64,000 bases of DNA from Pseudobutyrivibrio ruminis AD2017. Its GTDB lineage: Bacteria > Bacillota > Clostridia > Lachnospirales > Lachnospiraceae. Numbering within the stretch: position 1 is the first letter of the stretch; every line of letters begins with the position of its first letter. Of this stretch, positions 1-64,000 are shown in pieces. The DNA lies in NCBI RefSeq assembly GCF_000424305.1, contig NZ_AUJQ01000004.1:186001-250000 (forward strand). The letters are read 5' to 3'. A program made the position numbers and the translations under genes. The notes beneath the pieces are model-generated. The model had not been told where the DNA came from. It was given only the letters and a program-made list of their open reading frames with translations, and searched no databases.

Positions 1-1415
1 ATTCCTTTTATTATAAATGTGATAAAAATATTCACAAAAAATATTTTATTTATAAGTACAACACTAAGCAATACAGCAATCAAAAAACTTAGTAACATTT
101 TCACCCAAAGAATGAAATATCCTTTTTTGCTTACCATGAGTTTTTTATCGTATAATAAAATAGATTTTAATGTTATCTGAATTAGTTGTGTCGAAATTGT
201 TCCCAAAAAAATTCCAGCCATTCCGACAATTCTACCAAGCACAATTGAAATTATCAAATTTACTATACTTCCAATTATCCCTATATACTTATCAAAACTA
301 AATAGCCCTGACACCTCCATATATTGCCACAATGGATCACAACAAATCTCTAAATATATATTAGCTATTGCTATTATGATGACATAATATTCTAAGATAT
401 ATTTTTCGCCAAAAACGATTGCAACAAAGTCACTCGAAATTGCAAGTAAACCAGCTGAAACCACAATAGCATACATATAATAAATAAAAGTTGTTTTCTT
501 CAAAACATCTGAACAGTGTTCTCCATCTTCTGTCACCATTAAATTTCCAACACTACCTCTAATTCCATTGGAAATTTGTCCAGTAAACATTCTTACACCC
601 GTAAATAACATGGTGTAATTACTATATAGACCAACTTTAATTGTACTAACTAATTTAGAAATAAGAATGTTATCTGTTGAGCTTGTTACAACACCAGATA
701 GTTTCTTTAAAAAAATATCCTTGATATCTTTAAATATTACACTCATTTCTTCCTTAGACATTGTATCTCTATAATCTAAAAAAGGATATGCGCGACTCAC
801 ATATATACTAGCAACAATATTGATAAGCATTGACTGTGCAATTAATAAGCACAGGTACAATATATAATTATGAGTCAATAACAAGGCTATAATAATTGTG
901 ACTGTGCAAATAACTTTTACAACTAATGTTATTATTGATAATATATACTGCTTTTGATCAGCTGTTAGTAAAGATGTTCTGTATGAAAAAAAATAAGAAA
1001 CTGCTGAATTAAAAACAAACAGTAAAAAAATCTTTCGTATATACGATACAGGAAAATCTACATCTGTAACCAATAACTCTACAAAAGGGGTAATACAAAT
1101 TCCGACTACTAGTACAACCATTCCAATTGTATTATATGTTTTTTTGTACAATGTCATCAGCTGATTAATACGTTTTTTATCGTTCTGCTCAATAGGCAAA
1201 TACAAATGATATATTATAGCCATACCTACGCCTAACTCAGCTAACGATAATACTGTTATTATTTCGGTGAATAAACCATTTAAACCTAAATAATCTTCAC
1301 CTAAAGTCCTAAGGAAAAATACTCTTGTCACAAATGACAACAATACTGTTCCCACTGTGACAGCTATTCCCACCGAGGTATTTCTAATACTGTTAATTGT
1401 TCGACTATTCTTCAT
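1..1415 (-). CDS. wzx: Wzx-type polysaccharide flippase, C-terminus beyond window
   Basis: The open frame runs from ATG at 1413-1415 to the window edge without a stop, giving about 471 residues. The translation is almost wholly hydrophobic and polytopic. The N-terminus has the GLNGLF and ELGVGMA stretches that I associate with the MATE-like Wzx/RfbX lipid-linked oligosaccharide flippases. Such proteins move undecaprenyl-PP-linked repeat units across the membrane before polymerisation. The start overlaps the stop of the upstream acyltransferase by 11 bases, so the two are translationally coupled. It is the second flippase of the island (the other is at 55.7-57.1 kb). The specific substrate cannot be told; family assignment is fairly secure. 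Confidence 0.8.
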   Translation of the reverse strand, partial: MKNSRTINSIRNTSVGIAVTVGTVLLSFVTRVFFLRTLGEDYLGLNGLFTEIITVLSLAELGVGMAIIYHLYLPIEQNDKKRINQLMTLYKKTYNTIGMVVLVVGICITPFVELLVTDVDFPVSYIRKIFLLFVFNSAVSYFFSYRTSLLTADQKQYILSIITLVVKVICTVTIIIALLLTHNYILYLCLLIAQSMLINIVASIYVSRAYPFLDYRDTMSKEEMSVIFKDIKDIFLKKLSGVVTSSTDNILISKLVSTIKVGLYSNYTMLFTGVRMFTGQISNGIRGSVGNLMVTEDGEHCSDVLKKTTFIYYMYAIVVSAGLLAISSDFVAIVFGEKYILEYYVIIIAIANIYLEICCDPLWQYMEVSGLFSFDKYIGIIGSIVNLIISIVLGRIVGMAGIFLGTISTQLIQITLKSILLYDKKLMVSKKGYFILWVKMLLSFLIAVLLSVVLINKIFFVNIFITFIIKG

Positions 1416-2355
1416 TATTTATTTCCCATGTGGTATATATATTTGTTCGTCCACCAAACCCTTCTTTCTGTGATATTAATCCATAGTTCAATATCCTACC
1501 ATTATCTTCTGTGGATATACCAAAATCAAGCCACTCTTTATTTCCAGAGTATTTATCAATTACTGTTTTAATTACTAGGTCTAATGCGCCAATTTGTCTT
1601 GCTTCTTCATTGGCAGCCATATACTGTGTATGGACAACATTCTCATACTCAAAAATAATAGTACCCGCTATCATTTCTCCATCTTTTAATGCTGCAAACA
1701 AATGTATATTATTTGGAAATAAATCATGCAAATAGTTAATCTCATTAGCCGAATGAACCGCATTAGTATTGTGATGTTCTTGTAACACAGCATTTTCTAA
1801 ATCAATAAATTTTGCATATGCATCAACATCTGTTAATATCTCGACATCTACTCCTTCACGTTTTGCTCTAGAAATTTGAGCTTTTCTACCTTTTGGCATC
1901 TTCAAAGGAGCTTTTAAATTCACGACAGTAGAGGCTTCTATTTTAAATATAGTGGCATTATTTATATAAAGCGCATATTTATCTTCTTCTGCAGGCTGAC
2001 TATGATAAAAATGTGGAATAGTTTTATAAATTATTTTTTTTATTTCTTCTTTTTTTGAATATTCCTTTAAAGCATCAAAACAATCTAACATAGTATGCTG
2101 CTTCATTTTATCATTTGTAATAAAACCGCCATATGTTAATCCGCCATGAGATATTAATTCATTTTCTCTCTGTGACATCGGTAAGAGTGCCACTAAAGTC
2201 TCATCATCATAAAACATTAATGAATGGTCTTGAAATCTATCTGAATGATACTCCATATAATTGCGATTAAACATAAATAGGCTATTTTTGCTATTGTTAT
2301 TAAAATCGTTCCACTCTTCTTTTTTCTCTGCCGAATATCTTACTATACTTATCAT
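1405..2355 (-). CDS. GNAT/FemAB-like N-acyltransferase
   Basis: This 316-aa protein resembles the Acetyltransf_6/FemAB-like GNAT fold. It has an N-terminal half with YSAEKKEEWNDF, a central basic patch (PKGRKAQISRAKREG) and a C-terminal acceptor-side segment (WLDFGIST). I chose ATG at 2353-2355 because an AGAGAGG ribosome site lies just upstream. A GTG at 2380-2382 in the same frame would add nine residues with no site. It sits directly after the fdtB-type aminotransferase, so a plausible role is acylating the new sugar amine. The classical enzymes for that step (FdtC/QdtC) are hexapeptide-repeat proteins, so this would be a non-homologous replacement. The substrate is inferred from position only. 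Confidence 0.6.
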   Translation of the reverse strand: MISIVRYSAEKKEEWNDFNNNSKNSLFMFNRNYMEYHSDRFQDHSLMFYDDETLVALLPMSQRENELISHGGLTYGGFITNDKMKQHTMLDCFDALKEYSKKEEIKKIIYKTIPHFYHSQPAEEDKYALYINNATIFKIEASTVVNLKAPLKMPKGRKAQISRAKREGVDVEILTDVDAYAKFIDLENAVLQEHHNTNAVHSANEINYLHDLFPNNIHLFAALKDGEMIAGTIIFEYENVVHTQYMAANEEARQIGALDLVIKTVIDKYSGNKEWLDFGISTEDNGRILNYGLISQKEGFGGRTNIYTTWEINNEE

Positions 2356-2372
2356 TCTAACCTCTCTGATTA

Positions 2373-3470
2373 CTATACCCACGTATTTATAGCATCTATC
2401 ACATAATTTATTTCTTCATCTGTCATACCATAGTACATAGGTAAGCTAAGCTCAGTTTCACTTATAATTTCCGCATTAGGGAAATCCCCTTTATGATATC
2501 CCAAATTCTTATAACATTCCTGTAAATGTACCGGAATAGGATAATGTTTATTTGTTCCTATCCCCTTATTGTTAAGATATCGTTCTAACCCTTTTCTATC
2601 CTCAGTTCTAATACCGAATATATGCCATACTGGATTTGCATAGTCTGGAATAAAAGGTTTTATTACTTTAGGATTAGTAATACCTTCCAAATATTTATTC
2701 GCTATATTTCTACGTGCTTCGTTCATTCTATCTAAATGGTTGAGCTTAACTAATAAAAATGCTGCCTGCATTTCATCAAGTCTTGAGTTATTTCCTACAT
2801 ATATATGATGGTATTTATAATCCGAACCATAATTGCCAAACGCTCTAACTTTTTTTGCTGTTTCTTCGTTAGAGCAAACAGTTGCACCGGCATCACCAAG
2901 TGCACCTAAATTTTTTCCTGGATAAAAGCTGAACCCTGCTACATTCCCAAATGAACCTATCTTTTTTCCTTTATAAGTTGCTCCATGAGCCTGTGCACAA
3001 TCCTCTATAATAAACAAGTTGTGCTTTTTTGCAATTTCTACTATAGGATCCATATCGCATGGTTGCCCATATAAATGTACTGGCATAATCGCCTTAGTTC
3101 TATCTGTAATAGCATTTTCTATCAAAACTGGATTAATATTAAATGTTTTTAAATCTGGATCTACTAGTACTGGTGTTGCCCCAGTATATGTAACTGCTAA
3201 TGCCGTTGCAATAAATGTATTAGCAGGAACTATTACTTCATCACCTACACCTATTCCTAACGCCTTAAGTGCCAGCATTAAAGCATCTAAACCATTTCCA
3301 ACGCCTATACAATATTTTGTTCCACAATATTCTGCAAAAGCTTTTTCAAATTGTTCATCCTCGACGCCTTCTATATACCAACTTCTAGTATATACACGCT
3401 CAAAAGCAGCTCTTAAATCTTTATCTAATTCTTTTTCCATTGGTTTAAAGCTTACAAATGGTATTTTCAT
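2373..3470 (-). CDS. fdtB: DegT/DnrJ/EryC1 sugar aminotransferase (FdtB/QdtB-like)
   Basis: 365 aa, the usual length for the fold-type-I PLP sugar aminotransferases. Visible motifs are [26 protein letters not shown] (PLP-contacting Asp near 157) and [14 protein letters not shown], whose Lys near 186 forms the Schiff base. FdtB and QdtB aminate C3 of dTDP-3-keto-6-deoxyhexoses. The FdtA-type ketoisomerase that makes their substrate is encoded about 1.8 kb upstream in the same direction, which supports this subfamily. An AAAGGTG ribosome site lies before ATG 3470, inside the last codons of the decayed deacetylase gene. RmlA and RmlB, needed for the dTDP-4-keto precursor, are not in the window. 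The product would be dTDP-Fuc3N or dTDP-Qui3N; the two cannot be separated by eye. Confidence 0.85.
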
Positions 3471-3471
3471 T

Positions 3472-5266
3472 TTATTTCACCTTTCTAAGTTCAATATCTT
3501 TTATTTCAATATTTCCATTATACACAATTTTAATACCCATTATCTTTTCACCCCAACCGCCACATAATTCCTCATCATCAACTTTTATATGCTCAAGTAA
3601 TTCCAACTCTTTGTCATTTAGTTCATATGTATCATTATTTTTTACTGAATAAATAGATATTATACCTTTTCCTTTCACATTTGCTTTATATTCCAAGCCA
3701 CCAGTAGGAATACCACAGTGCAAGTAAAAAGCCTCTCCTTCAATTTTTAATGTTGGTGTTTTTTCATCTAGGACCTCACAGTTTCCTTGGTATCCATCAG
3801 AATTCTTTGGCATATTCTTTACATCAGGCAAATATTCACTAATCGAATTCTCAAAATTTGGATTATATACTAAATTTCCATCCTCAATTATCTTATCAAA
3901 ACAAAGACCATAGGCCTCTTTTTTGTAATCACGCTGATTCCTGCTCTATCACAAAAATTCAATATTTCATTCAAGAACACTCTTTCAGAGTAAGTATCGA
4001 GAGAATCTATTACTTCACTGTGTATAATGCCATTAGAATTATCATGACGCAGCTATTCTATAAAATCATAGAATTCTGGTTCAGCCTCATACATTTGCTC
4101 AGGATTCGTCAAATTAGAGTTATCATCATACACATTTTTTGTCCATCTTGTCTCGACGGATAAAATGTATCATGTGTAAACAAATAACCATTATTCCGAA
4201 GACAGTCCGTCCAACTTCTATTTTCCCCCGTTATTGAGGACTTAAATCTTGCTAAATAATTATATAAAACTTTATTCTCTAGATTATAGTAATACCGTCT
4301 ATCTTTTTCATAGACAAAAGGACTGTGCGGATTACCAGGATAAGACCATGTACAAAAAGAAAAATCCTTATTATAATTATCTTTAAAACATGCATCCGTT
4401 ATTGCAATATATCTTTCCCATATTTCGTGGTTCGCAGATGTTTTAGCTCCTGTAAATATACCCCCGGTATAACATTCCTTCTTTTCATTATATCTTCCAA
4501 ATGATTTACCTTTGGTACCTAAATACCTATTAGATAAGTAATCTAATGTATCCAGAAGACCTGTATTATCTCTATATATACTATATCTATTTCTAAGTTC
4601 TTGACATTCGGCATCTGTAAGCTCACACTATTTTTTGCCCCACATTAGAAAAACTACAATTAAAATCCTCCTCAACCTCATTAGGAAAAGGATAATCCTT
4701 ATAAGTAACAGCTACCACGTCATCAATTCTATAACCAAAAACATTTCTACCATCGCCTCTATCAGCACGCATTTCATCATTAGATGGAAAAACACGCTGA
4801 TTTCCTTCGATTTTATAAGGATCCTGTCCATTTATCATAGGGTCCATAAATATATAATTTTCATGCTTCCAACAATGATTACCTATCTCATTTCCTGTTC
4901 AATAAGATAATCTATTTTAGAAATATATTTAATATCAAATATTTCTTCTTTAGGAATTGTGTTATAGGTATCATACGCATTATGCGAAGCAAATATAGGC
5001 ACTACCATCATAAAATCGCTATCTCTAAAATCATCAAACCCAATAGCTAAATATTTATCATTACTATTCCTATTGTCATATTCTATTTTATTAAAAGTTG
5101 GCTCGTCATCATATTTACATTCAATAATGAAATTCGTCCAGCTTCCATACAATTTTGTTTTTATTCTATACTTAAATACTATCGCAAATATCCCCAATAA
5201 TATAATTCCTAGGATAAATAATATTACTTTAATCGATTTTTTTGATAAATTTAAGGAATTCATCAT
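3472..5266 (-). pseudogene. Decayed NodB-type polysaccharide deacetylase
   Basis: Joining frames rebuilds one protein of nearly 600 residues. Order: an N-terminal membrane anchor (VILFILGIILLGIF); NodB motif 1 as GFDDFRDSD; motif 2 as GNHCWKH (H-x3-H metal ligands); a long middle part (FSFCTWSYPGNPHSPF, FTHDTFYPSRQDG); then IIHSEVIDSLDTY and a beta-rich C-terminal domain ending at 3472. Lesions: a one-base loss at the GG of 4894-4895, a one-base shift close to the TGA at 4623-4625, one A missing at the A6 run 4135-4140, an in-frame TAG at 4053-4055, and one A missing at the A6 run 3919-3924. Each fragment continues the previous one without loss of sequence, so decay looks recent. Intact, it would be a membrane-anchored metal-dependent N- or O-deacetylase of a surface glycan. 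Confidence 0.85.
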
Positions 5267-5633
5267 AATCTCTTATATAATCCTTTTCATCATATAGCTC
5301 TGAGGCCAAAACCATCAAGACAGCATCTGGGGAAAAATCAAACATTTCCCTCCACATGTTATTTGCGACATAAAGTCCCTCGTATGGTTTCTCTAATGGA
5401 ACTACTTTCTTTTCAATACCATTATCTAACCTTATCTTGCAACTACCATGTATACAAATTAAAATCTGTTCTAAACTCTTGTGTGCGTGATGACCTCGCA
5501 CTACACCTTCTCCCGTATCATACATGTAATACACTCTTTTTATCTTAAACGGAATATCTTTGAACTCTTCCAATGCTACAAGTTGTCCTCTTTCATCACC
5601 ATGTGGCTGAAACATATATTTTACTACTTGCAT
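5229..5633 (-). CDS. fdtA: WxcM-like cupin sugar 3,4-ketoisomerase (FdtA/QdtA)
   Basis: 134 aa, full length for FdtA/QdtA. The small cupin has the diagnostic RGHHAHKSLEQ segment near residues 46-56, carrying the catalytic and metal-site histidines, and starts with the family-typical PHGDERGQLVALEE. The enzyme converts dTDP-6-deoxy-hexos-4-ulose to the 3-keto isomer for the following aminotransferase. A strong GGAGG site precedes ATG 5633. The gene overlaps the end of the upstream GT2 by 10 bases, and its own end overlaps the start of the decayed deacetylase. The pair with fdtB defines a 3-amino-3,6-dideoxyhexose pathway. Fuc3N versus Qui3N stereochemistry cannot be decided here. Confidence 0.9.
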   Translation of the reverse strand: MQVVKYMFQPHGDERGQLVALEEFKDIPFKIKRVYYMYDTGEGVVRGHHAHKSLEQILICIHGSCKIRLDNGIEKKVVPLEKPYEGLYVANNMWREMFDFSPDAVLMVLASELYDEKDYIRDYDEFLKFIKKID

Positions 5634-6589
5634 TTACTACCTCCGCTTTTCATATAATGAATTATTTTTTTTATTATAGAATACATATGTATTCTATAAA
5701 AGAATAAACGCACTCTAATTCCTGCCGATACACAACAATCCTCTGAAGCTAATAATTGTTCAAGAGCCAAATCGTATTTATTATCCATACAAGCTATAAA
5801 ATTTCGATTCCAGTAATTGATCATACCATTATCTACATACTCTTTATATTCTTCTAGCATTTTCTTTTCGCTTTGAGCAAATCTCAAAAATCTAGCTTCT
5901 TCCTCTTGTCCTGCGGAAAAATGGCTTGCCGACTCATCTAAAAATCTATAGCCTACAAGAGGTTTGTCAAGATACCCTATACTTGCTCCCTTAGCCGCTA
6001 GACGTAACCAATATTCCCAGTCTTCAAAACACAAATCCTCTCGGAATAGACCATATTTATCAAACGTTCCTTTTCTAAATAAAACAGTTGGTGCAGCAAT
6101 ATAAGATGAATCATATAAATAATTTAGAATATCGTTCCCACTTGGGGGTATCTTTCTGTAAAACAATTCATAATTATTATTTAATGGCCATTTTGATTGC
6201 TCGTTTATTCTATAGGCATTTGCGAATACAATTTCATCGTTATTTTGCTCCAAATATTCGACTAGTGAGCTTATTGCATTGGGCAATAGCAAATCATCCG
6301 AAGCTATTGACTTTATATAATCTCCCGTTGTTTTTTTTACCAACTCGTTCATGTTACGAGATATACCTAAGTTATTCTCATTCCTATAGATAACACAAGC
6401 ATTAAAACGATCTTCATTTTCTTTGACCCATTTCTGAGCTTTTTCATATGTTTTATCTGACGAAACATCATCCCCTATAATAAGTTCTATATTTTCATAA
6501 TCTTGGTCTTTTATACTCTCAAGACAATCAATAATATATTCCTCATGGTTATATGTGGGAACTATAATACTAACCTTTTTTTCATTCAT
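5624..6589 (-). CDS. Family 2 glycosyltransferase
   Basis: 321 aa. The N-terminal GT-A nucleotide-binding domain is clear: VSIIVPTYNHEEYI, then IIGDDVSSDKT and the metal-site equivalent SIASDDLLLPNA near residues 95-106. FEDWEYWLRLAAKG follows, the acceptor-side ED motif of GT2 enzymes. There are no membrane segments in the catalytic part, so it should act at the cytoplasmic face on a lipid-linked acceptor. The ATG overlaps the stop of the upstream polymerase gene (TAATG). Its place between wzy and fdtA suggests it adds a residue of the left-hand repeat unit; donor and acceptor are unknown. Confidence 0.85.
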   Translation of the reverse strand: MNEKKVSIIVPTYNHEEYIIDCLESIKDQDYENIELIIGDDVSSDKTYEKAQKWVKENEDRFNACVIYRNENNLGISRNMNELVKKTTGDYIKSIASDDLLLPNAISSLVEYLEQNNDEIVFANAYRINEQSKWPLNNNYELFYRKIPPSGNDILNYLYDSSYIAAPTVLFRKGTFDKYGLFREDLCFEDWEYWLRLAAKGASIGYLDKPLVGYRFLDESASHFSAGQEEEARFLRFAQSEKKMLEEYKEYVDNGMINYWNRNFIACMDNKYDLALEQLLASEDCCVSAGIRVRLFFYRIHMYSIIKKIIHYMKSGGSKCK

Positions 6590-7851
6590 TATGCTAAATC
6601 CCTTCCAAGATTCGCTTTATCTTTTAATAATGCTAATTCATAATCACCTTTATCTTCAAGTTCCACACGTGCTCTTATCATTCCCCAATAGAACAATCCA
6701 AAAATAAGGAATTCTCTATGGGCAAAACCATTAGGCTCTAATGTGTAATATAAATGCAGATACAAGAAAGACGGTATTACCAAATACTTAAGATTAGTTT
6801 TTGATTTTATCATCAACAAAAACGCATCTATAAATGTAAGCAGCTTAAACATTAGTAATAATACTAATATAAACACACCATATTTATCACCATATTCCAA
6901 CCACATATTATGTGACCCTTCAGGGCTGGCGTAATCAAATCCTCCAAGCAGATTATCTGGTATTGCTTTTATTACCGCCACCAAGAAATCATATCGTTGA
7001 TTATGGAATACACTTCCACCACCTACTAAATATGAGTTCTTATACATTTTATACAGACCAAAAATGTTAAGCCTAAATAATATCAATAATACTATTATAG
7101 TTACAATTGCTGTTAGCAAAGCCTTGATAACTTTGGATTTCTGTGTTTTATCAAATGATTTCCATCTTCCAATTAATAAGACAAATATAAACATAGGTAT
7201 CTGAATGATTGTATATGTAAGACTATATCTACCCTCATTCATAACCATAGCAAAAACTATATATGCATCTAATGCAACTATTATCCAAGCCTTTTTATTA
7301 TTCTTCATAATCAACATTAAGGCAAATACTAGCGAGCTGATTATAAATACATAATTATATTCATGGGTTGTTCTGGAATAAAATTCTCCATTCCACAGAT
7401 TGAAGAGATATTCTGTCTCGTATAAATGTAAGATTTTTCCTCTCACAACCTCTCCAATGCCTAACGTTATCATTCCTGCAGACATACAAAAATAATTTCT
7501 ATAGAAATTATTATCTGCCATAGCTTTGTCTTTACCAACAGCAAGTTTACCGATAATGTATGGCCATACTAATATCCACGCATATGGTACTTCATAATCT
7601 ATCCAGTTACGGCTATTATGAAATCCTATCAAGAAAAAGGCTGTAAAAATCAAAAGCATCTTCAAATCTATTTCTACATGACCATATATAAACAAACCTG
7701 TGATGGCCATAATAGAAATGATTATTCCAAGAGCTTTCAGCTGTGTGTATTGAATTCCTGTGTAGTAAAATCCCAGAATGAATAGCAGGGATGCAAGCAC
7801 CACCTGCCATATTTTTGCTAAGGATTCTCTGTTAATAATTGTCTTATTCAT
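6589..7851 (-). CDS. wzy: Wzy-like O-antigen/capsule polymerase
   Basis: 420 aa with about eleven hydrophobic segments and one large external loop, followed by GSHNMWLEYGDKYG near residues 325-340. This resembles the conserved His-containing loop of the Wzy/WaaL (O-antigen ligase) superfamily. Such proteins polymerise undecaprenyl-PP repeat units on the outer face of the membrane, or ligate finished glycans. An AGAGGAA site lies upstream of ATG 7851. The neighbours (GT2, flippase and MBOAT) make polymerase more likely than ligase, but the two cannot be separated on sequence alone. A second member is at 39.6-40.9 kb. Confidence 0.75.
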   Translation of the reverse strand: MNKTIINRESLAKIWQVVLASLLFILGFYYTGIQYTQLKALGIIISIMAITGLFIYGHVEIDLKMLLIFTAFFLIGFHNSRNWIDYEVPYAWILVWPYIIGKLAVGKDKAMADNNFYRNYFCMSAGMITLGIGEVVRGKILHLYETEYLFNLWNGEFYSRTTHEYNYVFIISSLVFALMLIMKNNKKAWIIVALDAYIVFAMVMNEGRYSLTYTIIQIPMFIFVLLIGRWKSFDKTQKSKVIKALLTAIVTIIVLLILFRLNIFGLYKMYKNSYLVGGGSVFHNQRYDFLVAVIKAIPDNLLGGFDYASPEGSHNMWLEYGDKYGVFILVLLLMFKLLTFIDAFLLMIKSKTNLKYLVIPSFLYLHLYYTLEPNGFAHREFLIFGLFYWGMIRARVELEDKGDYELALLKDKANLGRDLA

Positions 7852-7870
7852 TCAACATGATTCCTCTATA

Positions 7871-9352
7871 TTAGAATTGGAAATAGATAAATTCTTGTCC
7901 ACCAATATCCATTGAAAAAATTATAAATAACAAACAGCCCCAATATAGCACATATCGAACTACAAAGTGTTTGTTTGATACCCATTCTACCAATACGTTG
8001 TTTTTTGTCTTTATAATGCTTGATATAACTAATACAGCTGTTGCTCCTACAAGCATAAATGCATTTCTCATATCAAGACCTAACGCCCAGATATCCACTT
8101 TTAATGTGGCAAGATTCTTTAGATAAAACGAATTTTTAAGTACTACAAATGCCTCTGTTATACTATTTGCTCTAAAGAATACCCAAGCAATATCAGCCAA
8201 AACAAAAGTAACTATAATCTTAAGTATATACAGTACTTTACTATCTTCCGATATATGTAATGTAGTTCTAACCTTATTTCTAACAGGCATTAATATTTCG
8301 CCTATTATCTGATACATACCGTGAATCAGTCCCCAGGCTATGTAAGTAAACGCCGCACCATGCCATAATCCACTTACAAAAAAGGTTATCATAATATTAA
8401 TATACTTTCTAACTCTGCCTTTTCTATTACCACCAAGAGGTATATATAGGTAGTCTCTTAACCAGCTACTAAGTGATATATGCCATCTTCTCCAGAAGTC
8501 TTTTATAGATGTAGCAAAATATGGGCAATCAAAATTATCCATCAAATTATATCCTAATACCCTGGCAGAACCTTTTGCAATGATAGAATAGCTCATAAAA
8601 TCACAATATATCTGAAGTGCAAACAGCACACTGGCAAGCACAAGCTGATATCCAAAATATCCATACACATTGTTATAAACCACGTTAACCAAAACTGCTG
8701 CTCTATCGGCTATAACAAGCTTTAAGAAAAATCCCCAAAGCATTGTGAGAAGTCCTGATCTAACACGTTCATATTCAAACTCTCCTGGTGTAGAAAGCTG
8801 TTTTAGAAGATTCTTTGAACGTTCAATAGGCCCTGCCACAAGCTGTGGAAAGAAAGATACGAACAGTGCATATCTAAAAAAATTTTTCTCTGCATATATT
8901 TCGTCTCTATAAACATCCATTGTATAACTAAGAGACTGAAATACAAAGAATGAAATACCAACAGGTAATACAATATCTACAGTAGGTATAGTAACCGCAA
9001 CATGTAGCTTCGCAAATATTCTATCTAATGTATCTATTGCAAAATTAGTATATTTGTAATAGAAGAGCATGCCAACGTTTAATATAAAACTACCTGCTAC
9101 AACCCAGTTTTTAAGTTTACGCTCTTTTATTGCATCATATTTCTTTCCTTTGATGTTCTCCATTAAAAGACCGCTAGTATATGTAATTAATGTGGAAGCC
9201 ATCAATAACAAAATATATTTAGGATTCCAACACATATAGAAATAATAACTTATTATTAAGAGCCAATAATTTCTGATTTTCTTTGGAATAGCAAAATACA
9301 CTAATGTAACTACCGGAAAGAATATCAAAAATTGTGCCGAATTAAATAACAT
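7871..9352 (-). CDS. MBOAT O-acyltransferase (AlgI/DltB-like)
   Basis: 493 aa, polytopic, the normal size for AlgI. Family signatures are PVGISFFVFQSLSYTMDVYR, FFPQLVAGPIERS, IKDFWRRWHISLSSWLRDY and IPLGGNRKG. The catalytic-histidine region SGLWHGAAFTYIAWGLIHG is near residues 325-345. MBOAT proteins pass an acyl (usually acetyl) group from the cytoplasmic side to an exported glycan, normally with an AlgJ/AlgX/DltD-type SGNH partner. Two such partners are encoded immediately upstream. An AGAGGA site precedes ATG 9352. The acyl donor and sugar target are unknown; the role in O-acylation of the surface polymer is well supported by context. Confidence 0.9.
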   Translation of the reverse strand: MLFNSAQFLIFFPVVTLVYFAIPKKIRNYWLLIISYYFYMCWNPKYILLLMASTLITYTSGLLMENIKGKKYDAIKERKLKNWVVAGSFILNVGMLFYYKYTNFAIDTLDRIFAKLHVAVTIPTVDIVLPVGISFFVFQSLSYTMDVYRDEIYAEKNFFRYALFVSFFPQLVAGPIERSKNLLKQLSTPGEFEYERVRSGLLTMLWGFFLKLVIADRAAVLVNVVYNNVYGYFGYQLVLASVLFALQIYCDFMSYSIIAKGSARVLGYNLMDNFDCPYFATSIKDFWRRWHISLSSWLRDYLYIPLGGNRKGRVRKYINIMITFFVSGLWHGAAFTYIAWGLIHGMYQIIGEILMPVRNKVRTTLHISEDSKVLYILKIIVTFVLADIAWVFFRANSITEAFVVLKNSFYLKNLATLKVDIWALGLDMRNAFMLVGATAVLVISSIIKTKNNVLVEWVSNKHFVVRYVLYWGCLLFIIFSMDIGGQEFIYFQF

Positions 9353-9367
9353 ATATATCCTCTTTCT

Positions 9368-10777
9368 TTACTCAACAGTTATGTAATCTGAAAATTCATC
9401 TATATCTTTGACATATGCAATGTCTTTTATTCCTACCAACTGTTGATTTGAATTATCTATTATAAATGCACTTACACCTTCTGCAAGATAATTCCATCTA
9501 TATTTTTTACCATTGAAGGTTACCATAGCACTTGTGCCTTCATCTTTTATTTCATACTCTATTTCATCATCATGAATAGAAGGGCTAGCATCATACAAAT
9601 TATTACTTATACCGCTATCATCTACCATTGACTTCAATAGAATATCATTAGGCTTTAGGAACTGCATATTAAACTTATCTATTTGTCCCACAGAATCATG
9701 CAGCAATATTGTATAATTCTTATTTTTCATAAACTGGAACAAATACTGGGGTGCATTTTCTGTTGTCAGATAGTCATCAACCCCAAGCATTTGATTTTTT
9801 GTATATTTCTCGTTAAAGAGATTAACATATCTATTTTTTATAGTTGTAGTAAATACAAGAGCTCCATCATTATTTAAGTGTATTTCATCTGCAAATTTAC
9901 TATTTAAGTATTTCTTATCAATCCAGTCAAATGATACATTATCATATCTTGTTATAAACTGATTATAATAATCATATACAGCTTTTTTGTATTTATCTGT
10001 CATTATAGTATTACCTGGTAATGGTGGCTTTACTATATGTACAGCTATATTATTATCTACACACAGTTTTATAGTCTTCTCAAAATACTCTCCATACATT
10101 GGCTCTATCAAAAAATCATCGTATACTCGATTTTGCGTTGTCTGGAATTCTGTTTTGCCTACTCCTACTACTCGCCCTCTATGCAACTCGGCCTCATCAT
10201 ATCCCTTAACATTCGCTTCATATCTGTTTTGCCCAATTGAATTTGTGAAGAATGTAATATATTTGCTTGGAAAATATATCTGATTTAACAATAAATCACT
10301 TATAGCATTCTTATGATAAAACATATCTGTTTCATCTGTTCTTCCTCTATTAACAATCTCCAGATTATCCATTAATTTAAACCTGTGCGATGGAACAATC
10401 ATATTCCAAAATGCTTCCGTATTTTTAAAATGAGAATCATGATACGAAAGAAATACATCTGTTGGCGCCTCATTATTTTCCAAATAATCCTTCAGCACAA
10501 GATAGCCCTCTACTGTAGAACTACCTCCAACTGATAAATTAATTGTATTGTCAGAAAGGATTTCTGGTATGTATGCTGAATTAGAAGATGAATCGCCTAT
10601 TATAACAACATTATAATATTTATCTTTTTCTGCATGAGCAAAATCCTTGTTCCAAAAACTATAAGCAAAATCGATATTACTGTAATACATCCTATATGAA
10701 TAAAAGAATATTGACATTCCCCATAAAGGAACTGTTACCAATATGCATTTACATACTAATTTAAATATAACCTTCAT
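9368..10777 (-). CDS. Membrane-anchored SGNH hydrolase-fold acyltransferase partner, copy 2
   Basis: 469 aa. One N-terminal membrane anchor (CILVTVPLWGMSIFFYSY) precedes an extracytoplasmic SGNH domain. The block-I serine is in IGDSSSNSAY near residue 60 and the catalytic Asp/His in DEIHLNNDGALVFT near residue 295. A C-terminal beta-rich tail of about 150 residues is longer than in its upstream paralogue. AlgJ, AlgX, PatB and DltD are the functional analogues that finish transfer of the acyl group delivered by an MBOAT protein. I prefer ATG 10777 to the TTG at 10780: it overlaps the upstream TGA as TGATG and lies after AGGGAAAG. Confidence 0.75.
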   Translation of the reverse strand: MKVIFKLVCKCILVTVPLWGMSIFFYSYRMYYSNIDFAYSFWNKDFAHAEKDKYYNVVIIGDSSSNSAYIPEILSDNTINLSVGGSSTVEGYLVLKDYLENNEAPTDVFLSYHDSHFKNTEAFWNMIVPSHRFKLMDNLEIVNRGRTDETDMFYHKNAISDLLLNQIYFPSKYITFFTNSIGQNRYEANVKGYDEAELHRGRVVGVGKTEFQTTQNRVYDDFLIEPMYGEYFEKTIKLCVDNNIAVHIVKPPLPGNTIMTDKYKKAVYDYYNQFITRYDNVSFDWIDKKYLNSKFADEIHLNNDGALVFTTTIKNRYVNLFNEKYTKNQMLGVDDYLTTENAPQYLFQFMKNKNYTILLHDSVGQIDKFNMQFLKPNDILLKSMVDDSGISNNLYDASPSIHDDEIEYEIKDEGTSAMVTFNGKKYRWNYLAEGVSAFIIDNSNQQLVGIKDIAYVKDIDEFSDYITVE

Positions 10778-11985
10778 CAATCTTTCCCTGTTATTATCTT
10801 TTGCTCCTCCCCCTGGTTTTCAAAATATCCCTCTTCTACAATTTGTTCTGTGTAGTTATTTGTCACCATATAATAGTTATCAGTTTTTTCTAATGTGTAG
10901 TCAAACCCCTCTATCCACTCATTTATATAATCCAAATCATATTCTGTTTTGATATCTTGATCAACAGCCAAATATCTCGCAAGTGAAAGTGTATTATCCG
11001 AAAAAACATCAGGATACATTTCCTTAATCTTTCTTGTAAATAAAAGTGCTCCATGATTATTCATATGGTTAGAATCCTTAAACTGGTCTATATCATATAG
11101 TTGTACTGGCCAACTAAAATCCACATTTGAATAGCCACTGGCTAAATTGGCATAGTAATCATTAATCTGCCTAATATACTCATCTGTATAAAACGTGTTT
11201 GATGGTGTAGGCATTTTTACAATATGAAGCTGTATACTGTTTTTAGCACAAAGCTGTATCAATCTTATATAATACTGTTCCTGTAACTTACTAACTGTAT
11301 ACTCTTTATATCCAATGTCTCCTTCGGGAACATAGACCTCATTTGATATACTACAATGTCTACCTATTCTTGCAGTAGTCTCATTATATGTTTTAGTATT
11401 TACTACTTTTCTGTTTTCCTCTAGACCCTTTATTACGGAATACATATATTTGCTAGGCATCCATAATTTATACATTATCACATCCGACCAATAGCTTTCA
11501 GATGTAAGTTCAGCTAAAGAGGCATCTGCATACTCCAGTATTGCTTTATATATTTCGTAATTTTGTTTTAATGATAATTTATGAACATAATTGCTATTTT
11601 TCCACGTAAAATCGTCCTGTGCTAAATGATAATCTGCGAAACTAATAAAGACATCTTTTGGAGCTTTATTATTATTAAGATAATTTTCTAAAGTGTAGTA
11701 ATTTTCAACTACACCTGTACCTGCCAAAGCCAAATCTATTGTTGAGTCTGATAATAGTTCTGGCAAATATGCAGAATTTGCAATAGAATCTCCTAATATT
11801 ACAGTGCTATAATATTTCCTGTTTTCATTATGCGTAAAATCATTATTCCATAACAAGCCCAAACTATCTTCATTAACAAAATTAAGTATTGATAGCTTAC
11901 AATAAATACACATGATCCAAACAGGTATTAGCACCATAATGCATTTTGAAAAAAGCTTCGCCCATTTTTTTATATTTTTGTTCAT
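10777..11985 (-). CDS. Membrane-anchored SGNH hydrolase-fold acyltransferase partner, copy 1
   Basis: 402 aa, a tandem paralogue of the following gene. It shares the N-terminal anchor (CIMVLIPVWIMCIYC), LLWNNDFTHNENRKYYSTV, the serine motif LGDSIANSAYLPELLSDS near residue 65, and the Asp/His motif DSNHMNNHGALLFT near residue 310. It lacks most of the C-terminal tail of its partner. The two copies probably arose by duplication and may serve two acceptor positions, or one may be structural. The ATG follows an AGGAATTTAG site. The coupling to the downstream copy by TGATG argues for joint production. Confidence 0.75.
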   Translation of the reverse strand: MNKNIKKWAKLFSKCIMVLIPVWIMCIYCKLSILNFVNEDSLGLLWNNDFTHNENRKYYSTVILGDSIANSAYLPELLSDSTIDLALAGTGVVENYYTLENYLNNNKAPKDVFISFADYHLAQDDFTWKNSNYVHKLSLKQNYEIYKAILEYADASLAELTSESYWSDVIMYKLWMPSKYMYSVIKGLEENRKVVNTKTYNETTARIGRHCSISNEVYVPEGDIGYKEYTVSKLQEQYYIRLIQLCAKNSIQLHIVKMPTPSNTFYTDEYIRQINDYYANLASGYSNVDFSWPVQLYDIDQFKDSNHMNNHGALLFTRKIKEMYPDVFSDNTLSLARYLAVDQDIKTEYDLDYINEWIEGFDYTLEKTDNYYMVTNNYTEQIVEEGYFENQGEEQKIITGKD

Positions 11986-12007
11986 AATCTAAATTCCTGA
12001 TTATTAT

Positions 12008-13096
12008 TTATAGTATTTTCCCTAGTAAATATGTTTTTTTCAATATCCATGTAATAATTGAACCTAAAGTGACACTAATAATAACCCATCCAATAGATTC
12101 CATTATCGCTGTGCTGAAATGAATATTAAGGTATCTATTATAATACAGCAATCCCTTTAATACTGGATCCAACAAATACACTCCAAATGTAAGCTTACCA
12201 AATGATACTATAACATAATCTAATGTTTCTTTATGATTTTGTCTTTCCTGTCTCTGTGTTACTAGATATTTGACTAATATAAACGCATAGATAGCAACCA
12301 CATAATCAAAATCATAATGCTGTATTATGTCGTTACCATATCCATCCACCCTACCTTCTCTGTATGTCAGAACACAGGTTACAAGTATCGACATAACTGT
12401 TATCAGTGTCAAGTTTAACAGCTCTACTATTTTAACCTGTTTTATATCTAAACAATTATCCAAATAATGTCCCATTAATGGGAAAAATATGGCATTTGTG
12501 ACGGCTAATGGCACTGTAATACTATCTGCAAGTGTAATAGGTGCCAAATTGTAATGAGCTAAAAAAACATTAAAACATGGCACAAATGATACCAATAAAA
12601 AGTGAAGGGTAAGTATCACATAAAAATCCGCCCTTTTCATATGAATAGCTATTCTTTGTAACAACGGCAACATAAACAAAAAGCAAATATAAGTATATAT
12701 ATACCAATATGAATATGTTTCTTCTATGGAATTTGCTGCCAGGCCATATATAAAATCCTTAAAATTTGCTTCATAACTAGGGTCATAAAACAAATCTAAT
12801 TTACAATACTCTAAATATACTATTATTTCAAACAACAATAAAACTGCTATAAATCTAAATATCTTCTTCCAATAATCTTTATTGGTGTATTCATAATTCT
12901 TTTTTAACAATAATGCACCTGATATCATCAAAAAAATAGGTACATTAGCACGTGTAACAGCACTACCAGCCATGTATATCCATCTGGTAACTCCTTCCTC
13001 ACGCATATATGCTGTATAACCGTGCAAATGGTTATACAGCACTAATATAATCGCTATTACCCTAAGTAAATCTAAATGAACCTTTCTCTTACTCAT
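12008..13096 (-). CDS. Acyltransferase family 3 (OafA-like) membrane protein
   Basis: 362 aa with about ten membrane spans. The first span carries the family signature LDLLRVIAIILVLYNHLHGY (Arg and His spaced about ten residues apart), then TRANVPIFLMISGALLL. These are the hallmarks of Acyl_transf_3 proteins such as OafA and WecH, which O-acetylate surface sugars from acetyl-CoA. The gene starts with an ATGA overlap on the DUF6020 gene, preceded by GGGGAG. With the MBOAT and two SGNH genes it brings the acylation functions in this 6-kb stretch to four genes. The target is unknown. Confidence 0.85.
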   Translation of the reverse strand: MSKRKVHLDLLRVIAIILVLYNHLHGYTAYMREEGVTRWIYMAGSAVTRANVPIFLMISGALLLKKNYEYTNKDYWKKIFRFIAVLLLFEIIVYLEYCKLDLFYDPSYEANFKDFIYGLAANSIEETYSYWYIYTYICFLFMLPLLQRIAIHMKRADFYVILTLHFLLVSFVPCFNVFLAHYNLAPITLADSITVPLAVTNAIFFPLMGHYLDNCLDIKQVKIVELLNLTLITVMSILVTCVLTYREGRVDGYGNDIIQHYDFDYVVAIYAFILVKYLVTQRQERQNHKETLDYVIVSFGKLTFGVYLLDPVLKGLLYYNRYLNIHFSTAIMESIGWVIISVTLGSIITWILKKTYLLGKIL

Positions 13097-14964
13097 TTAC
13101 GCTCCCCACACCTATTAAGATATGAAAAATACGCCACACATACTGGCAATGAATAAATAATAGGGAATGCATATCTAGATGCATACTGAATAACAGGTGC
13201 TAACAATATAATAAATATACTAAATATTAATGGTGTTGCCACGATTAAGAATCTTCTGGTTTTTCTATTCTTGAATGCTAATACTACCATAGCAAGTAAT
13301 AATAATGTCGGAACAGCTGGATGCGCCATCATTCCCACTACTGGCGATGAATACCAGAAATTATTCCAAAAATATGCAAACTCCTGAGCTCCATCAAAAG
13401 CAGCTGAATCTTTAAATCCATGGTTATCCTTAAGCGGAGCCATTCTATCTTCATGTCCTATAAAGAACTGATTATAAACCACATTGTTTTCTTCAAAAGG
13501 ATATATGAGGTAAAAGTTTTGGTTAAGGAATGCAGCAATGTATGTGTCTGGATATTTAAAGAACATCTTCATCCATGTAATTAAATATTTCTTTAAATCA
13601 GCTTTTGAAATATCCTCGTAATACAATCCCTTTACAGGATCCGCAATATATGGCTCATAAAAATGAACAAGCTCATCATACTCTATCACATTGTTGATGG
13701 CTTCCTTTTCTTCATCAGTCATAACAGCATCATACTTCTTAACAGTACGTGCAATCTGTTGTGCAGGAAGGGATAAAGCTTCTGTAAATGGACCATTTTT
13801 CATTCCTGTAGCTGCTTTTAATCCCGATTCCAGGCAATTGCTACACACTATTGTAATAAGCACGATTGCAATGATCCTGGTCGCGTAAGCCTTGTTTATC
13901 CTCTTTCTTTTTATAAATGCCACTATAGTAAATATAAGAATAGTTGGATAAAGTACGTATGCCCCATTATGTCTAAGTAATAAAGTTCCTGCTATTGCAA
14001 TTACAGTCAATACTATATGTCTTCTACTTTTGATATATTCATCTATATCCAATAAACCATATATTATTTCCACAATCAGCAAAAGATTTGCCAATGCAAA
14101 TAATCCATCTTTCAATGGCACATTAACTCTGTTTGCATAATATGGGGACAGAACACACATAATTAAATACAAGTATGTTATCCATTTCTGCACATCAAGC
14201 TTTTTGATTAGTGAAAACGAATATGTGATTACTGATACATATACCGCAAATTGAAATAACACTATTATATATAATCCTGCACTTGCATTACCTAATGCAC
14301 CGCATATTCGGGTTAATATTCCAACTGTAAGTGTTGTTACTGCAGGATGATGTGCTGTCAAATCGCCATATCCATAATACTGAAATAACTGTGCCCATGT
14401 ATCAGAATTCATAAATGCTGGGTAGCATATAACAGCAGGAACAATCCATGCCATAACTAGTATTAAGGCAATTGTTAAGTAGTAGTTCTTTTTTAATAAC
14501 TTATCTAAGAAATTTTCATCTGCTAATACTGGTTTATTTATAAAATAATAGAATAATGCTATTAAAATATAGACTAAATAAAACCCTCCTGCCAAAAATA
14601 TTAATGATTTTATCATTTGTCCATAAGAAGCAGTAAGATTTACAAACGAATCATCAATGACAAATGATTGTCCTAATAACCATACTGAAGATACTATAAA
14701 GCTAAATATACCTACAGCTATCTTACATGGCACATCACTAATATATTTTCTTGTTCCAATATAGTAAAACACTATAAATAAGATAGTAGCCTCAAAAGAT
14801 TTGTTATCCATGCTAGAAAACAAATCATCGAATACAGCCGCTATTGCTGTCGAATATTCTTTGCCTGACGAATGTATCCCAAAGCTCATGGTCAGCATCA
14901 ATGATGCCATGAATGCTCCTACAAGGCACACTATAGGTTTTACTTTTAATAACTTATCTTGCAT
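13093..14964 (-). CDS. DUF6020-type polytopic protein, GT-C-like
   Basis: 623 aa and about fourteen hydrophobic segments. A large first extracytoplasmic loop has YPAFMNSDTWAQLF and GDLTAHHPAVTTL near residues 190-215, then VPLKDGLFALANLL and LLRHNGAYVLYPT. This pattern matches what I know as DUF6020 family proteins. These look like GT-C glycosyltransferases, which use polyprenyl-phosphate sugars outside the cell. The SDTWAQ acidic residue in the first loop is the likely catalytic site by analogy. It lies in a run of similar polytopic genes. The exact sugar is unknown. Confidence 0.65.
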   Translation of the reverse strand: MQDKLLKVKPIVCLVGAFMASLMLTMSFGIHSSGKEYSTAIAAVFDDLFSSMDNKSFEATILFIVFYYIGTRKYISDVPCKIAVGIFSFIVSSVWLLGQSFVIDDSFVNLTASYGQMIKSLIFLAGGFYLVYILIALFYYFINKPVLADENFLDKLLKKNYYLTIALILVMAWIVPAVICYPAFMNSDTWAQLFQYYGYGDLTAHHPAVTTLTVGILTRICGALGNASAGLYIIVLFQFAVYVSVITYSFSLIKKLDVQKWITYLYLIMCVLSPYYANRVNVPLKDGLFALANLLLIVEIIYGLLDIDEYIKSRRHIVLTVIAIAGTLLLRHNGAYVLYPTILIFTIVAFIKRKRINKAYATRIIAIVLITIVCSNCLESGLKAATGMKNGPFTEALSLPAQQIARTVKKYDAVMTDEEKEAINNVIEYDELVHFYEPYIADPVKGLYYEDISKADLKKYLITWMKMFFKYPDTYIAAFLNQNFYLIYPFEENNVVYNQFFIGHEDRMAPLKDNHGFKDSAAFDGAQEFAYFWNNFWYSSPVVGMMAHPAVPTLLLLAMVVLAFKNRKTRRFLIVATPLIFSIFIILLAPVIQYASRYAFPIIYSLPVCVAYFSYLNRCGERK

Positions 14965-14975
14965 TAATATATTTC

Positions 14976-16454
14976 CTATTCAACATGTAATGTAATACTG
15001 TTTTTTCCATATAATTTAGCTGCAGCTTGATTGCATCCTGCGTAGTAAATGTCAGGGCCTACTGGCCAATCACTATCAGATCCATCATCGAAGCTGGTGT
15101 AATAAACATACTGGCTCCATGTTAACTGGTCTCTATATATTATTACATCATCCTCTGGGCTATTTTTAGCTTCATTACGAATATCTTCCCAGTAATAATA
15201 ACTTTCCTTTATTACACCTGCACTCTTAACAATATCTGCTGGTATAAATGGTGCCATACCTGAATGAAAAGACAACATATATACTACTGATATCAAACAC
15301 CCAATTCCTATTATCGGTTTAGCTTTTCCTTCAAAAGCTATTCTATTTGCTATAAGTTGTCCTAAGCAAAATGCAATTACACCGAATCCAATTAGTATCA
15401 AATAATCTTCAATAAAATATGCTCTTGGAGAAAACTCAGCCTGTAAATCCTTACCATTACCTAATACATAGGGATAAATAGCTCCAACAGCAGAAATGAC
15501 CGTGCAAACAATACCAAGTACTAGATGCCAAGCTTTAATTCTGGCATCTTTATACGCCATACCTAATACAACTATAAATAACACGATTAATACTAACCAC
15601 GGCCTAGTTTTGATGCCGACAATTAATCTTGTAATTATACGATAAACTGTAACAAACAGCGCCTTTATATATTCTGGCTTTGTATCGTCTCTTTGTCTTT
15701 CAAAATTACCTGGTGCCGCAGCCATTAACAAACCACTGATTATATATAGTGCAAGCGGAATTCCTTTTTTTACAAGCTTAACATCTGCCATCTGTTTATT
15801 CCTGACAATAAACACAAACAACAGATAAAACACACCTGTAGCAACGCAATTCATCAAACTGGTACAGGTAATAATACCGATTATTACCATTTTCCAATAA
15901 TCTTTACTTGCCTTTGTATTTGTATAAGCGGCTATATTAGAAAGATTCCATATGTTTAGAAACATCATAAATGAATAGCCTGGTACTCCTGACCACCAAT
16001 TATAAACGTCACTGTAGTAATATCCTGTAAATAAAAGCAATGCAAATAAGAATGTAGCAATATTCAGTACTTTAGCATCTTCTACATATGATACATTCTT
16101 TATTAACCTTCTTATTGCCCAAAGAGTAGCAATTGTAACCAGCAGAAATACTACTATCATATATATGCCAAAACTATGTCCATTATCCCCTAACCAATAT
16201 AAAGGATTAAACAGTACCTGTATAATAACAGCAAATATCCCTGACTGTCCAAACCAATGCATATAATTCCAACCGGCACGCATCAAAGCTTCACCAATTA
16301 TACCTTTGCCCCACCAATTAATGCCTAATGCAAAATCATCATTTGCTGGCATTGAATAAAATACCGAATAAACAAATGGTGCAAATAATAATATATAGCC
16401 TATTGCAAGTAAAATAATGTATTTTTCTTTTATGGTCTTTTTTATAGTTTCCAA
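14976..16454 (-). CDS. DUF6056-type polytopic membrane protein, copy 2
   Basis: 492 aa, polytopic. The first loop has SMPANDDFALGINWWG near residues 34-50, followed by GQSGIFAVIIQVLFNPLY and DVYNWWSGVPGYSF. The C-terminus ends NSITLHVE, almost the same as the KSITLHFE of the upstream paralogue. Both are DUF6056-like, and the DD pair in loop 1 resembles the acidic catalytic motif of GT-C enzymes. The start is TTG 16454, directly abutting the previous stop (zero gap), with GGAAGAG in front; no ATG lies near. A role as a polyprenyl-phosphate-sugar-dependent glycosyltransferase is inferred. Confidence 0.6.
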   Translation of the reverse strand: METIKKTIKEKYIILLAIGYILLFAPFVYSVFYSMPANDDFALGINWWGKGIIGEALMRAGWNYMHWFGQSGIFAVIIQVLFNPLYWLGDNGHSFGIYMIVVFLLVTIATLWAIRRLIKNVSYVEDAKVLNIATFLFALLLFTGYYYSDVYNWWSGVPGYSFMMFLNIWNLSNIAAYTNTKASKDYWKMVIIGIITCTSLMNCVATGVFYLLFVFIVRNKQMADVKLVKKGIPLALYIISGLLMAAAPGNFERQRDDTKPEYIKALFVTVYRIITRLIVGIKTRPWLVLIVLFIVVLGMAYKDARIKAWHLVLGIVCTVISAVGAIYPYVLGNGKDLQAEFSPRAYFIEDYLILIGFGVIAFCLGQLIANRIAFEGKAKPIIGIGCLISVVYMLSFHSGMAPFIPADIVKSAGVIKESYYYWEDIRNEAKNSPEDDVIIYRDQLTWSQYVYYTSFDDGSDSDWPVGPDIYYAGCNQAAAKLYGKNSITLHVE

Positions 16455-17927
16455 TTACTCTTCCACCTGATTATTTTCAAAATGTAGTGTTATTGACTTC
16501 TTGCCATAATAAACATTTGGCATAATAAACTTTGAATCATAAACAGTGTCAAAATCTACGGCGAATTTTTCGCCATCTGTAAGTCCCATGAATAAAAAGT
16601 ATGGTGACCACTCTACATCTGATTCTCTTGTAATAACCACATCCTCTTCATCAGAAGTTTCTATTTCTGTTATGATACCATCCCATAATTCATAGCTCTG
16701 AGCCATAAGTCCCTTGCTCTTTAAAATATCCAATTGCACAATATTTAAGTAAGCATAATTCTGAAGTAATGAAACGTATACAAACATTACTAATACAATA
16801 GATATTATTAATCTATTATTACTATCAAACTTGAAGCCTGTCTTCTGCGCAACCAATCGACCTATATTTAAGCAAATAATGCACATACCTATTTCCAAGA
16901 AATAATCCAAGGCATATTGCATTCTGTTATCAAGATATGTACCGGTAAAAGCCCTTCCATATAAATATGGAAATATAGTTCCTACTGTAATTACTCCGGT
17001 AAGAATAATACAATGAATCGTTCTATGAGCTTCGTTTTCAACTGTTGCCATTCCTAGCAGTAACATTCCCAACATAAGTGTCACTGCAAGAGGATGATCA
17101 ACAATAATATCCTGTACTCTTGCGACAACATCTATTATAGACTGCTTGAATGCTCCAACGAAACTACTTTGAACTCCGTATACAGACTGTCTCGCAAAAT
17201 TACCCGGCGCAAATACAACTGTAATTCCTAAAACTATATATCCAGCTAAAGGTATAGCATCCTTAATCTTCTTATTCTTAGCACTTTTCATGTATCTGCC
17301 ACGGAAAAGCATTAAATAAATATATAAAACCGCTAATGGAATATCACAGAATTCATTTGTAGCTGGAATAATCCCAGCAAGTAACAAACCCACATAATAT
17401 TTATTATCGTTTGTATCTATATATTTGATTGTAAACGCTATACTAAGCAATATTAGCATTAGTGGCAATGCATAAGCTGTGGCACCTACATACCAATTAT
17501 AAGCTTCTGAATAGTAATATGTGCTAAACAATACTGCTATTGTAATTAAAACAGCTGTATCTGTTTTAGAGCCTGTTTGTATAATCTTTTCAAATATGAC
17601 CTTTAATGTATATCTCAGAAGTATAAATAGTAGTAAAAACAATACTATCATATATAACCCATAAGCATGACCAAGATGCTTATGGAGATTAAGTGGATTA
17701 ATAATCTTTTGAATAATAAAAATTAACCATCTTCCACTGTGATACTTCCAATTCCATATACTATATCCAAATGCATTTGCTATAAGATTATCAGAACATG
17801 TATTTGCACCAAATGCAAAATCATCACTAGCCGGAACAGCATAAAACATGCTCAAACACATTGGAATAATCAAAATTGAATATATTATTATATGCGCTAT
17901 TTTTCTTAGATTAAATTCTTTCACCAT
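16455..17927 (-). CDS. DUF6056-type polytopic membrane protein, copy 1
   Basis: 490 aa, the tandem paralogue of the following gene. It has AVPASDDFAFGANTC in loop 1 near residue 30, NWKYHSGRWLIFIIQKIINP, EAYNWYVGATAYALP and a C-terminal KSITLHFE tail. The duplicated pair differs enough that they probably have different donors or acceptors. The start overlaps the upstream stop as TAATG, with a GGAGAA site in the last codons of that gene. The family has a GT-C-like layout, but no member I can name has an assigned reaction. Confidence 0.6.
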   Translation of the reverse strand: MVKEFNLRKIAHIIIYSILIIPMCLSMFYAVPASDDFAFGANTCSDNLIANAFGYSIWNWKYHSGRWLIFIIQKIINPLNLHKHLGHAYGLYMIVLFLLLFILLRYTLKVIFEKIIQTGSKTDTAVLITIAVLFSTYYYSEAYNWYVGATAYALPLMLILLSIAFTIKYIDTNDNKYYVGLLLAGIIPATNEFCDIPLAVLYIYLMLFRGRYMKSAKNKKIKDAIPLAGYIVLGITVVFAPGNFARQSVYGVQSSFVGAFKQSIIDVVARVQDIIVDHPLAVTLMLGMLLLGMATVENEAHRTIHCIILTGVITVGTIFPYLYGRAFTGTYLDNRMQYALDYFLEIGMCIICLNIGRLVAQKTGFKFDSNNRLIISIVLVMFVYVSLLQNYAYLNIVQLDILKSKGLMAQSYELWDGIITEIETSDEEDVVITRESDVEWSPYFLFMGLTDGEKFAVDFDTVYDSKFIMPNVYYGKKSITLHFENNQVEE

Positions 17928-19555
17928 TATTCTCCAATTACTTTTCTATTCATCAAGTAATAACCACTCATACCAACTATAAAACCAATGCTAATTAGCT
18001 CTGCTATACGCCATGCAATAGGTTCCACATACTTTACTGTTAAATACGACGCATCCACATCTGTATCTACTGTCAGGCAATTGTTAGCTGAAACTCCTGT
18101 GGAGATTTCATTGCCGGTTTTATCAAACACCTTTACATTATCATACGCCAGCACTGGTAGTACTTGTACTCCATTTTCCAGCTTTACATCTGTATTCTTT
18201 AGCGCCTCTGCATCGGTGCCTGCTGGCAAATACAGCTTATCTGCCCATTCTGTAATAGCAGTTTGGTTAGTCACATTCTTACCAAACGATAATGTATAGT
18301 CAAACACGCCTGTTGTTATTATAGCTACTGCTGCAACTATCACTAGTGTTGCTATCCTAATATGGTCAGCTTTTGTTATCTGGGACAGGCCATAAACCCC
18401 TGCTATTATAAAGCAAACTGCAATTATTGACAAAAATCTCCATGGATACTGCACTGAAGACATTATCCTGCCCAAGCCACCAAGCTTTAGCATAACATCC
18501 CATGGGAAATAAACTGTAGACATCCAGCCCGCTATCAGTCCAAATACTGTCAACTGGATGAAGTACTTATTAATCTTTTGCTTTTTAGCTATTGCAGCTA
18601 TCACATATACAATCATTGCAACAAAGCATAGTAATATTAGTAACCCTACTCTGTAGCATTCCTCATGCTCAGTAGACCATGTGGTATTGTAACCATAGCC
18701 TAATGTAAATGGATGAAATAATTGGCTTATGTAAAGCCCTTCACCCCTAATGCTTTCTGCAAACAACGTAGAGTTGATGTTCAACTTCATCCCTGTGTAA
18801 GACATTACAAATGGAACAATATAAAATGCATTAATGCCTATTATCAACGCCACCGATAATAATAGTTGCTTAATAATTCTCATGGTGTCCTTGTAGTTTA
18901 CCACCACAAACAATGCGCAAAACATAGCAACAAATTCGGTGGTAAGCACATGGCTTTCTATAAGACCAGTGGCTGCTATTATAAGTGGTAAGCATCCCTT
19001 AAAGCCTGGCTTCTCAGTTGTATATATTCTATATAATCCATAAATACACAGCGGAATAAAAATCATCGCTGTGTACTCACCTAATGCAGTACGTACATAC
19101 AGATTAGTAAGTCTATATCCATACAATGTGTAGATGCCAGTTGATAGCAGTGCCAATACATTGTCCTTGAATAGCCCCTTAAAGCTATAATAGCCTACCA
19201 GAATAGTAGCTACATTTACTAATATCAAATAGATATTGTAAGCTCTGAAAACAGGAAGCCCCGCCATGTATAACAAGGCTGGAATATACAAAAAAACATT
19301 GCCATAAAATAATGAACTCACATATCCATGACCATACCAGGCATTAGCCTCGTACCTTACAGGAAACTGTCCAGCCTGCAAACCTTCAGCAATAGCTTGT
19401 ATCCTGCCAAAGTGAAACTTTAGATCATGCCCATCATACACAGCGCTTCTAAATGCTGGAACTGATGATAGCACTATAAGTGTTATCAGAAACACTGCTA
19501 TAACTATTCTGTTATCTATTATTTTCCTTAGCTTAGAAGCTTTATTCATCTTCAT
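17927..19555 (-). CDS. PTPS-related/YfhO-like polytopic protein, GT-C-like
   Basis: 542 aa. The N-terminal motif YDGHDLKFHFGRIQAIAEGL near residues 38-58 and the following QFPVRYEANAWYGHGY are typical of the membrane 6-pyruvoyl-tetrahydropterin-synthase-related (PTPS_related) and YfhO-type proteins. These are GT-C-like and use polyprenyl-phosphate sugars to decorate wall polymers. About twelve membrane spans are followed by a soluble C-terminal beta domain of about 100 residues and a last span. The gene overlaps the upstream GtrB-like GT2 by 14 bases. That is the arrangement expected if the GT2 makes the polyprenyl-phosphate sugar this protein consumes. Confidence 0.65.
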   Translation of the reverse strand: MKMNKASKLRKIIDNRIVIAVFLITLIVLSSVPAFRSAVYDGHDLKFHFGRIQAIAEGLQAGQFPVRYEANAWYGHGYVSSLFYGNVFLYIPALLYMAGLPVFRAYNIYLILVNVATILVGYYSFKGLFKDNVLALLSTGIYTLYGYRLTNLYVRTALGEYTAMIFIPLCIYGLYRIYTTEKPGFKGCLPLIIAATGLIESHVLTTEFVAMFCALFVVVNYKDTMRIIKQLLLSVALIIGINAFYIVPFVMSYTGMKLNINSTLFAESIRGEGLYISQLFHPFTLGYGYNTTWSTEHEECYRVGLLILLCFVAMIVYVIAAIAKKQKINKYFIQLTVFGLIAGWMSTVYFPWDVMLKLGGLGRIMSSVQYPWRFLSIIAVCFIIAGVYGLSQITKADHIRIATLVIVAAVAIITTGVFDYTLSFGKNVTNQTAITEWADKLYLPAGTDAEALKNTDVKLENGVQVLPVLAYDNVKVFDKTGNEISTGVSANNCLTVDTDVDASYLTVKYVEPIAWRIAELISIGFIVGMSGYYLMNRKVIGE

Positions 19556-20486
19556 CAGATTCTTCCTGCACTAAATATATTGGTCTATTCTTTGTTTCTA
19601 GATATGTCTTGGCCATGTATTGTCCTTGGATTCCCAAGCATAACATCTGCACACCAGACACAAGCAGAATAATACATACCATTGATGGCCAACCACTGGT
19701 AGGGTCTCCAAATACTAGCGTACGTACAATAATTATCAAAATAAATACAAATGCTACAATGCACATGATTGTACCAAGAATGGATGCCAGCATAAGTGGT
19801 GCTGTACTAAAGGCCTCTATGCCATCCAATGCATAGATAAACAGTTTCCAGAAGGACCACTTAGTTTCTCCTGCTACACGCTCTACATTTTCGAATTCAA
19901 GCCATTTACGTTTGAAGCCAACCCAGCCAAAAATACCTTTGCTGAATCTGTTATATTCACCCATATCTAATATGGCATTTACCACACGTCTAGTCATCAT
20001 CTGGTAATCTCTTGCGCCATCTACGATATCAGCATCACTTATCTTGTTCATAATCCTGTAGAATTTTCTAGCAAACCATGAACGAATTGGTGGTTCTCCC
20101 TTGCGGTCTACACGTCTGGTAGCTACGCACTGATACTCACCACTTTCAATGTATCCTAACATCTCTGGAAGCAGCGCTGGTGGGTCCTGCAAATCCACAT
20201 CCATGATTACTACATAATCACCCTTGGAATGCTTAAGCCCTGCGTAAATCCCAGACTCCTTGCCAAAGTTCCTTGAGAAAGAAACATAGCGCACCCTCTT
20301 ATCTGTTTTTCTAAGCTCCTTGCATACATCAAGAGTCCTGTCACGAGAGCCATCATCAATAAACAGCATTTCTATATCCACCTGGCTAAGCTTAGGCTCT
20401 ATCTCCTGTATTGCCCTGTAAAAATGTGGTATAGCCTCTTCCTCGTTGTAACAAGGCACTATTATTGTAAGTAGTTTTTTACTCAT
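19542..20486 (-). CDS. Polyprenyl-phosphate glycosyltransferase (GtrB/DPM1-like GT2)
   Basis: 314 aa. An N-terminal GT2 domain has LTIIVPCYNEEEAI, FIDDGSRDRT, FSRNFGKESGIYAGL, VIMDVDLQDPP (metal-binding DxD near residue 98) and GARDYQMMTR. Two C-terminal membrane spans are followed by GIQGQYMAKTYLETKNRP. This is the GtrB/DPM1/YkcC layout, whose members make undecaprenyl-phosphate sugars at the cytoplasmic face for GT-C enzymes. It immediately precedes four GT-C-like genes. A paralogue of the same layout lies at 27.2-28.2 kb. The sugar is not predictable. Confidence 0.88.
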   Translation of the reverse strand: MSKKLLTIIVPCYNEEEAIPHFYRAIQEIEPKLSQVDIEMLFIDDGSRDRTLDVCKELRKTDKRVRYVSFSRNFGKESGIYAGLKHSKGDYVVIMDVDLQDPPALLPEMLGYIESGEYQCVATRRVDRKGEPPIRSWFARKFYRIMNKISDADIVDGARDYQMMTRRVVNAILDMGEYNRFSKGIFGWVGFKRKWLEFENVERVAGETKWSFWKLFIYALDGIEAFSTAPLMLASILGTIMCIVAFVFILIIIVRTLVFGDPTSGWPSMVCIILLVSGVQMLCLGIQGQYMAKTYLETKNRPIYLVQEESDEDE

Positions 20487-20504
20487 TTTTTAATCCTCTA
20501 ATAT

Positions 20505-22208
20505 CTATCTTGAAAGTAACACGAAGTTACCATCACTTGCTACTTCGTTTGTATATATTGAAAGCAGGTACTTGCCTGTTTCGTTTTCTAAGAATCGTTC
20601 ATATTTTACATGTCCTTTATCAAGCAACATATAATCTGCCATGTTTTCAGGATGAAGCTCATAATAATCCATAAGCTTTGTATTCACCTGTGTTCTGGCA
20701 TATACAGAATATGTACCCTGCGTAGCTTCACTGTTAATATAACCTGTACTGTTAGCGCCGAATGCTACAAGAAGCTTATCATCTGCTGTAACATTACCAT
20801 CCAAAAGACCAAGCACTGCTTCGTTCATTTCATATTCATCAAGTGGCAATGCAACACCCTTAAGTTCTCCTTCGGCGGTATATATCATAGGTTCAAATAC
20901 ATTACAGAAGCCACCATTGCTATCAGAAACCCAAATGCCATTGAAGAACATTGCAAGCAAAATAAGAACAACGTTCATGCCCTTATAATCTACATCTTCA
21001 TCCGCGAATAAAAGAATAAGCGCAATCACCGTATACAATGTCATGTAACCTGGCACAGAAATGCCCTGGTTAGTAGACAGTGACCAAATCAACTGAGCTG
21101 CTATAGATATGCCAAATACAACCCAAAGAACATTCTTGCCTTCTTTGTCTATGTTGCTGTATGAGCCTATCTTAATATAAGCGTGTTCTTCCTTATCGCG
21201 CATGAAATATGGGAACCAAAAGAATAAAATCAGCATTCCGTAAACGAATCTGGAATCACTAATACTTTCTATTCTTAATGCAAATATTCCACCCATGACT
21301 ATTATGAAGTAAAGAGTGAGAATAAATCTTTCTGTCTCTTCAGCAATGCCGTTAAGCTTTCCAATAAGATTGATGACAAGAATTGGGAAGTATGCTACAA
21401 CTGCAAATGCACCGTAAGAAGCAAGCAGCTTGCCAAGTCTAATGTATATAGGATCATCGTAATCCTGATCACCAAAGTTAACTAGCTCTGCAATGATATT
21501 ACCCCATCCGCTGGTAAACTGCAGATAAGAAACCACTGCAATGCCAATAATAAAGCACACTGCCAGGTAGGAAATAAAGCAAGCCCATGGTCCTTCATCC
21601 TTAACAGCAATGCATAACCAGAATATGCCTAAAAGCACAGCCATGATTATCATGGTAGGATATGCAAGCACTGCTATGCATACTGCAACACCGGTGAGCG
21701 CTGCATATACTGCCTTTCTTTCCTGATAAAACCTGAACATAAAGCATACGATAAGCATAATGGCAATATCGCAGTATGATTTGTATGAAAAATCCTTCCA
21801 GCCTATTACAAACATAAAATAAAACAAGGCTGCAGGATATGCACCTGATTCGTATTTACTGTTTTTGATGGCGATAAACAGGTAAATGGCTACCAATGCG
21901 CGGACAGTCAAATAACAGTATCTCATATACAGCACCAAACCAACATTGATAGATGCTGATGCAAAAAGTGGTGATAGCACATAGTAATAAAGTGCCAATA
22001 AAGGATAAGCTAACAAGCCACCAGTCTGTAAAGACTCCCAGCTGTCAATAAACATACGCTGTCCCTGAAAAACACCCTTGTAGATAGTGAGCAAACCATT
22101 CTCATCCACTGGATATCCGTATCTAGCCACCCCAAAAGACCAAACTAATATTATTAATGCAAAAATGATTTTGAAAACGATATGATTTTTGTTATCTTTC
22201 TCAAACAT
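20505..22208 (-). CDS. Polytopic membrane protein, probable GT-C glycosyltransferase
   Basis: 567 aa with about twelve membrane spans. The first loop has YGYPVDENGLLTIYKGVFQG and FIDSWESLQTGG near residues 27-60; the DE pair is where GT-C enzymes carry their catalytic acid. A soluble C-terminal region of about 130 residues follows (YTAEGELKGVALPLDEYEM). I do not recognise a named family. It is the first gene after the terminator of the small secreted protein, with AGGGGT before ATG 22208, and is followed 18 bases on by the GtrB-like GT2. A donor-dependent extracytoplasmic glycosyltransferase is the best guess. Confidence 0.55.
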   Translation of the reverse strand: MFEKDNKNHIVFKIIFALIILVWSFGVARYGYPVDENGLLTIYKGVFQGQRMFIDSWESLQTGGLLAYPLLALYYYVLSPLFASASINVGLVLYMRYCYLTVRALVAIYLFIAIKNSKYESGAYPAALFYFMFVIGWKDFSYKSYCDIAIMLIVCFMFRFYQERKAVYAALTGVAVCIAVLAYPTMIIMAVLLGIFWLCIAVKDEGPWACFISYLAVCFIIGIAVVSYLQFTSGWGNIIAELVNFGDQDYDDPIYIRLGKLLASYGAFAVVAYFPILVINLIGKLNGIAEETERFILTLYFIIVMGGIFALRIESISDSRFVYGMLILFFWFPYFMRDKEEHAYIKIGSYSNIDKEGKNVLWVVFGISIAAQLIWSLSTNQGISVPGYMTLYTVIALILLFADEDVDYKGMNVVLILLAMFFNGIWVSDSNGGFCNVFEPMIYTAEGELKGVALPLDEYEMNEAVLGLLDGNVTADDKLLVAFGANSTGYINSEATQGTYSVYARTQVNTKLMDYYELHPENMADYMLLDKGHVKYERFLENETGKYLLSIYTNEVASDGNFVLLSR

Positions 22209-22246
22209 ATTCTACCCCTAGTTTATTAATTTACAGTCAGAACTAT

Positions 22247-22252
22247 TTTATA
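22247..22252 (-). promoter_or_regulatory. Possible -10 element for the 22.2-kb GT-C operon
   Basis: The minus strand reads TATAAAAT here, about 40 bases upstream of ATG 22208 and just after a clear terminator, where a new promoter would be needed. No good -35 hexamer at 16-18 bases was found, so this is a weak call. Confidence 0.3.
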
Positions 22253-22289
22253 CCATTCCGCTATAATATGCTAGTTTTTAGGGCAAAAA

Positions 22290-22318
22290 TATAGGGCCGA
22301 GCTTTTGCTCGACCCTAT
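22290..22318 (-). terminator. Intrinsic terminator after the small secreted protein gene
   Basis: The transcript forms AGGGTCGAGC-loop-GCTCGGCCCT, a near-perfect ten-pair stem with a four-base AAAA loop, and is followed by TATATTTTTGCCC. It begins about a dozen bases after the UAA at 22330. It ends the one-gene unit of the small secreted protein and separates it from the membrane-protein run. Confidence 0.85.
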
Positions 22319-22329
22319 TAAAATTAATT

Positions 22330-22920
22330 TTATTCGTCTGCTGGCTTAATACCAACTGATGGCCAAATCTCTTTGCCATCTGCATTGCGGATAACAATAC
22401 CTGGATGATAGTTTCTTGTACATACTGCAACTGCACCCTTGTTAGGGCCCTTCTGTCCAGCTGTGAAATCGTATACGCTGTATACGTTTGTGTCATGCCA
22501 GATAGCGTAGTTGTATGTAGGCATTGATCTTGTTGTACCTGACTCAGCCATATGGTTAGCATAGTACATATAGTAAGCTACAATATCATCACCAAACTTC
22601 TCTGATAAATCAGGATTAAGTGTTGCGTATGCGTTGACATTGAATGCTTCTGATGGCTGTCTCTGCTCCCAGATACCAAATGTTACAAAGTGAGTATATA
22701 ATGCCATTTCATCCTCACCGAGTTCCTTTACTACATCTGGATACATCTTTGCATAAACCTTAGCATTGAATGTCTTGTAGATTGTAGTAACTTCTTCTGC
22801 TGTAAGTACTCTTCTGTGAGCCTCTCCTGCTGCTGACATTGCGTTTGCATTAACAGTAAATACTGAAACTGAAAGAACTACTGCAATAGCAAGTGATAAA
22901 AATTTTGTAACTCTTTTCAT
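22330..22920 (-). CDS. Small secreted protein with two NPD-type repeats
   Basis: 196 aa. The signal peptide is clear (KRVTKFLSLAIAVVLSVSVF followed by VNANAMSAAG, cut likely after ANA). Two imperfect repeats of about 38 residues follow: YAKMYPDVVKELGEDEMALY with THFVTFGIWEQRQP, then YATLNPDLSEKFGDDIVAYY with MYYANHMAESGTTR. Repeats of this Y-x3-NPDL/V-x3-FG-x-D-x4-Y-x-H/Y-x4-G type occur in secreted proteins of Lachnospiraceae; I know of no assigned function. The C-terminus (YNYAIWHDTNVYSVYDF) is unrecognised. I chose ATG 22920, six bases after AAAGGTG, over the GTG at 22929. It has its own promoter and terminator, so it is an independent unit inside the island. Confidence 0.75.
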   Translation of the reverse strand: MKRVTKFLSLAIAVVLSVSVFTVNANAMSAAGEAHRRVLTAEEVTTIYKTFNAKVYAKMYPDVVKELGEDEMALYTHFVTFGIWEQRQPSEAFNVNAYATLNPDLSEKFGDDIVAYYMYYANHMAESGTTRSMPTYNYAIWHDTNVYSVYDFTAGQKGPNKGAVAVCTRNYHPGIVIRNADGKEIWPSVGIKPADE

Positions 22921-22984
22921 ACCATTCACCTTTCTTTAATTATAGATTATAATTATTATTTTTTTTCGCTTTTCTTCTATTTTG

Positions 22985-23013
22985 AGTTTAATCTATAAAC
23001 TGCAGGTTTTCAA
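22985..23013 (-). promoter_or_regulatory. Sigma-A-type promoter of the small secreted protein gene
   Basis: TTGAAA at 23008-23013, a spacer of exactly 17 bases, and TAAACT at 22985-22990 lie about 65 bases upstream of ATG 22920. The gap between the isomerase stop and this gene is otherwise A+T-rich with no other candidate as good. Confidence 0.6.
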
Positions 23014-23050
23014 TGATTAAATGCTAGATTTCAAAAACTTTTCATAAATA

Positions 23051-24010
23051 TTAAACAATACCCGCACCAAGTATTGCCTGCATTCTGATAGTACCTACTA
23101 CCTTGCCGTCCTTCATGACAGGAAGACATGCAATATTCTTTTCCTTCATGATTGAAAGAGCTTCGTATGCAAGCTTGCCGCTCTCTATTGTCTTAGGGCT
23201 AGAAGTCATAGCTTCCTTAGCAGACATTTCGTAAACCTTTGCTTCGTTTCTAAGCATTCTACGAAGGTCACCTTCTGTAATTACACCCTTAAGATTTCCT
23301 TCATCATCTACAAGTGAAACAAGGCCTAAGCCCTTGTTGCTAAGTTCGATGATAGCTTCCTTCAAAGATACATCTACAGAAATAACTGCGTTCTTTTCAC
23401 CCTCATCCATAAGATCGTTAACACGATAAATAAGCTTCTTTCCAAGTGCTCCGGCTGGATGGAACTTACCAAAATCAGCATCCTTAAATCCATAAACACC
23501 GCTGGCTACAACTGCAAGCGCATCGCCATAGCAAAGCGCTACTGTTGTGCTGGATGTTGGTGCAAGACCTAAGTAACAAGCCTCCTCAAAATCAGGAAGA
23601 ACCTGAACTATATCCGATGCCTCTGCAAGTGTAGACTCACCATTTCCTGTGATACCAATAAGCTTTGCGCCGATTAGCTTGATAGTAGGAAGAATCTTAA
23701 CGATTTCATCGCTTTCTCCACTGAAGGAAATAGCGATTACCACATCATCCTTTGAAACCATTCCAAGGTCACCGTGCATTGCCTCTGCTGGATGCAGGAA
23801 GAATGAAGGTGTGCCAAGGCTTGAGAATGTGGCTGCAAGCTTTTCTCCTATGTGTCCTGGCTTACCCATACCTGTGATGATGACTTTACCTGTGCAGCTG
23901 ATTACTTCACGTAAGATAGCTTCGAATTCACCATCGAGGGAATCACGTGTTTTTTCTAAGGCTGCTATTTCGATGTCGAAAACGCGTTTTGCTTCTTTAA
24001 TTATGTTCAT
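23051..24010 (-). CDS. kpsF: KpsF/GutQ-type arabinose-5-phosphate isomerase (SIS + two CBS)
   Basis: 319 aa, the usual KdsD/KpsF/GutQ length. The SIS domain comes first (TGMGKPGHIGEKLAATFSSL near 47-66, AISFSGESDEIVK, APTSSTTVALCYGDALA), then FGKFHPAGALGKKL, then two CBS domains (residues about 200-319). These enzymes interconvert ribulose-5-phosphate and arabinose-5-phosphate, the precursor of Kdo. No KdsA, KdsC or lipid A context is present in the window. The gene starts inside the end of the aldolase gene (14-base overlap), after AAGGAAT. It is the last gene of the tight aldolase and CMP-synthetase set, so its product probably feeds that pathway. Family assignment is firm; the in vivo substrate is inferred. 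Confidence 0.9.
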   Translation of the reverse strand: MNIIKEAKRVFDIEIAALEKTRDSLDGEFEAILREVISCTGKVIITGMGKPGHIGEKLAATFSSLGTPSFFLHPAEAMHGDLGMVSKDDVVIAISFSGESDEIVKILPTIKLIGAKLIGITGNGESTLAEASDIVQVLPDFEEACYLGLAPTSSTTVALCYGDALAVVASGVYGFKDADFGKFHPAGALGKKLIYRVNDLMDEGEKNAVISVDVSLKEAIIELSNKGLGLVSLVDDEGNLKGVITEGDLRRMLRNEAKVYEMSAKEAMTSSPKTIESGKLAYEALSIMKEKNIACLPVMKDGKVVGTIRMQAILGAGIV

Positions 24011-25010
24011 TTTTATATTCCTTATAAAGTTTTTCGATGTATTCTTCGTTGTAGTATTCAGCTTCGCTGTGGTCTACGCGGGAGAGGATGACATCGATGT
24101 CACGCATTGTAAGGTCACCCTTGTTCATGAGGAACTCAGGGTATGTACGATGTAAATCGTAGTATGCACTCATGGCGTATGGAAGCTTGAAGCCCCAACC
24201 GTACTTCTTATGAAGTGGTTCAATGTATTCGCTGATTGCATCATAGATTGCAGGAATGTTATATCCCTGGTCGAACTTGTAGTTCATGTATTCAGCAATC
24301 TGCTCCATCTTAAGGTTTCCTGGATCACGGCCCATTCCGATGAGGGAACCATCAATAACGTATTTACGTTCTGGATAGCTCTTTTCGATAGCACGCTGTG
24401 CCATAGCAAAAGCAAGTCCAAGGTTCTCGTGTAAGTGAATACCAATCTGGATATCCTTATCAAGGTGCTCATTTACGAGAATAAATCTCTTTTCAAAATC
24501 CTCAAGACGCATGTTTCCGAAAGTATCTACCATAGAAAATACTGTAGGATGTACTTCGTTAACGCGCTTGATTACGTTGATATATTCTTCATCCGTATAT
24601 ACGGTACAGTTAACTGGGTTCATAGAAACCTGATAGCCCTTCTTAAGAAGCTCTCTTGCTGTATCGCAAGCCCAGTCAAGCAAATGTCTCTTGAAGATAA
24701 CACGTACATATTTGATAGTGCCATCACACTCTTCAATATGGTCTAAAAGATTTTGCTTTTCTACCATTACAGAAATAGTTGAATTTCCTAAATCCTTTGG
24801 AAGGATACGCTTAACATCCTCCATAGAATAGAATCTTGTGTAATCTGTTGAAAGTGGTGTATCCCACATAAATCCCACTTCAATAATATCTACCTTCGCC
24901 TCAACTAATTTTTCGATTGTACCTGTGATAGTCTTTTCACCATAATTACCCCCAGTGATGTGACCACCATCTCTAAGTGTACAGTCTAATAAACGGTATT
25001 GGTTGTTCAT
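23997..25010 (-). CDS. DRE-TIM metallolyase (HMGL-like, pyruvate-aldolase type)
   Basis: 337 aa. The signature LLDCTLRDGGHITGG near residues 7-21 gives the catalytic Arg and metal Asp of the DRE-TIM superfamily, and IGIHLHENLGLAFA near 200 gives the HxH metal ligands. Length and motifs resemble 4-hydroxy-2-oxovalerate aldolases (DmpG/BphI) more than isopropylmalate synthases, as no C-terminal regulatory domain is present. Such class II aldolases condense pyruvate with an aldehyde. It begins one base after the stop of the CMP-synthetase gene, with AAAGG before the ATG, and overlaps the isomerase gene. A role in forming a 2-keto-3-deoxy sugar acid is inferred from these partners. Confidence 0.75.
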   Translation of the reverse strand: MNNQYRLLDCTLRDGGHITGGNYGEKTITGTIEKLVEAKVDIIEVGFMWDTPLSTDYTRFYSMEDVKRILPKDLGNSTISVMVEKQNLLDHIEECDGTIKYVRVIFKRHLLDWACDTARELLKKGYQVSMNPVNCTVYTDEEYINVIKRVNEVHPTVFSMVDTFGNMRLEDFEKRFILVNEHLDKDIQIGIHLHENLGLAFAMAQRAIEKSYPERKYVIDGSLIGMGRDPGNLKMEQIAEYMNYKFDQGYNIPAIYDAISEYIEPLHKKYGWGFKLPYAMSAYYDLHRTYPEFLMNKGDLTMRDIDVILSRVDHSEAEYYNEEYIEKLYKEYKNEHN

Positions 25011-25011
25011 T

Positions 25012-25680
25012 TTAATTACCTTTCTTTAACTGATTCATGTAGATAGCGTTTGCAATCTCAAAATCCTCAGCATAATCAATATCTACTGCTTCTATTTCCT
25101 CAACCTCGCACATGTAAGGATTCTCAGATGTACGAGAATGATTTCTCATAAATGACTCTCTATTGAAAACAAATGTTGATGTTGTTTCGATATAGAATGG
25201 CTCCATATCCTGTGTACGTGGTGGGTTATACAAATCAAAGTTAAGTGGCTTGCCACCCTTCCAAAAGAATGTCTGCATCTTCTTTGCAGTAAATGCAGAT
25301 TCGTACTCACCGCTCTTTACATGGTCTACACAATCCTTAATATGTTCTACTGTAACAAGAGGTGTAGTAACATGCTCAAGCAAATATACATCAGCCTCAA
25401 TAGTCTTTACAAACTCCTCATAAATAAGGCGTCCCTTTGTAGTCTTCTCATCCAAAAACTTAGGACGCTGTAAAAACTGCACGCCCTCTGGAAGATATGG
25501 GATGATTGCCTCATCTGAGCAATATACATAAATCTCATCTACTGTCTTATCTTCCTTAAGCTGTACAAGCTTCTTTAAAACCACATTAATAAGTGGAGTG
25601 CCATCGCCAAACTGCTTAATGTTTTTGCCTGGCAATCTCTCATTATTCAACTTAATAGGAACAAAAGCTACTGTCTTCAT
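25012..25680 (-). CDS. CMP-sugar-acid synthetase (acylneuraminate cytidylyltransferase family)
   Basis: 222 aa. The N-terminus AFVPIKLNNERLPGKNIKQF replaces the usual PARGGSKG-type loop but keeps the R-x-PGKN nucleotide-binding motif. LLEHVTTPLVTVEHI and EAVDIDYAEDFEIANAI (C-terminal metal-binding DIDxxxDF) are typical of NeuA/KdsB relatives. The start is ATG 25680 after TAGGAG; the longer frame to 25716 falls inside a hairpin element. It should activate a 2-keto sugar acid as a CMP derivative. It belongs to the set with the aldolase and the KpsF-type isomerase and is distinct from the NeuA-like gene at 43.6 kb. Confidence 0.85.
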   Translation of the reverse strand: MKTVAFVPIKLNNERLPGKNIKQFGDGTPLINVVLKKLVQLKEDKTVDEIYVYCSDEAIIPYLPEGVQFLQRPKFLDEKTTKGRLIYEEFVKTIEADVYLLEHVTTPLVTVEHIKDCVDHVKSGEYESAFTAKKMQTFFWKGGKPLNFDLYNPPRTQDMEPFYIETTSTFVFNRESFMRNHSRTSENPYMCEVEEIEAVDIDYAEDFEIANAIYMNQLKKGN

Positions 25681-25708
25681 ATAAACTCCTAATCCGCCAG
25701 TTACGGCA

Positions 25709-25796
25709 ACAAGCATTATATTTCTACACTCATCTAAGAATGATTCGCTTAAGAAATATAATAGCTTGTTACCTACTAGCTCATTTAAATTTTATA
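25709..25796 (-). repeat. Long hairpin element with AAATTTAA tail, copy A
   Basis: Arms 25709-25725 and 25752-25770 pair as AACAAGC(T)ATTATATTTCT with one bulge. On the minus strand the element starts with TATAAAATTTAAATGA directly at the stop of the upstream glycosyltransferase gene. The same layout and the shared ATAATAGCTTGTTA and tail sequences occur at 58.2 kb. It fills the gap between the two genes. Confidence 0.7.
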
Positions 25797-27210
25797 AAAA
25801 CTGATTTATAAACGATGTTATGTTACGCATAGCATCTGGTTCAAACATGCCGTCTGGGTCTACATGACCGGCACCGCCAGAACGAATAAGTTCTATTACC
25901 TGCTCAGCTGTATCTACAAGCGGTACATGTTTTTCTTTTATAAAATACTCCATATTTATCGCTGTGTCACCAAAATTCAACAAAATGGTGTCGCAACCAA
26001 AACCTATGCCTTCCCAAACAGATGCTGTACGGGCGCTTACTACTATAGCACTTTCAGCAAGATATCTAAAGATGTGCTCGCCGTTGTTTGCGATAACCTC
26101 AAGCTTGTCTGTATTTGTCCAAGGATATTTTTCCTTGTAGCTTGCAAATTCAAAAGGATGCAACTTATAGATTACTCTATATTCATCTCCGATAAGTTCC
26201 GCAACCTTTGCTGCCACCTTACTTATTTCTTCACCTTCGTTTAGTGTAGAAATGAAGCAAATGGTCTTTTCCTGCTTAGGATAAAGGCTCTGATAATGAT
26301 CGCGCTGCTTTTCAAAAAACGGAAATCCCACTGTAAGCATCTGTATGTTATCCGGAAGATGAACTATTGGAAGCTGTGTCTTGCTGTAAATCAGTTCATA
26401 ATCAGGCAGCTCATTCAAATGATCCTCAGGGTTATACTGCATCGGTGTATGAGTTGGAAATGCAAACCCGTGGCTATATTCTGCCACTGGAATGCCTCTT
26501 TCATGAGCTAACATGCTCATAGCATAGCTTTCCATAGCATAGTAACAGATTTCGATAATAAGCTTTGGCTTAGCCTTATCCAAAATCTTGCCGCAGAACT
26601 TTTTAGTGATGTCGATGTAGTACATTCTATCTACCACTTCAGAAATCATATCTGCTGCTATATCTGTACCAAATTCAGCCTTTACAGCCTCAAATATAGG
26701 TATCAGCGCTTCTGTAACCTGAGCTGTTCTGCGCTGTCTTGTTTTTGTGTTAAACTTCTTAGAAAGCTTTACTGCAAGGTTAGTCTTGAATGCCACCCTA
26801 TCTGTGAAATACACGTTATCCATGCCATTTGGCTGCATATGTCCGTGGTTTTCTGGGTGTTCTAGGATAACACTGTTGTACTTTTTGGCTACCTCATCAC
26901 AATAGATATCTTCATAGATACCTGTATCTATGTTTTTGGTTCTTCTGCCGTTTCCTACAAAAAGTACATCTACATTCTTATATGTGAATGGCTTAAGGGC
27001 ATTTAATGCCATGGTGAAGAGTTCCTTTTTTGTGAATGGGGCTTCTCCGTTACCACTGCCGCCTTTAGTGCCATAATATTTCTTTTTTATTGCATTATGG
27101 ATTTCATAACGATAGAGGGCCCACACGTGCATGCCCTCTACTATTATCTGGTTACATTTATGTTCCTGCTCGAAGGCCAGGAAGTTTTGTATTGTTGGTT
27201 CTTTATTCAT
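25792..27210 (-). CDS. GT-B glycosyltransferase with HP motif, possible CMP-ulosonate user
   Basis: 472 aa. I see VDVLFVGNGRRTKN, GIPVAEYSHGFAFPTHTP, MLTVGFPFFEKQ, ICFISTLNEGEEIS, then VIYKLHPFEF and IVVSARTASVWEG. The KLHP and the later S/T-rich motif are placed as in bacterial sialyl-, polysialyl- and Kdo-transferases, where HP and SS/ST motifs bind the CMP-sugar. The next gene makes a CMP-sugar, which fits. No membrane spans are seen, so it is likely peripheral at the cytoplasmic face. I chose ATG 27210 over GTG 27222; neither has a good ribosome site, and both overlap the preceding GT2. Family assignment is tentative. Confidence 0.55.
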   Translation of the reverse strand: MNKEPTIQNFLAFEQEHKCNQIIVEGMHVWALYRYEIHNAIKKKYYGTKGGSGNGEAPFTKKELFTMALNALKPFTYKNVDVLFVGNGRRTKNIDTGIYEDIYCDEVAKKYNSVILEHPENHGHMQPNGMDNVYFTDRVAFKTNLAVKLSKKFNTKTRQRRTAQVTEALIPIFEAVKAEFGTDIAADMISEVVDRMYYIDITKKFCGKILDKAKPKLIIEICYYAMESYAMSMLAHERGIPVAEYSHGFAFPTHTPMQYNPEDHLNELPDYELIYSKTQLPIVHLPDNIQMLTVGFPFFEKQRDHYQSLYPKQEKTICFISTLNEGEEISKVAAKVAELIGDEYRVIYKLHPFEFASYKEKYPWTNTDKLEVIANNGEHIFRYLAESAIVVSARTASVWEGIGFGCDTILLNFGDTAINMEYFIKEKHVPLVDTAEQVIELIRSGGAGHVDPDGMFEPDAMRNITSFINQFL

Positions 27211-28150
27211 AGGTTTTCTCACTGATGATGTAGCGTGGACGCTGTTTTGTTTCCATGTAGGTTTTGCCTACATATTCTCCGATGACGCCAAGGGAGATGA
27301 GCTGGATTCCACCAAGGAAGCATACAGCTACCATGATACTAGACCAGCCACCAAGGGTGTTGCCAAGGATGTGCTGGACAATTGAATATATTAAAAGTAT
27401 AAGGCTGATGAATGCCACAAAAACACCGAAGCCTGTAATCATACGGATAGGCTTGATGCTGAGTGATGTGATGCCGTCAAAAGCAAGTGAAAGCATCTTT
27501 GAAAGTGGGTAGTGACTTTCGCCTGCGATACGTTCGTTACGCTCGTAATATACGCTTGTGCTCTTGAAGCCTACTAATGGGAACATACCTCTAAGGAAGA
27601 TATTAACCTCTTTATAGTTAGCGAATTCATTAAGCACGCGACTTGAAACCAATCTGTAATCTGCGTGGTTGTAAACAACCTCTGCACCCATGCTGTTAAG
27701 AAGCTTGTAGAAGCTTTCTGCTGTGAATCTTTTGAAGAATGTATCTGTGTCACGCTTGCTACGTACACCATATACAATCTCACAACCATCTGCGTAAGCA
27801 TCTACCATTTCGTTCATGGCATTGATATCGTCCTGACCATCGCAGTCGATAGAAATAGTGATATCGCAAAGTTCCTTTGCTTCCATGAGACCTGCAAGAA
27901 CAGCATTCTGATGACCGCGGTTACGGCTCTGTGTGATTCCAACAAAATGCTCATCTTTCATTGCAAGTTCTTTGATGATTTCCCAGGTTTTGTCTTTTGA
28001 ACCATCGTTTACGAACATTATGCGGGACTTATCGTCGATTTTATCAAGTTTTACTAATTCGTTGATTTTGTCTAGGAAGAGAGGGGCTGTGATGGGAAGG
28101 ACCTCTTCTTCGTTGTAGCATGGGATAACTATGTAAAGTACTGGCTTCAT
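27203..28150 (-). CDS. Polyprenyl-phosphate glycosyltransferase (GtrB/DPM1-like GT2)
   Basis: 315 aa. GT2 motifs are YIVIPCYNEEEVLP, FVNDGSKDKT, SRNRGHQNAVLAGL, ISIDCDGQDDI (metal-binding acidic cluster near 103) and NHADYRLVSS. Two membrane spans at residues about 230-300 are followed by GVIGEYVGKTYMETKQRPR. It has the same architecture as the 19.5-kb gene and probably makes a different polyprenyl-phosphate sugar. The ATG has AAGGAG in front; a double-hairpin repeat lies between it and the upstream SDR gene. Which GT-C partner uses its product is not evident. Confidence 0.88.
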   Translation of the reverse strand: MKPVLYIVIPCYNEEEVLPITAPLFLDKINELVKLDKIDDKSRIMFVNDGSKDKTWEIIKELAMKDEHFVGITQSRNRGHQNAVLAGLMEAKELCDITISIDCDGQDDINAMNEMVDAYADGCEIVYGVRSKRDTDTFFKRFTAESFYKLLNSMGAEVVYNHADYRLVSSRVLNEFANYKEVNIFLRGMFPLVGFKSTSVYYERNERIAGESHYPLSKMLSLAFDGITSLSIKPIRMITGFGVFVAFISLILLIYSIVQHILGNTLGGWSSIMVAVCFLGGIQLISLGVIGEYVGKTYMETKQRPRYIISEKTYE

Positions 28151-28182
28151 TTTTTAGTCTCCTTAAATTTGTTATTATTATG

Positions 28183-28229
28183 CCCTCATCAGTCAGCTGC
28201 GCTGACAGCTTCCCCCAGAGGGGGAAGCC
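28183..28229 (-). repeat. Double-hairpin intergenic repeat, copy 1
   Basis: On the plus strand: CCCTCATCA, stem GTCAGC-TGC-GCTGAC, then GCTTCCCCC-AGA-GGGGGAAGC. The copy has moved into the end of the SDR gene: its sequence encodes that protein's last eleven residues and its UGA stop. Confidence 0.85.
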
Positions 28230-29047
28230 TTTAGTATCGAATCTATTTTGGTGTTGTCGCCCCAGACGGCTTTGCTGTCGTATGGGCGGTCTGGGAAGGT
28301 GCCGTAAGCAAGACTGATGTCGAAGCCATTGTCTTTGATGAACTGTTCAACACGGTCTGCAAGCTTCATTGGCTTGCCTGTACAACATTCTATGATACCT
28401 AACACTTCATCCTGCATGCTGGCTTTGGCAACCTGCTCGCAGAATAAATCGTAATCTGTAAAATCGAACTGGTTCTGACCTGTTGTGAATGGGAATGTAT
28501 CATCACCAGCTTCAGCTGCTGCTGTAAGCTTAGAGAAGATGCTGCAGCCCTTATGAGCATTACCTACGATGTAGTAGCCTCTGAGCCACTGTAGCTTAAC
28601 CCCTGTTTCTTTGCAAAGAAGGATTGTAGCTTGGCGAAGTGCATTCTTAGCTATGCCATATAATGACTGAGGAGCACATGGTGTATCTGCTTTGATACAG
28701 CCTTCCATGAATCCAACCTCATGCATAGTTCCCATTACGCAAAGCTTTCTGATGCCTGCCTGGCACATCTTTTCAAGGAACTCATAATGATGTGGTAAAT
28801 CCTTCATGTGGTTTTCAGAAGCGTGTCTGAAACCATCGCGCCATGCAAGATGGATTACTACATCTGGCTTTTCAAAATAGCTGTATGGGTCTTCTAAATC
28901 AAATATATTCGCATCGATTCTTTTAGCGCGGGCATCTACATCATCTGTGTGGAAATCTGTAGCGATGACTTCGGCTCCTAGGTCTAGCATTGTCTTTACT
29001 ACGCCTTGGCCGATGTAGCCGTTGGCGCCTGTAATTAAGTATTTCAT
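28193..29047 (-). CDS. NAD-dependent epimerase/dehydratase (SDR)
   Basis: 284 aa. The Rossmann start is YLITGANGYIGQGVV; the catalytic region has an MGTMHEVG segment and the YxxxK motif as SLYGIAKNALR. It is shorter than most extended SDR sugar enzymes. The ATG follows AAAGGAG. The C-terminus ASPSGGSCQRS and the stop come from an inserted double-hairpin repeat, so the original end was about eleven residues earlier or replaced. It lies between the CgeB-like glycosyltransferase and a GtrB-like GT2. A nucleotide-sugar reductase, epimerase or dehydratase role is likely; the substrate is unknown. Confidence 0.8.
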   Translation of the reverse strand: MKYLITGANGYIGQGVVKTMLDLGAEVIATDFHTDDVDARAKRIDANIFDLEDPYSYFEKPDVVIHLAWRDGFRHASENHMKDLPHHYEFLEKMCQAGIRKLCVMGTMHEVGFMEGCIKADTPCAPQSLYGIAKNALRQATILLCKETGVKLQWLRGYYIVGNAHKGCSIFSKLTAAAEAGDDTFPFTTGQNQFDFTDYDLFCEQVAKASMQDEVLGIIECCTGKPMKLADRVEQFIKDNGFDISLAYGTFPDRPYDSKAVWGDNTKIDSILKASPSGGSCQRS

Positions 29048-29064
29048 TATTTAATCTCCTTTGC

Positions 29065-29111
29065 CCCTCATCAGTCACCTTCGGTGACAGCTTCCCCCAG
29101 AGGGGGAAGCC
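29065..29111 (-). repeat. Double-hairpin intergenic repeat, copy 2
   Basis: Same layout as the other copies but stem 1 is GTCACC-TTC-GGTGAC: both sides changed together relative to GTCAGC/GCTGAC, so pairing is kept. It abuts the UAA of the CgeB-like gene. Confidence 0.85.
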
Positions 29112-30185
29112 TTATTTGAAGAGGTTATCTAACCATGCGTGGACGCTGTATTTTTTGCGGGTTTCTTCGTTTTCTACGTAAGGCTTATCCAGCCATGTAG
29201 CATCTGGTAATACGAAAGCGGAATAATCACCTGTGGCTTCGGCATTGTCGGCCTTGGCTGGCAAATCCTCCATTACCATTGCATTGTCTTCATTATAGAA
29301 CTCGTAGTCCTTTAAATAAATGTTGTTTGTTACCAACTTTCTCTTGATTCCAAGGGTTTCCATTGTACGCATTGTCAAACCTTGCTGGTTTTCCTGTGCA
29401 AAATCCACCACTGCCTTAGATGATAAGCACAGGTTTCTGATGTATTCTGCTTCAAATGGTGCAAAGCTTACGATGTCCATATCAAGGTTCTTAACAAGCT
29501 TTGGATCCTTCAGCTTTTTGCCCCTGTACACGCTTGGTGCAAGATAAAGCTTGAGGGCCAGTTTCTTGTCTGGATTAGCTTCCTTTAATGCCTTGAAATA
29601 TCTGTATCTGAATGGATAGAATGCTGCTACACTGACGTAATCGTATTTGTTTTCTACTGGATTAGTAACCTGATTTGCATCAAATTCATCTGTGTAGAAC
29701 AATGGTAGCAGTTCGTAGTCGCTGTTATTCTTAGCATCTACGGAATCAAATGTTGAACGCCTGTCAAAAAGTCTTCCAAGCTCACCCTTGTGACGCATGT
29801 TTTCAAATGAATCCCAAGCGTAAAAGATTGTCTTAGCATTTGGCTTTAATGCCTTTTCTTTGATTTCATTTACGATATCTTCTGTAAGCACGTTACCGCG
29901 GATTACTAGGAAGTAATCGTAACCGCCTGCAGGCATTTCTGCGATGATTCTATCTCTCAGTCCTTCGTTAAATTTCTTGAAGATATTATCCTTCTTGAAA
30001 ATCTTTTCTAAGTTCTTTAATATCAAAAACTTAGCTTTTTCTGGCTCTTCATCGTAAAAAGCTACGTTGGCTCCTCTGGCAATCAGGTCATCGTGAATCT
30101 TAGCCTGATAGCCATAGAACTTAGGCATTATAATCAATATATTTTTATATTTTAAGTCTACTGTGTATTCGAATTCTGGCTGCAT
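29112..30185 (-). CDS. CgeB-like glycosyltransferase
   Basis: 357 aa. It begins with a beta strand and glycine-poor loop (YKNILIIMPKFYGYQ). AKTIFYAWDSFENM follows in the middle, and DYVSVAAFYPFRYRYFKAL and AVVDFAQENQQGLTMRTMET in the C-terminal half. The last motif resembles the donor-binding DxxxxxxxGxxxRxxE segment of CgeB/Glyco_trans_1-like GT-B proteins. No membrane segment is seen. The gene overlaps the upstream acyltransferase by 28 bases. The acceptor and donor are unknown. Confidence 0.55.
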   Translation of the reverse strand: MQPEFEYTVDLKYKNILIIMPKFYGYQAKIHDDLIARGANVAFYDEEPEKAKFLILKNLEKIFKKDNIFKKFNEGLRDRIIAEMPAGGYDYFLVIRGNVLTEDIVNEIKEKALKPNAKTIFYAWDSFENMRHKGELGRLFDRRSTFDSVDAKNNSDYELLPLFYTDEFDANQVTNPVENKYDYVSVAAFYPFRYRYFKALKEANPDKKLALKLYLAPSVYRGKKLKDPKLVKNLDMDIVSFAPFEAEYIRNLCLSSKAVVDFAQENQQGLTMRTMETLGIKRKLVTNNIYLKDYEFYNEDNAMVMEDLPAKADNAEATGDYSAFVLPDATWLDKPYVENEETRKKYSVHAWLDNLFK

Positions 30186-31141
30186 CTTTTAATTGTATCC
30201 TCTGCTTCTTTACGAATGATATCTGGATTAAATACTTTTCTGAAACGATAGTATTCAACTGGGCGACCACCATATTCTCTAAAGCTATGGTTAATCTGCT
30301 TTACAACACTACCCTCAAAATCAAACTTAAGTCCCTTTTCATGGGCCTTTTCGATTGATTTATGAACAAGGGCATCATATGTCTGTAAGCGGCTGTGTTC
30401 TGGGATAGGACCACCTGCATCAAGATAAAGGCTTTCTTCATCCCAAATCAAAAAGCTAAGTGAAAGCACCTCATTATTCTCTGAAAGAGCTGCAAAAACC
30501 TCTCCTGCACCATGCTCATAAGCAGCATTATACACTCTGTGCCACTGTTCTCTTGTGAAAGGAACTGGAAGCCCCTGTCTTGCAAAAATCTTCTCATGCT
30601 CCGTATAGAAAGTATCTGCATCGATTGTTCCAAAATGATGAACGTTCTTTTCGCCCTTTCTAATCATGTTTTTATATTTACTGCTGATACCAGCATCAAC
30701 CTTTTCCATATCTGATGTATCCTCGATAACATAAGTGTATCTAGGAATGACATTGTAAAAATGCCAGAAGAATGGAAGGAAGTTATTATATTTATACTGG
30801 AACTGCTGCTCGTATAAATCCAGCCCCAAAGACTCGATGAACTCAATTGCAGCATCACAGATTTCTTCCTCATAGCTTGCACGCTTTGCAAGAGACTGTG
30901 GGTCCTTTGGATAGCTTACAATAAGGCCGTTTGTCTGAGTAAGAGGTGGCTTTGTAATTCTTCTTATTCCGTTTTTCTCTTCAAGATAATATGGCATAGC
31001 AGCCCATACTCGACCGCCCTTTTCATATATCCAAACGTCCCAGTTTTCTGGACCTACAATGGCATCCAGCCACCATGGCTTTGAATATATACACACATAA
31101 TTATCTTCACAAAATTTATCAAATAGTTCTTTGTTTGTCAT
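30158..31141 (-). CDS. FemAB/GNAT-like N-acyltransferase
   Basis: 327 aa. It has FCEDNYVCIYSKPWWLDAI, PYYLEEKNGIRRITKPPL, a basic motif (SSKYKNMIRKGEKN near 150), AALSENNEVLSLSFLIWD and YDALVHKSIEKAHEKG. This is the double-GNAT FemAB-like layout (Acetyltransf_6) also seen in the 1.4-kb gene. These enzymes put amino-acid or acyl groups on amines. In this island the natural acceptor is an amino sugar. AGAGGA precedes ATG 31141. It could equally modify a lipid-linked or nucleotide-linked intermediate. Confidence 0.65.
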   Translation of the reverse strand: MTNKELFDKFCEDNYVCIYSKPWWLDAIVGPENWDVWIYEKGGRVWAAMPYYLEEKNGIRRITKPPLTQTNGLIVSYPKDPQSLAKRASYEEEICDAAIEFIESLGLDLYEQQFQYKYNNFLPFFWHFYNVIPRYTYVIEDTSDMEKVDAGISSKYKNMIRKGEKNVHHFGTIDADTFYTEHEKIFARQGLPVPFTREQWHRVYNAAYEHGAGEVFAALSENNEVLSLSFLIWDEESLYLDAGGPIPEHSRLQTYDALVHKSIEKAHEKGLKFDFEGSVVKQINHSFREYGGRPVEYYRFRKVFNPDIIRKEAEDTIKRCSQNSNTQ

Positions 31142-31150
31142 AATAATCCT

Positions 31151-32308
31151 CTAGGTATAAATTCTTCTTGCAATAGTTTCATAGTCAAACTGAAGCTTTG
31201 CAAATGCAAATGATTTTGCCTTTGTCTGTTCTAACACTAATGGATTGTCCAGAATTCTCTTGAACACATCTGTCATGTCGTCTTCTGTTTCAACGAAGAA
31301 ATAGTTTTCTCCATTGCAATCTGAATATGTCTCATCCTTGTATGTTTCATGTGGATATGTCATGTTAGCACATCCACAACACATGGCTGTTTCAAATGTA
31401 GAAGACTGACCACCTGGCTGGCAATATAAATCCACGCCTGCAAGGAACTGTTCAATCTCCTTGTTAACCTTCCAGCCCATAAAATGAATACGGCTGTCCG
31501 CATCAATAAGAGGACGGATGGTAGATTCCATATCCTCAGGTATAGAGCCAAACACAAAAAGTGCCATACGTGGGTCCTGAACCTTTGAGAAAGCCCTAAG
31601 GAGCTCTGCTGTACGCTTACCTGCAGAAAGCTTACCAGAATGAGCCATGATGATGGCATCCTGTGGGAGGGCGTATCTGTTGATGATGTCCTGTCTTGCT
31701 GCTGACTGCTGATCAGGTGTGTATATAATACCACCGATAGCCATGAATTCCATCATACTATCAGGGATTGCGTATATATCCTTTAACCAATCACGCATCT
31801 GAACTCCCAGATAAAGTATCTTATCAACCTCTGGAAGTGCCTTGTGTACGAAGTAGCCATGGATGAATTTGTAAAATGCCTTGCTGGCAGGTGTCATGGC
31901 TGAATTTGTATAATCCTCATGACTGTCCATGTAGAAATGGCACTCAGTATGCTTCTTGCAGTATTCTGCCACGTCCATCATTTCGTATCCGCAAACACCG
32001 TGGTAGAGGATTGAATCTGGTTGAATCTCCTCAAGATACTGCTTAAGCTTACGGCATTTTTGAATCTTTTCTGTCCACAAATCGCTATGGAAAACTCTGT
32101 CGTACTTAAGACGAATGAGTCTGGCACCGTTATCCATGATACGGTCTTCCTCTGGTCCTTCCACCAGGTTGCTACCCTCGTAATGGTAGACATCGGTGAT
32201 GATTGTTACATCATGACCATCTGCTCTATTCATAGCGATAAGCATATTTTCTTGATATAGCATGCCCTCAGTAAAATGAGATGGCATTCCTATGTGTAGT
32301 ATTTTCAT
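31151..32308 (-). CDS. Family 4 glycosyltransferase
   Basis: 385 aa, GT-B. The N-terminus is ILHIGMPSHFTEGMLYQENM. The C-terminal donor domain has IMAHSGKLSAGKRTAELLRA near 220, ALFVFGSIPEDM, IHFMGW and FETAMCCGCANMTYPHET; the last replaces the usual E-x7-E of GT4, keeping only one Glu. AAGGAG precedes the ATG. It follows a second GT4 two bases downstream of its stop, suggesting successive sugar additions. The reduced E-x7-E motif is slightly unusual. Confidence 0.75.
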   Translation of the reverse strand: MKILHIGMPSHFTEGMLYQENMLIAMNRADGHDVTIITDVYHYEGSNLVEGPEEDRIMDNGARLIRLKYDRVFHSDLWTEKIQKCRKLKQYLEEIQPDSILYHGVCGYEMMDVAEYCKKHTECHFYMDSHEDYTNSAMTPASKAFYKFIHGYFVHKALPEVDKILYLGVQMRDWLKDIYAIPDSMMEFMAIGGIIYTPDQQSAARQDIINRYALPQDAIIMAHSGKLSAGKRTAELLRAFSKVQDPRMALFVFGSIPEDMESTIRPLIDADSRIHFMGWKVNKEIEQFLAGVDLYCQPGGQSSTFETAMCCGCANMTYPHETYKDETYSDCNGENYFFVETEDDMTDVFKRILDNPLVLEQTKAKSFAFAKLQFDYETIARRIYT

Positions 32309-32310
32309 AC

Positions 32311-33513
32311 TTAACTCCTTGAATTGTAAATATCTAAATAGCCTTTGTACATTACACTATTATCATAATGCTCTACTGCAAACTTGCGAATTTCATCACT
32401 GGTAAGCCCCTTAGCAAGCTGAGCATCGATTGCAGCTTTTAAAGAGATAAGGGCGTTATCATCGTTTGCAACAAATGTACCATAAGGCTGTGGCGCTGTT
32501 TCCTTTGTACCACATTCATCAAGTCCAACTACAGGGGTACCACAGCACACTGCTTCCACACATGTGGTAGGGAAGTTTTCTGCCTTGCTGCAAATGATAA
32601 ATACATTTGCCTCGGAGTACCACTTAGCAAGTTCGTCCTGATTTTTGGTTCTACTAATAAGCTGTACGTTACTATCTATTCTTTTGGTTTCGTCAGCTCC
32701 CACTAAAACAAACTGGGTATCAGGCATAGTCTTGGCCAAATCCAAAACCATTTGACCGCCCTTTCTTACATCCATGATATTAGGGGCTACAGCAAGAACC
32801 AATCTGTCATCCTCACCTATACCAAATGTTTTGCGAAGCTCCACATCCTTTGGTCTAGGATAAAAGATTCCTGATGTATCTATTCCGTTATTAATAACGT
32901 TTATACGATAATGACCTAAATAGGTTTCTTTTGTTTTATCAGCCAACCATTTAGATGGTGTGACGATTGATTTTATATTAAGCCCAGCCATAGCTGCCTT
33001 TTTGTCTGAAAGCATCTGGGCAGTTTTATCTATTCCAAATGAACTTACATATTCACGCAGATATGGGCAGTTGCCACATCCTGTTTTGTAGCCCTGGCAT
33101 TCATATGCAAATCCACATTTTCCTGTGTACATATATTCACAATGGAAGGTCCACACAATTGGAATCTGCTTTTGTCTAAGATAATCAAGCAGCTCCAAAT
33201 GGTTTACAAAATACGCATGCAATTCATGTATATGAATAAGGTCAGGCTTGAACTCTTCTATATACTGAATCAAACGCTTGGTAGACTTTGGCGAATAATA
33301 ACCATTCTTTCCTGTGATTCTTGCAAGCAATGCATGCTTTTTTGTTTCGGAATCTATTCCGAATTTGTAAATACCTAGTTCATCTATAACATCTCCACGG
33401 CCGTAGGCGATTCTGGCTTCATGCCCATCAGCATTAAGCCTATTGTATAAATCGTATACTATCTTGCCAGTGGAGCTGTATTTGCAGTTTACATCTATAA
33501 GTAATATTTTCAT
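32311..33513 (-). CDS. Family 4 glycosyltransferase (WcaC-like) with Cys cluster
   Basis: 400 aa, GT-B. N-terminus ILLIDVNCKYSSTGKIVYDL, then IHIHELHAYFVN and WTFHCEYMYTGKCGFAYEC with CGNCPYL, a four-Cys cluster near 130-155. I have seen this in WcaC/Eps-type GT4 enzymes, and it could bind zinc. The donor domain has NGIDTSGIFYP, VAPNIMDVRKGG and CSKAENFPTTCVEAVCCGTP (E-x7-E-like). It shares a 4-base ATGA overlap with the HisF-like gene. Donor and acceptor are unknown. Confidence 0.85.
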   Translation of the reverse strand: MKILLIDVNCKYSSTGKIVYDLYNRLNADGHEARIAYGRGDVIDELGIYKFGIDSETKKHALLARITGKNGYYSPKSTKRLIQYIEEFKPDLIHIHELHAYFVNHLELLDYLRQKQIPIVWTFHCEYMYTGKCGFAYECQGYKTGCGNCPYLREYVSSFGIDKTAQMLSDKKAAMAGLNIKSIVTPSKWLADKTKETYLGHYRINVINNGIDTSGIFYPRPKDVELRKTFGIGEDDRLVLAVAPNIMDVRKGGQMVLDLAKTMPDTQFVLVGADETKRIDSNVQLISRTKNQDELAKWYSEANVFIICSKAENFPTTCVEAVCCGTPVVGLDECGTKETAPQPYGTFVANDDNALISLKAAIDAQLAKGLTSDEIRKFAVEHYDNSVMYKGYLDIYNSRS

Positions 33514-34280
33514 TCTGTGTATATTCCCGCTTCTGTAAGCTCCTGCTCTGTAGGTGCTGTGATAAGTACAGCCTTTAATCTGCCGTAATATACAAACATG
33601 CTACCGCCTGCTGCTGCATGAGCATGTCCGTTTTGAAGTGCATCCTTAAGGTCTGATATTGAACCTGCGCCACCGCAAGCTGTAACAGGAATATCTACGG
33701 CATTAACAACCTGGTTGATTAGTTCTGTATCATAGCCTGTCATCATTCCATCTCTGTCGATGCTGTTAAGGAAGATTTCACCAACACCAAGCTCAGCTGC
33801 ATGCTTTGCAAGCTCTACAGGAGTCATGTCGATAACCTTAGTGCCATCGCAGATAACACATTTATACTGGCCCTTAACAAGCTTTGCATCAATAGATGCC
33901 ACAACTGACTGAGAACCTGCAAGTGCTACTGCATCCTTAACAAGCTGTTCATCCTCAACAAGGCTTGTATTCAAAACAACCTTCTCATAGCCGATTGCAA
34001 GAAGCTTACGAACCTGCTCAAGTGTCTTGATTCCACCGCCATAAGATAATGGCATGAATGCTTCAGATGCCATATCTGTAAGCAGCTCAAAATCTGGCTC
34101 GATTCCCTTTTTGCTGGCAGATATATCTAATACTGCCATCTCATCGATACCCTTACGATTAAAAATCTTAAGAGCATTTACTGGGTCTCCCAGATATGTT
34201 GGCTTTTTAAAATTAATTGTTTTTATTAAATCCCTGTCATCAATAAGAAGAACTGGGATGATTCTTGGTCTATTAAACAT
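33510..34280 (-). CDS. hisF: HisF-like ammonia-using subunit of sugar amidotransfer system
   Basis: 256 aa, TIM barrel of the HisF type: PVLLIDDRDLIKT (catalytic Asp), LSYGGGIKTLEQVRKL, FLNSIDRDGMMTGYD (second catalytic Asp) and VTACGGAGSISDL. Here it stands with HisH and a WbpG-type protein and no other histidine genes. That matches the HisF2/WbuZ subset that channels ammonia for sugar acetamidino formation rather than histidine synthesis. AGAGGT precedes ATG 34280. The three-gene order WbpG, HisH, HisF is the same as in known surface-glycan loci. Confidence 0.88.
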   Translation of the reverse strand: MFNRPRIIPVLLIDDRDLIKTINFKKPTYLGDPVNALKIFNRKGIDEMAVLDISASKKGIEPDFELLTDMASEAFMPLSYGGGIKTLEQVRKLLAIGYEKVVLNTSLVEDEQLVKDAVALAGSQSVVASIDAKLVKGQYKCVICDGTKVIDMTPVELAKHAAELGVGEIFLNSIDRDGMMTGYDTELINQVVNAVDIPVTACGGAGSISDLKDALQNGHAHAAAGGSMFVYYGRLKAVLITAPTEQELTEAGIYTE

Positions 34281-34289
34281 AGCTACCTC

Positions 34290-34901
34290 TTAGCATTTTT
34301 TGCAGAAATTTTCGAATAGTCTCATTCCAAAATCATGGCTCTTTTCTGGATGGAACTGCACACCGTAAACATTACCCTTGTTAACAGCACATGCAAATTC
34401 ATAACCATAATCGCAGGTCATCATTACATCCTCTGGATTGTTGCAGACTGCATGATATGTGTGAACGAAGTAATATCTTTGACGTCCCTCAATGCCATCA
34501 AGAAGTGGAACATCCTTTTTAAATTCTACGATATCCCATCCCATGTGTGGAACCTTAAGATTCATTTCTGCTGGGATATTGAATCTCTTACAGCTGAAAT
34601 CTATAAGGCCTAATCCTGGAAGTTCTCCTTCCTCAGATGCGTTTCCTAGAAGCTGCATACCAAGGCAGATTCCAAGGATAGGCTTGCCAGCCTTGGCCTG
34701 TTCCTTAATGACGTCCACAACGCCTGATTCGTTAAGTTTGCTCATGCCTGCATCGAATGCACCTACGCCTGGCAGGATGATTCTGTCTGCGGCTTTAATC
34801 TTTTCTGGGTCTGCAGTGATTACGCTCTTTTCACCAATAACTTTAAGCATGTTGGCGATTGAGCCTAAGTTACCTAGACCATAATTTATAATTGCTACCA
34901 T
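34290..34901 (-). CDS. hisH: HisH-like glutaminase subunit of sugar amidotransfer system
   Basis: 203 aa, class I glutamine amidotransferase. It shows IINYGLGNLGSIANML, ILPGVGAFDAGM, the nucleophile Cys in GICLGMQLLG near residue 80, and VQFHPEKSHDFG with the His and Glu of the triad near 185. It releases ammonia from glutamine for the HisF-like partner. The ribosome site is GAGGG contributed by the end of a double-hairpin repeat, nine bases before the ATG. In this context it is a HisH2/WbuY relative. Confidence 0.9.
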   Translation of the reverse strand: MVAIINYGLGNLGSIANMLKVIGEKSVITADPEKIKAADRIILPGVGAFDAGMSKLNESGVVDVIKEQAKAGKPILGICLGMQLLGNASEEGELPGLGLIDFSCKRFNIPAEMNLKVPHMGWDIVEFKKDVPLLDGIEGRQRYYFVHTYHAVCNNPEDVMMTCDYGYEFACAVNKGNVYGVQFHPEKSHDFGMRLFENFCKKC

Positions 34902-34910
34902 TTATTATTA

Positions 34911-34957
34911 CCCTCATCAGTCAGCTGCGCTGACAGCTTCCCCCTAAGGGGGAAGCC
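34911..34957 (-). repeat. Double-hairpin intergenic repeat, copy 3
   Basis: Stem 1 GTCAGC-TGC-GCTGAC, stem 2 GCTTCCCCC-TAA-GGGGGAAGC, ending GATGAGGG on the minus strand. That GAGGG is the only ribosome site in front of hisH. Confidence 0.85.
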
Positions 34958-34964
34958 TGTTTTC

Positions 34965-36122
34965 CTAAAATCGCATGTTACGTTTTTCGATGCCGAGCAT
35001 CTGGCTTATTTTGACACCGAGGCGAATCATCCACATAGAGTTTTTGTAGTCCTCAGGAGTGTGGGCTGGGGAGTTGATGATTTCATCAAATTCCTCTGTT
35101 GTTACACCAAGCTTTTTAGCGATGTATTCCTTATCCTGCTCCATCTGGTCTGTATCATATGGATTAGTCTTTAGCTTTTCAAGTGCCTCTTCTCTAGTCA
35201 TTGTGCCTGCAAGGATTTGTGTTGAGAATACGTTCTTTCTGGTATCAAATCCAAACTTATATGGCAAATAATATCCTTCGAAAAATCTGGTAAATACGTT
35301 TTCATAATGCTTATTTTCGTATTTAGTCCAGCCGTATTTTTCATGTAGGAATTCTTCGGCCTTAGCCTTATCATATACTACATAATCCAAAGGATAGAAA
35401 CGCTTCATTCCATAAACATATTTGTACAATAATCTGTATTTAAGGATTCCACATGTAGGATATGTCTTCATTGGGCGCTTACCGAATTTCTTATGAATGT
35501 CCTTATACATTCTAAGGTCGTTCATGTATATCCATTCTACTGGTGGACGTACAAATTCTGTACTGTTGTTGGAACCAGTGAGTACCCACTTAATCTTATG
35601 CTTTACAGCATAGTTGTAGAGGGATGCAAAAATAGCATGATCCTGAGGTGCATCACAGCTACTGATTCCTGATTTAAACATAGATAATTGGAAGTCGCTC
35701 ATCTCCTTCCAATTAATGACATCAGTATACATATCAAGGTCCATGCCCTTGACAATCTTTTCGATATTTTCAACTGCAACATTAAGGTTCCAGCCTGTAT
35801 CTACAACGTAGATAAGTGGACGAAGATGCATGATTTCCTTAGCTATATATGCAAGATATGAGCTATCTGCTCCACCTGACATACCAAGAATACAATCATA
35901 ATCCTTGCCCTCGCCATCCTTTCTAATCTGAGCAGCAACTCGCTCTAGCTCCTCACGATTTTCCTTTGTAGGGTCCCAGTATGGCTTTATATTTTTTTCA
36001 AAGTTACGGCAGTGGTCACAGACACCTTCTTCGTCAAATTCAATCATGGAATCTGTTGTGTCCATAACGCACTGGGTGCAACGTTGGTATTCTCTTTTTA
36101 TTTTTGGTGTGTATATTGGCAT
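34965..36122 (-). CDS. wbpG: N-acetyl sugar amidotransferase (WbpG/PseA-like)
   Basis: 385 aa. Cys pairs RCTQCVMDTTD and GVCDHCRNF near residues 14-40 form a probable zinc site. The PP-loop ATP-pyrophosphatase motif is GMSGGADSSYLAYI near 80-93. This is the family of WbpG, WbuX and PseA/PtmG, which adenylate an N-acetyl sugar and accept ammonia from HisH/HisF to make an acetamidino group. I chose ATG 36122: the frame to 36134 starts inside a repeat, and the repeat's GAGGGT sits as ribosome site before 36122. The likely substrate is one of the nonulosonic acids or their precursors. Confidence 0.9.
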   Translation of the reverse strand: MPIYTPKIKREYQRCTQCVMDTTDSMIEFDEEGVCDHCRNFEKNIKPYWDPTKENREELERVAAQIRKDGEGKDYDCILGMSGGADSSYLAYIAKEIMHLRPLIYVVDTGWNLNVAVENIEKIVKGMDLDMYTDVINWKEMSDFQLSMFKSGISSCDAPQDHAIFASLYNYAVKHKIKWVLTGSNNSTEFVRPPVEWIYMNDLRMYKDIHKKFGKRPMKTYPTCGILKYRLLYKYVYGMKRFYPLDYVVYDKAKAEEFLHEKYGWTKYENKHYENVFTRFFEGYYLPYKFGFDTRKNVFSTQILAGTMTREEALEKLKTNPYDTDQMEQDKEYIAKKLGVTTEEFDEIINSPAHTPEDYKNSMWMIRLGVKISQMLGIEKRNMRF

Positions 36123-36127
36123 GTTAA

Positions 36128-36224
36128 CCCTCATCCGCCCCTGCGGGGCACCTTGTCTCGCCTCCCGGCTCGGTCGTTGCTAAACAGGCTCCACTGGAGC
36201 CTAGCAACCCCAGAGGGGGAAGGC
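36128..36224 (-). repeat. Expanded double-hairpin repeat, copy 4 (long form)
   Basis: Same ends as the family (CCCTCATC and AGAGGGGGAAGGC on the plus strand) but with a longer middle. GCCCC-TGC-GGGGC comes first, then a nested hairpin GTTGCTA-AACAGGCTCC-ACT-GGAGCC-TAGCAAC at 36176-36207. It lies between the initiating transferase and wbpG and supplies the wbpG ribosome site. Confidence 0.75.
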
Positions 36225-36226
36225 TT

Positions 36227-37585
36227 TTATTTATTTTGATTTAATGTTTCTAGGATTTCGTCGGCGGTTACTACTTTGTCGAATCCTTCGGTGCTTTCCT
36301 TCTTAAACACGATTCTGATGGTCATCAGGATGAGCTTAAGGTCAAGTAGGAAGCTATAGTTTTCTATATACATAAGATCAAGCTTGATCTTATCGTATGC
36401 TGATGTATTGTATTTACCATAGATTTGAGCGTAGCCTGTGAGGCCGCCTTTTACCTTGCTACGGAATTCGAATTCTGGAATAGCTTCTGTGTACTTCTGT
36501 ACATGTTCAATACGTTCTGGACGTGGTCCTACGATGGACATATCACCCTTAATGATATTGAAAAGCTGTGGAAGCTCATCCACACGGGTGGCTCTGATTA
36601 CATGGCCAACCTTTGTGATTCTGTCATCGTCATCTGTGGCTGGACGCTGTTCAGCATCCTCAACCATACTTCTGAACTTAAGGATATCAAATACCTTACC
36701 ATCTCTAGTGACTCTGGCCTGCTTGTAAAATACAGGGCCGTGGTCTTCAAGCTTGATTGCAATTGCAATAATAAGCATAAGTGGTGAAAGAACCACCGAA
36801 GCTATAGAGCAAAGCACTACATCAAAGAATCTCTTGATTATTCTCTGTTCAGGTGTAAGGCCTGTTGTGTTTATCATTACAAGTGGTGTATCAAACTGAT
36901 GGATACCCTCGCCACCTGAAATAATTACATCGGAAATCTTTGGTGTGATATATGTTTCGATTTCGTGCATGTAGCAGTACTTCAACAAATCGTTACGCTG
37001 CTCGGCACTAACATCGGAAATAACTAATCCATCGTAATCAGCCAGCATCTTCACAATGTTATCGATGCCTTCGTCGATACTAACAATTCGTCTGATATTG
37101 TAGCTATCAGCTCTTGTATCCATTTTGAGCTTAAGACTAACAGATTCTTTGTTTCCGTAAACCATCAAAAGCTTGCTGGCCTTTGAATGGCTTTGATATA
37201 TTGCAAAGAAAATATATACGCTGATTCCAGAAATAATGAAATCTCCTAATGTAAGCCAAAGCATTGGCGCCATAGGAATCATTAAGTTAGCCATAAGGCA
37301 CAGCTGGAAATATGTTACCGCATTTACGATAAATATTGCTATCCACTGAGAAAACAGAACATCTGCAATCTTCAGGATTCCGTATTTGAATCCTTCACAT
37401 AGATGTATGATAACAAGCATCAGCACGAAATATATTCCCATCAGTACGTATTTACCACGGCCTAAGAATGGGTAAAAATATTCACGGTCGAAAATCTGAT
37501 ACTTCCACACGAAATAATATGCAATTGCCATGATAGCAAGCTCGATAACACTTTCTATCTTTCTAACTGTGTTTTTATTTTTCAC
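36227..37585 (-). CDS. Initiating polyprenyl phosphoglycosyl transferase (WbaP/WcaJ type)
   Basis: 452 aa. Five N-terminal membrane spans are followed by a CoA-binding-like middle region (LLMVYGNKESVSLKL) and a C-terminal catalytic domain from about 255. The catalytic domain has KRFFDVVLCSIASVVLSPL, VFYKQARVTRDGKVFDILKF, RSMVEDAE, RVDELPQLFNIIKGDMSIVG and GPRPE. This family transfers a sugar-1-phosphate to undecaprenyl phosphate to start repeat-unit assembly. The start is GTG 37585 in a GTGA overlap, with GGAG upstream. A paralogue lies at 59.5-60.9 kb. The sugar may be glucose, galactose or an N-acetyl sugar. Confidence 0.92.
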   Translation of the reverse strand: MKNKNTVRKIESVIELAIMAIAYYFVWKYQIFDREYFYPFLGRGKYVLMGIYFVLMLVIIHLCEGFKYGILKIADVLFSQWIAIFIVNAVTYFQLCLMANLMIPMAPMLWLTLGDFIISGISVYIFFAIYQSHSKASKLLMVYGNKESVSLKLKMDTRADSYNIRRIVSIDEGIDNIVKMLADYDGLVISDVSAEQRNDLLKYCYMHEIETYITPKISDVIISGGEGIHQFDTPLVMINTTGLTPEQRIIKRFFDVVLCSIASVVLSPLMLIIAIAIKLEDHGPVFYKQARVTRDGKVFDILKFRSMVEDAEQRPATDDDDRITKVGHVIRATRVDELPQLFNIIKGDMSIVGPRPERIEHVQKYTEAIPEFEFRSKVKGGLTGYAQIYGKYNTSAYDKIKLDLMYIENYSFLLDLKLILMTIRIVFKKESTEGFDKVVTADEILETLNQNK

Positions 37586-38550
37586 GCGATTATCTCCAAT
37601 ACTTTGTTTGCAATATAATCCATATCAGTAGTGTCATAAATCTGTGTCACTGGAAGTGGCACCAAAAATCTTGATAACTTCTTTTCGAAATCGTTAGTAT
37701 CAGGTGATTCTACAATCCATCTCCACCAACGAGGTACGAATATGTTGTTATCAACTAATGCCTCGCGGACACCTTCCTTTTCAACTAAAAGAGGGTAAAC
37801 CATTGGGGCACCATTTTCTAAATTAATGTTTAGCTTGTTATAAGCTGCAAGCTTACTGTGTAATCTTTCGAAATTAGATAGTCTTTGTTTTTCTACGGAT
37901 TCCACATTAACAGTGGACATAAGCGCCTTTGTAAGAGGTGACATGTAAGCCATTCCCTCTTCGTTAATATGCTCTTCGTTGTCCTTGGACATTCCGTAAG
38001 CTGCATTTGGGCCGTCTTCTATAGCCTTAAGTAAAAATGTGGCATTGTCTGCACTGCTTCCCTGTGGGATATCCAGCTTCTTTAATGAATCGCTGACAAG
38101 ATATGCTCCATCAGGAACACCGAAAAACTTACGACAGCTGTATGCACTGTAGGTTCCACGCATTGGCTTTGTGTAAAAACCCTGTGTGTTATCAAATAAA
38201 ACATGTGAATGTTCAGCAATGATATCCTGCTGCATCACATGAGTCATTATTCCAAAGTAATTCGTATATACGAATAAAGCCTTATCGTTAAACCCTTCCT
38301 TTGGTGTAACTGGCATAAAGCTTTCATCAATGTTGTAATAAAGTGGTGTCACCCCTACTTCCTTCAAACCAGCTTCGACTGTCTTGCAGGTATAATAAGG
38401 GATGTAACAGTGTGTAAAACCGCCTTCTAAACAGGCATAGGCGATAGCATTGCGCCCTGAATTAAGGGCAACGCTATCAAAGCCTTTGAATAAATCAATG
38501 TTTAGTTTGTTTAATTCTAATGGGAGGCAGCCTCCGTATTCTTTTTTCAT
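37582..38550 (-). CDS. Divergent DegT-like PLP aminotransferase
   Basis: 322 aa, shorter than the usual 370-390. It keeps LNSGRNAIAYACLEGGFTHC, IPYYTCKTVEAGLKEVGV, VLFDNTQGFYTKP (Asp for the pyridine nitrogen) and YSCRKFFGVPDGAYLV, whose Lys near 191 should hold PLP. The C-terminal small domain is reduced. It overlaps the Gfo/Idh gene by one base (TAATG) and the initiating transferase by four. An oxidoreductase followed by an aminotransferase is the WlbA/WlbC-type logic for making a 3-amino sugar, which is a reasonable but unproven reading. Confidence 0.65.
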   Translation of the reverse strand: MKKEYGGCLPLELNKLNIDLFKGFDSVALNSGRNAIAYACLEGGFTHCYIPYYTCKTVEAGLKEVGVTPLYYNIDESFMPVTPKEGFNDKALFVYTNYFGIMTHVMQQDIIAEHSHVLFDNTQGFYTKPMRGTYSAYSCRKFFGVPDGAYLVSDSLKKLDIPQGSSADNATFLLKAIEDGPNAAYGMSKDNEEHINEEGMAYMSPLTKALMSTVNVESVEKQRLSNFERLHSKLAAYNKLNINLENGAPMVYPLLVEKEGVREALVDNNIFVPRWWRWIVESPDTNDFEKKLSRFLVPLPVTQIYDTTDMDYIANKVLEIIA

Positions 38551-39629
38551 TATTTATCAAATCGTCCTACAAAATCCATTGTGCTGCATTCCTTCATTGG
38601 AAGGTCTACAGGTTCGCCTGTTGCGGCTGACTTATAAATAGCAAGAACCATTTCAAGTGCACGACGTCCTGCCTCACCATTTACGTATGGCTCTCTGTCG
38701 TTTTCGATTGCATCGATAACATCCTTGTAAAGCTTTGTGTGACCAAAACCATATACGTTTGGAGGAAGCTCTGAGCATTCCTTCTTAACTTCTTCTGGCT
38801 CATCGATGTAATCTGAGAAGTTCCACTCCTCAAGAAGGTTAACTGCATCGCCACCAGCTTTTACAGTTCCCTTATCACCAAATATGTAAAGTGTCTCCTC
38901 AAGGTTCTTAGGGAAGACATCTGTTGTTCCTTCGATAATACCATAGCTTCCGTTAGCAAACTGCACTAAGGCAATACCTAAATCCTCTGCCTGAATGTAT
39001 GGATGCTTTAATCTGTCTGTCATACCGATAACACGTACAACATCATCACCCATCATCCAACGAAGCAAATCGATATCGTGGATACACTGATTCATAAGTG
39101 CGCCACCATCCTGCTCCCATGTGCCTCTCCAGCTTGCACGATCATAATATTCGTGGTCTCTAGCCCAGCGGATGTGAGCTGTACCGTAAAGAAGCTTTCC
39201 GAATCTACCCTTCTCTAAAGCTTCACGAATCATCTGGATAGATTTGTTAAATCTGTTCTGGTGACATGCACAAACCTTAACGCCCTTGCGGTGACCAGCT
39301 TCGATAATCTTATCTGCATCCTCGAGTGAAAGAGCGATTGGCTTTTCAATGATTACATTACAGCCTGCCTCGATACAATCAAGAGCGATAGCTGCGTGCT
39401 TACCAGATTCTGTAGCAATGGCTACTAATTCTGGCTTCTGCTCAGCAAGCATCTGCTTATAATCTGTATATTGCTTAACATAATTCTCGTCCAAATCAAA
39501 TTTTCTGATCTTGTCGAGAGTGTTTTTTAGGTCCAAATCACAAAGTGCAACTAAATCAAGTCCTGTCTTCTGTGATGCTACTACATGGTTTGGAGAGATT
39601 CTACCACATCCAATAATTGCATACTTCAT
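38550..39629 (-). CDS. Gfo/Idh/MocA sugar oxidoreductase
   Basis: 359 aa. The N-terminal Rossmann motif is YAIIGCGRISPNHVVAS. VIIEKPIALSLEDADKI gives the EKP motif near residue 94, and DGGALMNQCIHDIDLLRWMM carries the catalytic His and Asp region typical of the WbpB/WlbA group (GG-x4-Q-x2-H-x-ID). Those enzymes oxidise C3 of UDP-N-acetylglucosaminuronic acid or related nucleotide sugars. AGGAGG precedes the ATG. Together with the next gene, an aminotransferase, it may introduce an amino group. The exact substrate is unknown. Confidence 0.85.
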   Translation of the reverse strand: MKYAIIGCGRISPNHVVASQKTGLDLVALCDLDLKNTLDKIRKFDLDENYVKQYTDYKQMLAEQKPELVAIATESGKHAAIALDCIEAGCNVIIEKPIALSLEDADKIIEAGHRKGVKVCACHQNRFNKSIQMIREALEKGRFGKLLYGTAHIRWARDHEYYDRASWRGTWEQDGGALMNQCIHDIDLLRWMMGDDVVRVIGMTDRLKHPYIQAEDLGIALVQFANGSYGIIEGTTDVFPKNLEETLYIFGDKGTVKAGGDAVNLLEEWNFSDYIDEPEEVKKECSELPPNVYGFGHTKLYKDVIDAIENDREPYVNGEAGRRALEMVLAIYKSAATGEPVDLPMKECSTMDFVGRFDK

Positions 39630-39632
39630 TGT

Positions 39633-40898
39633 TTAATCCTCCTGATTTTTGCCTGCTGTTTTGATTAAAACAAAGGCAATAAAATATACTAAGTATGATG
39701 TTATATATTTGTAATACATATCAAGTCCTATATCCATAAAGAATACTGAAACTAAAAGGGATAGAACCAGTATGCATACCTGTCTGTTTTTAGAAATAAA
39801 TGTTTTGATTAGCAGATAAACTGGGAACCAATAATAAAGTACAAATCCTACAATACCGTAAGAGAATAATACTTCCATAAAGTTGTTATGAATCTGCAAA
39901 TGCTTGTACATAGTCACGCCGTTTTCACGGTATTCTTCTAAGTTAGAATATGGCATAGCCTTAAACGCATAGAAGCCATGACCGAAAAGTGGAGCCTCCC
40001 AGAAATGTTCCTTGAAGGCTGCTGCAACAGCCATTCGCTGGCCAGTGCTTGTGTGCAAATCGTAATCTGCATCATTTACACCTGTAAATAATTCCACGAA
40101 TCTGCTTCCAATTATTCTATACAGAAGCGGAACAGTCATAACAAGAATCACCCCTACTACCATAGCGACAGCCAAGATAATGAGGTTTCGCTTTAAAATC
40201 TGTTTGTCCTTTGATGAACCAACAATCATTATAATAAATACGAACACTAATGGAATCATAGATGACTTGGAGCCAGATGCAAATATCTGGAATATTCCAA
40301 GCACAACTGCCCATCCATAGTATTTCAGCTTTTTATTAGCATATATATTATATAGAATTGGAACAAGACATACCAATATAATATTTGCTGTATCCACACA
40401 AGTACCAGCTGGTGTTGCACCAACACGTGATTCTGATATTGTTCCATCCACCCATTCAGACCAAACTGGATCGAAAATCAGGCTTGTGATAAGTGATGTT
40501 ACAATCAAGCATGAACCTGCGGCTGATAAGATACCAAGCAAATCCTTATGATTATAATACAAAATAACCATAATACATAGCGATGGAACTATAGTAAGCA
40601 ATGCGTACTGTCTGCTGTAAAAATCAAGTGGTGTTCCTATGTTGTAATGTCCATAGATGAACACTAACACTGAAAAAGCAACAAGCCAAAGTGAGGCAAG
40701 GTTCAAAGTGGATGCTTTTGCAAGGGCCTTATCCTTAAGCATAAGCACACCAATGAAAAGAATTGCCAAACCAGTGAAGGCTGCATTTGTAAGCATGAAT
40801 CCCTTATTGTAGGTAACACCTAAGTTACATCTTGCAAAAAATATTGCTGCTATGATTATTGTTGATATGATCTTTTTGTTCTTTGTAATTAATTCCAT
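39633..40898 (-). CDS. wzy: Wzy-like O-antigen polymerase/ligase
   Basis: 421 aa, polytopic. It has a long external loop and the family motif LQIHNNFMEVLFSYGIVG near residue 335, with GHGFYAFKAM shortly before it (PF04932-type). It should polymerise or ligate lipid-linked glycans outside the membrane. AGAGAA precedes ATG 40898. It is the second polymerase-like protein of the island; the other, at 6.6 kb, is only distantly similar by eye. Confidence 0.8.
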   Translation of the reverse strand: MELITKNKKIISTIIIAAIFFARCNLGVTYNKGFMLTNAAFTGLAILFIGVLMLKDKALAKASTLNLASLWLVAFSVLVFIYGHYNIGTPLDFYSRQYALLTIVPSLCIMVILYYNHKDLLGILSAAGSCLIVTSLITSLIFDPVWSEWVDGTISESRVGATPAGTCVDTANIILVCLVPILYNIYANKKLKYYGWAVVLGIFQIFASGSKSSMIPLVFVFIIMIVGSSKDKQILKRNLIILAVAMVVGVILVMTVPLLYRIIGSRFVELFTGVNDADYDLHTSTGQRMAVAAAFKEHFWEAPLFGHGFYAFKAMPYSNLEEYRENGVTMYKHLQIHNNFMEVLFSYGIVGFVLYYWFPVYLLIKTFISKNRQVCILVLSLLVSVFFMDIGLDMYYKYITSYLVYFIAFVLIKTAGKNQED

Positions 40899-40918
40899 AA
40901 TTATTCTCTATTCTTAGC

Positions 40919-42472
40919 TTATAGACCAAATGCATTTGGGGCTGTATTGTACCAGACTACTCTTATATTCAATTGCTGAAGATAAGCACCCAATGCTCCT
41001 GCTGTATAATTAGCACTTGTCATGATTTTATCTGGTGTATCAAATATTGCTATTTGAGGACTTACAGTTTCGTAAAATCCTGTATCCTCTGGCATACTGT
41101 TGTTGCCGTGATGACCACACTGAAGTATGTCAGCCTTTAAGCTTTCTCCATAAGTCTTTACCAGATAATCGGCCATGTATTTACTATGACAATCAGCACA
41201 TATTAGTGCGCTTCGACCTGCTGTTTCCATTTTGAAAACAAGTGAATCGTTGTTTGGAATATCCTCACCACAATCCACTACAACCTGATCGTAGCTGTTA
41301 AAGAATGTGATTTTTAAATCATCAAATGCGAGCACATCATTTCTGGCTACATAATTGATGTTATCAGCGTCCTTTGTGATTTCCATGAATGTATCAAAGG
41401 AATCTACATCATCCCACTCCTGTGCCACCTGATAGAACTTATCAGCATCAAGCGGAGTAACGTAAATCTCTTTTATTTCAATCCCCTGTGGGTCAGCATA
41501 TATTGCGTTAAATGAATCTATATGGTCCTGATGATAATGGGTAAGAATCCATGCATCTACAACTCCACCATGAGCGTTAATAGCATCTCTTACTGTCTGT
41601 TCATTGGCAGCATCACCGCCATCTATAACGATAAAAGTGCCATCAGAAACATTTTCCACTGTATAGCAGATGCCCTGGTCTCCAGAAGCCATTGCATATT
41701 CTGTCATAATCCATGTAGGCTCATAAGGCTCAAGTACAGCATAATGTGCAGTGCGTCCATATAGCTTAAAGCCGTAGTTAAGATATGTGTTTAATACATT
41801 ATCAACTGCGGATACAACCACATAGCTTACGTTATTTTCCTTAGCGTATCTGACTATCTCAGATGGATCAGGCTTTTCGTTGGTAAGCTCATATGCTTCA
41901 TCAGGTAGTGATCTTGAGTATGGCATTGAAAATCGGCTATCCATCTGTCTTAGATAAACTGCGATATCTTGTGGCGCCATGATTCTGATAACATCGCTAT
42001 CATCATCCGCAAACAAGTCACATATAGTAATTACATCCTGTGGTACCTTATTACGATTTTCTGCTTTAGTGAACCAATCTTCAGTGTAGATGCATTTGCC
42101 AAGCACTGCTATCAATGCGCAAACGCCAATTACACCTGCTAGCTTTTTAACACCTGTAAACCTTTTCAATACAAGTGTAAACATATAGGCTATAACAGCC
42201 ATTATAGGAATCAGGCTATAAAACCTGAGATAATACTGGTCGAAGGTTGTAGGCTCTAAAAACTTCCTACATACGAACAAAGTAATAGGATTATATATGA
42301 AAACTAATACCACCACGGAAAACCATAGGAAGGTATATCGTTTTATTTTTTCTTTTTCCAAAAATAGTATGGCAATAAGTGCTACTGTAAACAGGAAAGC
42401 AAAACCGAAGCTTCCCCAGTATGCCTTTGTCATACTAAAGAAATAGTTTAGTGAAACCATTGAAGCCACCAT
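40919..42472 (-). CDS. Membrane segment fused to metallo-beta-lactamase domain, likely 3' half of a split gene
   Basis: 517 aa. The first about 130 residues are membrane spans with YYLRFYSLIPIMAVIAYMF, which look like the C-terminal part of a DUF6077/GT-C-like protein. A soluble region of about 120 residues follows (YAKENNVSYVVVSAVDNVLN). The rest is a ComEC-like metallo-beta-lactamase domain with LTHYHQDHIDSFNA, CADCHSKYM and LQCGHHGNNSMPEDT, in which the metal-binding histidines are present. ATG 42472 has no strong ribosome site and overlaps the previous gene by 25 bases in another frame. This domain fusion is unusual. See the finding on the split. Confidence 0.65.
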   Translation of the reverse strand: MVASMVSLNYFFSMTKAYWGSFGFAFLFTVALIAILFLEKEKIKRYTFLWFSVVVLVFIYNPITLFVCRKFLEPTTFDQYYLRFYSLIPIMAVIAYMFTLVLKRFTGVKKLAGVIGVCALIAVLGKCIYTEDWFTKAENRNKVPQDVITICDLFADDDSDVIRIMAPQDIAVYLRQMDSRFSMPYSRSLPDEAYELTNEKPDPSEIVRYAKENNVSYVVVSAVDNVLNTYLNYGFKLYGRTAHYAVLEPYEPTWIMTEYAMASGDQGICYTVENVSDGTFIVIDGGDAANEQTVRDAINAHGGVVDAWILTHYHQDHIDSFNAIYADPQGIEIKEIYVTPLDADKFYQVAQEWDDVDSFDTFMEITKDADNINYVARNDVLAFDDLKITFFNSYDQVVVDCGEDIPNNDSLVFKMETAGRSALICADCHSKYMADYLVKTYGESLKADILQCGHHGNNSMPEDTGFYETVSPQIAIFDTPDKIMTSANYTAGALGAYLQQLNIRVVWYNTAPNAFGL

Positions 42473-43620
42473 TCATTTCTTCTTCTGTTTTTAAAGTATT
42501 TGAAATCGTAGCTCTGCATATCCTGCTGCAACATCCAAATAAACACATAGAATATACTTACATATACTGGTCCGATAAGGCTAGCAAGTAAATAACGGAT
42601 TCCGTAGATTCTTCTGTGATATACACACATCATTGCCCATATCAACACTGTAAGTATTGGGATAAATAATACTGCTAAAGATGTAAGTGAGCTAACGCCT
42701 ATTGATACTGCTGCAATAGGAAGCATGTATGCAGTCTTAATATCCTTTCTATATAGCCTTGTCAAATAAAGCATAAAGAATGGAACTGCGATTACGGAAA
42801 GTACTGCCTTCCCCTGCCAGATAGCACCTAGCAATCTGAATGTAGATGAATAATGTGAGTACAATCCAAAAATATATCCGACAGAAAGAACTATAAGAAA
42901 AATCAATCTGTCCTCAAGCTTATTAAACAGAAAGCTTGCCATATAATAAAAATTAAAATAGGCAATCAATAATAATAGCACTGGCAAAATAGTATGATAC
43001 ACAGTTGTTACTTCAAATCCTGATGTTGAAGACAGCATTGCCACATAGGTTCCCCAAGAAGCAACTGCTCTTTTCTCCTGAACATTAGGAATTGTGCCGT
43101 CAATATAATTAACGCAGGAAAGTGTATCTGTTTCTATTGTATCCTTGCTGGTAACTACGTAATCATAATCATCATAAGACCATTCATTGATTTCGTAACC
43201 AAATGCCATGTATAACTGCAAGGCAAGCAAGCCTGCAAAAAGTATCGCATATACGATAGTAAACTTATCCTCTTTGGTCTGTTCCTTGACTGATGCTATT
43301 TTAAAGCGCATCTTGTTAAAAGGTCTTTTGAGCTTATTTCTATCGACCCATATCCAGCCAAGCACAAGGATAACCATTACTACAGCATAGGCCTTTAGTA
43401 GCATTGTATAAGCACCATGCAGTGGATCATTTAATGTACACCAATTTTGAATCCACTCAATTATGGTGTATAAAATGTAAAAGATTGCCAGATTACCGAA
43501 GAAACCTACCAGATAATCGGCAATCCAATTAGTCCTTGCCCTATATGTAATTAGTCTGCCCACGGCTATTGGCAACAATGTAAAGTGCAATAGGAAGGCC
43601 AATGCTCTAATTAATATCAT
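42448..43620 (-). CDS. DUF6077-type membrane protein, likely 5' half of a split gene
   Basis: 390 aa, about nine membrane spans. A first external loop has NEWSYDDYDYVVTSKDTI near residue 145, the acidic site expected in GT-C-like proteins, followed by RAVASWGTYVAMLSS. It stops in NRRRNEWWLQWFH, where hydrophobic spans would be expected to continue, and the next frame starts in the middle of membrane spans. The ATG overlaps the upstream CMP-synthetase stop as TAATG. It may still be made as a truncated protein. Confidence 0.65.
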   Translation of the reverse strand: MILIRALAFLLHFTLLPIAVGRLITYRARTNWIADYLVGFFGNLAIFYILYTIIEWIQNWCTLNDPLHGAYTMLLKAYAVVMVILVLGWIWVDRNKLKRPFNKMRFKIASVKEQTKEDKFTIVYAILFAGLLALQLYMAFGYEINEWSYDDYDYVVTSKDTIETDTLSCVNYIDGTIPNVQEKRAVASWGTYVAMLSSTSGFEVTTVYHTILPVLLLLIAYFNFYYMASFLFNKLEDRLIFLIVLSVGYIFGLYSHYSSTFRLLGAIWQGKAVLSVIAVPFFMLYLTRLYRKDIKTAYMLPIAAVSIGVSSLTSLAVLFIPILTVLIWAMMCVYHRRIYGIRYLLASLIGPVYVSIFYVFIWMLQQDMQSYDFKYFKNRRRNEWWLQWFH

Positions 43621-44321
43621 TAGTTAATTCCTAATTTCTTTTTCATCATAAATTCTGCGATTTCGAAATCGATTGGATAATCAATATCGATTGAGTCTGC
43701 TCTGCTCATAATGTAAGCATAAGTGTTATCGCAGTAGTAAGTGCGCTGCTCCTTAAGAAGCTTGTAATCCAAAATATAGATTGCACCGTTTGGGATATAG
43801 TATGTAGCGTTTGTCTGGCGGTTAGCTACGTTAGAGCCCTTAGCGCCAAAGCCTGCATTTTTGATACGGCCCTGTTCGTCCATGGTGTGATACCAACCTA
43901 CTGGACATTCTGCCTCTGTAAACGAGATAAGTGTTGTGGCACCGTCATGCTCAAACTGCTCGATAGCTTCGTTGATGTTATTCTCATCACGAAGTGGAGC
44001 TGTTGGAAGAAGTACCATGAACTTCTCAACAGGCTTGCCTGTTTCGTTTGCTACAAATTCTGCTGCGTGAAGATATACATCTACAGCTGATGCTGTATCG
44101 CTGGCAAGCTCAGCTGGACGCATGAATGGAACCTCTGCGCCAGCTTCACGTGCAACACGTGCTATGTCTTCGTCATCTGTTGTAACGATGACTCTGTCTA
44201 TTTTATCTGCTTTTAAGGCAGCCTGGATTGTGTGAGCAATCAGAGGCTTGCCGCAGATTTCTTTTATGTTTTTGCCTGGGACGCCTTTTGAGCCGCCTCT
44301 GGCTGGTATAAATGCTATCAT
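43620..44321 (-). CDS. neuA: CMP-nonulosonate synthetase (NeuA/LegF/PseF family)
   Basis: 233 aa. The N-terminus is IAFIPARGGSKGVPGKNIKE, the full NeuA nucleotide loop. LLPTAPLRDENNINEAI and a C-terminal DSIDIDYPIDFEIAEFMM metal-binding motif follow. It activates the nonulosonic acid made by the NeuB-like enzyme encoded just upstream. ATG 44321 is preferred over 44333, which lies inside the double-hairpin repeat. The repeat's GAGGTGG is the ribosome site. Given LegB, LegC and the PtmE-like enzyme nearby, legionaminic-type sugar is the likely substrate, but sialic or pseudaminic acid cannot be excluded by sequence reading. Confidence 0.9.
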   Translation of the reverse strand: MIAFIPARGGSKGVPGKNIKEICGKPLIAHTIQAALKADKIDRVIVTTDDEDIARVAREAGAEVPFMRPAELASDTASAVDVYLHAAEFVANETGKPVEKFMVLLPTAPLRDENNINEAIEQFEHDGATTLISFTEAECPVGWYHTMDEQGRIKNAGFGAKGSNVANRQTNATYYIPNGAIYILDYKLLKEQRTYYCDNTYAYIMSRADSIDIDYPIDFEIAEFMMKKKLGIN

Positions 44322-44327
44322 TTTCCA

Positions 44328-44372
44328 CCTCATCAGTCAGCTACGCTGACAGCTTCCCCTCAAGGGGAAGCC
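44328..44372 (-). repeat. Double-hairpin intergenic repeat, copy 5
   Basis: Stem 1 is GTCAGC-TAC-GCTGAC and stem 2 is the shortened GCTTCCCC-TCAA-GGGGAAGC, one pair lost on both sides. It lies between neuB and neuA and carries the neuA ribosome site. Confidence 0.85.
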
Positions 44373-44378
44373 TTTTAT

Positions 44379-45428
44379 TTATAAATCTGTCCACTGAAGA
44401 ATATCATCATACTTTACATCATGATTTAATGTGCGGCCAAGAACCATTTCGTAGTACTTTGGTGAGATTCCTATGCCTGGGCGCTTGTAGTCAAGATCAT
44501 CCATTGTAAGTACGTGGCCTGCTGGCATGTCGTGCTTAGCAACGATAGAACGCTTGAATTCCTCGCGGCGCTTCTCGTCCTCAACTACTACCTTGCGATA
44601 GCTTCCGAGCATGTTGTAACCACTTCTTGCAGCGTCACAGATAGCCTTAAGCTCTGCTGGGTCTGCACTAACCTTGTGATCCCAGCCTTCCATGTTCTTA
44701 TCCATTGTGAAATGCTTTTCAATGATGCAAGCATTCTTTGCAATACTCATGATTGGTGCAACAGTGCCGATTGTATGATCAGAATATCCAACTGGGTAAT
44801 CAAATACCATGTTGTACATATCCATGTTGTTAAGGTTAACGATTTCATCTGTTGGTGGGTACATAGATACGCAGTGAAGGATTGCGATTTCGTGGCATCC
44901 ACCTTCCTCAAGTGCCTGGATAGCTGCGCATACATCATCCATGCCTGTAAGACCTGTAGAGATAACAACAGGAACACCCTTGCTACCTACGTGCTTTAAG
45001 AATGGAATGTTCTCAACATCAAGAGATGCAATCTTAAGGAATGGTACATGAAGCTCATCAACAAGCATATCTGCTCCTGCCATAGAAAATGGTGTAGAAC
45101 AGAAGTCGATGTCTAACTCATCGCAGTACTTCTTAAGCTCGATGTGCTGTTCCTTAGATACAGCATATTTTTCCATAATAGACTTAAGAGTGTAATCTGT
45201 ACGGTTACGATAATCATCTCCAAGGAAATAGTTATCTTCGTACTTCTTCTTAGAGAAGAGGTCATCTACTGTCCAAGACTGAAGCTTAACAGCGTCAGCA
45301 CCGCACTCCTTTGCTGTCTTTATAAGTGTTTTAGCTAAATCCATATCACCATTGTGGTTAGCACCAAGCTCTGCTATGATGTATGGTCTTTGATTTCCAG
45401 CAACTAAATCTGCATAATTAAATCTCAT
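44379..45428 (-). CDS. neuB: Nonulosonic acid synthase (NeuB/LegI family)
   Basis: 349 aa. The TIM-barrel NeuB domain has PYIIAELGANHNGDMDLAKT, ADAVKLQSWTVDDLF, FCSTPFSMAGADML, VISTGLTGMDDV, LHCVSMYPPTDEIVNL, GYSDHTIG and IIEKHFTMDKNMEGWDH. A C-terminal SAF/antifreeze-like domain (SIVAKHDMPAGHVLTMDDL) follows. The enzyme condenses PEP with an amino-hexose to give a nine-carbon 2-keto acid. ATG 45428 follows GGAGGA, while the frame's earlier start at 45509 would add 27 unrelated residues. It overlaps the upstream GT2 by 11 bases. Substrate type (Leg, Pse or Neu) is inferred as Leg from the flanking genes. Confidence 0.92.
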   Translation of the reverse strand: MRFNYADLVAGNQRPYIIAELGANHNGDMDLAKTLIKTAKECGADAVKLQSWTVDDLFSKKKYEDNYFLGDDYRNRTDYTLKSIMEKYAVSKEQHIELKKYCDELDIDFCSTPFSMAGADMLVDELHVPFLKIASLDVENIPFLKHVGSKGVPVVISTGLTGMDDVCAAIQALEEGGCHEIAILHCVSMYPPTDEIVNLNNMDMYNMVFDYPVGYSDHTIGTVAPIMSIAKNACIIEKHFTMDKNMEGWDHKVSADPAELKAICDAARSGYNMLGSYRKVVVEDEKRREEFKRSIVAKHDMPAGHVLTMDDLDYKRPGIGISPKYYEMVLGRTLNHDVKYDDILQWTDL

Positions 45429-46260
45429 ATGAATCCTCCATTTGAATATCACTCCACCAGTATCCCTGGTGATTATTTGAAAGCTTAAGATCAGTCTTAT
45501 CAACCTCACCCAGCTTAGCCTCTAAATATTTAAAGTAATCATACCTTTTAGCAAGATTACTGTAGTGAGTAGCTTTTACAGCATACTCCTTTGATAAATC
45601 TCTGGTAGTGCCTGCGGTGTTATCTTCATATATGCGATAAATGGTGTCTGCGTTATCAACGCAAGCGCCCTTACCAATATCAAGAATTATTCTGCTAAAC
45701 AAATACCAGTCAAAAACTGCTACTGCACCTTCATTAAGGCTGTCTATAAATTCCTCGCTAAGGCTTGTAAGCCTGATGCCTGTATTAGACAATCCAAGGA
45801 AGTTTCCCTGAGAAATATCCTTAATGTTTTCCACTGTCTTAGGTAAGGTTTTAAACACGTCCTCACCCTTTTCAGTAACGAACTTATTATAAAAGAATAC
45901 TTTGTCTTTGTCTAATTCAAAAGCCTGCTTGTAGCTGGCCATTCTGGATGGCGCAATAGTGTCATCGGCATCAACAAGAACTATGCTTTCATAGCCTAGG
46001 TTCTTAGCAGTTTTCAGCATTTCGATGCGAGTTCCGGCAATGCTTAGCTTCTTATCGCTAATATCCTCAATGTGGATATTGATGCCATGAACGGTATTTT
46101 GTATTTGTTTTTCTACTTCTACAAGCTCATCCTTTGTGTAATTGTCGTTAATTATCAACAGGTCGAAGTCCTTATTGGATTGGTTATCCACGGATGTTAG
46201 TAGGGCCTGTAGATAGGGGTGGGCTTGTTTGTAGATTACTGTGGATAATGCTGTCTTCAT
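45418..46260 (-). CDS. Family 2-like glycosyltransferase
   Basis: 280 aa. It has ALSTVIYKQAHPYLQALLTS, LLIINDNYTKDELVEV and SIVLVDADDTIAPSRMASY (DxD-type metal site near residue 100), with WYLFSRIILDIG further on. The GT-A core is degenerate at the usual N-terminal PTYN motif. A double-hairpin repeat ends just upstream, and its GAGGG is placed seven bases from ATG 46260. The ATG at 46266 is too close to it. Position next to neuB suggests a role in adding the nonulosonic acid or a neighbouring sugar; not provable here. Confidence 0.65.
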   Translation of the reverse strand: MKTALSTVIYKQAHPYLQALLTSVDNQSNKDFDLLIINDNYTKDELVEVEKQIQNTVHGINIHIEDISDKKLSIAGTRIEMLKTAKNLGYESIVLVDADDTIAPSRMASYKQAFELDKDKVFFYNKFVTEKGEDVFKTLPKTVENIKDISQGNFLGLSNTGIRLTSLSEEFIDSLNEGAVAVFDWYLFSRIILDIGKGACVDNADTIYRIYEDNTAGTTRDLSKEYAVKATHYSNLAKRYDYFKYLEAKLGEVDKTDLKLSNNHQGYWWSDIQMEDSYEI

Positions 46261-46267
46261 AATCATA

Positions 46268-46317
46268 CCCTCATCAGTCAGCTGCGCTGACAGCTTCTCC
46301 CTACTTAGGGAGAAGCC
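46268..46317 (-). repeat. Double-hairpin intergenic repeat, copy 6
   Basis: Stem 2 here is GCTTCTCCCT-ACTT-AGGGAGAAGC: a C to T change on one side is matched by G to A on the other. The copy encodes the last residues (ASP) and stop of the upstream GT4 protein and provides the ribosome site of the downstream GT2. Confidence 0.85.
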
Positions 46318-47507
46318 AAGTAGGTGTCCATGTAGTCCATTAGTTTTTTCTTGGAGAAGTGTTCCTTGTTGTAGGCTAAGGCGTTTTCTCCCATTTGTAG
46401 GCGAAATACTTCAGGGAGATTACGCATGGCTATGATGTTCATAGCTAATGCTCTGGCATCTCCAATATCTGAGCACATACCGCATTTTGCTTCTACAATA
46501 ACTCTTTCTGTTTCGCCCTTGGCTGAGGCAATAATTGGCATTGCACATGCCATGTATGACTGAAGCTTGGCAGGGATTGTCTTTGCGAACAATTCATCAT
46601 CTGCAAATGAAATAAATGCTGCATCACCTTTGGCTAAAAGTGCAGGAACCTCTGTTGGTTTTACTCTTCCTGCGAACTCGAAAAGATCCCAAACGCCTTC
46701 GGCTGTGATACTTTCCTTGAAGCTTTCTCTGGCTCTTCCATCTCCAACTATGGTGAATCGGATATCCTTAACACCTTCGTTTCTGATGATGGCTGCTGCC
46801 TTTGGTAATATCTCTAGTCCCTGTGCCTGACCTATGTTTCCTGTGAATATTACATTAAAGCCTTTATGCTCAACCTTTTCCTTTGGCTCGTAGAATTCTT
46901 CAGCGTACTGAGGCCAGAAGCTTACCTTATCCTGCTCGTCCTCATCTACGTATTTACGAATTGAATCTACAAAGCTTGGGCTGGTTCCCCAGATGTGGTC
47001 GCAACCCTTATATATCTTTCTCACCATTCGCTCTATTGGCTTAACCATAAGTGGCGAATGAATGCCTGTAATCATTTCTACGTTTTCTGGCCATAAGTCC
47101 TGTACGTATAAGTAACATGGTACATGGTGTTTTTTAGCGTAGGCCACGCCTACCTTACATTGATTCATTGGTGATGTTTCAAACATGTAAACTTCATCAG
47201 CCTTAATACGTGTAAACATGTTCCAGAAAAATCCAAAAAATGGGAAGCTAAGATAATTTAGTACCAATCCAAGCTTGCCATTACCTCTTGGTATCAGCGG
47301 AATACGATGAATTTCTACACCATTTATTATTTCATGTCTCTTCTTAAAAAGGCCGTAGCCTTCGTATATTTTCCCCTCAGGATAATTAGGGAGGCCAGTT
47401 AAAACAGAAACCTTGTAGCCTCTTTTTACCCACTCAAATGCCATATCATTTATTCTGAACTGCTCAGGATAAAAATACTGGCATACTATCAATATATGTT
47501 TGTCCAT
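46305..47507 (-). CDS. Family 4 glycosyltransferase (WbuB-like)
   Basis: 400 aa. N-terminus ILIVCQYFYPEQFRINDMAF with GLPNYPEGKIYEGY, YVQDLWPENVEMITG and IWGTSPSFVDSI. The donor domain has VIFTGNIGQAQGLEILPKAA, FTIVGDGRARESFKE and KTIPAKLQSYMACAMPIIAS. These are the features of WbuB, reported as an L-FucNAc transferase in E. coli loci, and of related GT4 enzymes. The stop codon and last three residues lie in a double-hairpin repeat. It starts after a terminator-like hairpin; no strong ribosome site is seen (CGAGAACATAA). Confidence 0.85.
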   Translation of the reverse strand: MDKHILIVCQYFYPEQFRINDMAFEWVKRGYKVSVLTGLPNYPEGKIYEGYGLFKKRHEIINGVEIHRIPLIPRGNGKLGLVLNYLSFPFFGFFWNMFTRIKADEVYMFETSPMNQCKVGVAYAKKHHVPCYLYVQDLWPENVEMITGIHSPLMVKPIERMVRKIYKGCDHIWGTSPSFVDSIRKYVDEDEQDKVSFWPQYAEEFYEPKEKVEHKGFNVIFTGNIGQAQGLEILPKAAAIIRNEGVKDIRFTIVGDGRARESFKESITAEGVWDLFEFAGRVKPTEVPALLAKGDAAFISFADDELFAKTIPAKLQSYMACAMPIIASAKGETERVIVEAKCGMCSDIGDARALAMNIIAMRNLPEVFRLQMGENALAYNKEHFSKKKLMDYMDTYLASP

Positions 47508-47544
47508 TTATGTTCTCGAATCTATCTATATTTTTAAACGCACA

Positions 47545-47575
47545 AATATCGCCCATATACTTTGGGCGATATTTA
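47545..47575 (-). terminator. Terminator-like hairpin after the DUF2142 gene
   Basis: Perfect 11-pair stem AAATATCGCCC / GGGCGATATTT with a nine-base loop, two bases after the UAA at 47577. The run after the stem (GTGCGTTTAAAAA) is not a clean U-tract, so partial termination or mRNA-end protection is possible. It is symmetric and would work on either strand. Confidence 0.55.
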
Positions 47576-47576
47576 T

Positions 47577-49244
47577 TTACATTACGAATGGTGCTGGCAT
47601 TCCATCTCTCAAGTGGAAAAGGAAATGTAACAATCCACACATTGAGAAAATAAGCATAATGTTTTGAATATAAATCAGAGCCAACGCCAGCTTGTTTTCC
47701 TTGGCATCTGTTCCAAGTCCTATACACATGCACATGTATACAGGTATCAAATATCTAAATGAAATCTGAATTCTCTGACTTCCTTCTGCTGGAGTAAATC
47801 GTGTCATGCATCCAATGAAGATTGCTACTACACACAGCACAAGACCTAAGCCTAAAACAACCATCTGCCACTTTTTAATACGGTTACCCTTGATGAATAC
47901 CATACCTGCGAGTAAACAGATAAGCATAACGATAATGCAAACCCATGGCACTTCAGCGTTAAGCTTAATATGACCAAGCTCGCGACCAATAATGTGGTTG
48001 ATGTTGTACCAAAAATCTACCTTAATTCCGTCCCATGTAAACTTAAGCACCTCAAGCTTATGGTCTACAAAATATTCCCAGCTAAGTGCTTCTCTTGAAG
48101 TATCAGTTTCGATGGTATTTCCACTCCACTTCCAGAACACATTTACCATAATGAAATAGTAATACTTAGTAATAACCTTCTTGGCAACAACTACAACGCC
48201 AAGACCAAGTACTCCAAGAATCACATATTCGTACCACTTTTTAGAAAGCACTACGTCTGTCCACCATTTCTTAAGTGGGATAGCGAAGAACCATACTGCA
48301 AAAAGTGCATATACGATTTTGTTTGGAATAAGTATAACTACGCAGCCTGCAAGGATGATAATATCCCAAGCATGAAGCTTAACCTGTGGCTGACTATAAT
48401 ACAAAACAAGTGTAAATAAAGCTAATGAAAACAGGATACTCATGTTATCGTACGAGTATGAGCTACATATATGTAACACTCCTGGGAACAAAGCAAAAGT
48501 GAAAAACTGCTGTTTTCCAACAGGCAAAAGCTTAAGAGCAATATAGCCTGCAATTATAAGTGATAGGGAGTTAAAAAATCTTCCCATGAATATTACACCG
48601 GCAAAACCAAAACCTAAAAGTCTTGCCAAAGTAATACCTGCACCAGATACCAAATATCTGGATGCCTTTGATGGTGCTATTTTACATTCAACATTGCCCT
48701 GCATATCATCTGCATGCTTAAAGTAATTGCCCTGCGCCAATATTGCGTATTGATAAGGGAATGTAACATCCAGATATGGCATCATGTAATAATCTTCTGC
48801 ACGCATGTAAAAGAACGATTCATCCTGCACCCAGCTACCAAGCTTACTGGTATCCATGCTAAGGTTGTGATCCTTCATTCCAAGCATTATGTTAGAACAA
48901 TGATAAGCACTGTAATAATGCTGAACTTCATCTGGTCCTGAAATAGGTGGCATAACAAGCTGCATACAGAATGTCCAGCCGATAGCCATGATTACGAATA
49001 ATCTTGGATAAGACCAGTCCTTGTTCTTTACAAGCATCCTTGTAAGATAAACTGTAAGTGCAATCATTACGATGAAGATGATTGCAAAATATGCATTATA
49101 TCTTTTTGTTGATGTCAAATTAACACAATTTGTAAAGAAAAAAACAAGCGCTGCAACGATGCTTACTGCAGCAACTGCCACAGCTCCTATTTGAAATCCC
49201 TTTTCTTTATTCATGTCTGAAAAATATGACTTAATTTTTTCCAC
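47577..49244 (-). CDS. DUF2142-type polytopic membrane protein, GT-C-like
   Basis: 555 aa, about thirteen spans. The motif PPISGPDEVQHYYSAYHCSN near residue 105 is the first-loop signature of DUF2142 proteins, followed by ARLLGFGFAGVIFMGRFFNS and CSSYSYDNMSILFSLALF. DUF2142 proteins resemble GT-C glycosyltransferases and are found in wall-polysaccharide loci. The start is GTG 49244 with AAAGGG eight bases upstream. It is followed by a strong hairpin, so it may be the last gene of the unit that starts at the 55.7-kb promoter. Confidence 0.8.
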   Translation of the reverse strand: MEKIKSYFSDMNKEKGFQIGAVAVAAVSIVAALVFFFTNCVNLTSTKRYNAYFAIIFIVMIALTVYLTRMLVKNKDWSYPRLFVIMAIGWTFCMQLVMPPISGPDEVQHYYSAYHCSNIMLGMKDHNLSMDTSKLGSWVQDESFFYMRAEDYYMMPYLDVTFPYQYAILAQGNYFKHADDMQGNVECKIAPSKASRYLVSGAGITLARLLGFGFAGVIFMGRFFNSLSLIIAGYIALKLLPVGKQQFFTFALFPGVLHICSSYSYDNMSILFSLALFTLVLYYSQPQVKLHAWDIIILAGCVVILIPNKIVYALFAVWFFAIPLKKWWTDVVLSKKWYEYVILGVLGLGVVVVAKKVITKYYYFIMVNVFWKWSGNTIETDTSREALSWEYFVDHKLEVLKFTWDGIKVDFWYNINHIIGRELGHIKLNAEVPWVCIIVMLICLLAGMVFIKGNRIKKWQMVVLGLGLVLCVVAIFIGCMTRFTPAEGSQRIQISFRYLIPVYMCMCIGLGTDAKENKLALALIYIQNIMLIFSMCGLLHFLFHLRDGMPAPFVM

Positions 49245-49266
49245 TATTAATCCCTTTCAAGCAATC

Positions 49267-50307
49267 TTATCTGCCTGCAAGTCTACGTTCCATCTTGCTA
49301 AGCTCATCCAGCTGGCCCATGTCCATCCATGTGTTTTCGTTGATTGGATAAACGCCAACTTTTTTGCCGTCGTCCTTAAGTCTGTTAATGATATCTGGGA
49401 AGCCGATGAATTCGCCGTCCTTGATATAATCAATAACCTCTGGTTCAACTATATAAATACCAGTGTTTGTGAAGAAGCTAAACTCTGGTTTTTCTTTCAT
49501 GTCTAAGATATTTCCATGCTCTCCAAACTCTACCACGCCATAAGCCACCTGGAAGTTTCTAAGGGAGCATACCATAGTAATCAGATTACCCTCTTTTTTA
49601 TGATGTTCATAAATCTTTGAGTAATCCTCTTCAATTAAGATATCGCAATTAGTAAGGATAAATGTCTCATCAATCTTGCCTCTTAAAAGGGCAAGGCCGC
49701 CTCCTGTACCAAGAGGCTTATCCTCATCCACAAAATCAATACTATAAGGTCTCTCAGCCTCGCCAAAATAAGACTTAATCATATTCTTCTTATGATTAAC
49801 AATCATTATCATTCTATCAATTCCATAATCTGCAAAGCTATCCATGATAAGCTCTGCGATAGGCTTCTCGCCTACTGGAATAAGTGGCTTTGGAAGAATT
49901 CTTGTGTATGGATAAAGCCTTGTACCCTTGCCACCTGCCATCATAACAACAGGGGTACTAAGGGTAGAATGCTTTTTATAATGATTCTCACTCCAGAAGA
50001 CTGTATCAATTACATGGCCTTCGTCATCTACAATTGGAAGTCCTTCTATGTTGTGACGATAGAGGAAGTTACGTGCATCTTCTTTTTCTTCTTCCTTCAA
50101 GCTTCTAGGCTTGTAATTTGCTATAGATTTTACAGGTTCGTTTAAATCTCCACCTGATAAAATGTATCTACGAACATCTCCCTCTGAAAGAGCTGCCAAC
50201 AGCTTATTGTCATCATCAACAATAAAAACTGTGCGGCGGCTGCTAGCATCAAATGTTCGCATCGCATGTAAAATTGTGTCATCTTCCTTTATGAATACAT
50301 TTTCCAT
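49267..50307 (-). CDS. ptmE: CBS-domain sugar-1-phosphate nucleotidyltransferase (PtmE-like)
   Basis: 346 aa. Two CBS repeats come first (residues about 1-115: RTVFIVDDDNKLLAALSEGD, GLPIVDDEGHVIDTV). A NTP_transferase domain follows, with VMMAGGKGTRLYPYTRILPK, PLIPVGEKPIAELIMD, DEDKPLGTGGGLALLRGK and FILTNCDILIEEDYS. This CBS plus nucleotidyltransferase fusion matches PtmE of Campylobacter, which makes GDP-glucosamine for the legionaminic acid route. LegB and LegC are encoded directly upstream, which supports the same role. GGAG precedes the ATG. Nucleotide choice (GDP) is inferred from the family. Confidence 0.88.
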   Translation of the reverse strand: MENVFIKEDDTILHAMRTFDASSRRTVFIVDDDNKLLAALSEGDVRRYILSGGDLNEPVKSIANYKPRSLKEEEKEDARNFLYRHNIEGLPIVDDEGHVIDTVFWSENHYKKHSTLSTPVVMMAGGKGTRLYPYTRILPKPLIPVGEKPIAELIMDSFADYGIDRMIMIVNHKKNMIKSYFGEAERPYSIDFVDEDKPLGTGGGLALLRGKIDETFILTNCDILIEEDYSKIYEHHKKEGNLITMVCSLRNFQVAYGVVEFGEHGNILDMKEKPEFSFFTNTGIYIVEPEVIDYIKDGEFIGFPDIINRLKDDGKKVGVYPINENTWMDMGQLDELSKMERRLAGR

Positions 50308-50313
50308 AATAAT

Positions 50314-51480
50314 TTACTCCGCAAAATTTTTAATTACGTCTATAACGCGGTTTACGCCGGCTTCGTCGAGGTTGGTTGAGCATGGTACGTTTACTACGCG
50401 GTGCCAATACCATGGTGCGCAGGTTAAGTCGTAAGTGCGAGCACCCTCGTATGGAAGCTGATCAGAGATAAGTCCCCAAATTGGACGTGACTGAATATGT
50501 GCTTCCTTAAGTGCTTCGATAAGCTTATCACGACCCTCTTCGTCGTTTTCAAATACTACTGAATAGAACCAGTAGTTGCTACGGATTCCTGGTCTGAAAT
50601 CCTGAACGTGAAGTCCTGGCATCTTATCGATAGCTTCCTTGTAAAGGTGATAATTCTTAGTCTTAACCTTGATGAAATCTTCAAGCTGTTCCATCTGAGC
50701 AAGTCCAAGTGCTGCCTGAAGATTTGTAAGTCTATAGTTATAGCCGATTTCATCATGGATGAAATTAGCCTGATCTGCCTTTGCCTGTGTTGTTAAATGC
50801 TTAGCATGAGCAAGAAGTGCTTCGTCATTAGAAACAATCATACCGCCACCACCAGTAGTGATAATCTTATTTCCGTTGAATGAATAGCAGCCTAATGTAC
50901 CGATTGTACCGGCAAACTTCCCTGCATACTTACCCTCTGTATAATATGTTCCAAGAGCCTCTGTGGCATCCTCGACAACCTTGAGGTTATACTTTTCAGC
51001 TATAGGCATGATGGCTTCCATATCTGCCATGTTACCAAATACATGAACAACAACCATTGCCTTAATCTGACGGCCTGTTGCTCTATCAACAAGCTTACCG
51101 TCAGTGAAATCACACTCTTCTTCGCAGAACTTCTTAAGCTTTACAGGGTCCATGCAAAGACTGTCGTCACAATCCATGAAGATTGGCTCGGCGCCAGCGT
51201 ACTTTGTAGGGTTTACTGCTGCAATAAAAGTAAGTGTAGGAACGATTACTGCATCACCTGGCTTTACACCACAAAGCATCAAACTGATGTGAAGTGCTGA
51301 TGTACCGTTCTGTGTGCTAACTGCAGCTGGAGTATGAACGTACTCGGCTACCTTCTTTTCAAAATCTGATACGTAAGGGCCTGCTGTGGATACCCACTCA
51401 GTCTCTACTGCATCAGTAACGTACTTCAATTCATTTCCCTTTAAATTTGGCACTGAAAGTGCAATAAATTCATCCGCCAT
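50314..51480 (-). CDS. legC: LegC-type PLP aminotransferase
   Basis: 388 aa from ATG 51480, which has AGAGG upstream. The same frame stays open to 51648, but that part is a structured palindromic element and gives a non-protein-like extension. Motifs: SVPNLKGNELKYVTDAVETE, VSTQNGTSALHISLMLCGV, VVEDATEALGTYY (Asp for PLP) and CYSFNGNKIITTGGGG, with the Schiff-base Lys near 205. LegC aminates C4 of the 4-keto-6-deoxy GlcNAc nucleotide made by LegB. Gene order LegB, LegC, PtmE supports the assignment. Confidence 0.92.
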   Translation of the reverse strand: MADEFIALSVPNLKGNELKYVTDAVETEWVSTAGPYVSDFEKKVAEYVHTPAAVSTQNGTSALHISLMLCGVKPGDAVIVPTLTFIAAVNPTKYAGAEPIFMDCDDSLCMDPVKLKKFCEEECDFTDGKLVDRATGRQIKAMVVVHVFGNMADMEAIMPIAEKYNLKVVEDATEALGTYYTEGKYAGKFAGTIGTLGCYSFNGNKIITTGGGGMIVSNDEALLAHAKHLTTQAKADQANFIHDEIGYNYRLTNLQAALGLAQMEQLEDFIKVKTKNYHLYKEAIDKMPGLHVQDFRPGIRSNYWFYSVVFENDEEGRDKLIEALKEAHIQSRPIWGLISDQLPYEGARTYDLTCAPWYWHRVVNVPCSTNLDEAGVNRVIDVIKNFAE

Positions 51481-51504
51481 TTCTCTACCTCTAATCCGAT
51501 GAAC

Positions 51505-51660
51505 CATAAGCCATATACACATGCAACGACACGCTTTCGCTCTGCTTGCCCTCGTTGCGTTACGTAAGATGCTCCTTTCAGGACCATCTAAGTAACGACG
51601 GGGCAAGAAGGTCTTATGCATGTGTATATGTCTTATGCTCCATCTCACTTAAATTTTATA
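51505..51660 (-). repeat. Large nested palindromic element between legB and legC
   Basis: Outer arms 51505-51525 and 51617-51637 (CATAAGCCATATACACATGCA, one mismatch after pairing) enclose a second stem. That stem is CTTGCCC and CGTTGCGTTAC at 51545-51563 against GTAACGACG and GGGCAAG at 51592-51607. Inside is a small AGATG/CATCT hairpin with TCCT-TTC-AGGA. The left end carries the TCACTTAAATTTTAT tail (plus strand) shared with the elements at 25.7 and 58.2 kb. Confidence 0.75.
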
Positions 51661-51665
51661 GTTAA

Positions 51666-52643
51666 TTAAATGTTATAGATATCTACTTTGTACTTGTCTA
51701 GGTTGTGACGTAAAAACTCTATTGTCTCGGCGAGGCCTTGTTCGAAGGTGTACTGAGGCTTCCAGTCTGTGAGCTGAAGGATTTTTTCGTTGCTTCCGAG
51801 GAGGCGGTTTACCTCACTCTTTTCTGGGCGAAGACGGTCTTCGTCGCAGATGATGCGAGCATTTGGATTAATCTGACGGATAAGCTCTTCTGCGAGCTGC
51901 CCGATTGAGATTTCCTTCTGTGTTGCAATGTTGATTTCCTGGCCGATTGTCTTATCACTTTCATACATAGCGATGAAACCGTGGGCTGTATCTTTTACGT
52001 AGTTGAAATCACGTGTTGGTGTAAGTGAACCAAGCTTGATTTCTTCCTTACCTGCAAGAAGCTGTGTGATTATTGTAGGAATTACCGCACGAGCTGACTG
52101 ACGTGGTCCAAATGTGTTAAATGGACGCACGATTGTTACAGGTAAATCGAATGAACGATAGAATGACTCTGCTAATCTGTCTGCACCAATCTTTGTAGCT
52201 GAATATGGTGACTGGCCCTGGTATGGGTGCTTTTCGTCGATTGGTACGTACTGAGCTGTACCATAAACCTCTGATGTAGATGTAACAAGTACACGGATGC
52301 CTTGGTCTCTAGCTGCCTGAAGTACATTTAAAGTACCCTTGATGTTAGTGTCTACATAAGCATCTGGGCTGTGATATGAAAATGGGATAGCGATAAGTGC
52401 TGCTAAATGGAATACAGCATCTACACCCTTCATAGACTCACGAACACCGTTAGGGTCGCGAACATCACCAGCGAATACCTCAACATGATCCATAATATCC
52501 TTAGGGAGTGTATCAAGCCATCCCCAGTTATTGAATGAATTGTAGTATACGAAAGCGCGAACCTCGTATCCCTTCTTAACTAATTCCTCTACCAAATGAG
52601 AACCGATAAATCCATCAGATCCTGTTACTAATACTTTACTCAT
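51666..52643 (-). CDS. legB: LegB-type NAD-dependent 4,6-dehydratase (SDR)
   Basis: 325 aa. Rossmann motif VLVTGSDGFIGSHLVEELVK, YYNSFNNWGWLDTL, FHLAALIAIPFSYHSP, TSTSEVYGTAQYVPI and catalytic SPYSATKIGADRLAES (Tyr 147, Lys 151), then RPFNTFGPRQSARAVIPTII. These closely follow LegB, which removes water from GDP-GlcNAc to make the 4-keto-6-deoxy intermediate. AAGGAG lies before ATG 52643, and the gene overlaps the KpsC-like gene by eight bases. The assignment is strengthened by LegC and the PtmE-like enzyme next to it. Confidence 0.92.
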   Translation of the reverse strand: MSKVLVTGSDGFIGSHLVEELVKKGYEVRAFVYYNSFNNWGWLDTLPKDIMDHVEVFAGDVRDPNGVRESMKGVDAVFHLAALIAIPFSYHSPDAYVDTNIKGTLNVLQAARDQGIRVLVTSTSEVYGTAQYVPIDEKHPYQGQSPYSATKIGADRLAESFYRSFDLPVTIVRPFNTFGPRQSARAVIPTIITQLLAGKEEIKLGSLTPTRDFNYVKDTAHGFIAMYESDKTIGQEINIATQKEISIGQLAEELIRQINPNARIICDEDRLRPEKSEVNRLLGSNEKILQLTDWKPQYTFEQGLAETIEFLRHNLDKYKVDIYNI

Positions 52644-54069
52644 GTTTCATCTCCTTAAAATAAGAATACATTGACTCGGCTACGAGCTGAAGATTGTCGT
52701 CAGAAAGACGTGCTTCGCTCATTACGTAGGTGTTACCGCGTCTTGCATGGCTCATGTAAACTGCCATGTACTGAACAATTTCTTCTCTTGTTGGACGCTT
52801 GTATTCAGCCATCATCTTCTCATAGTTTCCGAAGACTTCTTCCAAATACATAACACCTGGTGCGCCCTTATAAATAATGTCTCCACTCATGAATACTGGA
52901 TGGCGAAGCATCATAGCTTCCTGTCCTGCAGTACCTGTAAGAGTGGCTACGCATTCACTCTTTTCAATGAGCTTGATTGAATCCTCCCATGGATCGATAA
53001 GAACCACGTTTGGATAAACCTGAAGCTGCTCATAAAAGCTATTATCTCTAATGCCAAGGAATGAATAATGCTCCTTAACGTAAAGCATTGTATCCGCTGG
53101 CAATGATTTAACTAAATTATCGATAAAATAAAGCTGCTTCTCATACTTCTGGGCACAAACGATTGTTGTTGCCTCTGGCTGCATGTGAAGTGGGAAGTAT
53201 ACGAACTTCTTGCTGTAATCAGCCTTCTTGAAATACTTCTTACCCTTAGAATATCTAAGGTAGAACACCAACTGATCCATTGTGTGCTCGTAGCACTTGT
53301 AATATATGTATGAACCCTTATCTCTTGTGAGTGGGTTGAAAAATCTCTGTCTTAAATAGAAGAATGGTAGCACGAAAAAGATTGACTTCCACTTTGGCTT
53401 CTTTCCTGAAAACTGCATGAATGCAGGCTTAGAATGCTGTTCCTCAAATTTAGTAAGGTAGGCATCTGCCGCTGCACGCTGCTCCTCAGTAACAGGAATG
53501 TTAGCGTAATCCTCTGGCATATCGTACATCTTCTCAAATGGGTCATTTAAGATGTAGTGATGTGTTAAGTCCATACCGCAGGCTCTCATAAACATAAGTG
53601 AATAATAGCCTGTGCCTGTCTTCTTTCCTACTAAATATCCTGCATATGTAAGAAGTGTTGCTATAACCTCATCATAGTAGAAATCTACATGATAGGTGTT
53701 GAACACATACTCCCAAAACGCAAAAAGACCTGCAGCTGTATGCACGCAATAATCATAATCTCTATAGATTAAATATCTGTCTGTATAGATGTATTTCCAG
53801 ATTGGCTTAGCATCATATTTTGCTTCCATTTCAGCAAGCTTTTCTACTGTGAATTCATCCCAGTGCTTGTTCATGAATTCTGAGATTTCGCAAACTACGA
53901 TATCCTTCTTTTCTTCTTCGTTAAATTTAGCAAGTACATATGCAGATTCCTGCTTATCGCAGGTGATGAATACACCCTTAACATCTGGATGTGCTGCTTT
54001 TAATTTCTTGTATACGGCTGGCGAGAAATCCTCAAAAGGACGACGCGCCATAAAACATATAGTGTACAC
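52636..54069 (-). CDS. KpsC/KpsS-like capsule glycosyltransferase
   Basis: 477 aa. The long C-terminal half has KFVYFPLHMQPEATTIV near 290, then MLYVKEHYSFLG and CVATLTGTAGQEAMMLRHPV. These are typical of the Capsule_synth (PF05159) proteins. KpsC and KpsS of that family use CMP-Kdo; Gram-positive members occur next to nonulosonic acid genes. The start is GTG 54069 with AGGAGA in front. It is a good candidate for transferring the CMP-nonulosonate made by this block, by analogy only. A second, different HP-motif enzyme is at 25.8 kb. Confidence 0.7.
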   Translation of the reverse strand: MYTICFMARRPFEDFSPAVYKKLKAAHPDVKGVFITCDKQESAYVLAKFNEEEKKDIVVCEISEFMNKHWDEFTVEKLAEMEAKYDAKPIWKYIYTDRYLIYRDYDYCVHTAAGLFAFWEYVFNTYHVDFYYDEVIATLLTYAGYLVGKKTGTGYYSLMFMRACGMDLTHHYILNDPFEKMYDMPEDYANIPVTEEQRAAADAYLTKFEEQHSKPAFMQFSGKKPKWKSIFFVLPFFYLRQRFFNPLTRDKGSYIYYKCYEHTMDQLVFYLRYSKGKKYFKKADYSKKFVYFPLHMQPEATTIVCAQKYEKQLYFIDNLVKSLPADTMLYVKEHYSFLGIRDNSFYEQLQVYPNVVLIDPWEDSIKLIEKSECVATLTGTAGQEAMMLRHPVFMSGDIIYKGAPGVMYLEEVFGNYEKMMAEYKRPTREEIVQYMAVYMSHARRGNTYVMSEARLSDDNLQLVAESMYSYFKEMKHE

Positions 54070-54079
54070 TTCTATTCTC

Positions 54080-54748
54080 CTAAAAATTATCCACGCGACT
54101 TCTTACAAGATAAAAAGCCTCGCTATATTTATAATGAGCTGTTGCTCCGCGATATGAAGCCAAGCCTCTGATTGCATCCTCATTGCGAGGGAATGGGCTT
54201 GCGTCAATTTCGCTTTTATATGTCTTCATAATTTCTATCTTTTTATCAAGATAATCTGTCACATCAACAAACACGTTTGGAATAAATCCATGTGAACGTT
54301 CTGCCTGATCTGTTTCTGATAAAATTTCCATACAAAGCACTGTCTTAAGATATGGTGCTCTGAAGGATTTAGTACATGAATATACCGCATCAAAAATAAC
54401 TCTGTGATCAGAATGAACATCATACTGATATGGCATGAAAAGCATATCTGGCTTTACTTCTTCGAATACGGATTTGAACTTTGGAACAAGCTCTCCTAAA
54501 TCGTAGCCGTCCACGCCAGCAGGCTGAAGCTCTAAGTTATAAAAGCCATCTACCTGATAAGCGTCTGCAACAGATTTGATTTCAGCATTACGCTCTGCCA
54601 CGCGCTCTTTAGTATAGCCATATTCTGTCTTCATGTTGGTCACGTTCAGCCAATAGATTTCGTGACCTTCGTTTTTAAGCTTAAGTAATGTTCCACCTGC
54701 TCCAAGAGTCTCATCATCAGGATGTGGCGAAATAACAAGTACTTTCAT
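54080..54748 (-). CDS. PIG-L/LmbE-type N-deacetylase
   Basis: 222 aa. The zinc motif is VISPHPDDETLGAGGTL (H-P-D-D) near residues 5-20, with the later QYDVHSDHRVIFDAV giving the third ligand. PIG-L enzymes remove N-acetyl from GlcNAc-type sugars. AAGGAG lies upstream of ATG 54748, which overlaps the formyltransferase stop as TAATG, so the two are probably made together. A deacetylase coupled to a sugar formyltransferase suggests replacing an N-acetyl by an N-formyl group. The substrate is not proven. Confidence 0.85.
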   Translation of the reverse strand: MKVLVISPHPDDETLGAGGTLLKLKNEGHEIYWLNVTNMKTEYGYTKERVAERNAEIKSVADAYQVDGFYNLELQPAGVDGYDLGELVPKFKSVFEEVKPDMLFMPYQYDVHSDHRVIFDAVYSCTKSFRAPYLKTVLCMEILSETDQAERSHGFIPNVFVDVTDYLDKKIEIMKTYKSEIDASPFPRNEDAIRGLASYRGATAHYKYSEAFYLVRSRVDNF

Positions 54749-55635
54749 TAAAGATATTCTCCTTCAATTAAATCCACTGGGTCTGAATCCATAATATGAA
54801 CAAGACCGTCGTAGGCTTTTATTACATAATCTGTTTTTGAATTAACCTTTATAATCTTGCCAGGTTCGATGTTCAGATAATCATCTGTAGCAACAGGCTG
54901 GCACTTCCATACCTTTACCTCAGCATCGCCCTTCATGAAATGAGCGCCTACATAAGGATGTGTAAGGCCTCTTACAAGATTATAGATAGCTGTAGCTGAC
55001 ATGCGCCAATCTATCTGGCCATCCATTCTGCCACGCTTTCTCCATGCGTTTCCAGCATTCTTATCCTGTGGCACAGGCTTAATTCTGTCTTCGGCAAATT
55101 CTTTAGTAAATTCCAAGACCTGTTCCTTTGCCACGTCTAAAACGTGAGCATATAAATCTGCTGCATCATCACTGGCTGATATTGCAACAGGCTTCTGGCT
55201 GATTATATCTCCAGTGTCGGCTCCCTCATCCATAATAAAGAATGTAGAAGCTGTTTCCTTAAGACCAAGTACAAGAGCCCAGATAAGTGGATGACGGCCC
55301 TTATTACATGGCAAAGCAGCTGGATGAAATCCAACTACTCCGAATTTTGGTATAGACAAGATTTCTTTACCGATTAATCTTGACCAGCCAAAGCAATATA
55401 TAACCTCAGGGGCGATGTTTCTGATAAAGCCCACTGTCTCTTCATCATTAACGTTCTTAGTGCAGATGCATGGCACACCGTATTTTTCAGCTAGTGGAAC
55501 TAAGGATTTGAAATCAGCATTGATGGCTGACTGCTCCATAGTAACTATTCCTGCCACTTTATAGCCTGCTTCAAGCATAGCCTCAAGTAGCACGTATGAA
55601 CTTTCCACACATCCTATAAATAAAGTTTTCTTCAA
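54748..55635 (-). CDS. Sugar N-formyltransferase-like protein
   Basis: 295 aa. An N-terminal formyl-transfer domain has VIYCFGWSRLIGKEILSIPK, GVVGFHPAALPCNKGRHPL and FFIMDEGADTGDIISQKPV. The C-terminal domain (AWRKRGRMDGQIDWRMSATA) resembles the OB-like domain of methionyl-tRNA formyltransferase. The catalytic His and Asp of the N-H-D triad are present, but the Asn two residues before the His reads Gly. The start is TTG 55635 with AAGAGG eight bases upstream and a near-consensus promoter before it; no ATG is in reach. Genome context points to an amino-sugar substrate rather than tRNA. Confidence 0.82.
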   Translation of the reverse strand: MKKTLFIGCVESSYVLLEAMLEAGYKVAGIVTMEQSAINADFKSLVPLAEKYGVPCICTKNVNDEETVGFIRNIAPEVIYCFGWSRLIGKEILSIPKFGVVGFHPAALPCNKGRHPLIWALVLGLKETASTFFIMDEGADTGDIISQKPVAISASDDAADLYAHVLDVAKEQVLEFTKEFAEDRIKPVPQDKNAGNAWRKRGRMDGQIDWRMSATAIYNLVRGLTHPYVGAHFMKGDAEVKVWKCQPVATDDYLNIEPGKIIKVNSKTDYVIKAYDGLVHIMDSDPVDLIEGEYL

Positions 55636-55672
55636 AATAAAACCTCTTATCCCATATTAAAACATTCTATTA

Positions 55673-55701
55673 ATTTTAAATAGAAGTGTCTATATTGTCA
55701 A
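55673..55701 (-). promoter_or_regulatory. Near-consensus sigma-A promoter
   Basis: TTGACA at 55696-55701, exactly 17 bases, then TAAAAT at 55673-55678. The start of transcription would fall near 55665, about 30 bases before the TTG start of the formyltransferase gene. It is the best promoter seen in the window and lies in the 87-base gap after the flippase gene. Confidence 0.8.
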
Positions 55702-55722
55702 ATTTAACCACGCCAGGTTTCT

Positions 55723-57087
55723 CTAAAAAATCAATCTGTAAATAAGTAATCCAGGAACGATTATCCCAACCGCTGGACCCCAGCTGTTTACAAGCAGCTT
55801 CCAGATTGAGAATTTGAATCTCTTAGAAAGCTTGATTACAAGTAACAATGAATACAAGCCGTAAGAAAGACCTGTTCCAATTGCTACCATGTTAATGCTT
55901 CGCTCTACAAAAAGTACAAGTGCGCTTGAAAAGATTGCATTGAAAATGCAAAGAGCAACTGAATTTGCTATAAGCGATTTATTAAGCTTTAGTACGGAAA
56001 ATATATTTCCATAAAGCATGGTTGTTGAATATATAGCAACGCCGATTACAAGTATCTGTGTTGCGTCAGTTCCTTCTGTATACATAGGCATAAAGAAGTG
56101 AACAAATATTGGCATTACAAAATATACGAACAGGCAGGCTGCACCAGATATAAATGATGTAACCCTACTGAAATATGCTGCCTTTTCAAGGAGCTGTTGC
56201 TCATCATGATTAGCTCCGTACAAATGGCTAATCTTTATATAGAACACCTGAGAAATTGTTTGTGGTACAAGCACCATTGTGGTGAACCCCATAAGTGGTA
56301 CTGAATACACGCCCAATGCTTCAGTTGATAAAAATCCAAGTATTACAAATTTGTCCACCGACTGGACAACTGTCCATATCAAGCTGTTGATAAGTAGAGG
56401 CAATCCTCCGATTATCATTAGCTTCATATATGAAAAATCAAATGAGAGCTTAGCGCCCTTAAAAGCTTCGCTTCTGAACAAAATGATTCCAAGTACTGCT
56501 GATGAAAGAGTCATGGCATATAAGCCGTAGTATCCTGCAACGTTTATTGCAATCACACCGATTGCAAGTGCAATGATTGTACGAACAAAACCTATAACTG
56601 CTGACTTATTGTAATGTCCATTCATTCTTACTGTTGAATTGGACATATCATCAAAGCTCTTTAAAAGAATCATGATAGGGCACATAGCATATCCAAATGC
56701 ATAGTAGGTTCCGTAGGTATCATTTCCTATAGCTTTCCTATAATGAACTGCCACCCATATTTCAAACACAACAAAAATCAGCGCATATATCATTAGCATG
56801 AAAGTCATAGCTGTGTTCTTAAGACGATTTGCTTCATCATAATCCTTACGACCTAAGGCCTGTGGATAATCCCTGTTATATGCATTAAGTACGCCAAACT
56901 GTGCGTAGTTCATATAAGTCTGGGCCAACAAGCATGTGCTGTAGATTCCCAAAGGATATGTTGCTACTATTCTTTTGTTGTAAACACTAAACACAAAGGA
57001 CATTGCTGAGCAAGCCACTGTGGAAAGTGTCACCAATATAAAATCTGCACTTTTAAGCTTTTCTAGCAGTTTTGTAAGCATCTTCAT
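55723..57087 (-). CDS. wzx: Wzx-like polysaccharide flippase
   Basis: 454 aa, fourteen predicted spans. It shows VACSAMSFVFSVYNKRIVAT, GIYSTCLLAQTYMNYAQFGV, LNAYNRDYPQALGRKDYDEA and GLPLLINSLIWTVVQSVDKF (a MATE-like repeat), with FLSTEALGVYSVPLMGFTT. It belongs with the polysaccharide export flippases of the PST/MOP superfamily. It overlaps the upstream GT4 by 35 bases. There is no clear ribosome site at either ATG (57087 or 57081), so coupled translation is likely. It should serve the repeat unit begun by the 59.5-kb initiating transferase. Confidence 0.82.
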   Translation of the reverse strand: MKMLTKLLEKLKSADFILVTLSTVACSAMSFVFSVYNKRIVATYPLGIYSTCLLAQTYMNYAQFGVLNAYNRDYPQALGRKDYDEANRLKNTAMTFMLMIYALIFVVFEIWVAVHYRKAIGNDTYGTYYAFGYAMCPIMILLKSFDDMSNSTVRMNGHYNKSAVIGFVRTIIALAIGVIAINVAGYYGLYAMTLSSAVLGIILFRSEAFKGAKLSFDFSYMKLMIIGGLPLLINSLIWTVVQSVDKFVILGFLSTEALGVYSVPLMGFTTMVLVPQTISQVFYIKISHLYGANHDEQQLLEKAAYFSRVTSFISGAACLFVYFVMPIFVHFFMPMYTEGTDATQILVIGVAIYSTTMLYGNIFSVLKLNKSLIANSVALCIFNAIFSSALVLFVERSINMVAIGTGLSYGLYSLLLVIKLSKRFKFSIWKLLVNSWGPAVGIIVPGLLIYRLIF

Positions 57088-58147
57088 AAATCTTTAAAAC
57101 TTCTTCCATGTATGTGTCAAAGTTGTTTAAATCCTTTGCACGCTTTCTGGCTCCTTCGGATTTCATGCGATAGATTTCGCTGTTATCTAAGAGCTCGTTA
57201 ATGTTGCTGACGAATGCTTCTCTATCCACAGGCTTCTTGTCTGTGCCGCATATTTTTCCACAATCGTCATCAACTGTAATGACAAATCCTCCTACCTTGC
57301 TGGCAAGAACAGGTTTGCCAAAGGCCATTGCCTCTGCTGCCGCCATGCCGAAGCCTTCAAACTTAGATGGGGCTACTAATATTTTGGTCTGGTTCATGTA
57401 CACATAAGGATTGTGCTGCAGACCAACCATTTTGATATTATCTGTAAGACCCATCCTGCCGATTAGCTCCAGGCATTCACTGCCTAAATCGCCACCGCCA
57501 ACAATGACAGCCTTTATATCAGGATGAGTTTTTTTAACCTCATTTACTATCCTTACGAATTCGTAAGGGTTCTTATTATCTGTAAGATATCCAACGAAAA
57601 GCAAATCAGACTTGAAGCCTTCGAGCTTTTCCTTTGACATTTCTGTGCCTGCCACATAGCCTTTTTCAAAGGTAGCAACTGCGTTAAATGGAGTGCCAAG
57701 AACTACTGTCTTACCTTCCATTTTGTCCTTGAACCAGGCCTTATCCTCCACCCTTTGGTTTGGGATGATTATCTTGGTAAAGTTCTTGCAGGCGCTTCCG
57801 TATATTACGGACTTTGGACCAATCTTCTGAACCCACTTAGGTACAGAATACAGATGGCTGATGATTGGAATTGTGTCTGTTACCTTTGTGCACATTAGGC
57901 TGCATTCATATTCGTATGCATGGATGATGTCTGGATGGACCTCATCTATAGCTTTCTTAATGGCCTCCTCATCAACCTTTTCCACACCGATGTATGAAAT
58001 ATCTGCCTCTAGCAATTTGGTTTCTACAGAACCTGTTGCTGTAAGATATACAGACTCCACACTATCTGGCATAGAATTAATGATGTTTATAGCGACATTT
58101 TCCATGCCACTATAAGTATTTGACTTCGAAATATGCAATACCTTCAT
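57053..58147 (-). CDS. Family 4 glycosyltransferase
   Basis: 364 aa from ATG 58147, which follows GGGAG. An upstream in-frame start at 58165 lies in a hairpin element. Motifs: VLHISKSNTYSGMENVAINI, IIHAYEYECSLMCTKV, LLFVGYLTDNKNPYEFVRIV, AVIVGGGDLGSECLELIGRM and VAPSKFEGFGMAAAEAMAFG (E-x7-E) near residue 270. It is a retaining GT4 acting at the cytoplasmic face. Its position after the initiating transferase and another GT4 suggests the third sugar of a repeat unit. Donor unknown. Confidence 0.88.
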   Translation of the reverse strand: MKVLHISKSNTYSGMENVAINIINSMPDSVESVYLTATGSVETKLLEADISYIGVEKVDEEAIKKAIDEVHPDIIHAYEYECSLMCTKVTDTIPIISHLYSVPKWVQKIGPKSVIYGSACKNFTKIIIPNQRVEDKAWFKDKMEGKTVVLGTPFNAVATFEKGYVAGTEMSKEKLEGFKSDLLFVGYLTDNKNPYEFVRIVNEVKKTHPDIKAVIVGGGDLGSECLELIGRMGLTDNIKMVGLQHNPYVYMNQTKILVAPSKFEGFGMAAAEAMAFGKPVLASKVGGFVITVDDDCGKICGTDKKPVDREAFVSNINELLDNSEIYRMKSEGARKRAKDLNNFDTYMEEVLKIYEDAYKTARKA

Positions 58148-58163
58148 AATAACTCCCTGGTCC

Positions 58164-58268
58164 ACAAATTGTTACATTAACAAGCATTATGTTTTCTTCC
58201 AGTCACTAAATGTTCCTTTCAGAAAAATAATAGCTTGTTAATTACAATTTGTTCACTTAAATTTTATA
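58164..58268 (-). repeat. Long hairpin element with AAATTTAA tail, copy B
   Basis: Arms 58164-58197 and 58221-58252 pair over about 30 bases (ACAAATTGT..., TTAACAAGC, ATTAT) with small bulges. On the minus strand it opens with TATAAAATTTAAGTGA directly at the UAA of the upstream GT4 gene. Shared blocks with the 25.7-kb copy are ATAATAGCTTGTTA and the tail. Confidence 0.7.
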
Positions 58269-59466
58269 GGTTACTATATAAATCTTTCATAACATTATTT
58301 ACGCGGGTTTTGTCGAAGGACTTCATGGTTTCTACGTTGATTTGTCCCATTTCGGCTCGTCTTGTTTCGTTATCAACCAATGCCTTGTTCAAGGCAGCTA
58401 CTAAGGATTTGGCATCCTTTGAATCGAAAAGATATCCACCTTCGCCATCCTTAATAAGATCTGTGTTACCTCGAATCTTGCTACATACTACCGGCATTCC
58501 CACACTCATAGCTTCCATTAAAGCTACTGGAAGACCTTCCTGATGTGAAGGGAACACGTAGATATCACTAGCTGCAAAAACATCAGCCACATCCGTTCTG
58601 AAGCCAAGCATTTTTACATTATCTTCAAGCCCAAGATTCTTAATCTGCTCTTCTAATTCTGTTTTGATTTTTCCACGGCCAGCGATTAAGTATTTAATGT
58701 TGTACTTAGGCTGAACACGCTCATCACTATCCTCATGCATAAGCACCCCTTTATCCTTCATGATTTTAAGGGCTCGTAAAACTTCTGCATGATTCTTTCT
58801 TGGGATTAGCTCGCCAACAGATAGAAGTACTATTTCGTCATCCTTTATACCAAGCTCAGTACGGATTTTATTTCTGGCGCCTTCGCTTGCTACAAATTTG
58901 TGAGTATCTACGCCAGCACCTGGTACATAAACAACTTCCTTAGCCTTGAACTTCTTAGCGTTTTCATAATCCTCCTGATTGATAGTTATCAACAGGTCGG
59001 TAAAGCGGGCGCACCATTTTTCCACATTGTAATATACTAACCAGTTTACAAGTGACGCTCCCTTGAAGAAATGAAAACCGTGGGCGGCATATATTACCTT
59101 TGTACCGTAAAGCCTTCTTGCTTTTCTACAAGCTAATCGACAAATAACACCGCCGATTGGGGACTGGGTGTGGACAATTTCGTATTTGTTAGCTTCCACC
59201 TCTGTCTTTATCTGCTTGTAAGCCTTTCTCAATTCTGAGATGTTGAAAATCTTCCTTAGACTGGCTGTTTCGATAACTCTACAACCTAAATCGTCAAGTC
59301 GTTTTCTACGCTCTACCATAGCCTCTGGACTGAGTGCACTGTCATCATCCTTCCAGCAGCAAGCCACGTCCACGGTATACCCCAAGTCCTGCAAAATCTT
59401 TATGTTGTCTATATTAAATTGTGTCACCATATACGCCGTATGGGCGTGCATAAGCGCTTTTTTCAT
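58264..59466 (-). CDS. Family 4 glycosyltransferase (EpsD-like)
   Basis: 400 aa. It has ALMHAHTAYMVTQFNIDNIK, YEIVHTQSPIGGVICRLACR, YAAHGFHFFKGASLVNWLVY (typical of EpsD/CapJ-type GT4), VYVPGAGVDTHKF, LLSVGELIPRKNHAEVLRAL and FPSHQEGLPVALMEAMSVGM (E-x7-E). I picked ATG 59466 from the usual N-terminus of the family. GGGAG lies 13 bases ahead, while it is one base from ATG 59478, so neither spacing is ideal. Earlier in-frame starts up to 59565 run into the upstream gene. It should add the second sugar after the initiating transferase. Confidence 0.85.
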   Translation of the reverse strand: MKKALMHAHTAYMVTQFNIDNIKILQDLGYTVDVACCWKDDDSALSPEAMVERRKRLDDLGCRVIETASLRKIFNISELRKAYKQIKTEVEANKYEIVHTQSPIGGVICRLACRKARRLYGTKVIYAAHGFHFFKGASLVNWLVYYNVEKWCARFTDLLITINQEDYENAKKFKAKEVVYVPGAGVDTHKFVASEGARNKIRTELGIKDDEIVLLSVGELIPRKNHAEVLRALKIMKDKGVLMHEDSDERVQPKYNIKYLIAGRGKIKTELEEQIKNLGLEDNVKMLGFRTDVADVFAASDIYVFPSHQEGLPVALMEAMSVGMPVVCSKIRGNTDLIKDGEGGYLFDSKDAKSLVAALNKALVDNETRRAEMGQINVETMKSFDKTRVNNVMKDLYSNL

Positions 59467-59536
59467 AGTCGTAGTCATTCTCCCGGATGTTACGAGTACC
59501 CCAAGTCTGTAGGTAACAGACGACAGGCCACCGTCA

Positions 59537-60919
59537 TTATTTATGTACGTTTGCGTTTGTTTCACCTTCGGCTACGCCCTCTGTTGCATCCTTTGTGAAG
59601 ATAACACGAAGAGTCATAAGGATAAGCTGGATATCGAGAAGCACTGAACATTTCTCGCAATAAATCATATCAAGCTTAAGCTTATCATAGCTTGTAGTGT
59701 TGTATTTGCCGTAAACCTGAGCATAGCCTGTAAGACCAGCTTTTACGTGAGTACGGAATGCAAACTCAGGCACTTCCTTAACATATTCGGCAATAATTTC
59801 TGGACGCTCTGGGCGAGGTCCTACAAATGACATTTCACCCTTAAGAATATTGAAGAACTGTGGAAGCTCATCAATACGTGTTGCACGGATGAAGTGTCCG
59901 ATTGGTGTGATTCTATCATCATTAACACTTGCAAGGCGGGCTTTGCCGTCCTTTTCAGCGTCAGTAATCATAGAACGAAACTTCATGATTTTGTATTCTT
60001 TTCCACCGATGGTGCATCTGGTCTGTTTATAAAATACAGGGCCACCGTCGTAAGCGTGGATAAGTATAGCTGTAACTATCATGATTGGTGATGTAAGGAT
60101 TATTCCGATTCCAGAAATAAAGATATCACCAAGTCTCTTGATAGTTGCTGAAATGGCATCCATTCCAACATTCTTGCAAAGATAAAGTGGTGTATCAAAA
60201 AGATTTACCTCATCTGAACCCTTAATAAGTATGTCAGAAATCTTAGGAGTAAAGTACACACGCTTATCTGTTGCAAAACAAGCCTTAATTATGTCATTAC
60301 GAATCTCCGATGGTACATCGTTGATAAGAACTGCATCGTAATACTGAAGCTCATTTGTTATCTTCTCAAGTGGCTCCTGGCAGCTCATTTCACCCGTAAT
60401 ACGATACTTATCTGCTCGGCGATTCATTTTGAATACCAAATCATTTTCATACTCACCATAGATATTCAAAAGTGAGAATGGTGGGAAAATTGCTCTATAT
60501 ACCTTTGTGCTGAAGTAAGTGACAAGAAATACTGCAACTGCGTCAATTACTGTAAGCAAAATCATATATGCAAGCATTATCCATAAAAGTGATTTGATAC
60601 GTGTCATCAAAAGCAAAATTACGAATTCAAGCATGTTTACAAGTCCCATAGCTATAGCCTGAGACATGCATAAAATCGATATTCTTCCGCTTCCGATACT
60701 GAATCCTTTGAATGTATTGATTACTAAAATACTAAGGACTGTATATAGGCCTATCATCAAATAGTTACCTATAGTTAAGAAAAACAGTGGCATCATCATT
60801 CTAAATTGCATGTACCACATAACGCCAAAGAGCGTGGCTAGTACTGTGACCAACACCACGCTACTTATAAAGCGAAATACTCTTTTTTGTGTTTCAATAT
60901 TTGTATTTGTATTATTCAT
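59537..60919 (-). CDS. Initiating polyprenyl phosphoglycosyl transferase (WbaP/WcaJ type)
   Basis: 460 aa. N-terminal spans (five) are followed by LNIYGEYENDLVFKMNRRAD and the catalytic domain from about 260. That domain has KRLGDIFISGIGIILTSPIM, VFYKQTRCTIGGKEYKIMKF, RSMITDAEKDGKA, RIDELPQFFNILKGEMSFVG and GPRPERPE. It is the same family as the 36.2-kb enzyme and clearly paralogous, but with different sequence in the substrate-facing loop. It lies just downstream of the GH25 gene and upstream of two GT4 genes, so it probably starts the repeat unit of this part. Confidence 0.92.
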   Translation of the reverse strand: MNNTNTNIETQKRVFRFISSVVLVTVLATLFGVMWYMQFRMMMPLFFLTIGNYLMIGLYTVLSILVINTFKGFSIGSGRISILCMSQAIAMGLVNMLEFVILLLMTRIKSLLWIMLAYMILLTVIDAVAVFLVTYFSTKVYRAIFPPFSLLNIYGEYENDLVFKMNRRADKYRITGEMSCQEPLEKITNELQYYDAVLINDVPSEIRNDIIKACFATDKRVYFTPKISDILIKGSDEVNLFDTPLYLCKNVGMDAISATIKRLGDIFISGIGIILTSPIMIVTAILIHAYDGGPVFYKQTRCTIGGKEYKIMKFRSMITDAEKDGKARLASVNDDRITPIGHFIRATRIDELPQFFNILKGEMSFVGPRPERPEIIAEYVKEVPEFAFRTHVKAGLTGYAQVYGKYNTTSYDKLKLDMIYCEKCSVLLDIQLILMTLRVIFTKDATEGVAEGETNANVHK

Positions 60920-60945
60920 AAGCTTTTAAATATTTCAACCTTTGG

Positions 60946-63936
60946 TTAGAAACTCTTATTCATATCTACATGGCCCTTAATTCCAGGAACAGAACCCTTG
61001 CTAGAGTACTGCCACATATTCTTTCTTCCAGAATATGTACAAGAAGTATTGTATTGTGCAATCCATACGCTGCATGAACCTGGTATACCATTTGGATTCA
61101 TTCTAGCTGTCATCCAGTTCTTGCTGCAGTATAAACCTGCCTTGTAGCCTGATGACTGAACTGTATTAACGAATGCGTTAACGATAGCCATTCTCTGTTC
61201 TACTGAAAGACTGCTCTGACCTCTGACTGTATCTTCCATATCCAAATAGATTGGATAAGAACATCCGCCTGCACGACCTGCCATAGCTACTGCCATTGAA
61301 GCCTCCTGAACAGCTTCAGCTTCGTTAAGAGCTGTAGAGTAGATGTAAACACCTACATTGATTCCAGCTGCCTTTGCACCTGACATGTTCTTGTAGAAGA
61401 ATGGGTCCTCATGCAACTGACCATCATGCATACCACGGTAACCACATCTGATGATTGCGAAGTTGATTGCAGATTTTGCTGCCTTCCAATCGATGTTGCC
61501 CTGGTGCTTACTAACATCGATTCCGTTGCCCTTTACGATGAGAACTCCATCTGCACCGAAATCGTATTTAACTCCCTGGATTACCTGAGAGCCTGTTACC
61601 TTGTTACCATTCTTGTCAAAGTAGAATGTATTACCATCAATTGACTGCCATCCATAGTATGTGTATGTTGCAGCCTTGTAATAGTATGTTTTACCTGCTA
61701 CGTAATCTGCTGCAGTTGCTGGCTTTGATAAGCCTTCATCAAGGAATAAGGCGTTTCCTGCTTTATCCTTTAACTGCTCTGTTGTTGCTGTACCAAAACC
61801 TGATACTGTATATGTAGCCTTTAGTAATTCAGCATCTGTTGCTGGTACATTATCGGTCCACTTTGGAGTTGCAACAAATGCGTAATCTCCATCCTTTGTT
61901 GCTGCAAATGTGGCTGTCTTTGAATCCTTAACTGCTACATCTGCACCGTTTACAGTAACCTTTGCAAGAGCACCTGCTGTTGCGTTTACTGTAAATACAC
62001 CCTCTTTGTAAGAGATTTCTATAGTAGCTGTTTCTTCCTTTACGCCTGTTGAAGCGTTTACTGCGATAATTCTTCTAATCTTAGCGGCAATAAGCTTATC
62101 CTTTATTCTGAATGAAGCTGCTACCGCACCATGTGCACGATAACCTGTAGGATTCTCTGGCTGAGGTTCGTCAACTACTGGCTCTTGAGCTTTTTCAATC
62201 TTTTTATAATTAAATACTACTTCAGAATCAGCAGTTCCTATTGTTACTTTCTGAGAACTATCTGAATCAAGTTTGTATTCATCATCACCTGATTTATAAG
62301 TAGAATCAGCAGTAATTGTTACCTCTTCGCCTTCTTCCTTAGTAACTTCTTTAGAACTGATTTCAGTCTTAGATTCACCTAATTTATAATATACCTTTAC
62401 AGTATGCTTAGGCTTTGCAACGGGCGTAGTCTCTTCTGCCTTGTACACAAATGTGTAAGTAGCATCCTTTGTAACCTTTTCGAATGCTGGAGATGGTCCT
62501 GAAACCTTCTTGTATGTTACATCGCCATCCTTGTATGTGTCTGGTGCTGTGTATGAAATAGCTGAATCCTTTGCGTATTCCTTAGCCTTTTCAATTGTTA
62601 CTGTCTTTACATCCTTATCATCTGCTGTCTTTAGCTCGAAGTTGATAGTGATTTTGAACTTAGCAGCTTCGGCAGCCTTTAATGTGTGCTTTCTTGTAAG
62701 TAAGCCCTTGTCAGTCTTAAGAGTTGCCTTGCTGGCCTTTGCTGTCATCTTTGGTGCTACTACATCTGTAGTACCCTTAGCTGAATGGCCGTTCTCAACT
62801 TTTCTTGATTCAACAAATTCAACTGTATCTTTAAGTGTTTCTTCTACAGGAACCTTTTCCTTCTTCTGTCCATCTTCAGCAGCATTATCTTTCTTAATCT
62901 GCTTTGTGATTTCCTTCTGAACCTTAAATTCTACCTTATCCTTTACCTCAGCCTCAGTAGCATATTCTGTTGGCTCGTAGCTTACTTCTGAATCTGTATC
63001 ATTCAAAAGGGCAAGCACGTAATCGCCTGGTTCCATGTCCTTTTCTGAGATAACACCATCTTCGTCATCATCTGTATAAACAGTTCCTTCAGCTTCCTTA
63101 AGGGCTACAGCGTAAGATTGAAGAGCTGTCTCCTTATCAAGATATAGCATGTATAAAGGATCTGAACTGATATCACCATGCTGTGTTTCAATTACATTTC
63201 CATCCTTATCAGTAACAGTAACATCAACGTTTCTATCCTGAAGGATTCTTGTAATCTTTGCAGAATCACTAGGTAGTTCAGATGCATCTATTGAAGGATG
63301 TTCAGCTGATTCATCACCCTCTGAGCTTTCTGATTCCTCAGTTTTTGCTTCTTCCTTCTCACCTGACTTTGCCTTATCTTCAGCTTCTGCGGCAGCACGC
63401 TTCTTTGCCTGCTGTTCCTTAAGCTTTTCAAAATCGATTCCATTTCCATCTACTGGAAGTGCATCGCTATCATTGCTTTCAACACTTTCGGCCGAAGAAT
63501 CATCAGCTGCCTGTGTATCTGCAGAAACATCTAAATCAGCATAGTCTTTTGTGTATTCTGCAATCTGAGCATCTAAGTCCTTGATTGCATCTACATAAGA
63601 CTGAAGTCCCTCAGCTGCTTCCTTTGTAAGAAGCTTTACCTGGAATGGAACTCCTGAAATAGGATTGTCATTCTCATCCGAAATATAAACGGTCAAATCC
63701 TTTTCCAATGATTCGCTGGTGATAACTACATTTTTAAATTCTGGGATATAGACGTCCTCGGCTTGATAATCGTCTTCGACATCTACCACTTCTGCCACGT
63801 CATCGGCTGTAATAAGATTATAGACTCCATATCCACCAGCTCCGACAGCTGTTGCACCTAACACACTGGCCACTGCAATGCTAGCGACCTTATGGCTGGC
63901 AATGAAGAATCTTATTGTCTCCCAAATTTCGTTCAT
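60946..63936 (-). CDS. Surface GH25 lysozyme with MucBP-like and wall-binding repeats
   Basis: 996 aa. Order: one membrane segment (residues about 17-42) with a charged start; a beta domain (FKNVVITSESLEKDLTVYIS); a Glu/Ser/Asp-rich low-complexity stretch near 140-230; two MucBP-like repeats near 430-590 (KYAKDS-type YKDGDVTYKKVSGP and HTVKVYYKLGESKTEISSKE); an Ig-like part; a choline-binding-type repeat (YYGWQSIDGNTFYFDKNGNK); and a GH25 domain from about 802. The GH25 domain has GIDVSKHQGNIDW, YLDMED (catalytic Asp/Glu), YCSKNW and ends VDMNKSF. It should hydrolyse peptidoglycan at the surface, perhaps making room for the glycan system. GGGAGATG precedes the ATG. Confidence 0.85.
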   Translation of the reverse strand: MNEIWETIRFFIASHKVASIAVASVLGATAVGAGGYGVYNLITADDVAEVVDVEDDYQAEDVYIPEFKNVVITSESLEKDLTVYISDENDNPISGVPFQVKLLTKEAAEGLQSYVDAIKDLDAQIAEYTKDYADLDVSADTQAADDSSAESVESNDSDALPVDGNGIDFEKLKEQQAKKRAAAEAEDKAKSGEKEEAKTEESESSEGDESAEHPSIDASELPSDSAKITRILQDRNVDVTVTDKDGNVIETQHGDISSDPLYMLYLDKETALQSYAVALKEAEGTVYTDDDEDGVISEKDMEPGDYVLALLNDTDSEVSYEPTEYATEAEVKDKVEFKVQKEITKQIKKDNAAEDGQKKEKVPVEETLKDTVEFVESRKVENGHSAKGTTDVVAPKMTAKASKATLKTDKGLLTRKHTLKAAEAAKFKITINFELKTADDKDVKTVTIEKAKEYAKDSAISYTAPDTYKDGDVTYKKVSGPSPAFEKVTKDATYTFVYKAEETTPVAKPKHTVKVYYKLGESKTEISSKEVTKEEGEEVTITADSTYKSGDDEYKLDSDSSQKVTIGTADSEVVFNYKKIEKAQEPVVDEPQPENPTGYRAHGAVAASFRIKDKLIAAKIRRIIAVNASTGVKEETATIEISYKEGVFTVNATAGALAKVTVNGADVAVKDSKTATFAATKDGDYAFVATPKWTDNVPATDAELLKATYTVSGFGTATTEQLKDKAGNALFLDEGLSKPATAADYVAGKTYYYKAATYTYYGWQSIDGNTFYFDKNGNKVTGSQVIQGVKYDFGADGVLIVKGNGIDVSKHQGNIDWKAAKSAINFAIIRCGYRGMHDGQLHEDPFFYKNMSGAKAAGINVGVYIYSTALNEAEAVQEASMAVAMAGRAGGCSYPIYLDMEDTVRGQSSLSVEQRMAIVNAFVNTVQSSGYKAGLYCSKNWMTARMNPNGIPGSCSVWIAQYNTSCTYSGRKNMWQYSSKGSVPGIKGHVDMNKSF

Positions 63937-63966
63937 TTTAATTACATCTCCCTTAACAAGCTAAAA

Positions 63967-63972
63967 ATTATA
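63967..63972 (-). promoter_or_regulatory. Possible -10 box before the GH25 gene
   Basis: TATAAT on the minus strand about 30 bases upstream of ATG 63936. The hexamer 17 bases further up (CTGTAA) matches the -35 consensus only partly. Confidence 0.4.
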
Positions 63973-64000
63973 CTGTCATGTTATGTTCTTTACAGTAATC

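Follow-up and report, generated by a model that had tools for sequence, protein, structure and literature searches.

Four genes on the minus strand, encoding a GT-B transferase (GTx), a CMP-sugar-acid synthetase (CTPT), a DRE-TIM aldolase of the HOA type (ALD), and a KpsF isomerase, form a module in the window, the whole 64,000-nucleotide stretch of Pseudobutyrivibrio ruminis DNA that was analyzed (Table 1). All four open reading frames were confirmed where an earlier note made from the sequence alone had placed them, and the tight packing described there was borne out: GTx is separated by 75 bp from the longest CTPT ORF and by 111 bp from the likely CTPT start, CTPT and ALD are 1 bp apart, and ALD shares 14 bp with KpsF. 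The likely start of CTPT, at 25680 within the longest ORF (25012-25716), has an AGGAG site and fits the 222 aa of four relatives. This gene content is conserved in six of six Pseudobutyrivibrio loci found via ALD in a scan of genome contigs, namely the present locus and five close relatives (L032-L036). In each of these five relatives, a homologue of the small protein encoded at 22330..22920 follows directly behind the module; this protein has no Pfam match at 1e-5 and may stand outside the pathway.

Table 1. Genes of the module and the adjoining small-protein gene, in window positions.
Feature	Position	Strand	Description
GTx	25792..27210 (longest ORF from 27222)	-	predicted glycosyltransferase of GT-B fold, carries the HP motif; likely a CMP-ulosonate transferase
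CTPT	25012..25680 (longest ORF from 25716)	-	CMP-sugar-acid synthetase; subfamily adjoins ALD or KdsA
ALD	23997..25010	-	HOA-like DRE-TIM metal aldolase, proposed KdsA replacement
KpsF	23051..24010	-	SIS-CBS-CBS arabinose-5-phosphate isomerase
small protein	22330..22920	-	apparent signal peptide (by eye); next after the module in 6/6 Pseudobutyrivibrio loci

The earlier assignment of KpsF as an arabinose-5-phosphate isomerase agrees with its TIGR00393 score of 303.5 bits (cut-off 203.7) and with the presence of an SIS and two CBS domains. KpsF does not reach the equivalog cut-offs for KdsD and GutQ, which are stricter; its PDB matches include KdsD, and it keeps 50 of the 51 columns that are invariant in 34 KpsFs from KdsA-bearing genomes. 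Its sequence is consistent with the arabinose-5-phosphate isomerase of the canonical CMP-Kdo pathway. CTPT matches Pfam CTP_transf_3, as expected of the CMP-sugar-acid synthetase it had been taken for, and its closest PDB entry is PpNeuA. No NCBIfam model is matched over its cut-off, and the best KdsB score is 22.4 bits; CTPT does not qualify as a KdsB-type CMP-Kdo synthetase, although its subfamily adjoins KdsA and KpsF in two other Lachnospiraceae genomes (G022 and G103). Members of this subfamily (E<=1e-40) were found in 14 of 80 genomes, with 13 adjoining ALD and one adjoining KdsA-KpsF-KdsC.

GTx has no Pfam match at 0.001 and no NCBIfam match at 0.01. Its AlphaFold model (pLDDT 88.2) adopts a GT-B fold, and the HP motif reported in the earlier note proved to be conserved, with K353, H355, P356, and E358 identical across all 14 sequences aligned, one of which matches PF07388 at 0.0025. 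GTx thereby combines the GT-B fold and HP motif of CMP-ulosonate transferases, but it lacks a family-level sequence match to those of the GT-B type (WaaA, polysialyltransferase, KpsC/KpsS, and the GT140 enzyme KrkA of PMC12887879). Fold searches recover GT-B proteins in general, with UDP-GlcNAc 2-epimerase-like chains and MurG in the top ranks; many unrelated GT-B rows score equal or higher, and the rows compared included neither KpsC nor KrkA. Against PDB sequences, the GTx profile gave a single chance-level row, and hhalign against the Capsule_synth protein of the window (52636-54069) gave nothing. Relatives of GTx have NeuB within about 7 kb in four of seven other genomes (L141-L144), while none was found at that distance in the remaining three (L139, L140, and L145). 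Taken with its modeled fold and motif, GTx is likely a CMP-ulosonate transferase.

The earlier note had called ALD a pyruvate-type metal aldolase, and its sequence family agrees with this. Pfam HMGL-like is matched at 78.8 bits, over the gathering score of 29, and the closest PDB chain is 3dxi, a "putative aldolase," followed by 4-hydroxy-2-oxovalerate aldolases. In an alignment with 1nvm, ALD residues R13, D14, H17, H192, and H194 coincide with R17, D18, H21, H200, and H202 of DmpG, and these R, D, H, and HxH residues are presumably the catalytic ones in DmpG-type aldolases. We infer that ALD is an aldolase dependent on a divalent metal and similar in type to the 4-hydroxy-2-oxovalerate aldolases. 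While it shares the HMGL-like family and the five identical aligned residues with the HOA (DmpG/BphI) and 3dxi-type aldolases, it falls below the curated HOA cut-offs (TIGR03217, 70.8 versus 286; NF006049, 80 versus 229) and its genomic setting is glycan operons that also encode enzymes activating sugar acids. The closest functionally known enzymes, the HOA aldolases, have small hydroxy-oxo acids as substrates. Unlike the HOA setting, no aldehyde dehydrogenase family was found among ten proteins scanned at 23-33.5 kb of the window.

As the earlier note had supposed, KdsA is missing: the genome, which is 99.83% complete, has no match to TIGR01362, and its single PF00793 match is a DAHP-synthase-family ORF away from the operon. 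The congener G153 (99% complete) has no KdsA at E<=1e-60, its only match being weak and partial (E 4e-4). Both genomes of the genus that were searched, in the co-occurrence check that the note had proposed, carry the module without KdsA. Given the completeness of the first genome and the same absence in the second, an assembly gap hiding kdsA was rejected. Among 42 tested genomes bearing KpsF, 39 have KdsA. G614 likewise has KpsF but no KdsA, with no ALD near, so this combination is not peculiar to the module. The reported lack of KdsC holds for the operon but not for the genome: a HAD of KdsC type that exceeds the TIGR01670 cut-off is encoded elsewhere, between genes resembling (by eye) dapA and a transporter. 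None of the six window-type loci has a phosphatase of the types sought within 7 kb. A NeuB-type synthase had also been thought absent, which is incorrect for the window. The genome has two NeuB-type genes, one of which is in the window at 44379-45509 (PF03102 over cut-off; TIGR03569 at 340.3 bits, under the equivalog cut-off of 399.65). LegB and LegC are present over their cut-offs at 50314-52643, and this NeuB belongs to a separate legionaminic-type pathway (set at 43620-52643).

A comparison with other Lachnospiraceae shows ALD alternating with KdsA between the same CTPT and KpsF neighbors. In G022 and G103, a KdsA over cut-off lies between KpsF and a CTPT of this subfamily (CTPT-KdsA-KpsF), with KdsC following in one case; the order in the window is CTPT-ALD-KpsF, with ALD in the slot of KdsA. 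In both the CTPT and the KpsF trees, ALD-linked and KdsA-linked members are interleaved; in the latter, L036 is joined with G103 at a support of 91/80, which is not strong. The earlier suggestion that the aldolase stands in for KdsA gains support from this exchange.

We consider it probable that ALD makes a 2-keto-3-deoxy acid from pyruvate and arabinose-5-phosphate in place of KdsA, within a module for the synthesis and transfer of a Kdo-type, CMP-activated ulosonic acid. KpsF, judging by its family and conserved residues, would convert ribulose-5-phosphate to arabinose-5-phosphate, which ALD would condense with pyruvate to 3-deoxy-2-octulosonate-8-phosphate, the product probably being Kdo-8-phosphate or an epimer at C4. 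A HAD phosphatase acting in trans, perhaps the product of the KdsC-type gene of the genome, may take off the phosphate. CTPT, from its family and its place beside KdsA-KpsF-KdsC in a relative, would activate the acid with CTP, and GTx would transfer the activated acid onto a surface glycan. The canonical CMP-Kdo pathway (KdsD/KpsF, KdsA, KdsC, and KdsB) shares with this scheme a CTP-dependent synthetase and the layout seen in G022 and G103, and the KpsF of the module groups with the KdsA-linked KpsFs of the family. In contrast to that pathway, the module has an unrelated metal aldolase family for KdsA, its operon lacks KdsC, and its synthetase fails the KdsB models. NeuB-based nonulosonic (legionaminic) pathways likewise have a 2-keto-3-deoxy acid, CMP activation, and a dedicated transferase, but neither a NeuB synthase nor aminosugar precursor genes are found among the four genes of the module.

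The substrate may differ from that proposed. ALD could join pyruvate to another aldehyde (erythrose-4-phosphate, ribose-5-phosphate, or a hexose phosphate) or yield a C4 epimer, with CTPT activating a non-Kdo ulosonic acid and KpsF serving another role. CTPT passes no KdsB cut-off, KpsF is not beside ALD in the sister cassettes L037-L041 or in the Leisingera cassettes, and the KdsC-type HADs of L037 and L041 score highest with a KDN-9-phosphatase model, under its cut-off. We regard this as unlikely at the present locus, however, as KpsF lies inside the operon in all six loci of the genus and CTPT of the same subfamily accompanies a KdsA that is over cut-off in G022 and G103. It is very unlikely that ALD has a catabolic or side role and that a PEP-dependent synthase elsewhere, such as a NeuB-type enzyme using arabinose-5-phosphate, supplies the 2-keto acid. 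The genome does have two such genes, but the copy in the window lies some 19 kb away from ALD and has LegB, LegC, and a CMP synthetase of its own as neighbors, NeuB lies within 7 kb of none of 66 ALD loci (some with incomplete flanks), and it is ALD rather than NeuB that alternates with KdsA. Some other DRE-TIM reaction, an acyl-CoA Claisen condensation or lyase decorating the glycan or a precursor, is the least probable, for although Pfam HMGL-like also includes LeuA and HMG-CoA lyase and LeuA-type models match ALD weakly, HOA aldolases are its best functionally known matches, the ALD motif TLRDGGH resembles TLRDGSH of DmpG where LeuA-type enzymes have DGEQ in place of DGGH, and users of 2-keto acids adjoin most ALD loci, as described below.

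Outside the six loci of the module, a CMP-sugar-acid synthetase is near 29 of the 60 other ALD loci of the family, a ThDP enzyme is near 27, both are near one, and neither is near five, so that 2-keto-acid users adjoin ALD in 55 of 60; neither was found near 13 short-ALD control loci. A ThDP enzyme thus takes the place of the CMP synthetase at about half of the ALD loci, which counts against the proposed route. No KpsF lies within 7 kb in these 60 loci, and KpsF is over cut-off in only 6 of 250 family genomes; the aldehyde used by the family is therefore not always arabinose-5-phosphate. A sister clade of ALD adjoins KdsB-type synthetases and mostly also KdsC-type phosphatases. Pfam gives no accepted family for the C-terminal domain of nine fused ALDs. 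Foldseek gives no match at E<=0.001 for this domain, its likeness to GT42 coming from VIA-align on the Foldseek candidates. Tentatively, and with somewhat less than even confidence, we propose ALD as the founding member of a family of pyruvate-dependent "2-keto-3-deoxy-sugar-acid synthases" serving surface glycans. This family would have taken the place of KdsA in Kdo-type operons, would often carry a fused domain of sialyltransferase fold, and would supply either CMP-ulosonate synthetases or ThDP enzymes, the latter decarboxylating the acid and joining it to CDP-4-keto-sugars to form branched higher sugars.

The earlier note took such an aldolase route in a Gram-positive surface-glycan locus to be new. 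Kdo genes as such, including kdsA, are already described in a Gram-positive, Bacillus coahuilensis (PMC4744853). The new part is therefore the exchange of the synthase. Within the open-licence PMC literature (titles and abstract openings, among the matches listed; subscription journals and preprints lie outside it), no paper dealt with an aldolase of this kind making Kdo or another ulosonate, and the position of ALD in the KdsA slot points to an unreported way of making Kdo-like acidic sugars. To our knowledge, the keto acid of activated Kdo and sialic-type acids is made from PEP, by KdsA- or NeuB-type synthases, in the routes described so far. If correct, a metal aldolase in the synthase slot would be a chemically different, reversible entry to CMP-ulosonic acids and a new aldolase for glycan chemists, would give a function to a widespread, unassigned family of aldolases, and would point to Kdo-like acidic sugars on the surface of Gram-positives from gut and rumen, which kdsA-based annotation would overlook.

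ALD matches at E<=0.001 occur in 115 of 250 genomes of the family to which the window belongs. In a phylum sample of 398 genomes, ALD was found at E<=1e-30 in three, its own included, and the ALD family is therefore concentrated in Lachnospiraceae in these samples. Plasmid records name members of the family "aldolase catalytic domain-containing protein."

Judged from gene order and trees, comparison across genomes gives strong support to the proposal that the HOA-type DRE-TIM metal aldolase (ALD) would act in the place of the PEP-dependent synthase KdsA in a Kdo-type sugar-acid operon; the sugar made may come from a wider range. The four genes claimed in the earlier note at 23051-27210 proved to be real open reading frames, all on the minus strand, in the part of the own genome (2.9 Mb, 99.83% complete) at C3:186001-250000. 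For the CMP-sugar-acid synthetase CTPT, an AGGAG site precedes the start at 25680, and the resulting length of 222 amino acids is that of four relatives.

Genes of the module and further features of the window
Feature	Position	Strand	Family evidence
KpsF, arabinose-5-phosphate isomerase	23051-24010	minus	SIS + CBS; TIGR00393, 303.5 bits (cut-off 203.7)
ALD, metal aldolase	23997-25010	minus	Pfam HMGL-like, 78.8 (cut-off 29)
CTPT, CMP-sugar-acid synthetase	25012 to 25680 or 25716	minus	Pfam CTP_transf_3
GTx, predicted GT-B transferase	25792 to 27210 or 27222	minus	No match in Pfam and NCBIfam scans
Small protein	22330-22920		No Pfam match at 1e-5
HisF-like protein	33510-34280		His_biosynth
Legionaminic-type gene set	43620-52643		LegC and LegB over NCBIfam cut-offs
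NeuB-type gene of that set	44379-45509		

Residues R13, D14, H17, H192, and H194 of ALD align with R17, D18, H21, H200, and H202 of DmpG, its active-site residues. The window ALD keeps 30 of the 31 columns invariant across 22 fused relatives (long ALDs with an extra C-terminal domain), and the window KpsF keeps 50 of the 51 columns invariant across 34 KpsFs from KdsA-bearing genomes. All four genes are grouped in the window and in each of the five Pseudobutyrivibrio loci found by searching genome contigs with ALD; in the most distant of these, L036 (ALD 69% identical), KpsF and ALD are swapped in order and the set is still complete. The small protein, which by eye seems to carry a signal peptide, comes directly behind the module in all six loci.

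Co-occurrence of the four families without kdsA, suggested earlier as a check, was borne out in the two genomes of the genus that were searched: the set is present in 6/6 loci, and KdsA was absent from the own genome (TIGR01362 search) and from the congener G153 (same model, E<=1e-60). PF00793 matched a single DAHP-synthase-family ORF in the own genome, away from the module. Among 250 genomes of the family Lachnospiraceae, KpsF exceeds its cut-off in six and KdsA in five; KpsF adjoins KdsA in G184, G116, G103, and G022, and adjoins ALD in the own genome and G153. A survey of 43 genomes (42 bearing KpsF, plus G052 with KdsA and KpsF not over cut-off) found KdsA in 40, so that 39 of the 42 with KpsF carry it. 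Those without it are the own genome, G153, and G614, the last a counter-example in one sense, having KpsF with neither KdsA nor a nearby ALD. The G614 KpsF lies within a glycan-like locus (L134), and the adjacent gene appears Cof-type-HAD-like by eye.

The search for CTPT at E<=1e-40 covered 57 genomes that have a strong ALD and 23 that lack one, 80 in all, and found it in 14: next to ALD in 13, and directly before KdsA and KpsF in G022, one of the 23, where the order is CTPT-KdsA-KpsF-KdsC. G103, outside this sample, has CTPT-KdsA-KpsF, and in G184 and G116 a KdsB-like synthetase is separated by a single gene from KdsA, which KpsF follows. The window order is CTPT-ALD-KpsF; compared with G022 and G103, ALD thus sits in the KdsA slot with the same two partners. 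In the CTPT tree, which has long outgroup branches, two KdsA-linked members are nested within ALD-linked ones (a 13-row group, 97/97, plus L168 and L175, 96/92). In the KpsF tree, where the long branches of L134 and L148 limit detail, six ALD-linked members, four KdsA-linked members from Lachnospiraceae, and L134 form one set apart from 30 other members of the phylum (99/98); the ALD-linked KpsFs are not a single clade, as L036 joins G103 (91/80, short of the support mark). The trees agree that ALD and KdsA operons have shared both partners.

ALD matches occur in 115/250 family genomes at E<=0.001, and 62 places reach E<1e-39. Apart from the window and G153 these are 60 loci, all of which had their surroundings read; in 54 of them the ALD ORF is longer than 480 aa. 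Within 7 kb of these 60 lie a CMP-sugar-acid synthetase (KdsB-like or CTPT-like) in 29, an acetolactate-synthase-type ThDP enzyme in 27, both in one, and neither in five. KdsA, NeuB, and KpsF were found within 7 kb in 0/60, absences that are soft for the 16 stretches ending sooner on one side. Since both kinds of neighbor consume 2-keto acids, their presence argues that ALD makes a 2-keto acid. A KdsC-type phosphatase accompanies 11/29 synthetase loci versus 0/26 ThDP-only loci (Fisher p 0.00035, related loci not being independent). Neither synthetases nor ThDP enzymes were present at the 13 loci read for a shorter and more distantly related class of ALD; these loci include the own genome's second copy (L057 9324-10301; G000:C1:119323-120300), without evident glycan context, with like copies in the 12 others.

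The sister group of the window clade in the ALD tree consists of loci L037-L041 (100/98), which have a KdsB-like synthetase in 5/5 (in L039 7.8 kb off, by eye) and a KdsC-type HAD in 4/5; in L037 and L041 these exceed the TIGR01670 (KdsC-type) and NF003952 (synthetase) cut-offs. Two alphaproteobacterial plasmids (Leisingera) carry a row of fused ALD, 3-deoxy-manno-octulosonate cytidylyltransferase, and HAD; the one synthetase scanned of the two exceeds two KdsB subfamily cut-offs, and the HAD beside it had no NCBIfam match at 1e-20.

In the simplest pathway, KpsF would convert ribulose-5-phosphate to arabinose-5-phosphate, ALD would join this to pyruvate to give a 3-deoxy-octulosonate-8-phosphate, the phosphate would be removed in trans, and CTPT and GTx would respectively activate the acid with CMP and transfer it, every reaction being predicted. 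KdsC had been called missing; a KdsC-type gene is indeed absent from the operon, but one lies elsewhere in the genome. The claim of novelty in a Gram-positive holds in part: PMC4744853 describes an island of kdsA, kdsB, kdsC, and kdsD in Bacillus coahuilensis, so Kdo genes as such are not new there, whereas no aldolase in the place of KdsA was found among the matches listed in open-licence literature.

The NeuB type was wrongly described as missing, as the window holds such a gene in a legionaminic-type pathway separate from the module. That set comprises a PseF-like CMP synthetase, the NeuB-type synthase, a CBS-nucleotidyltransferase, LegC, and LegB. The own genome's second NeuB-type gene is in L146 (G000:C6:86000-105900), where a CTPT-like match with a stop lies about 1 kb before it. 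The HisF-like protein of the window, beside other ORFs in the glycan locus, is reminiscent of the sets for sugar amidotransfer that other glycan loci carry.

Fused ALD occurs with RfbH in 12 of the 60 loci and with the ThDP enzyme in the 27 (L054, L055, L158, L160, L164, L178-L181, L185, and others); in L054, RfbH exceeds its NCBIfam cut-off and the ThDP enzyme falls below the equivalog cut-offs. Loci with all three possibly build branched higher sugars on CDP-4-keto-sugars. In L059 and L061 the ThDP enzyme is next to an unfused ALD, and L061 also encodes a protein whose N-terminal domain is glycerol-3-phosphate-cytidylyltransferase-like and which, by eye, may be fused to a PEP mutase.
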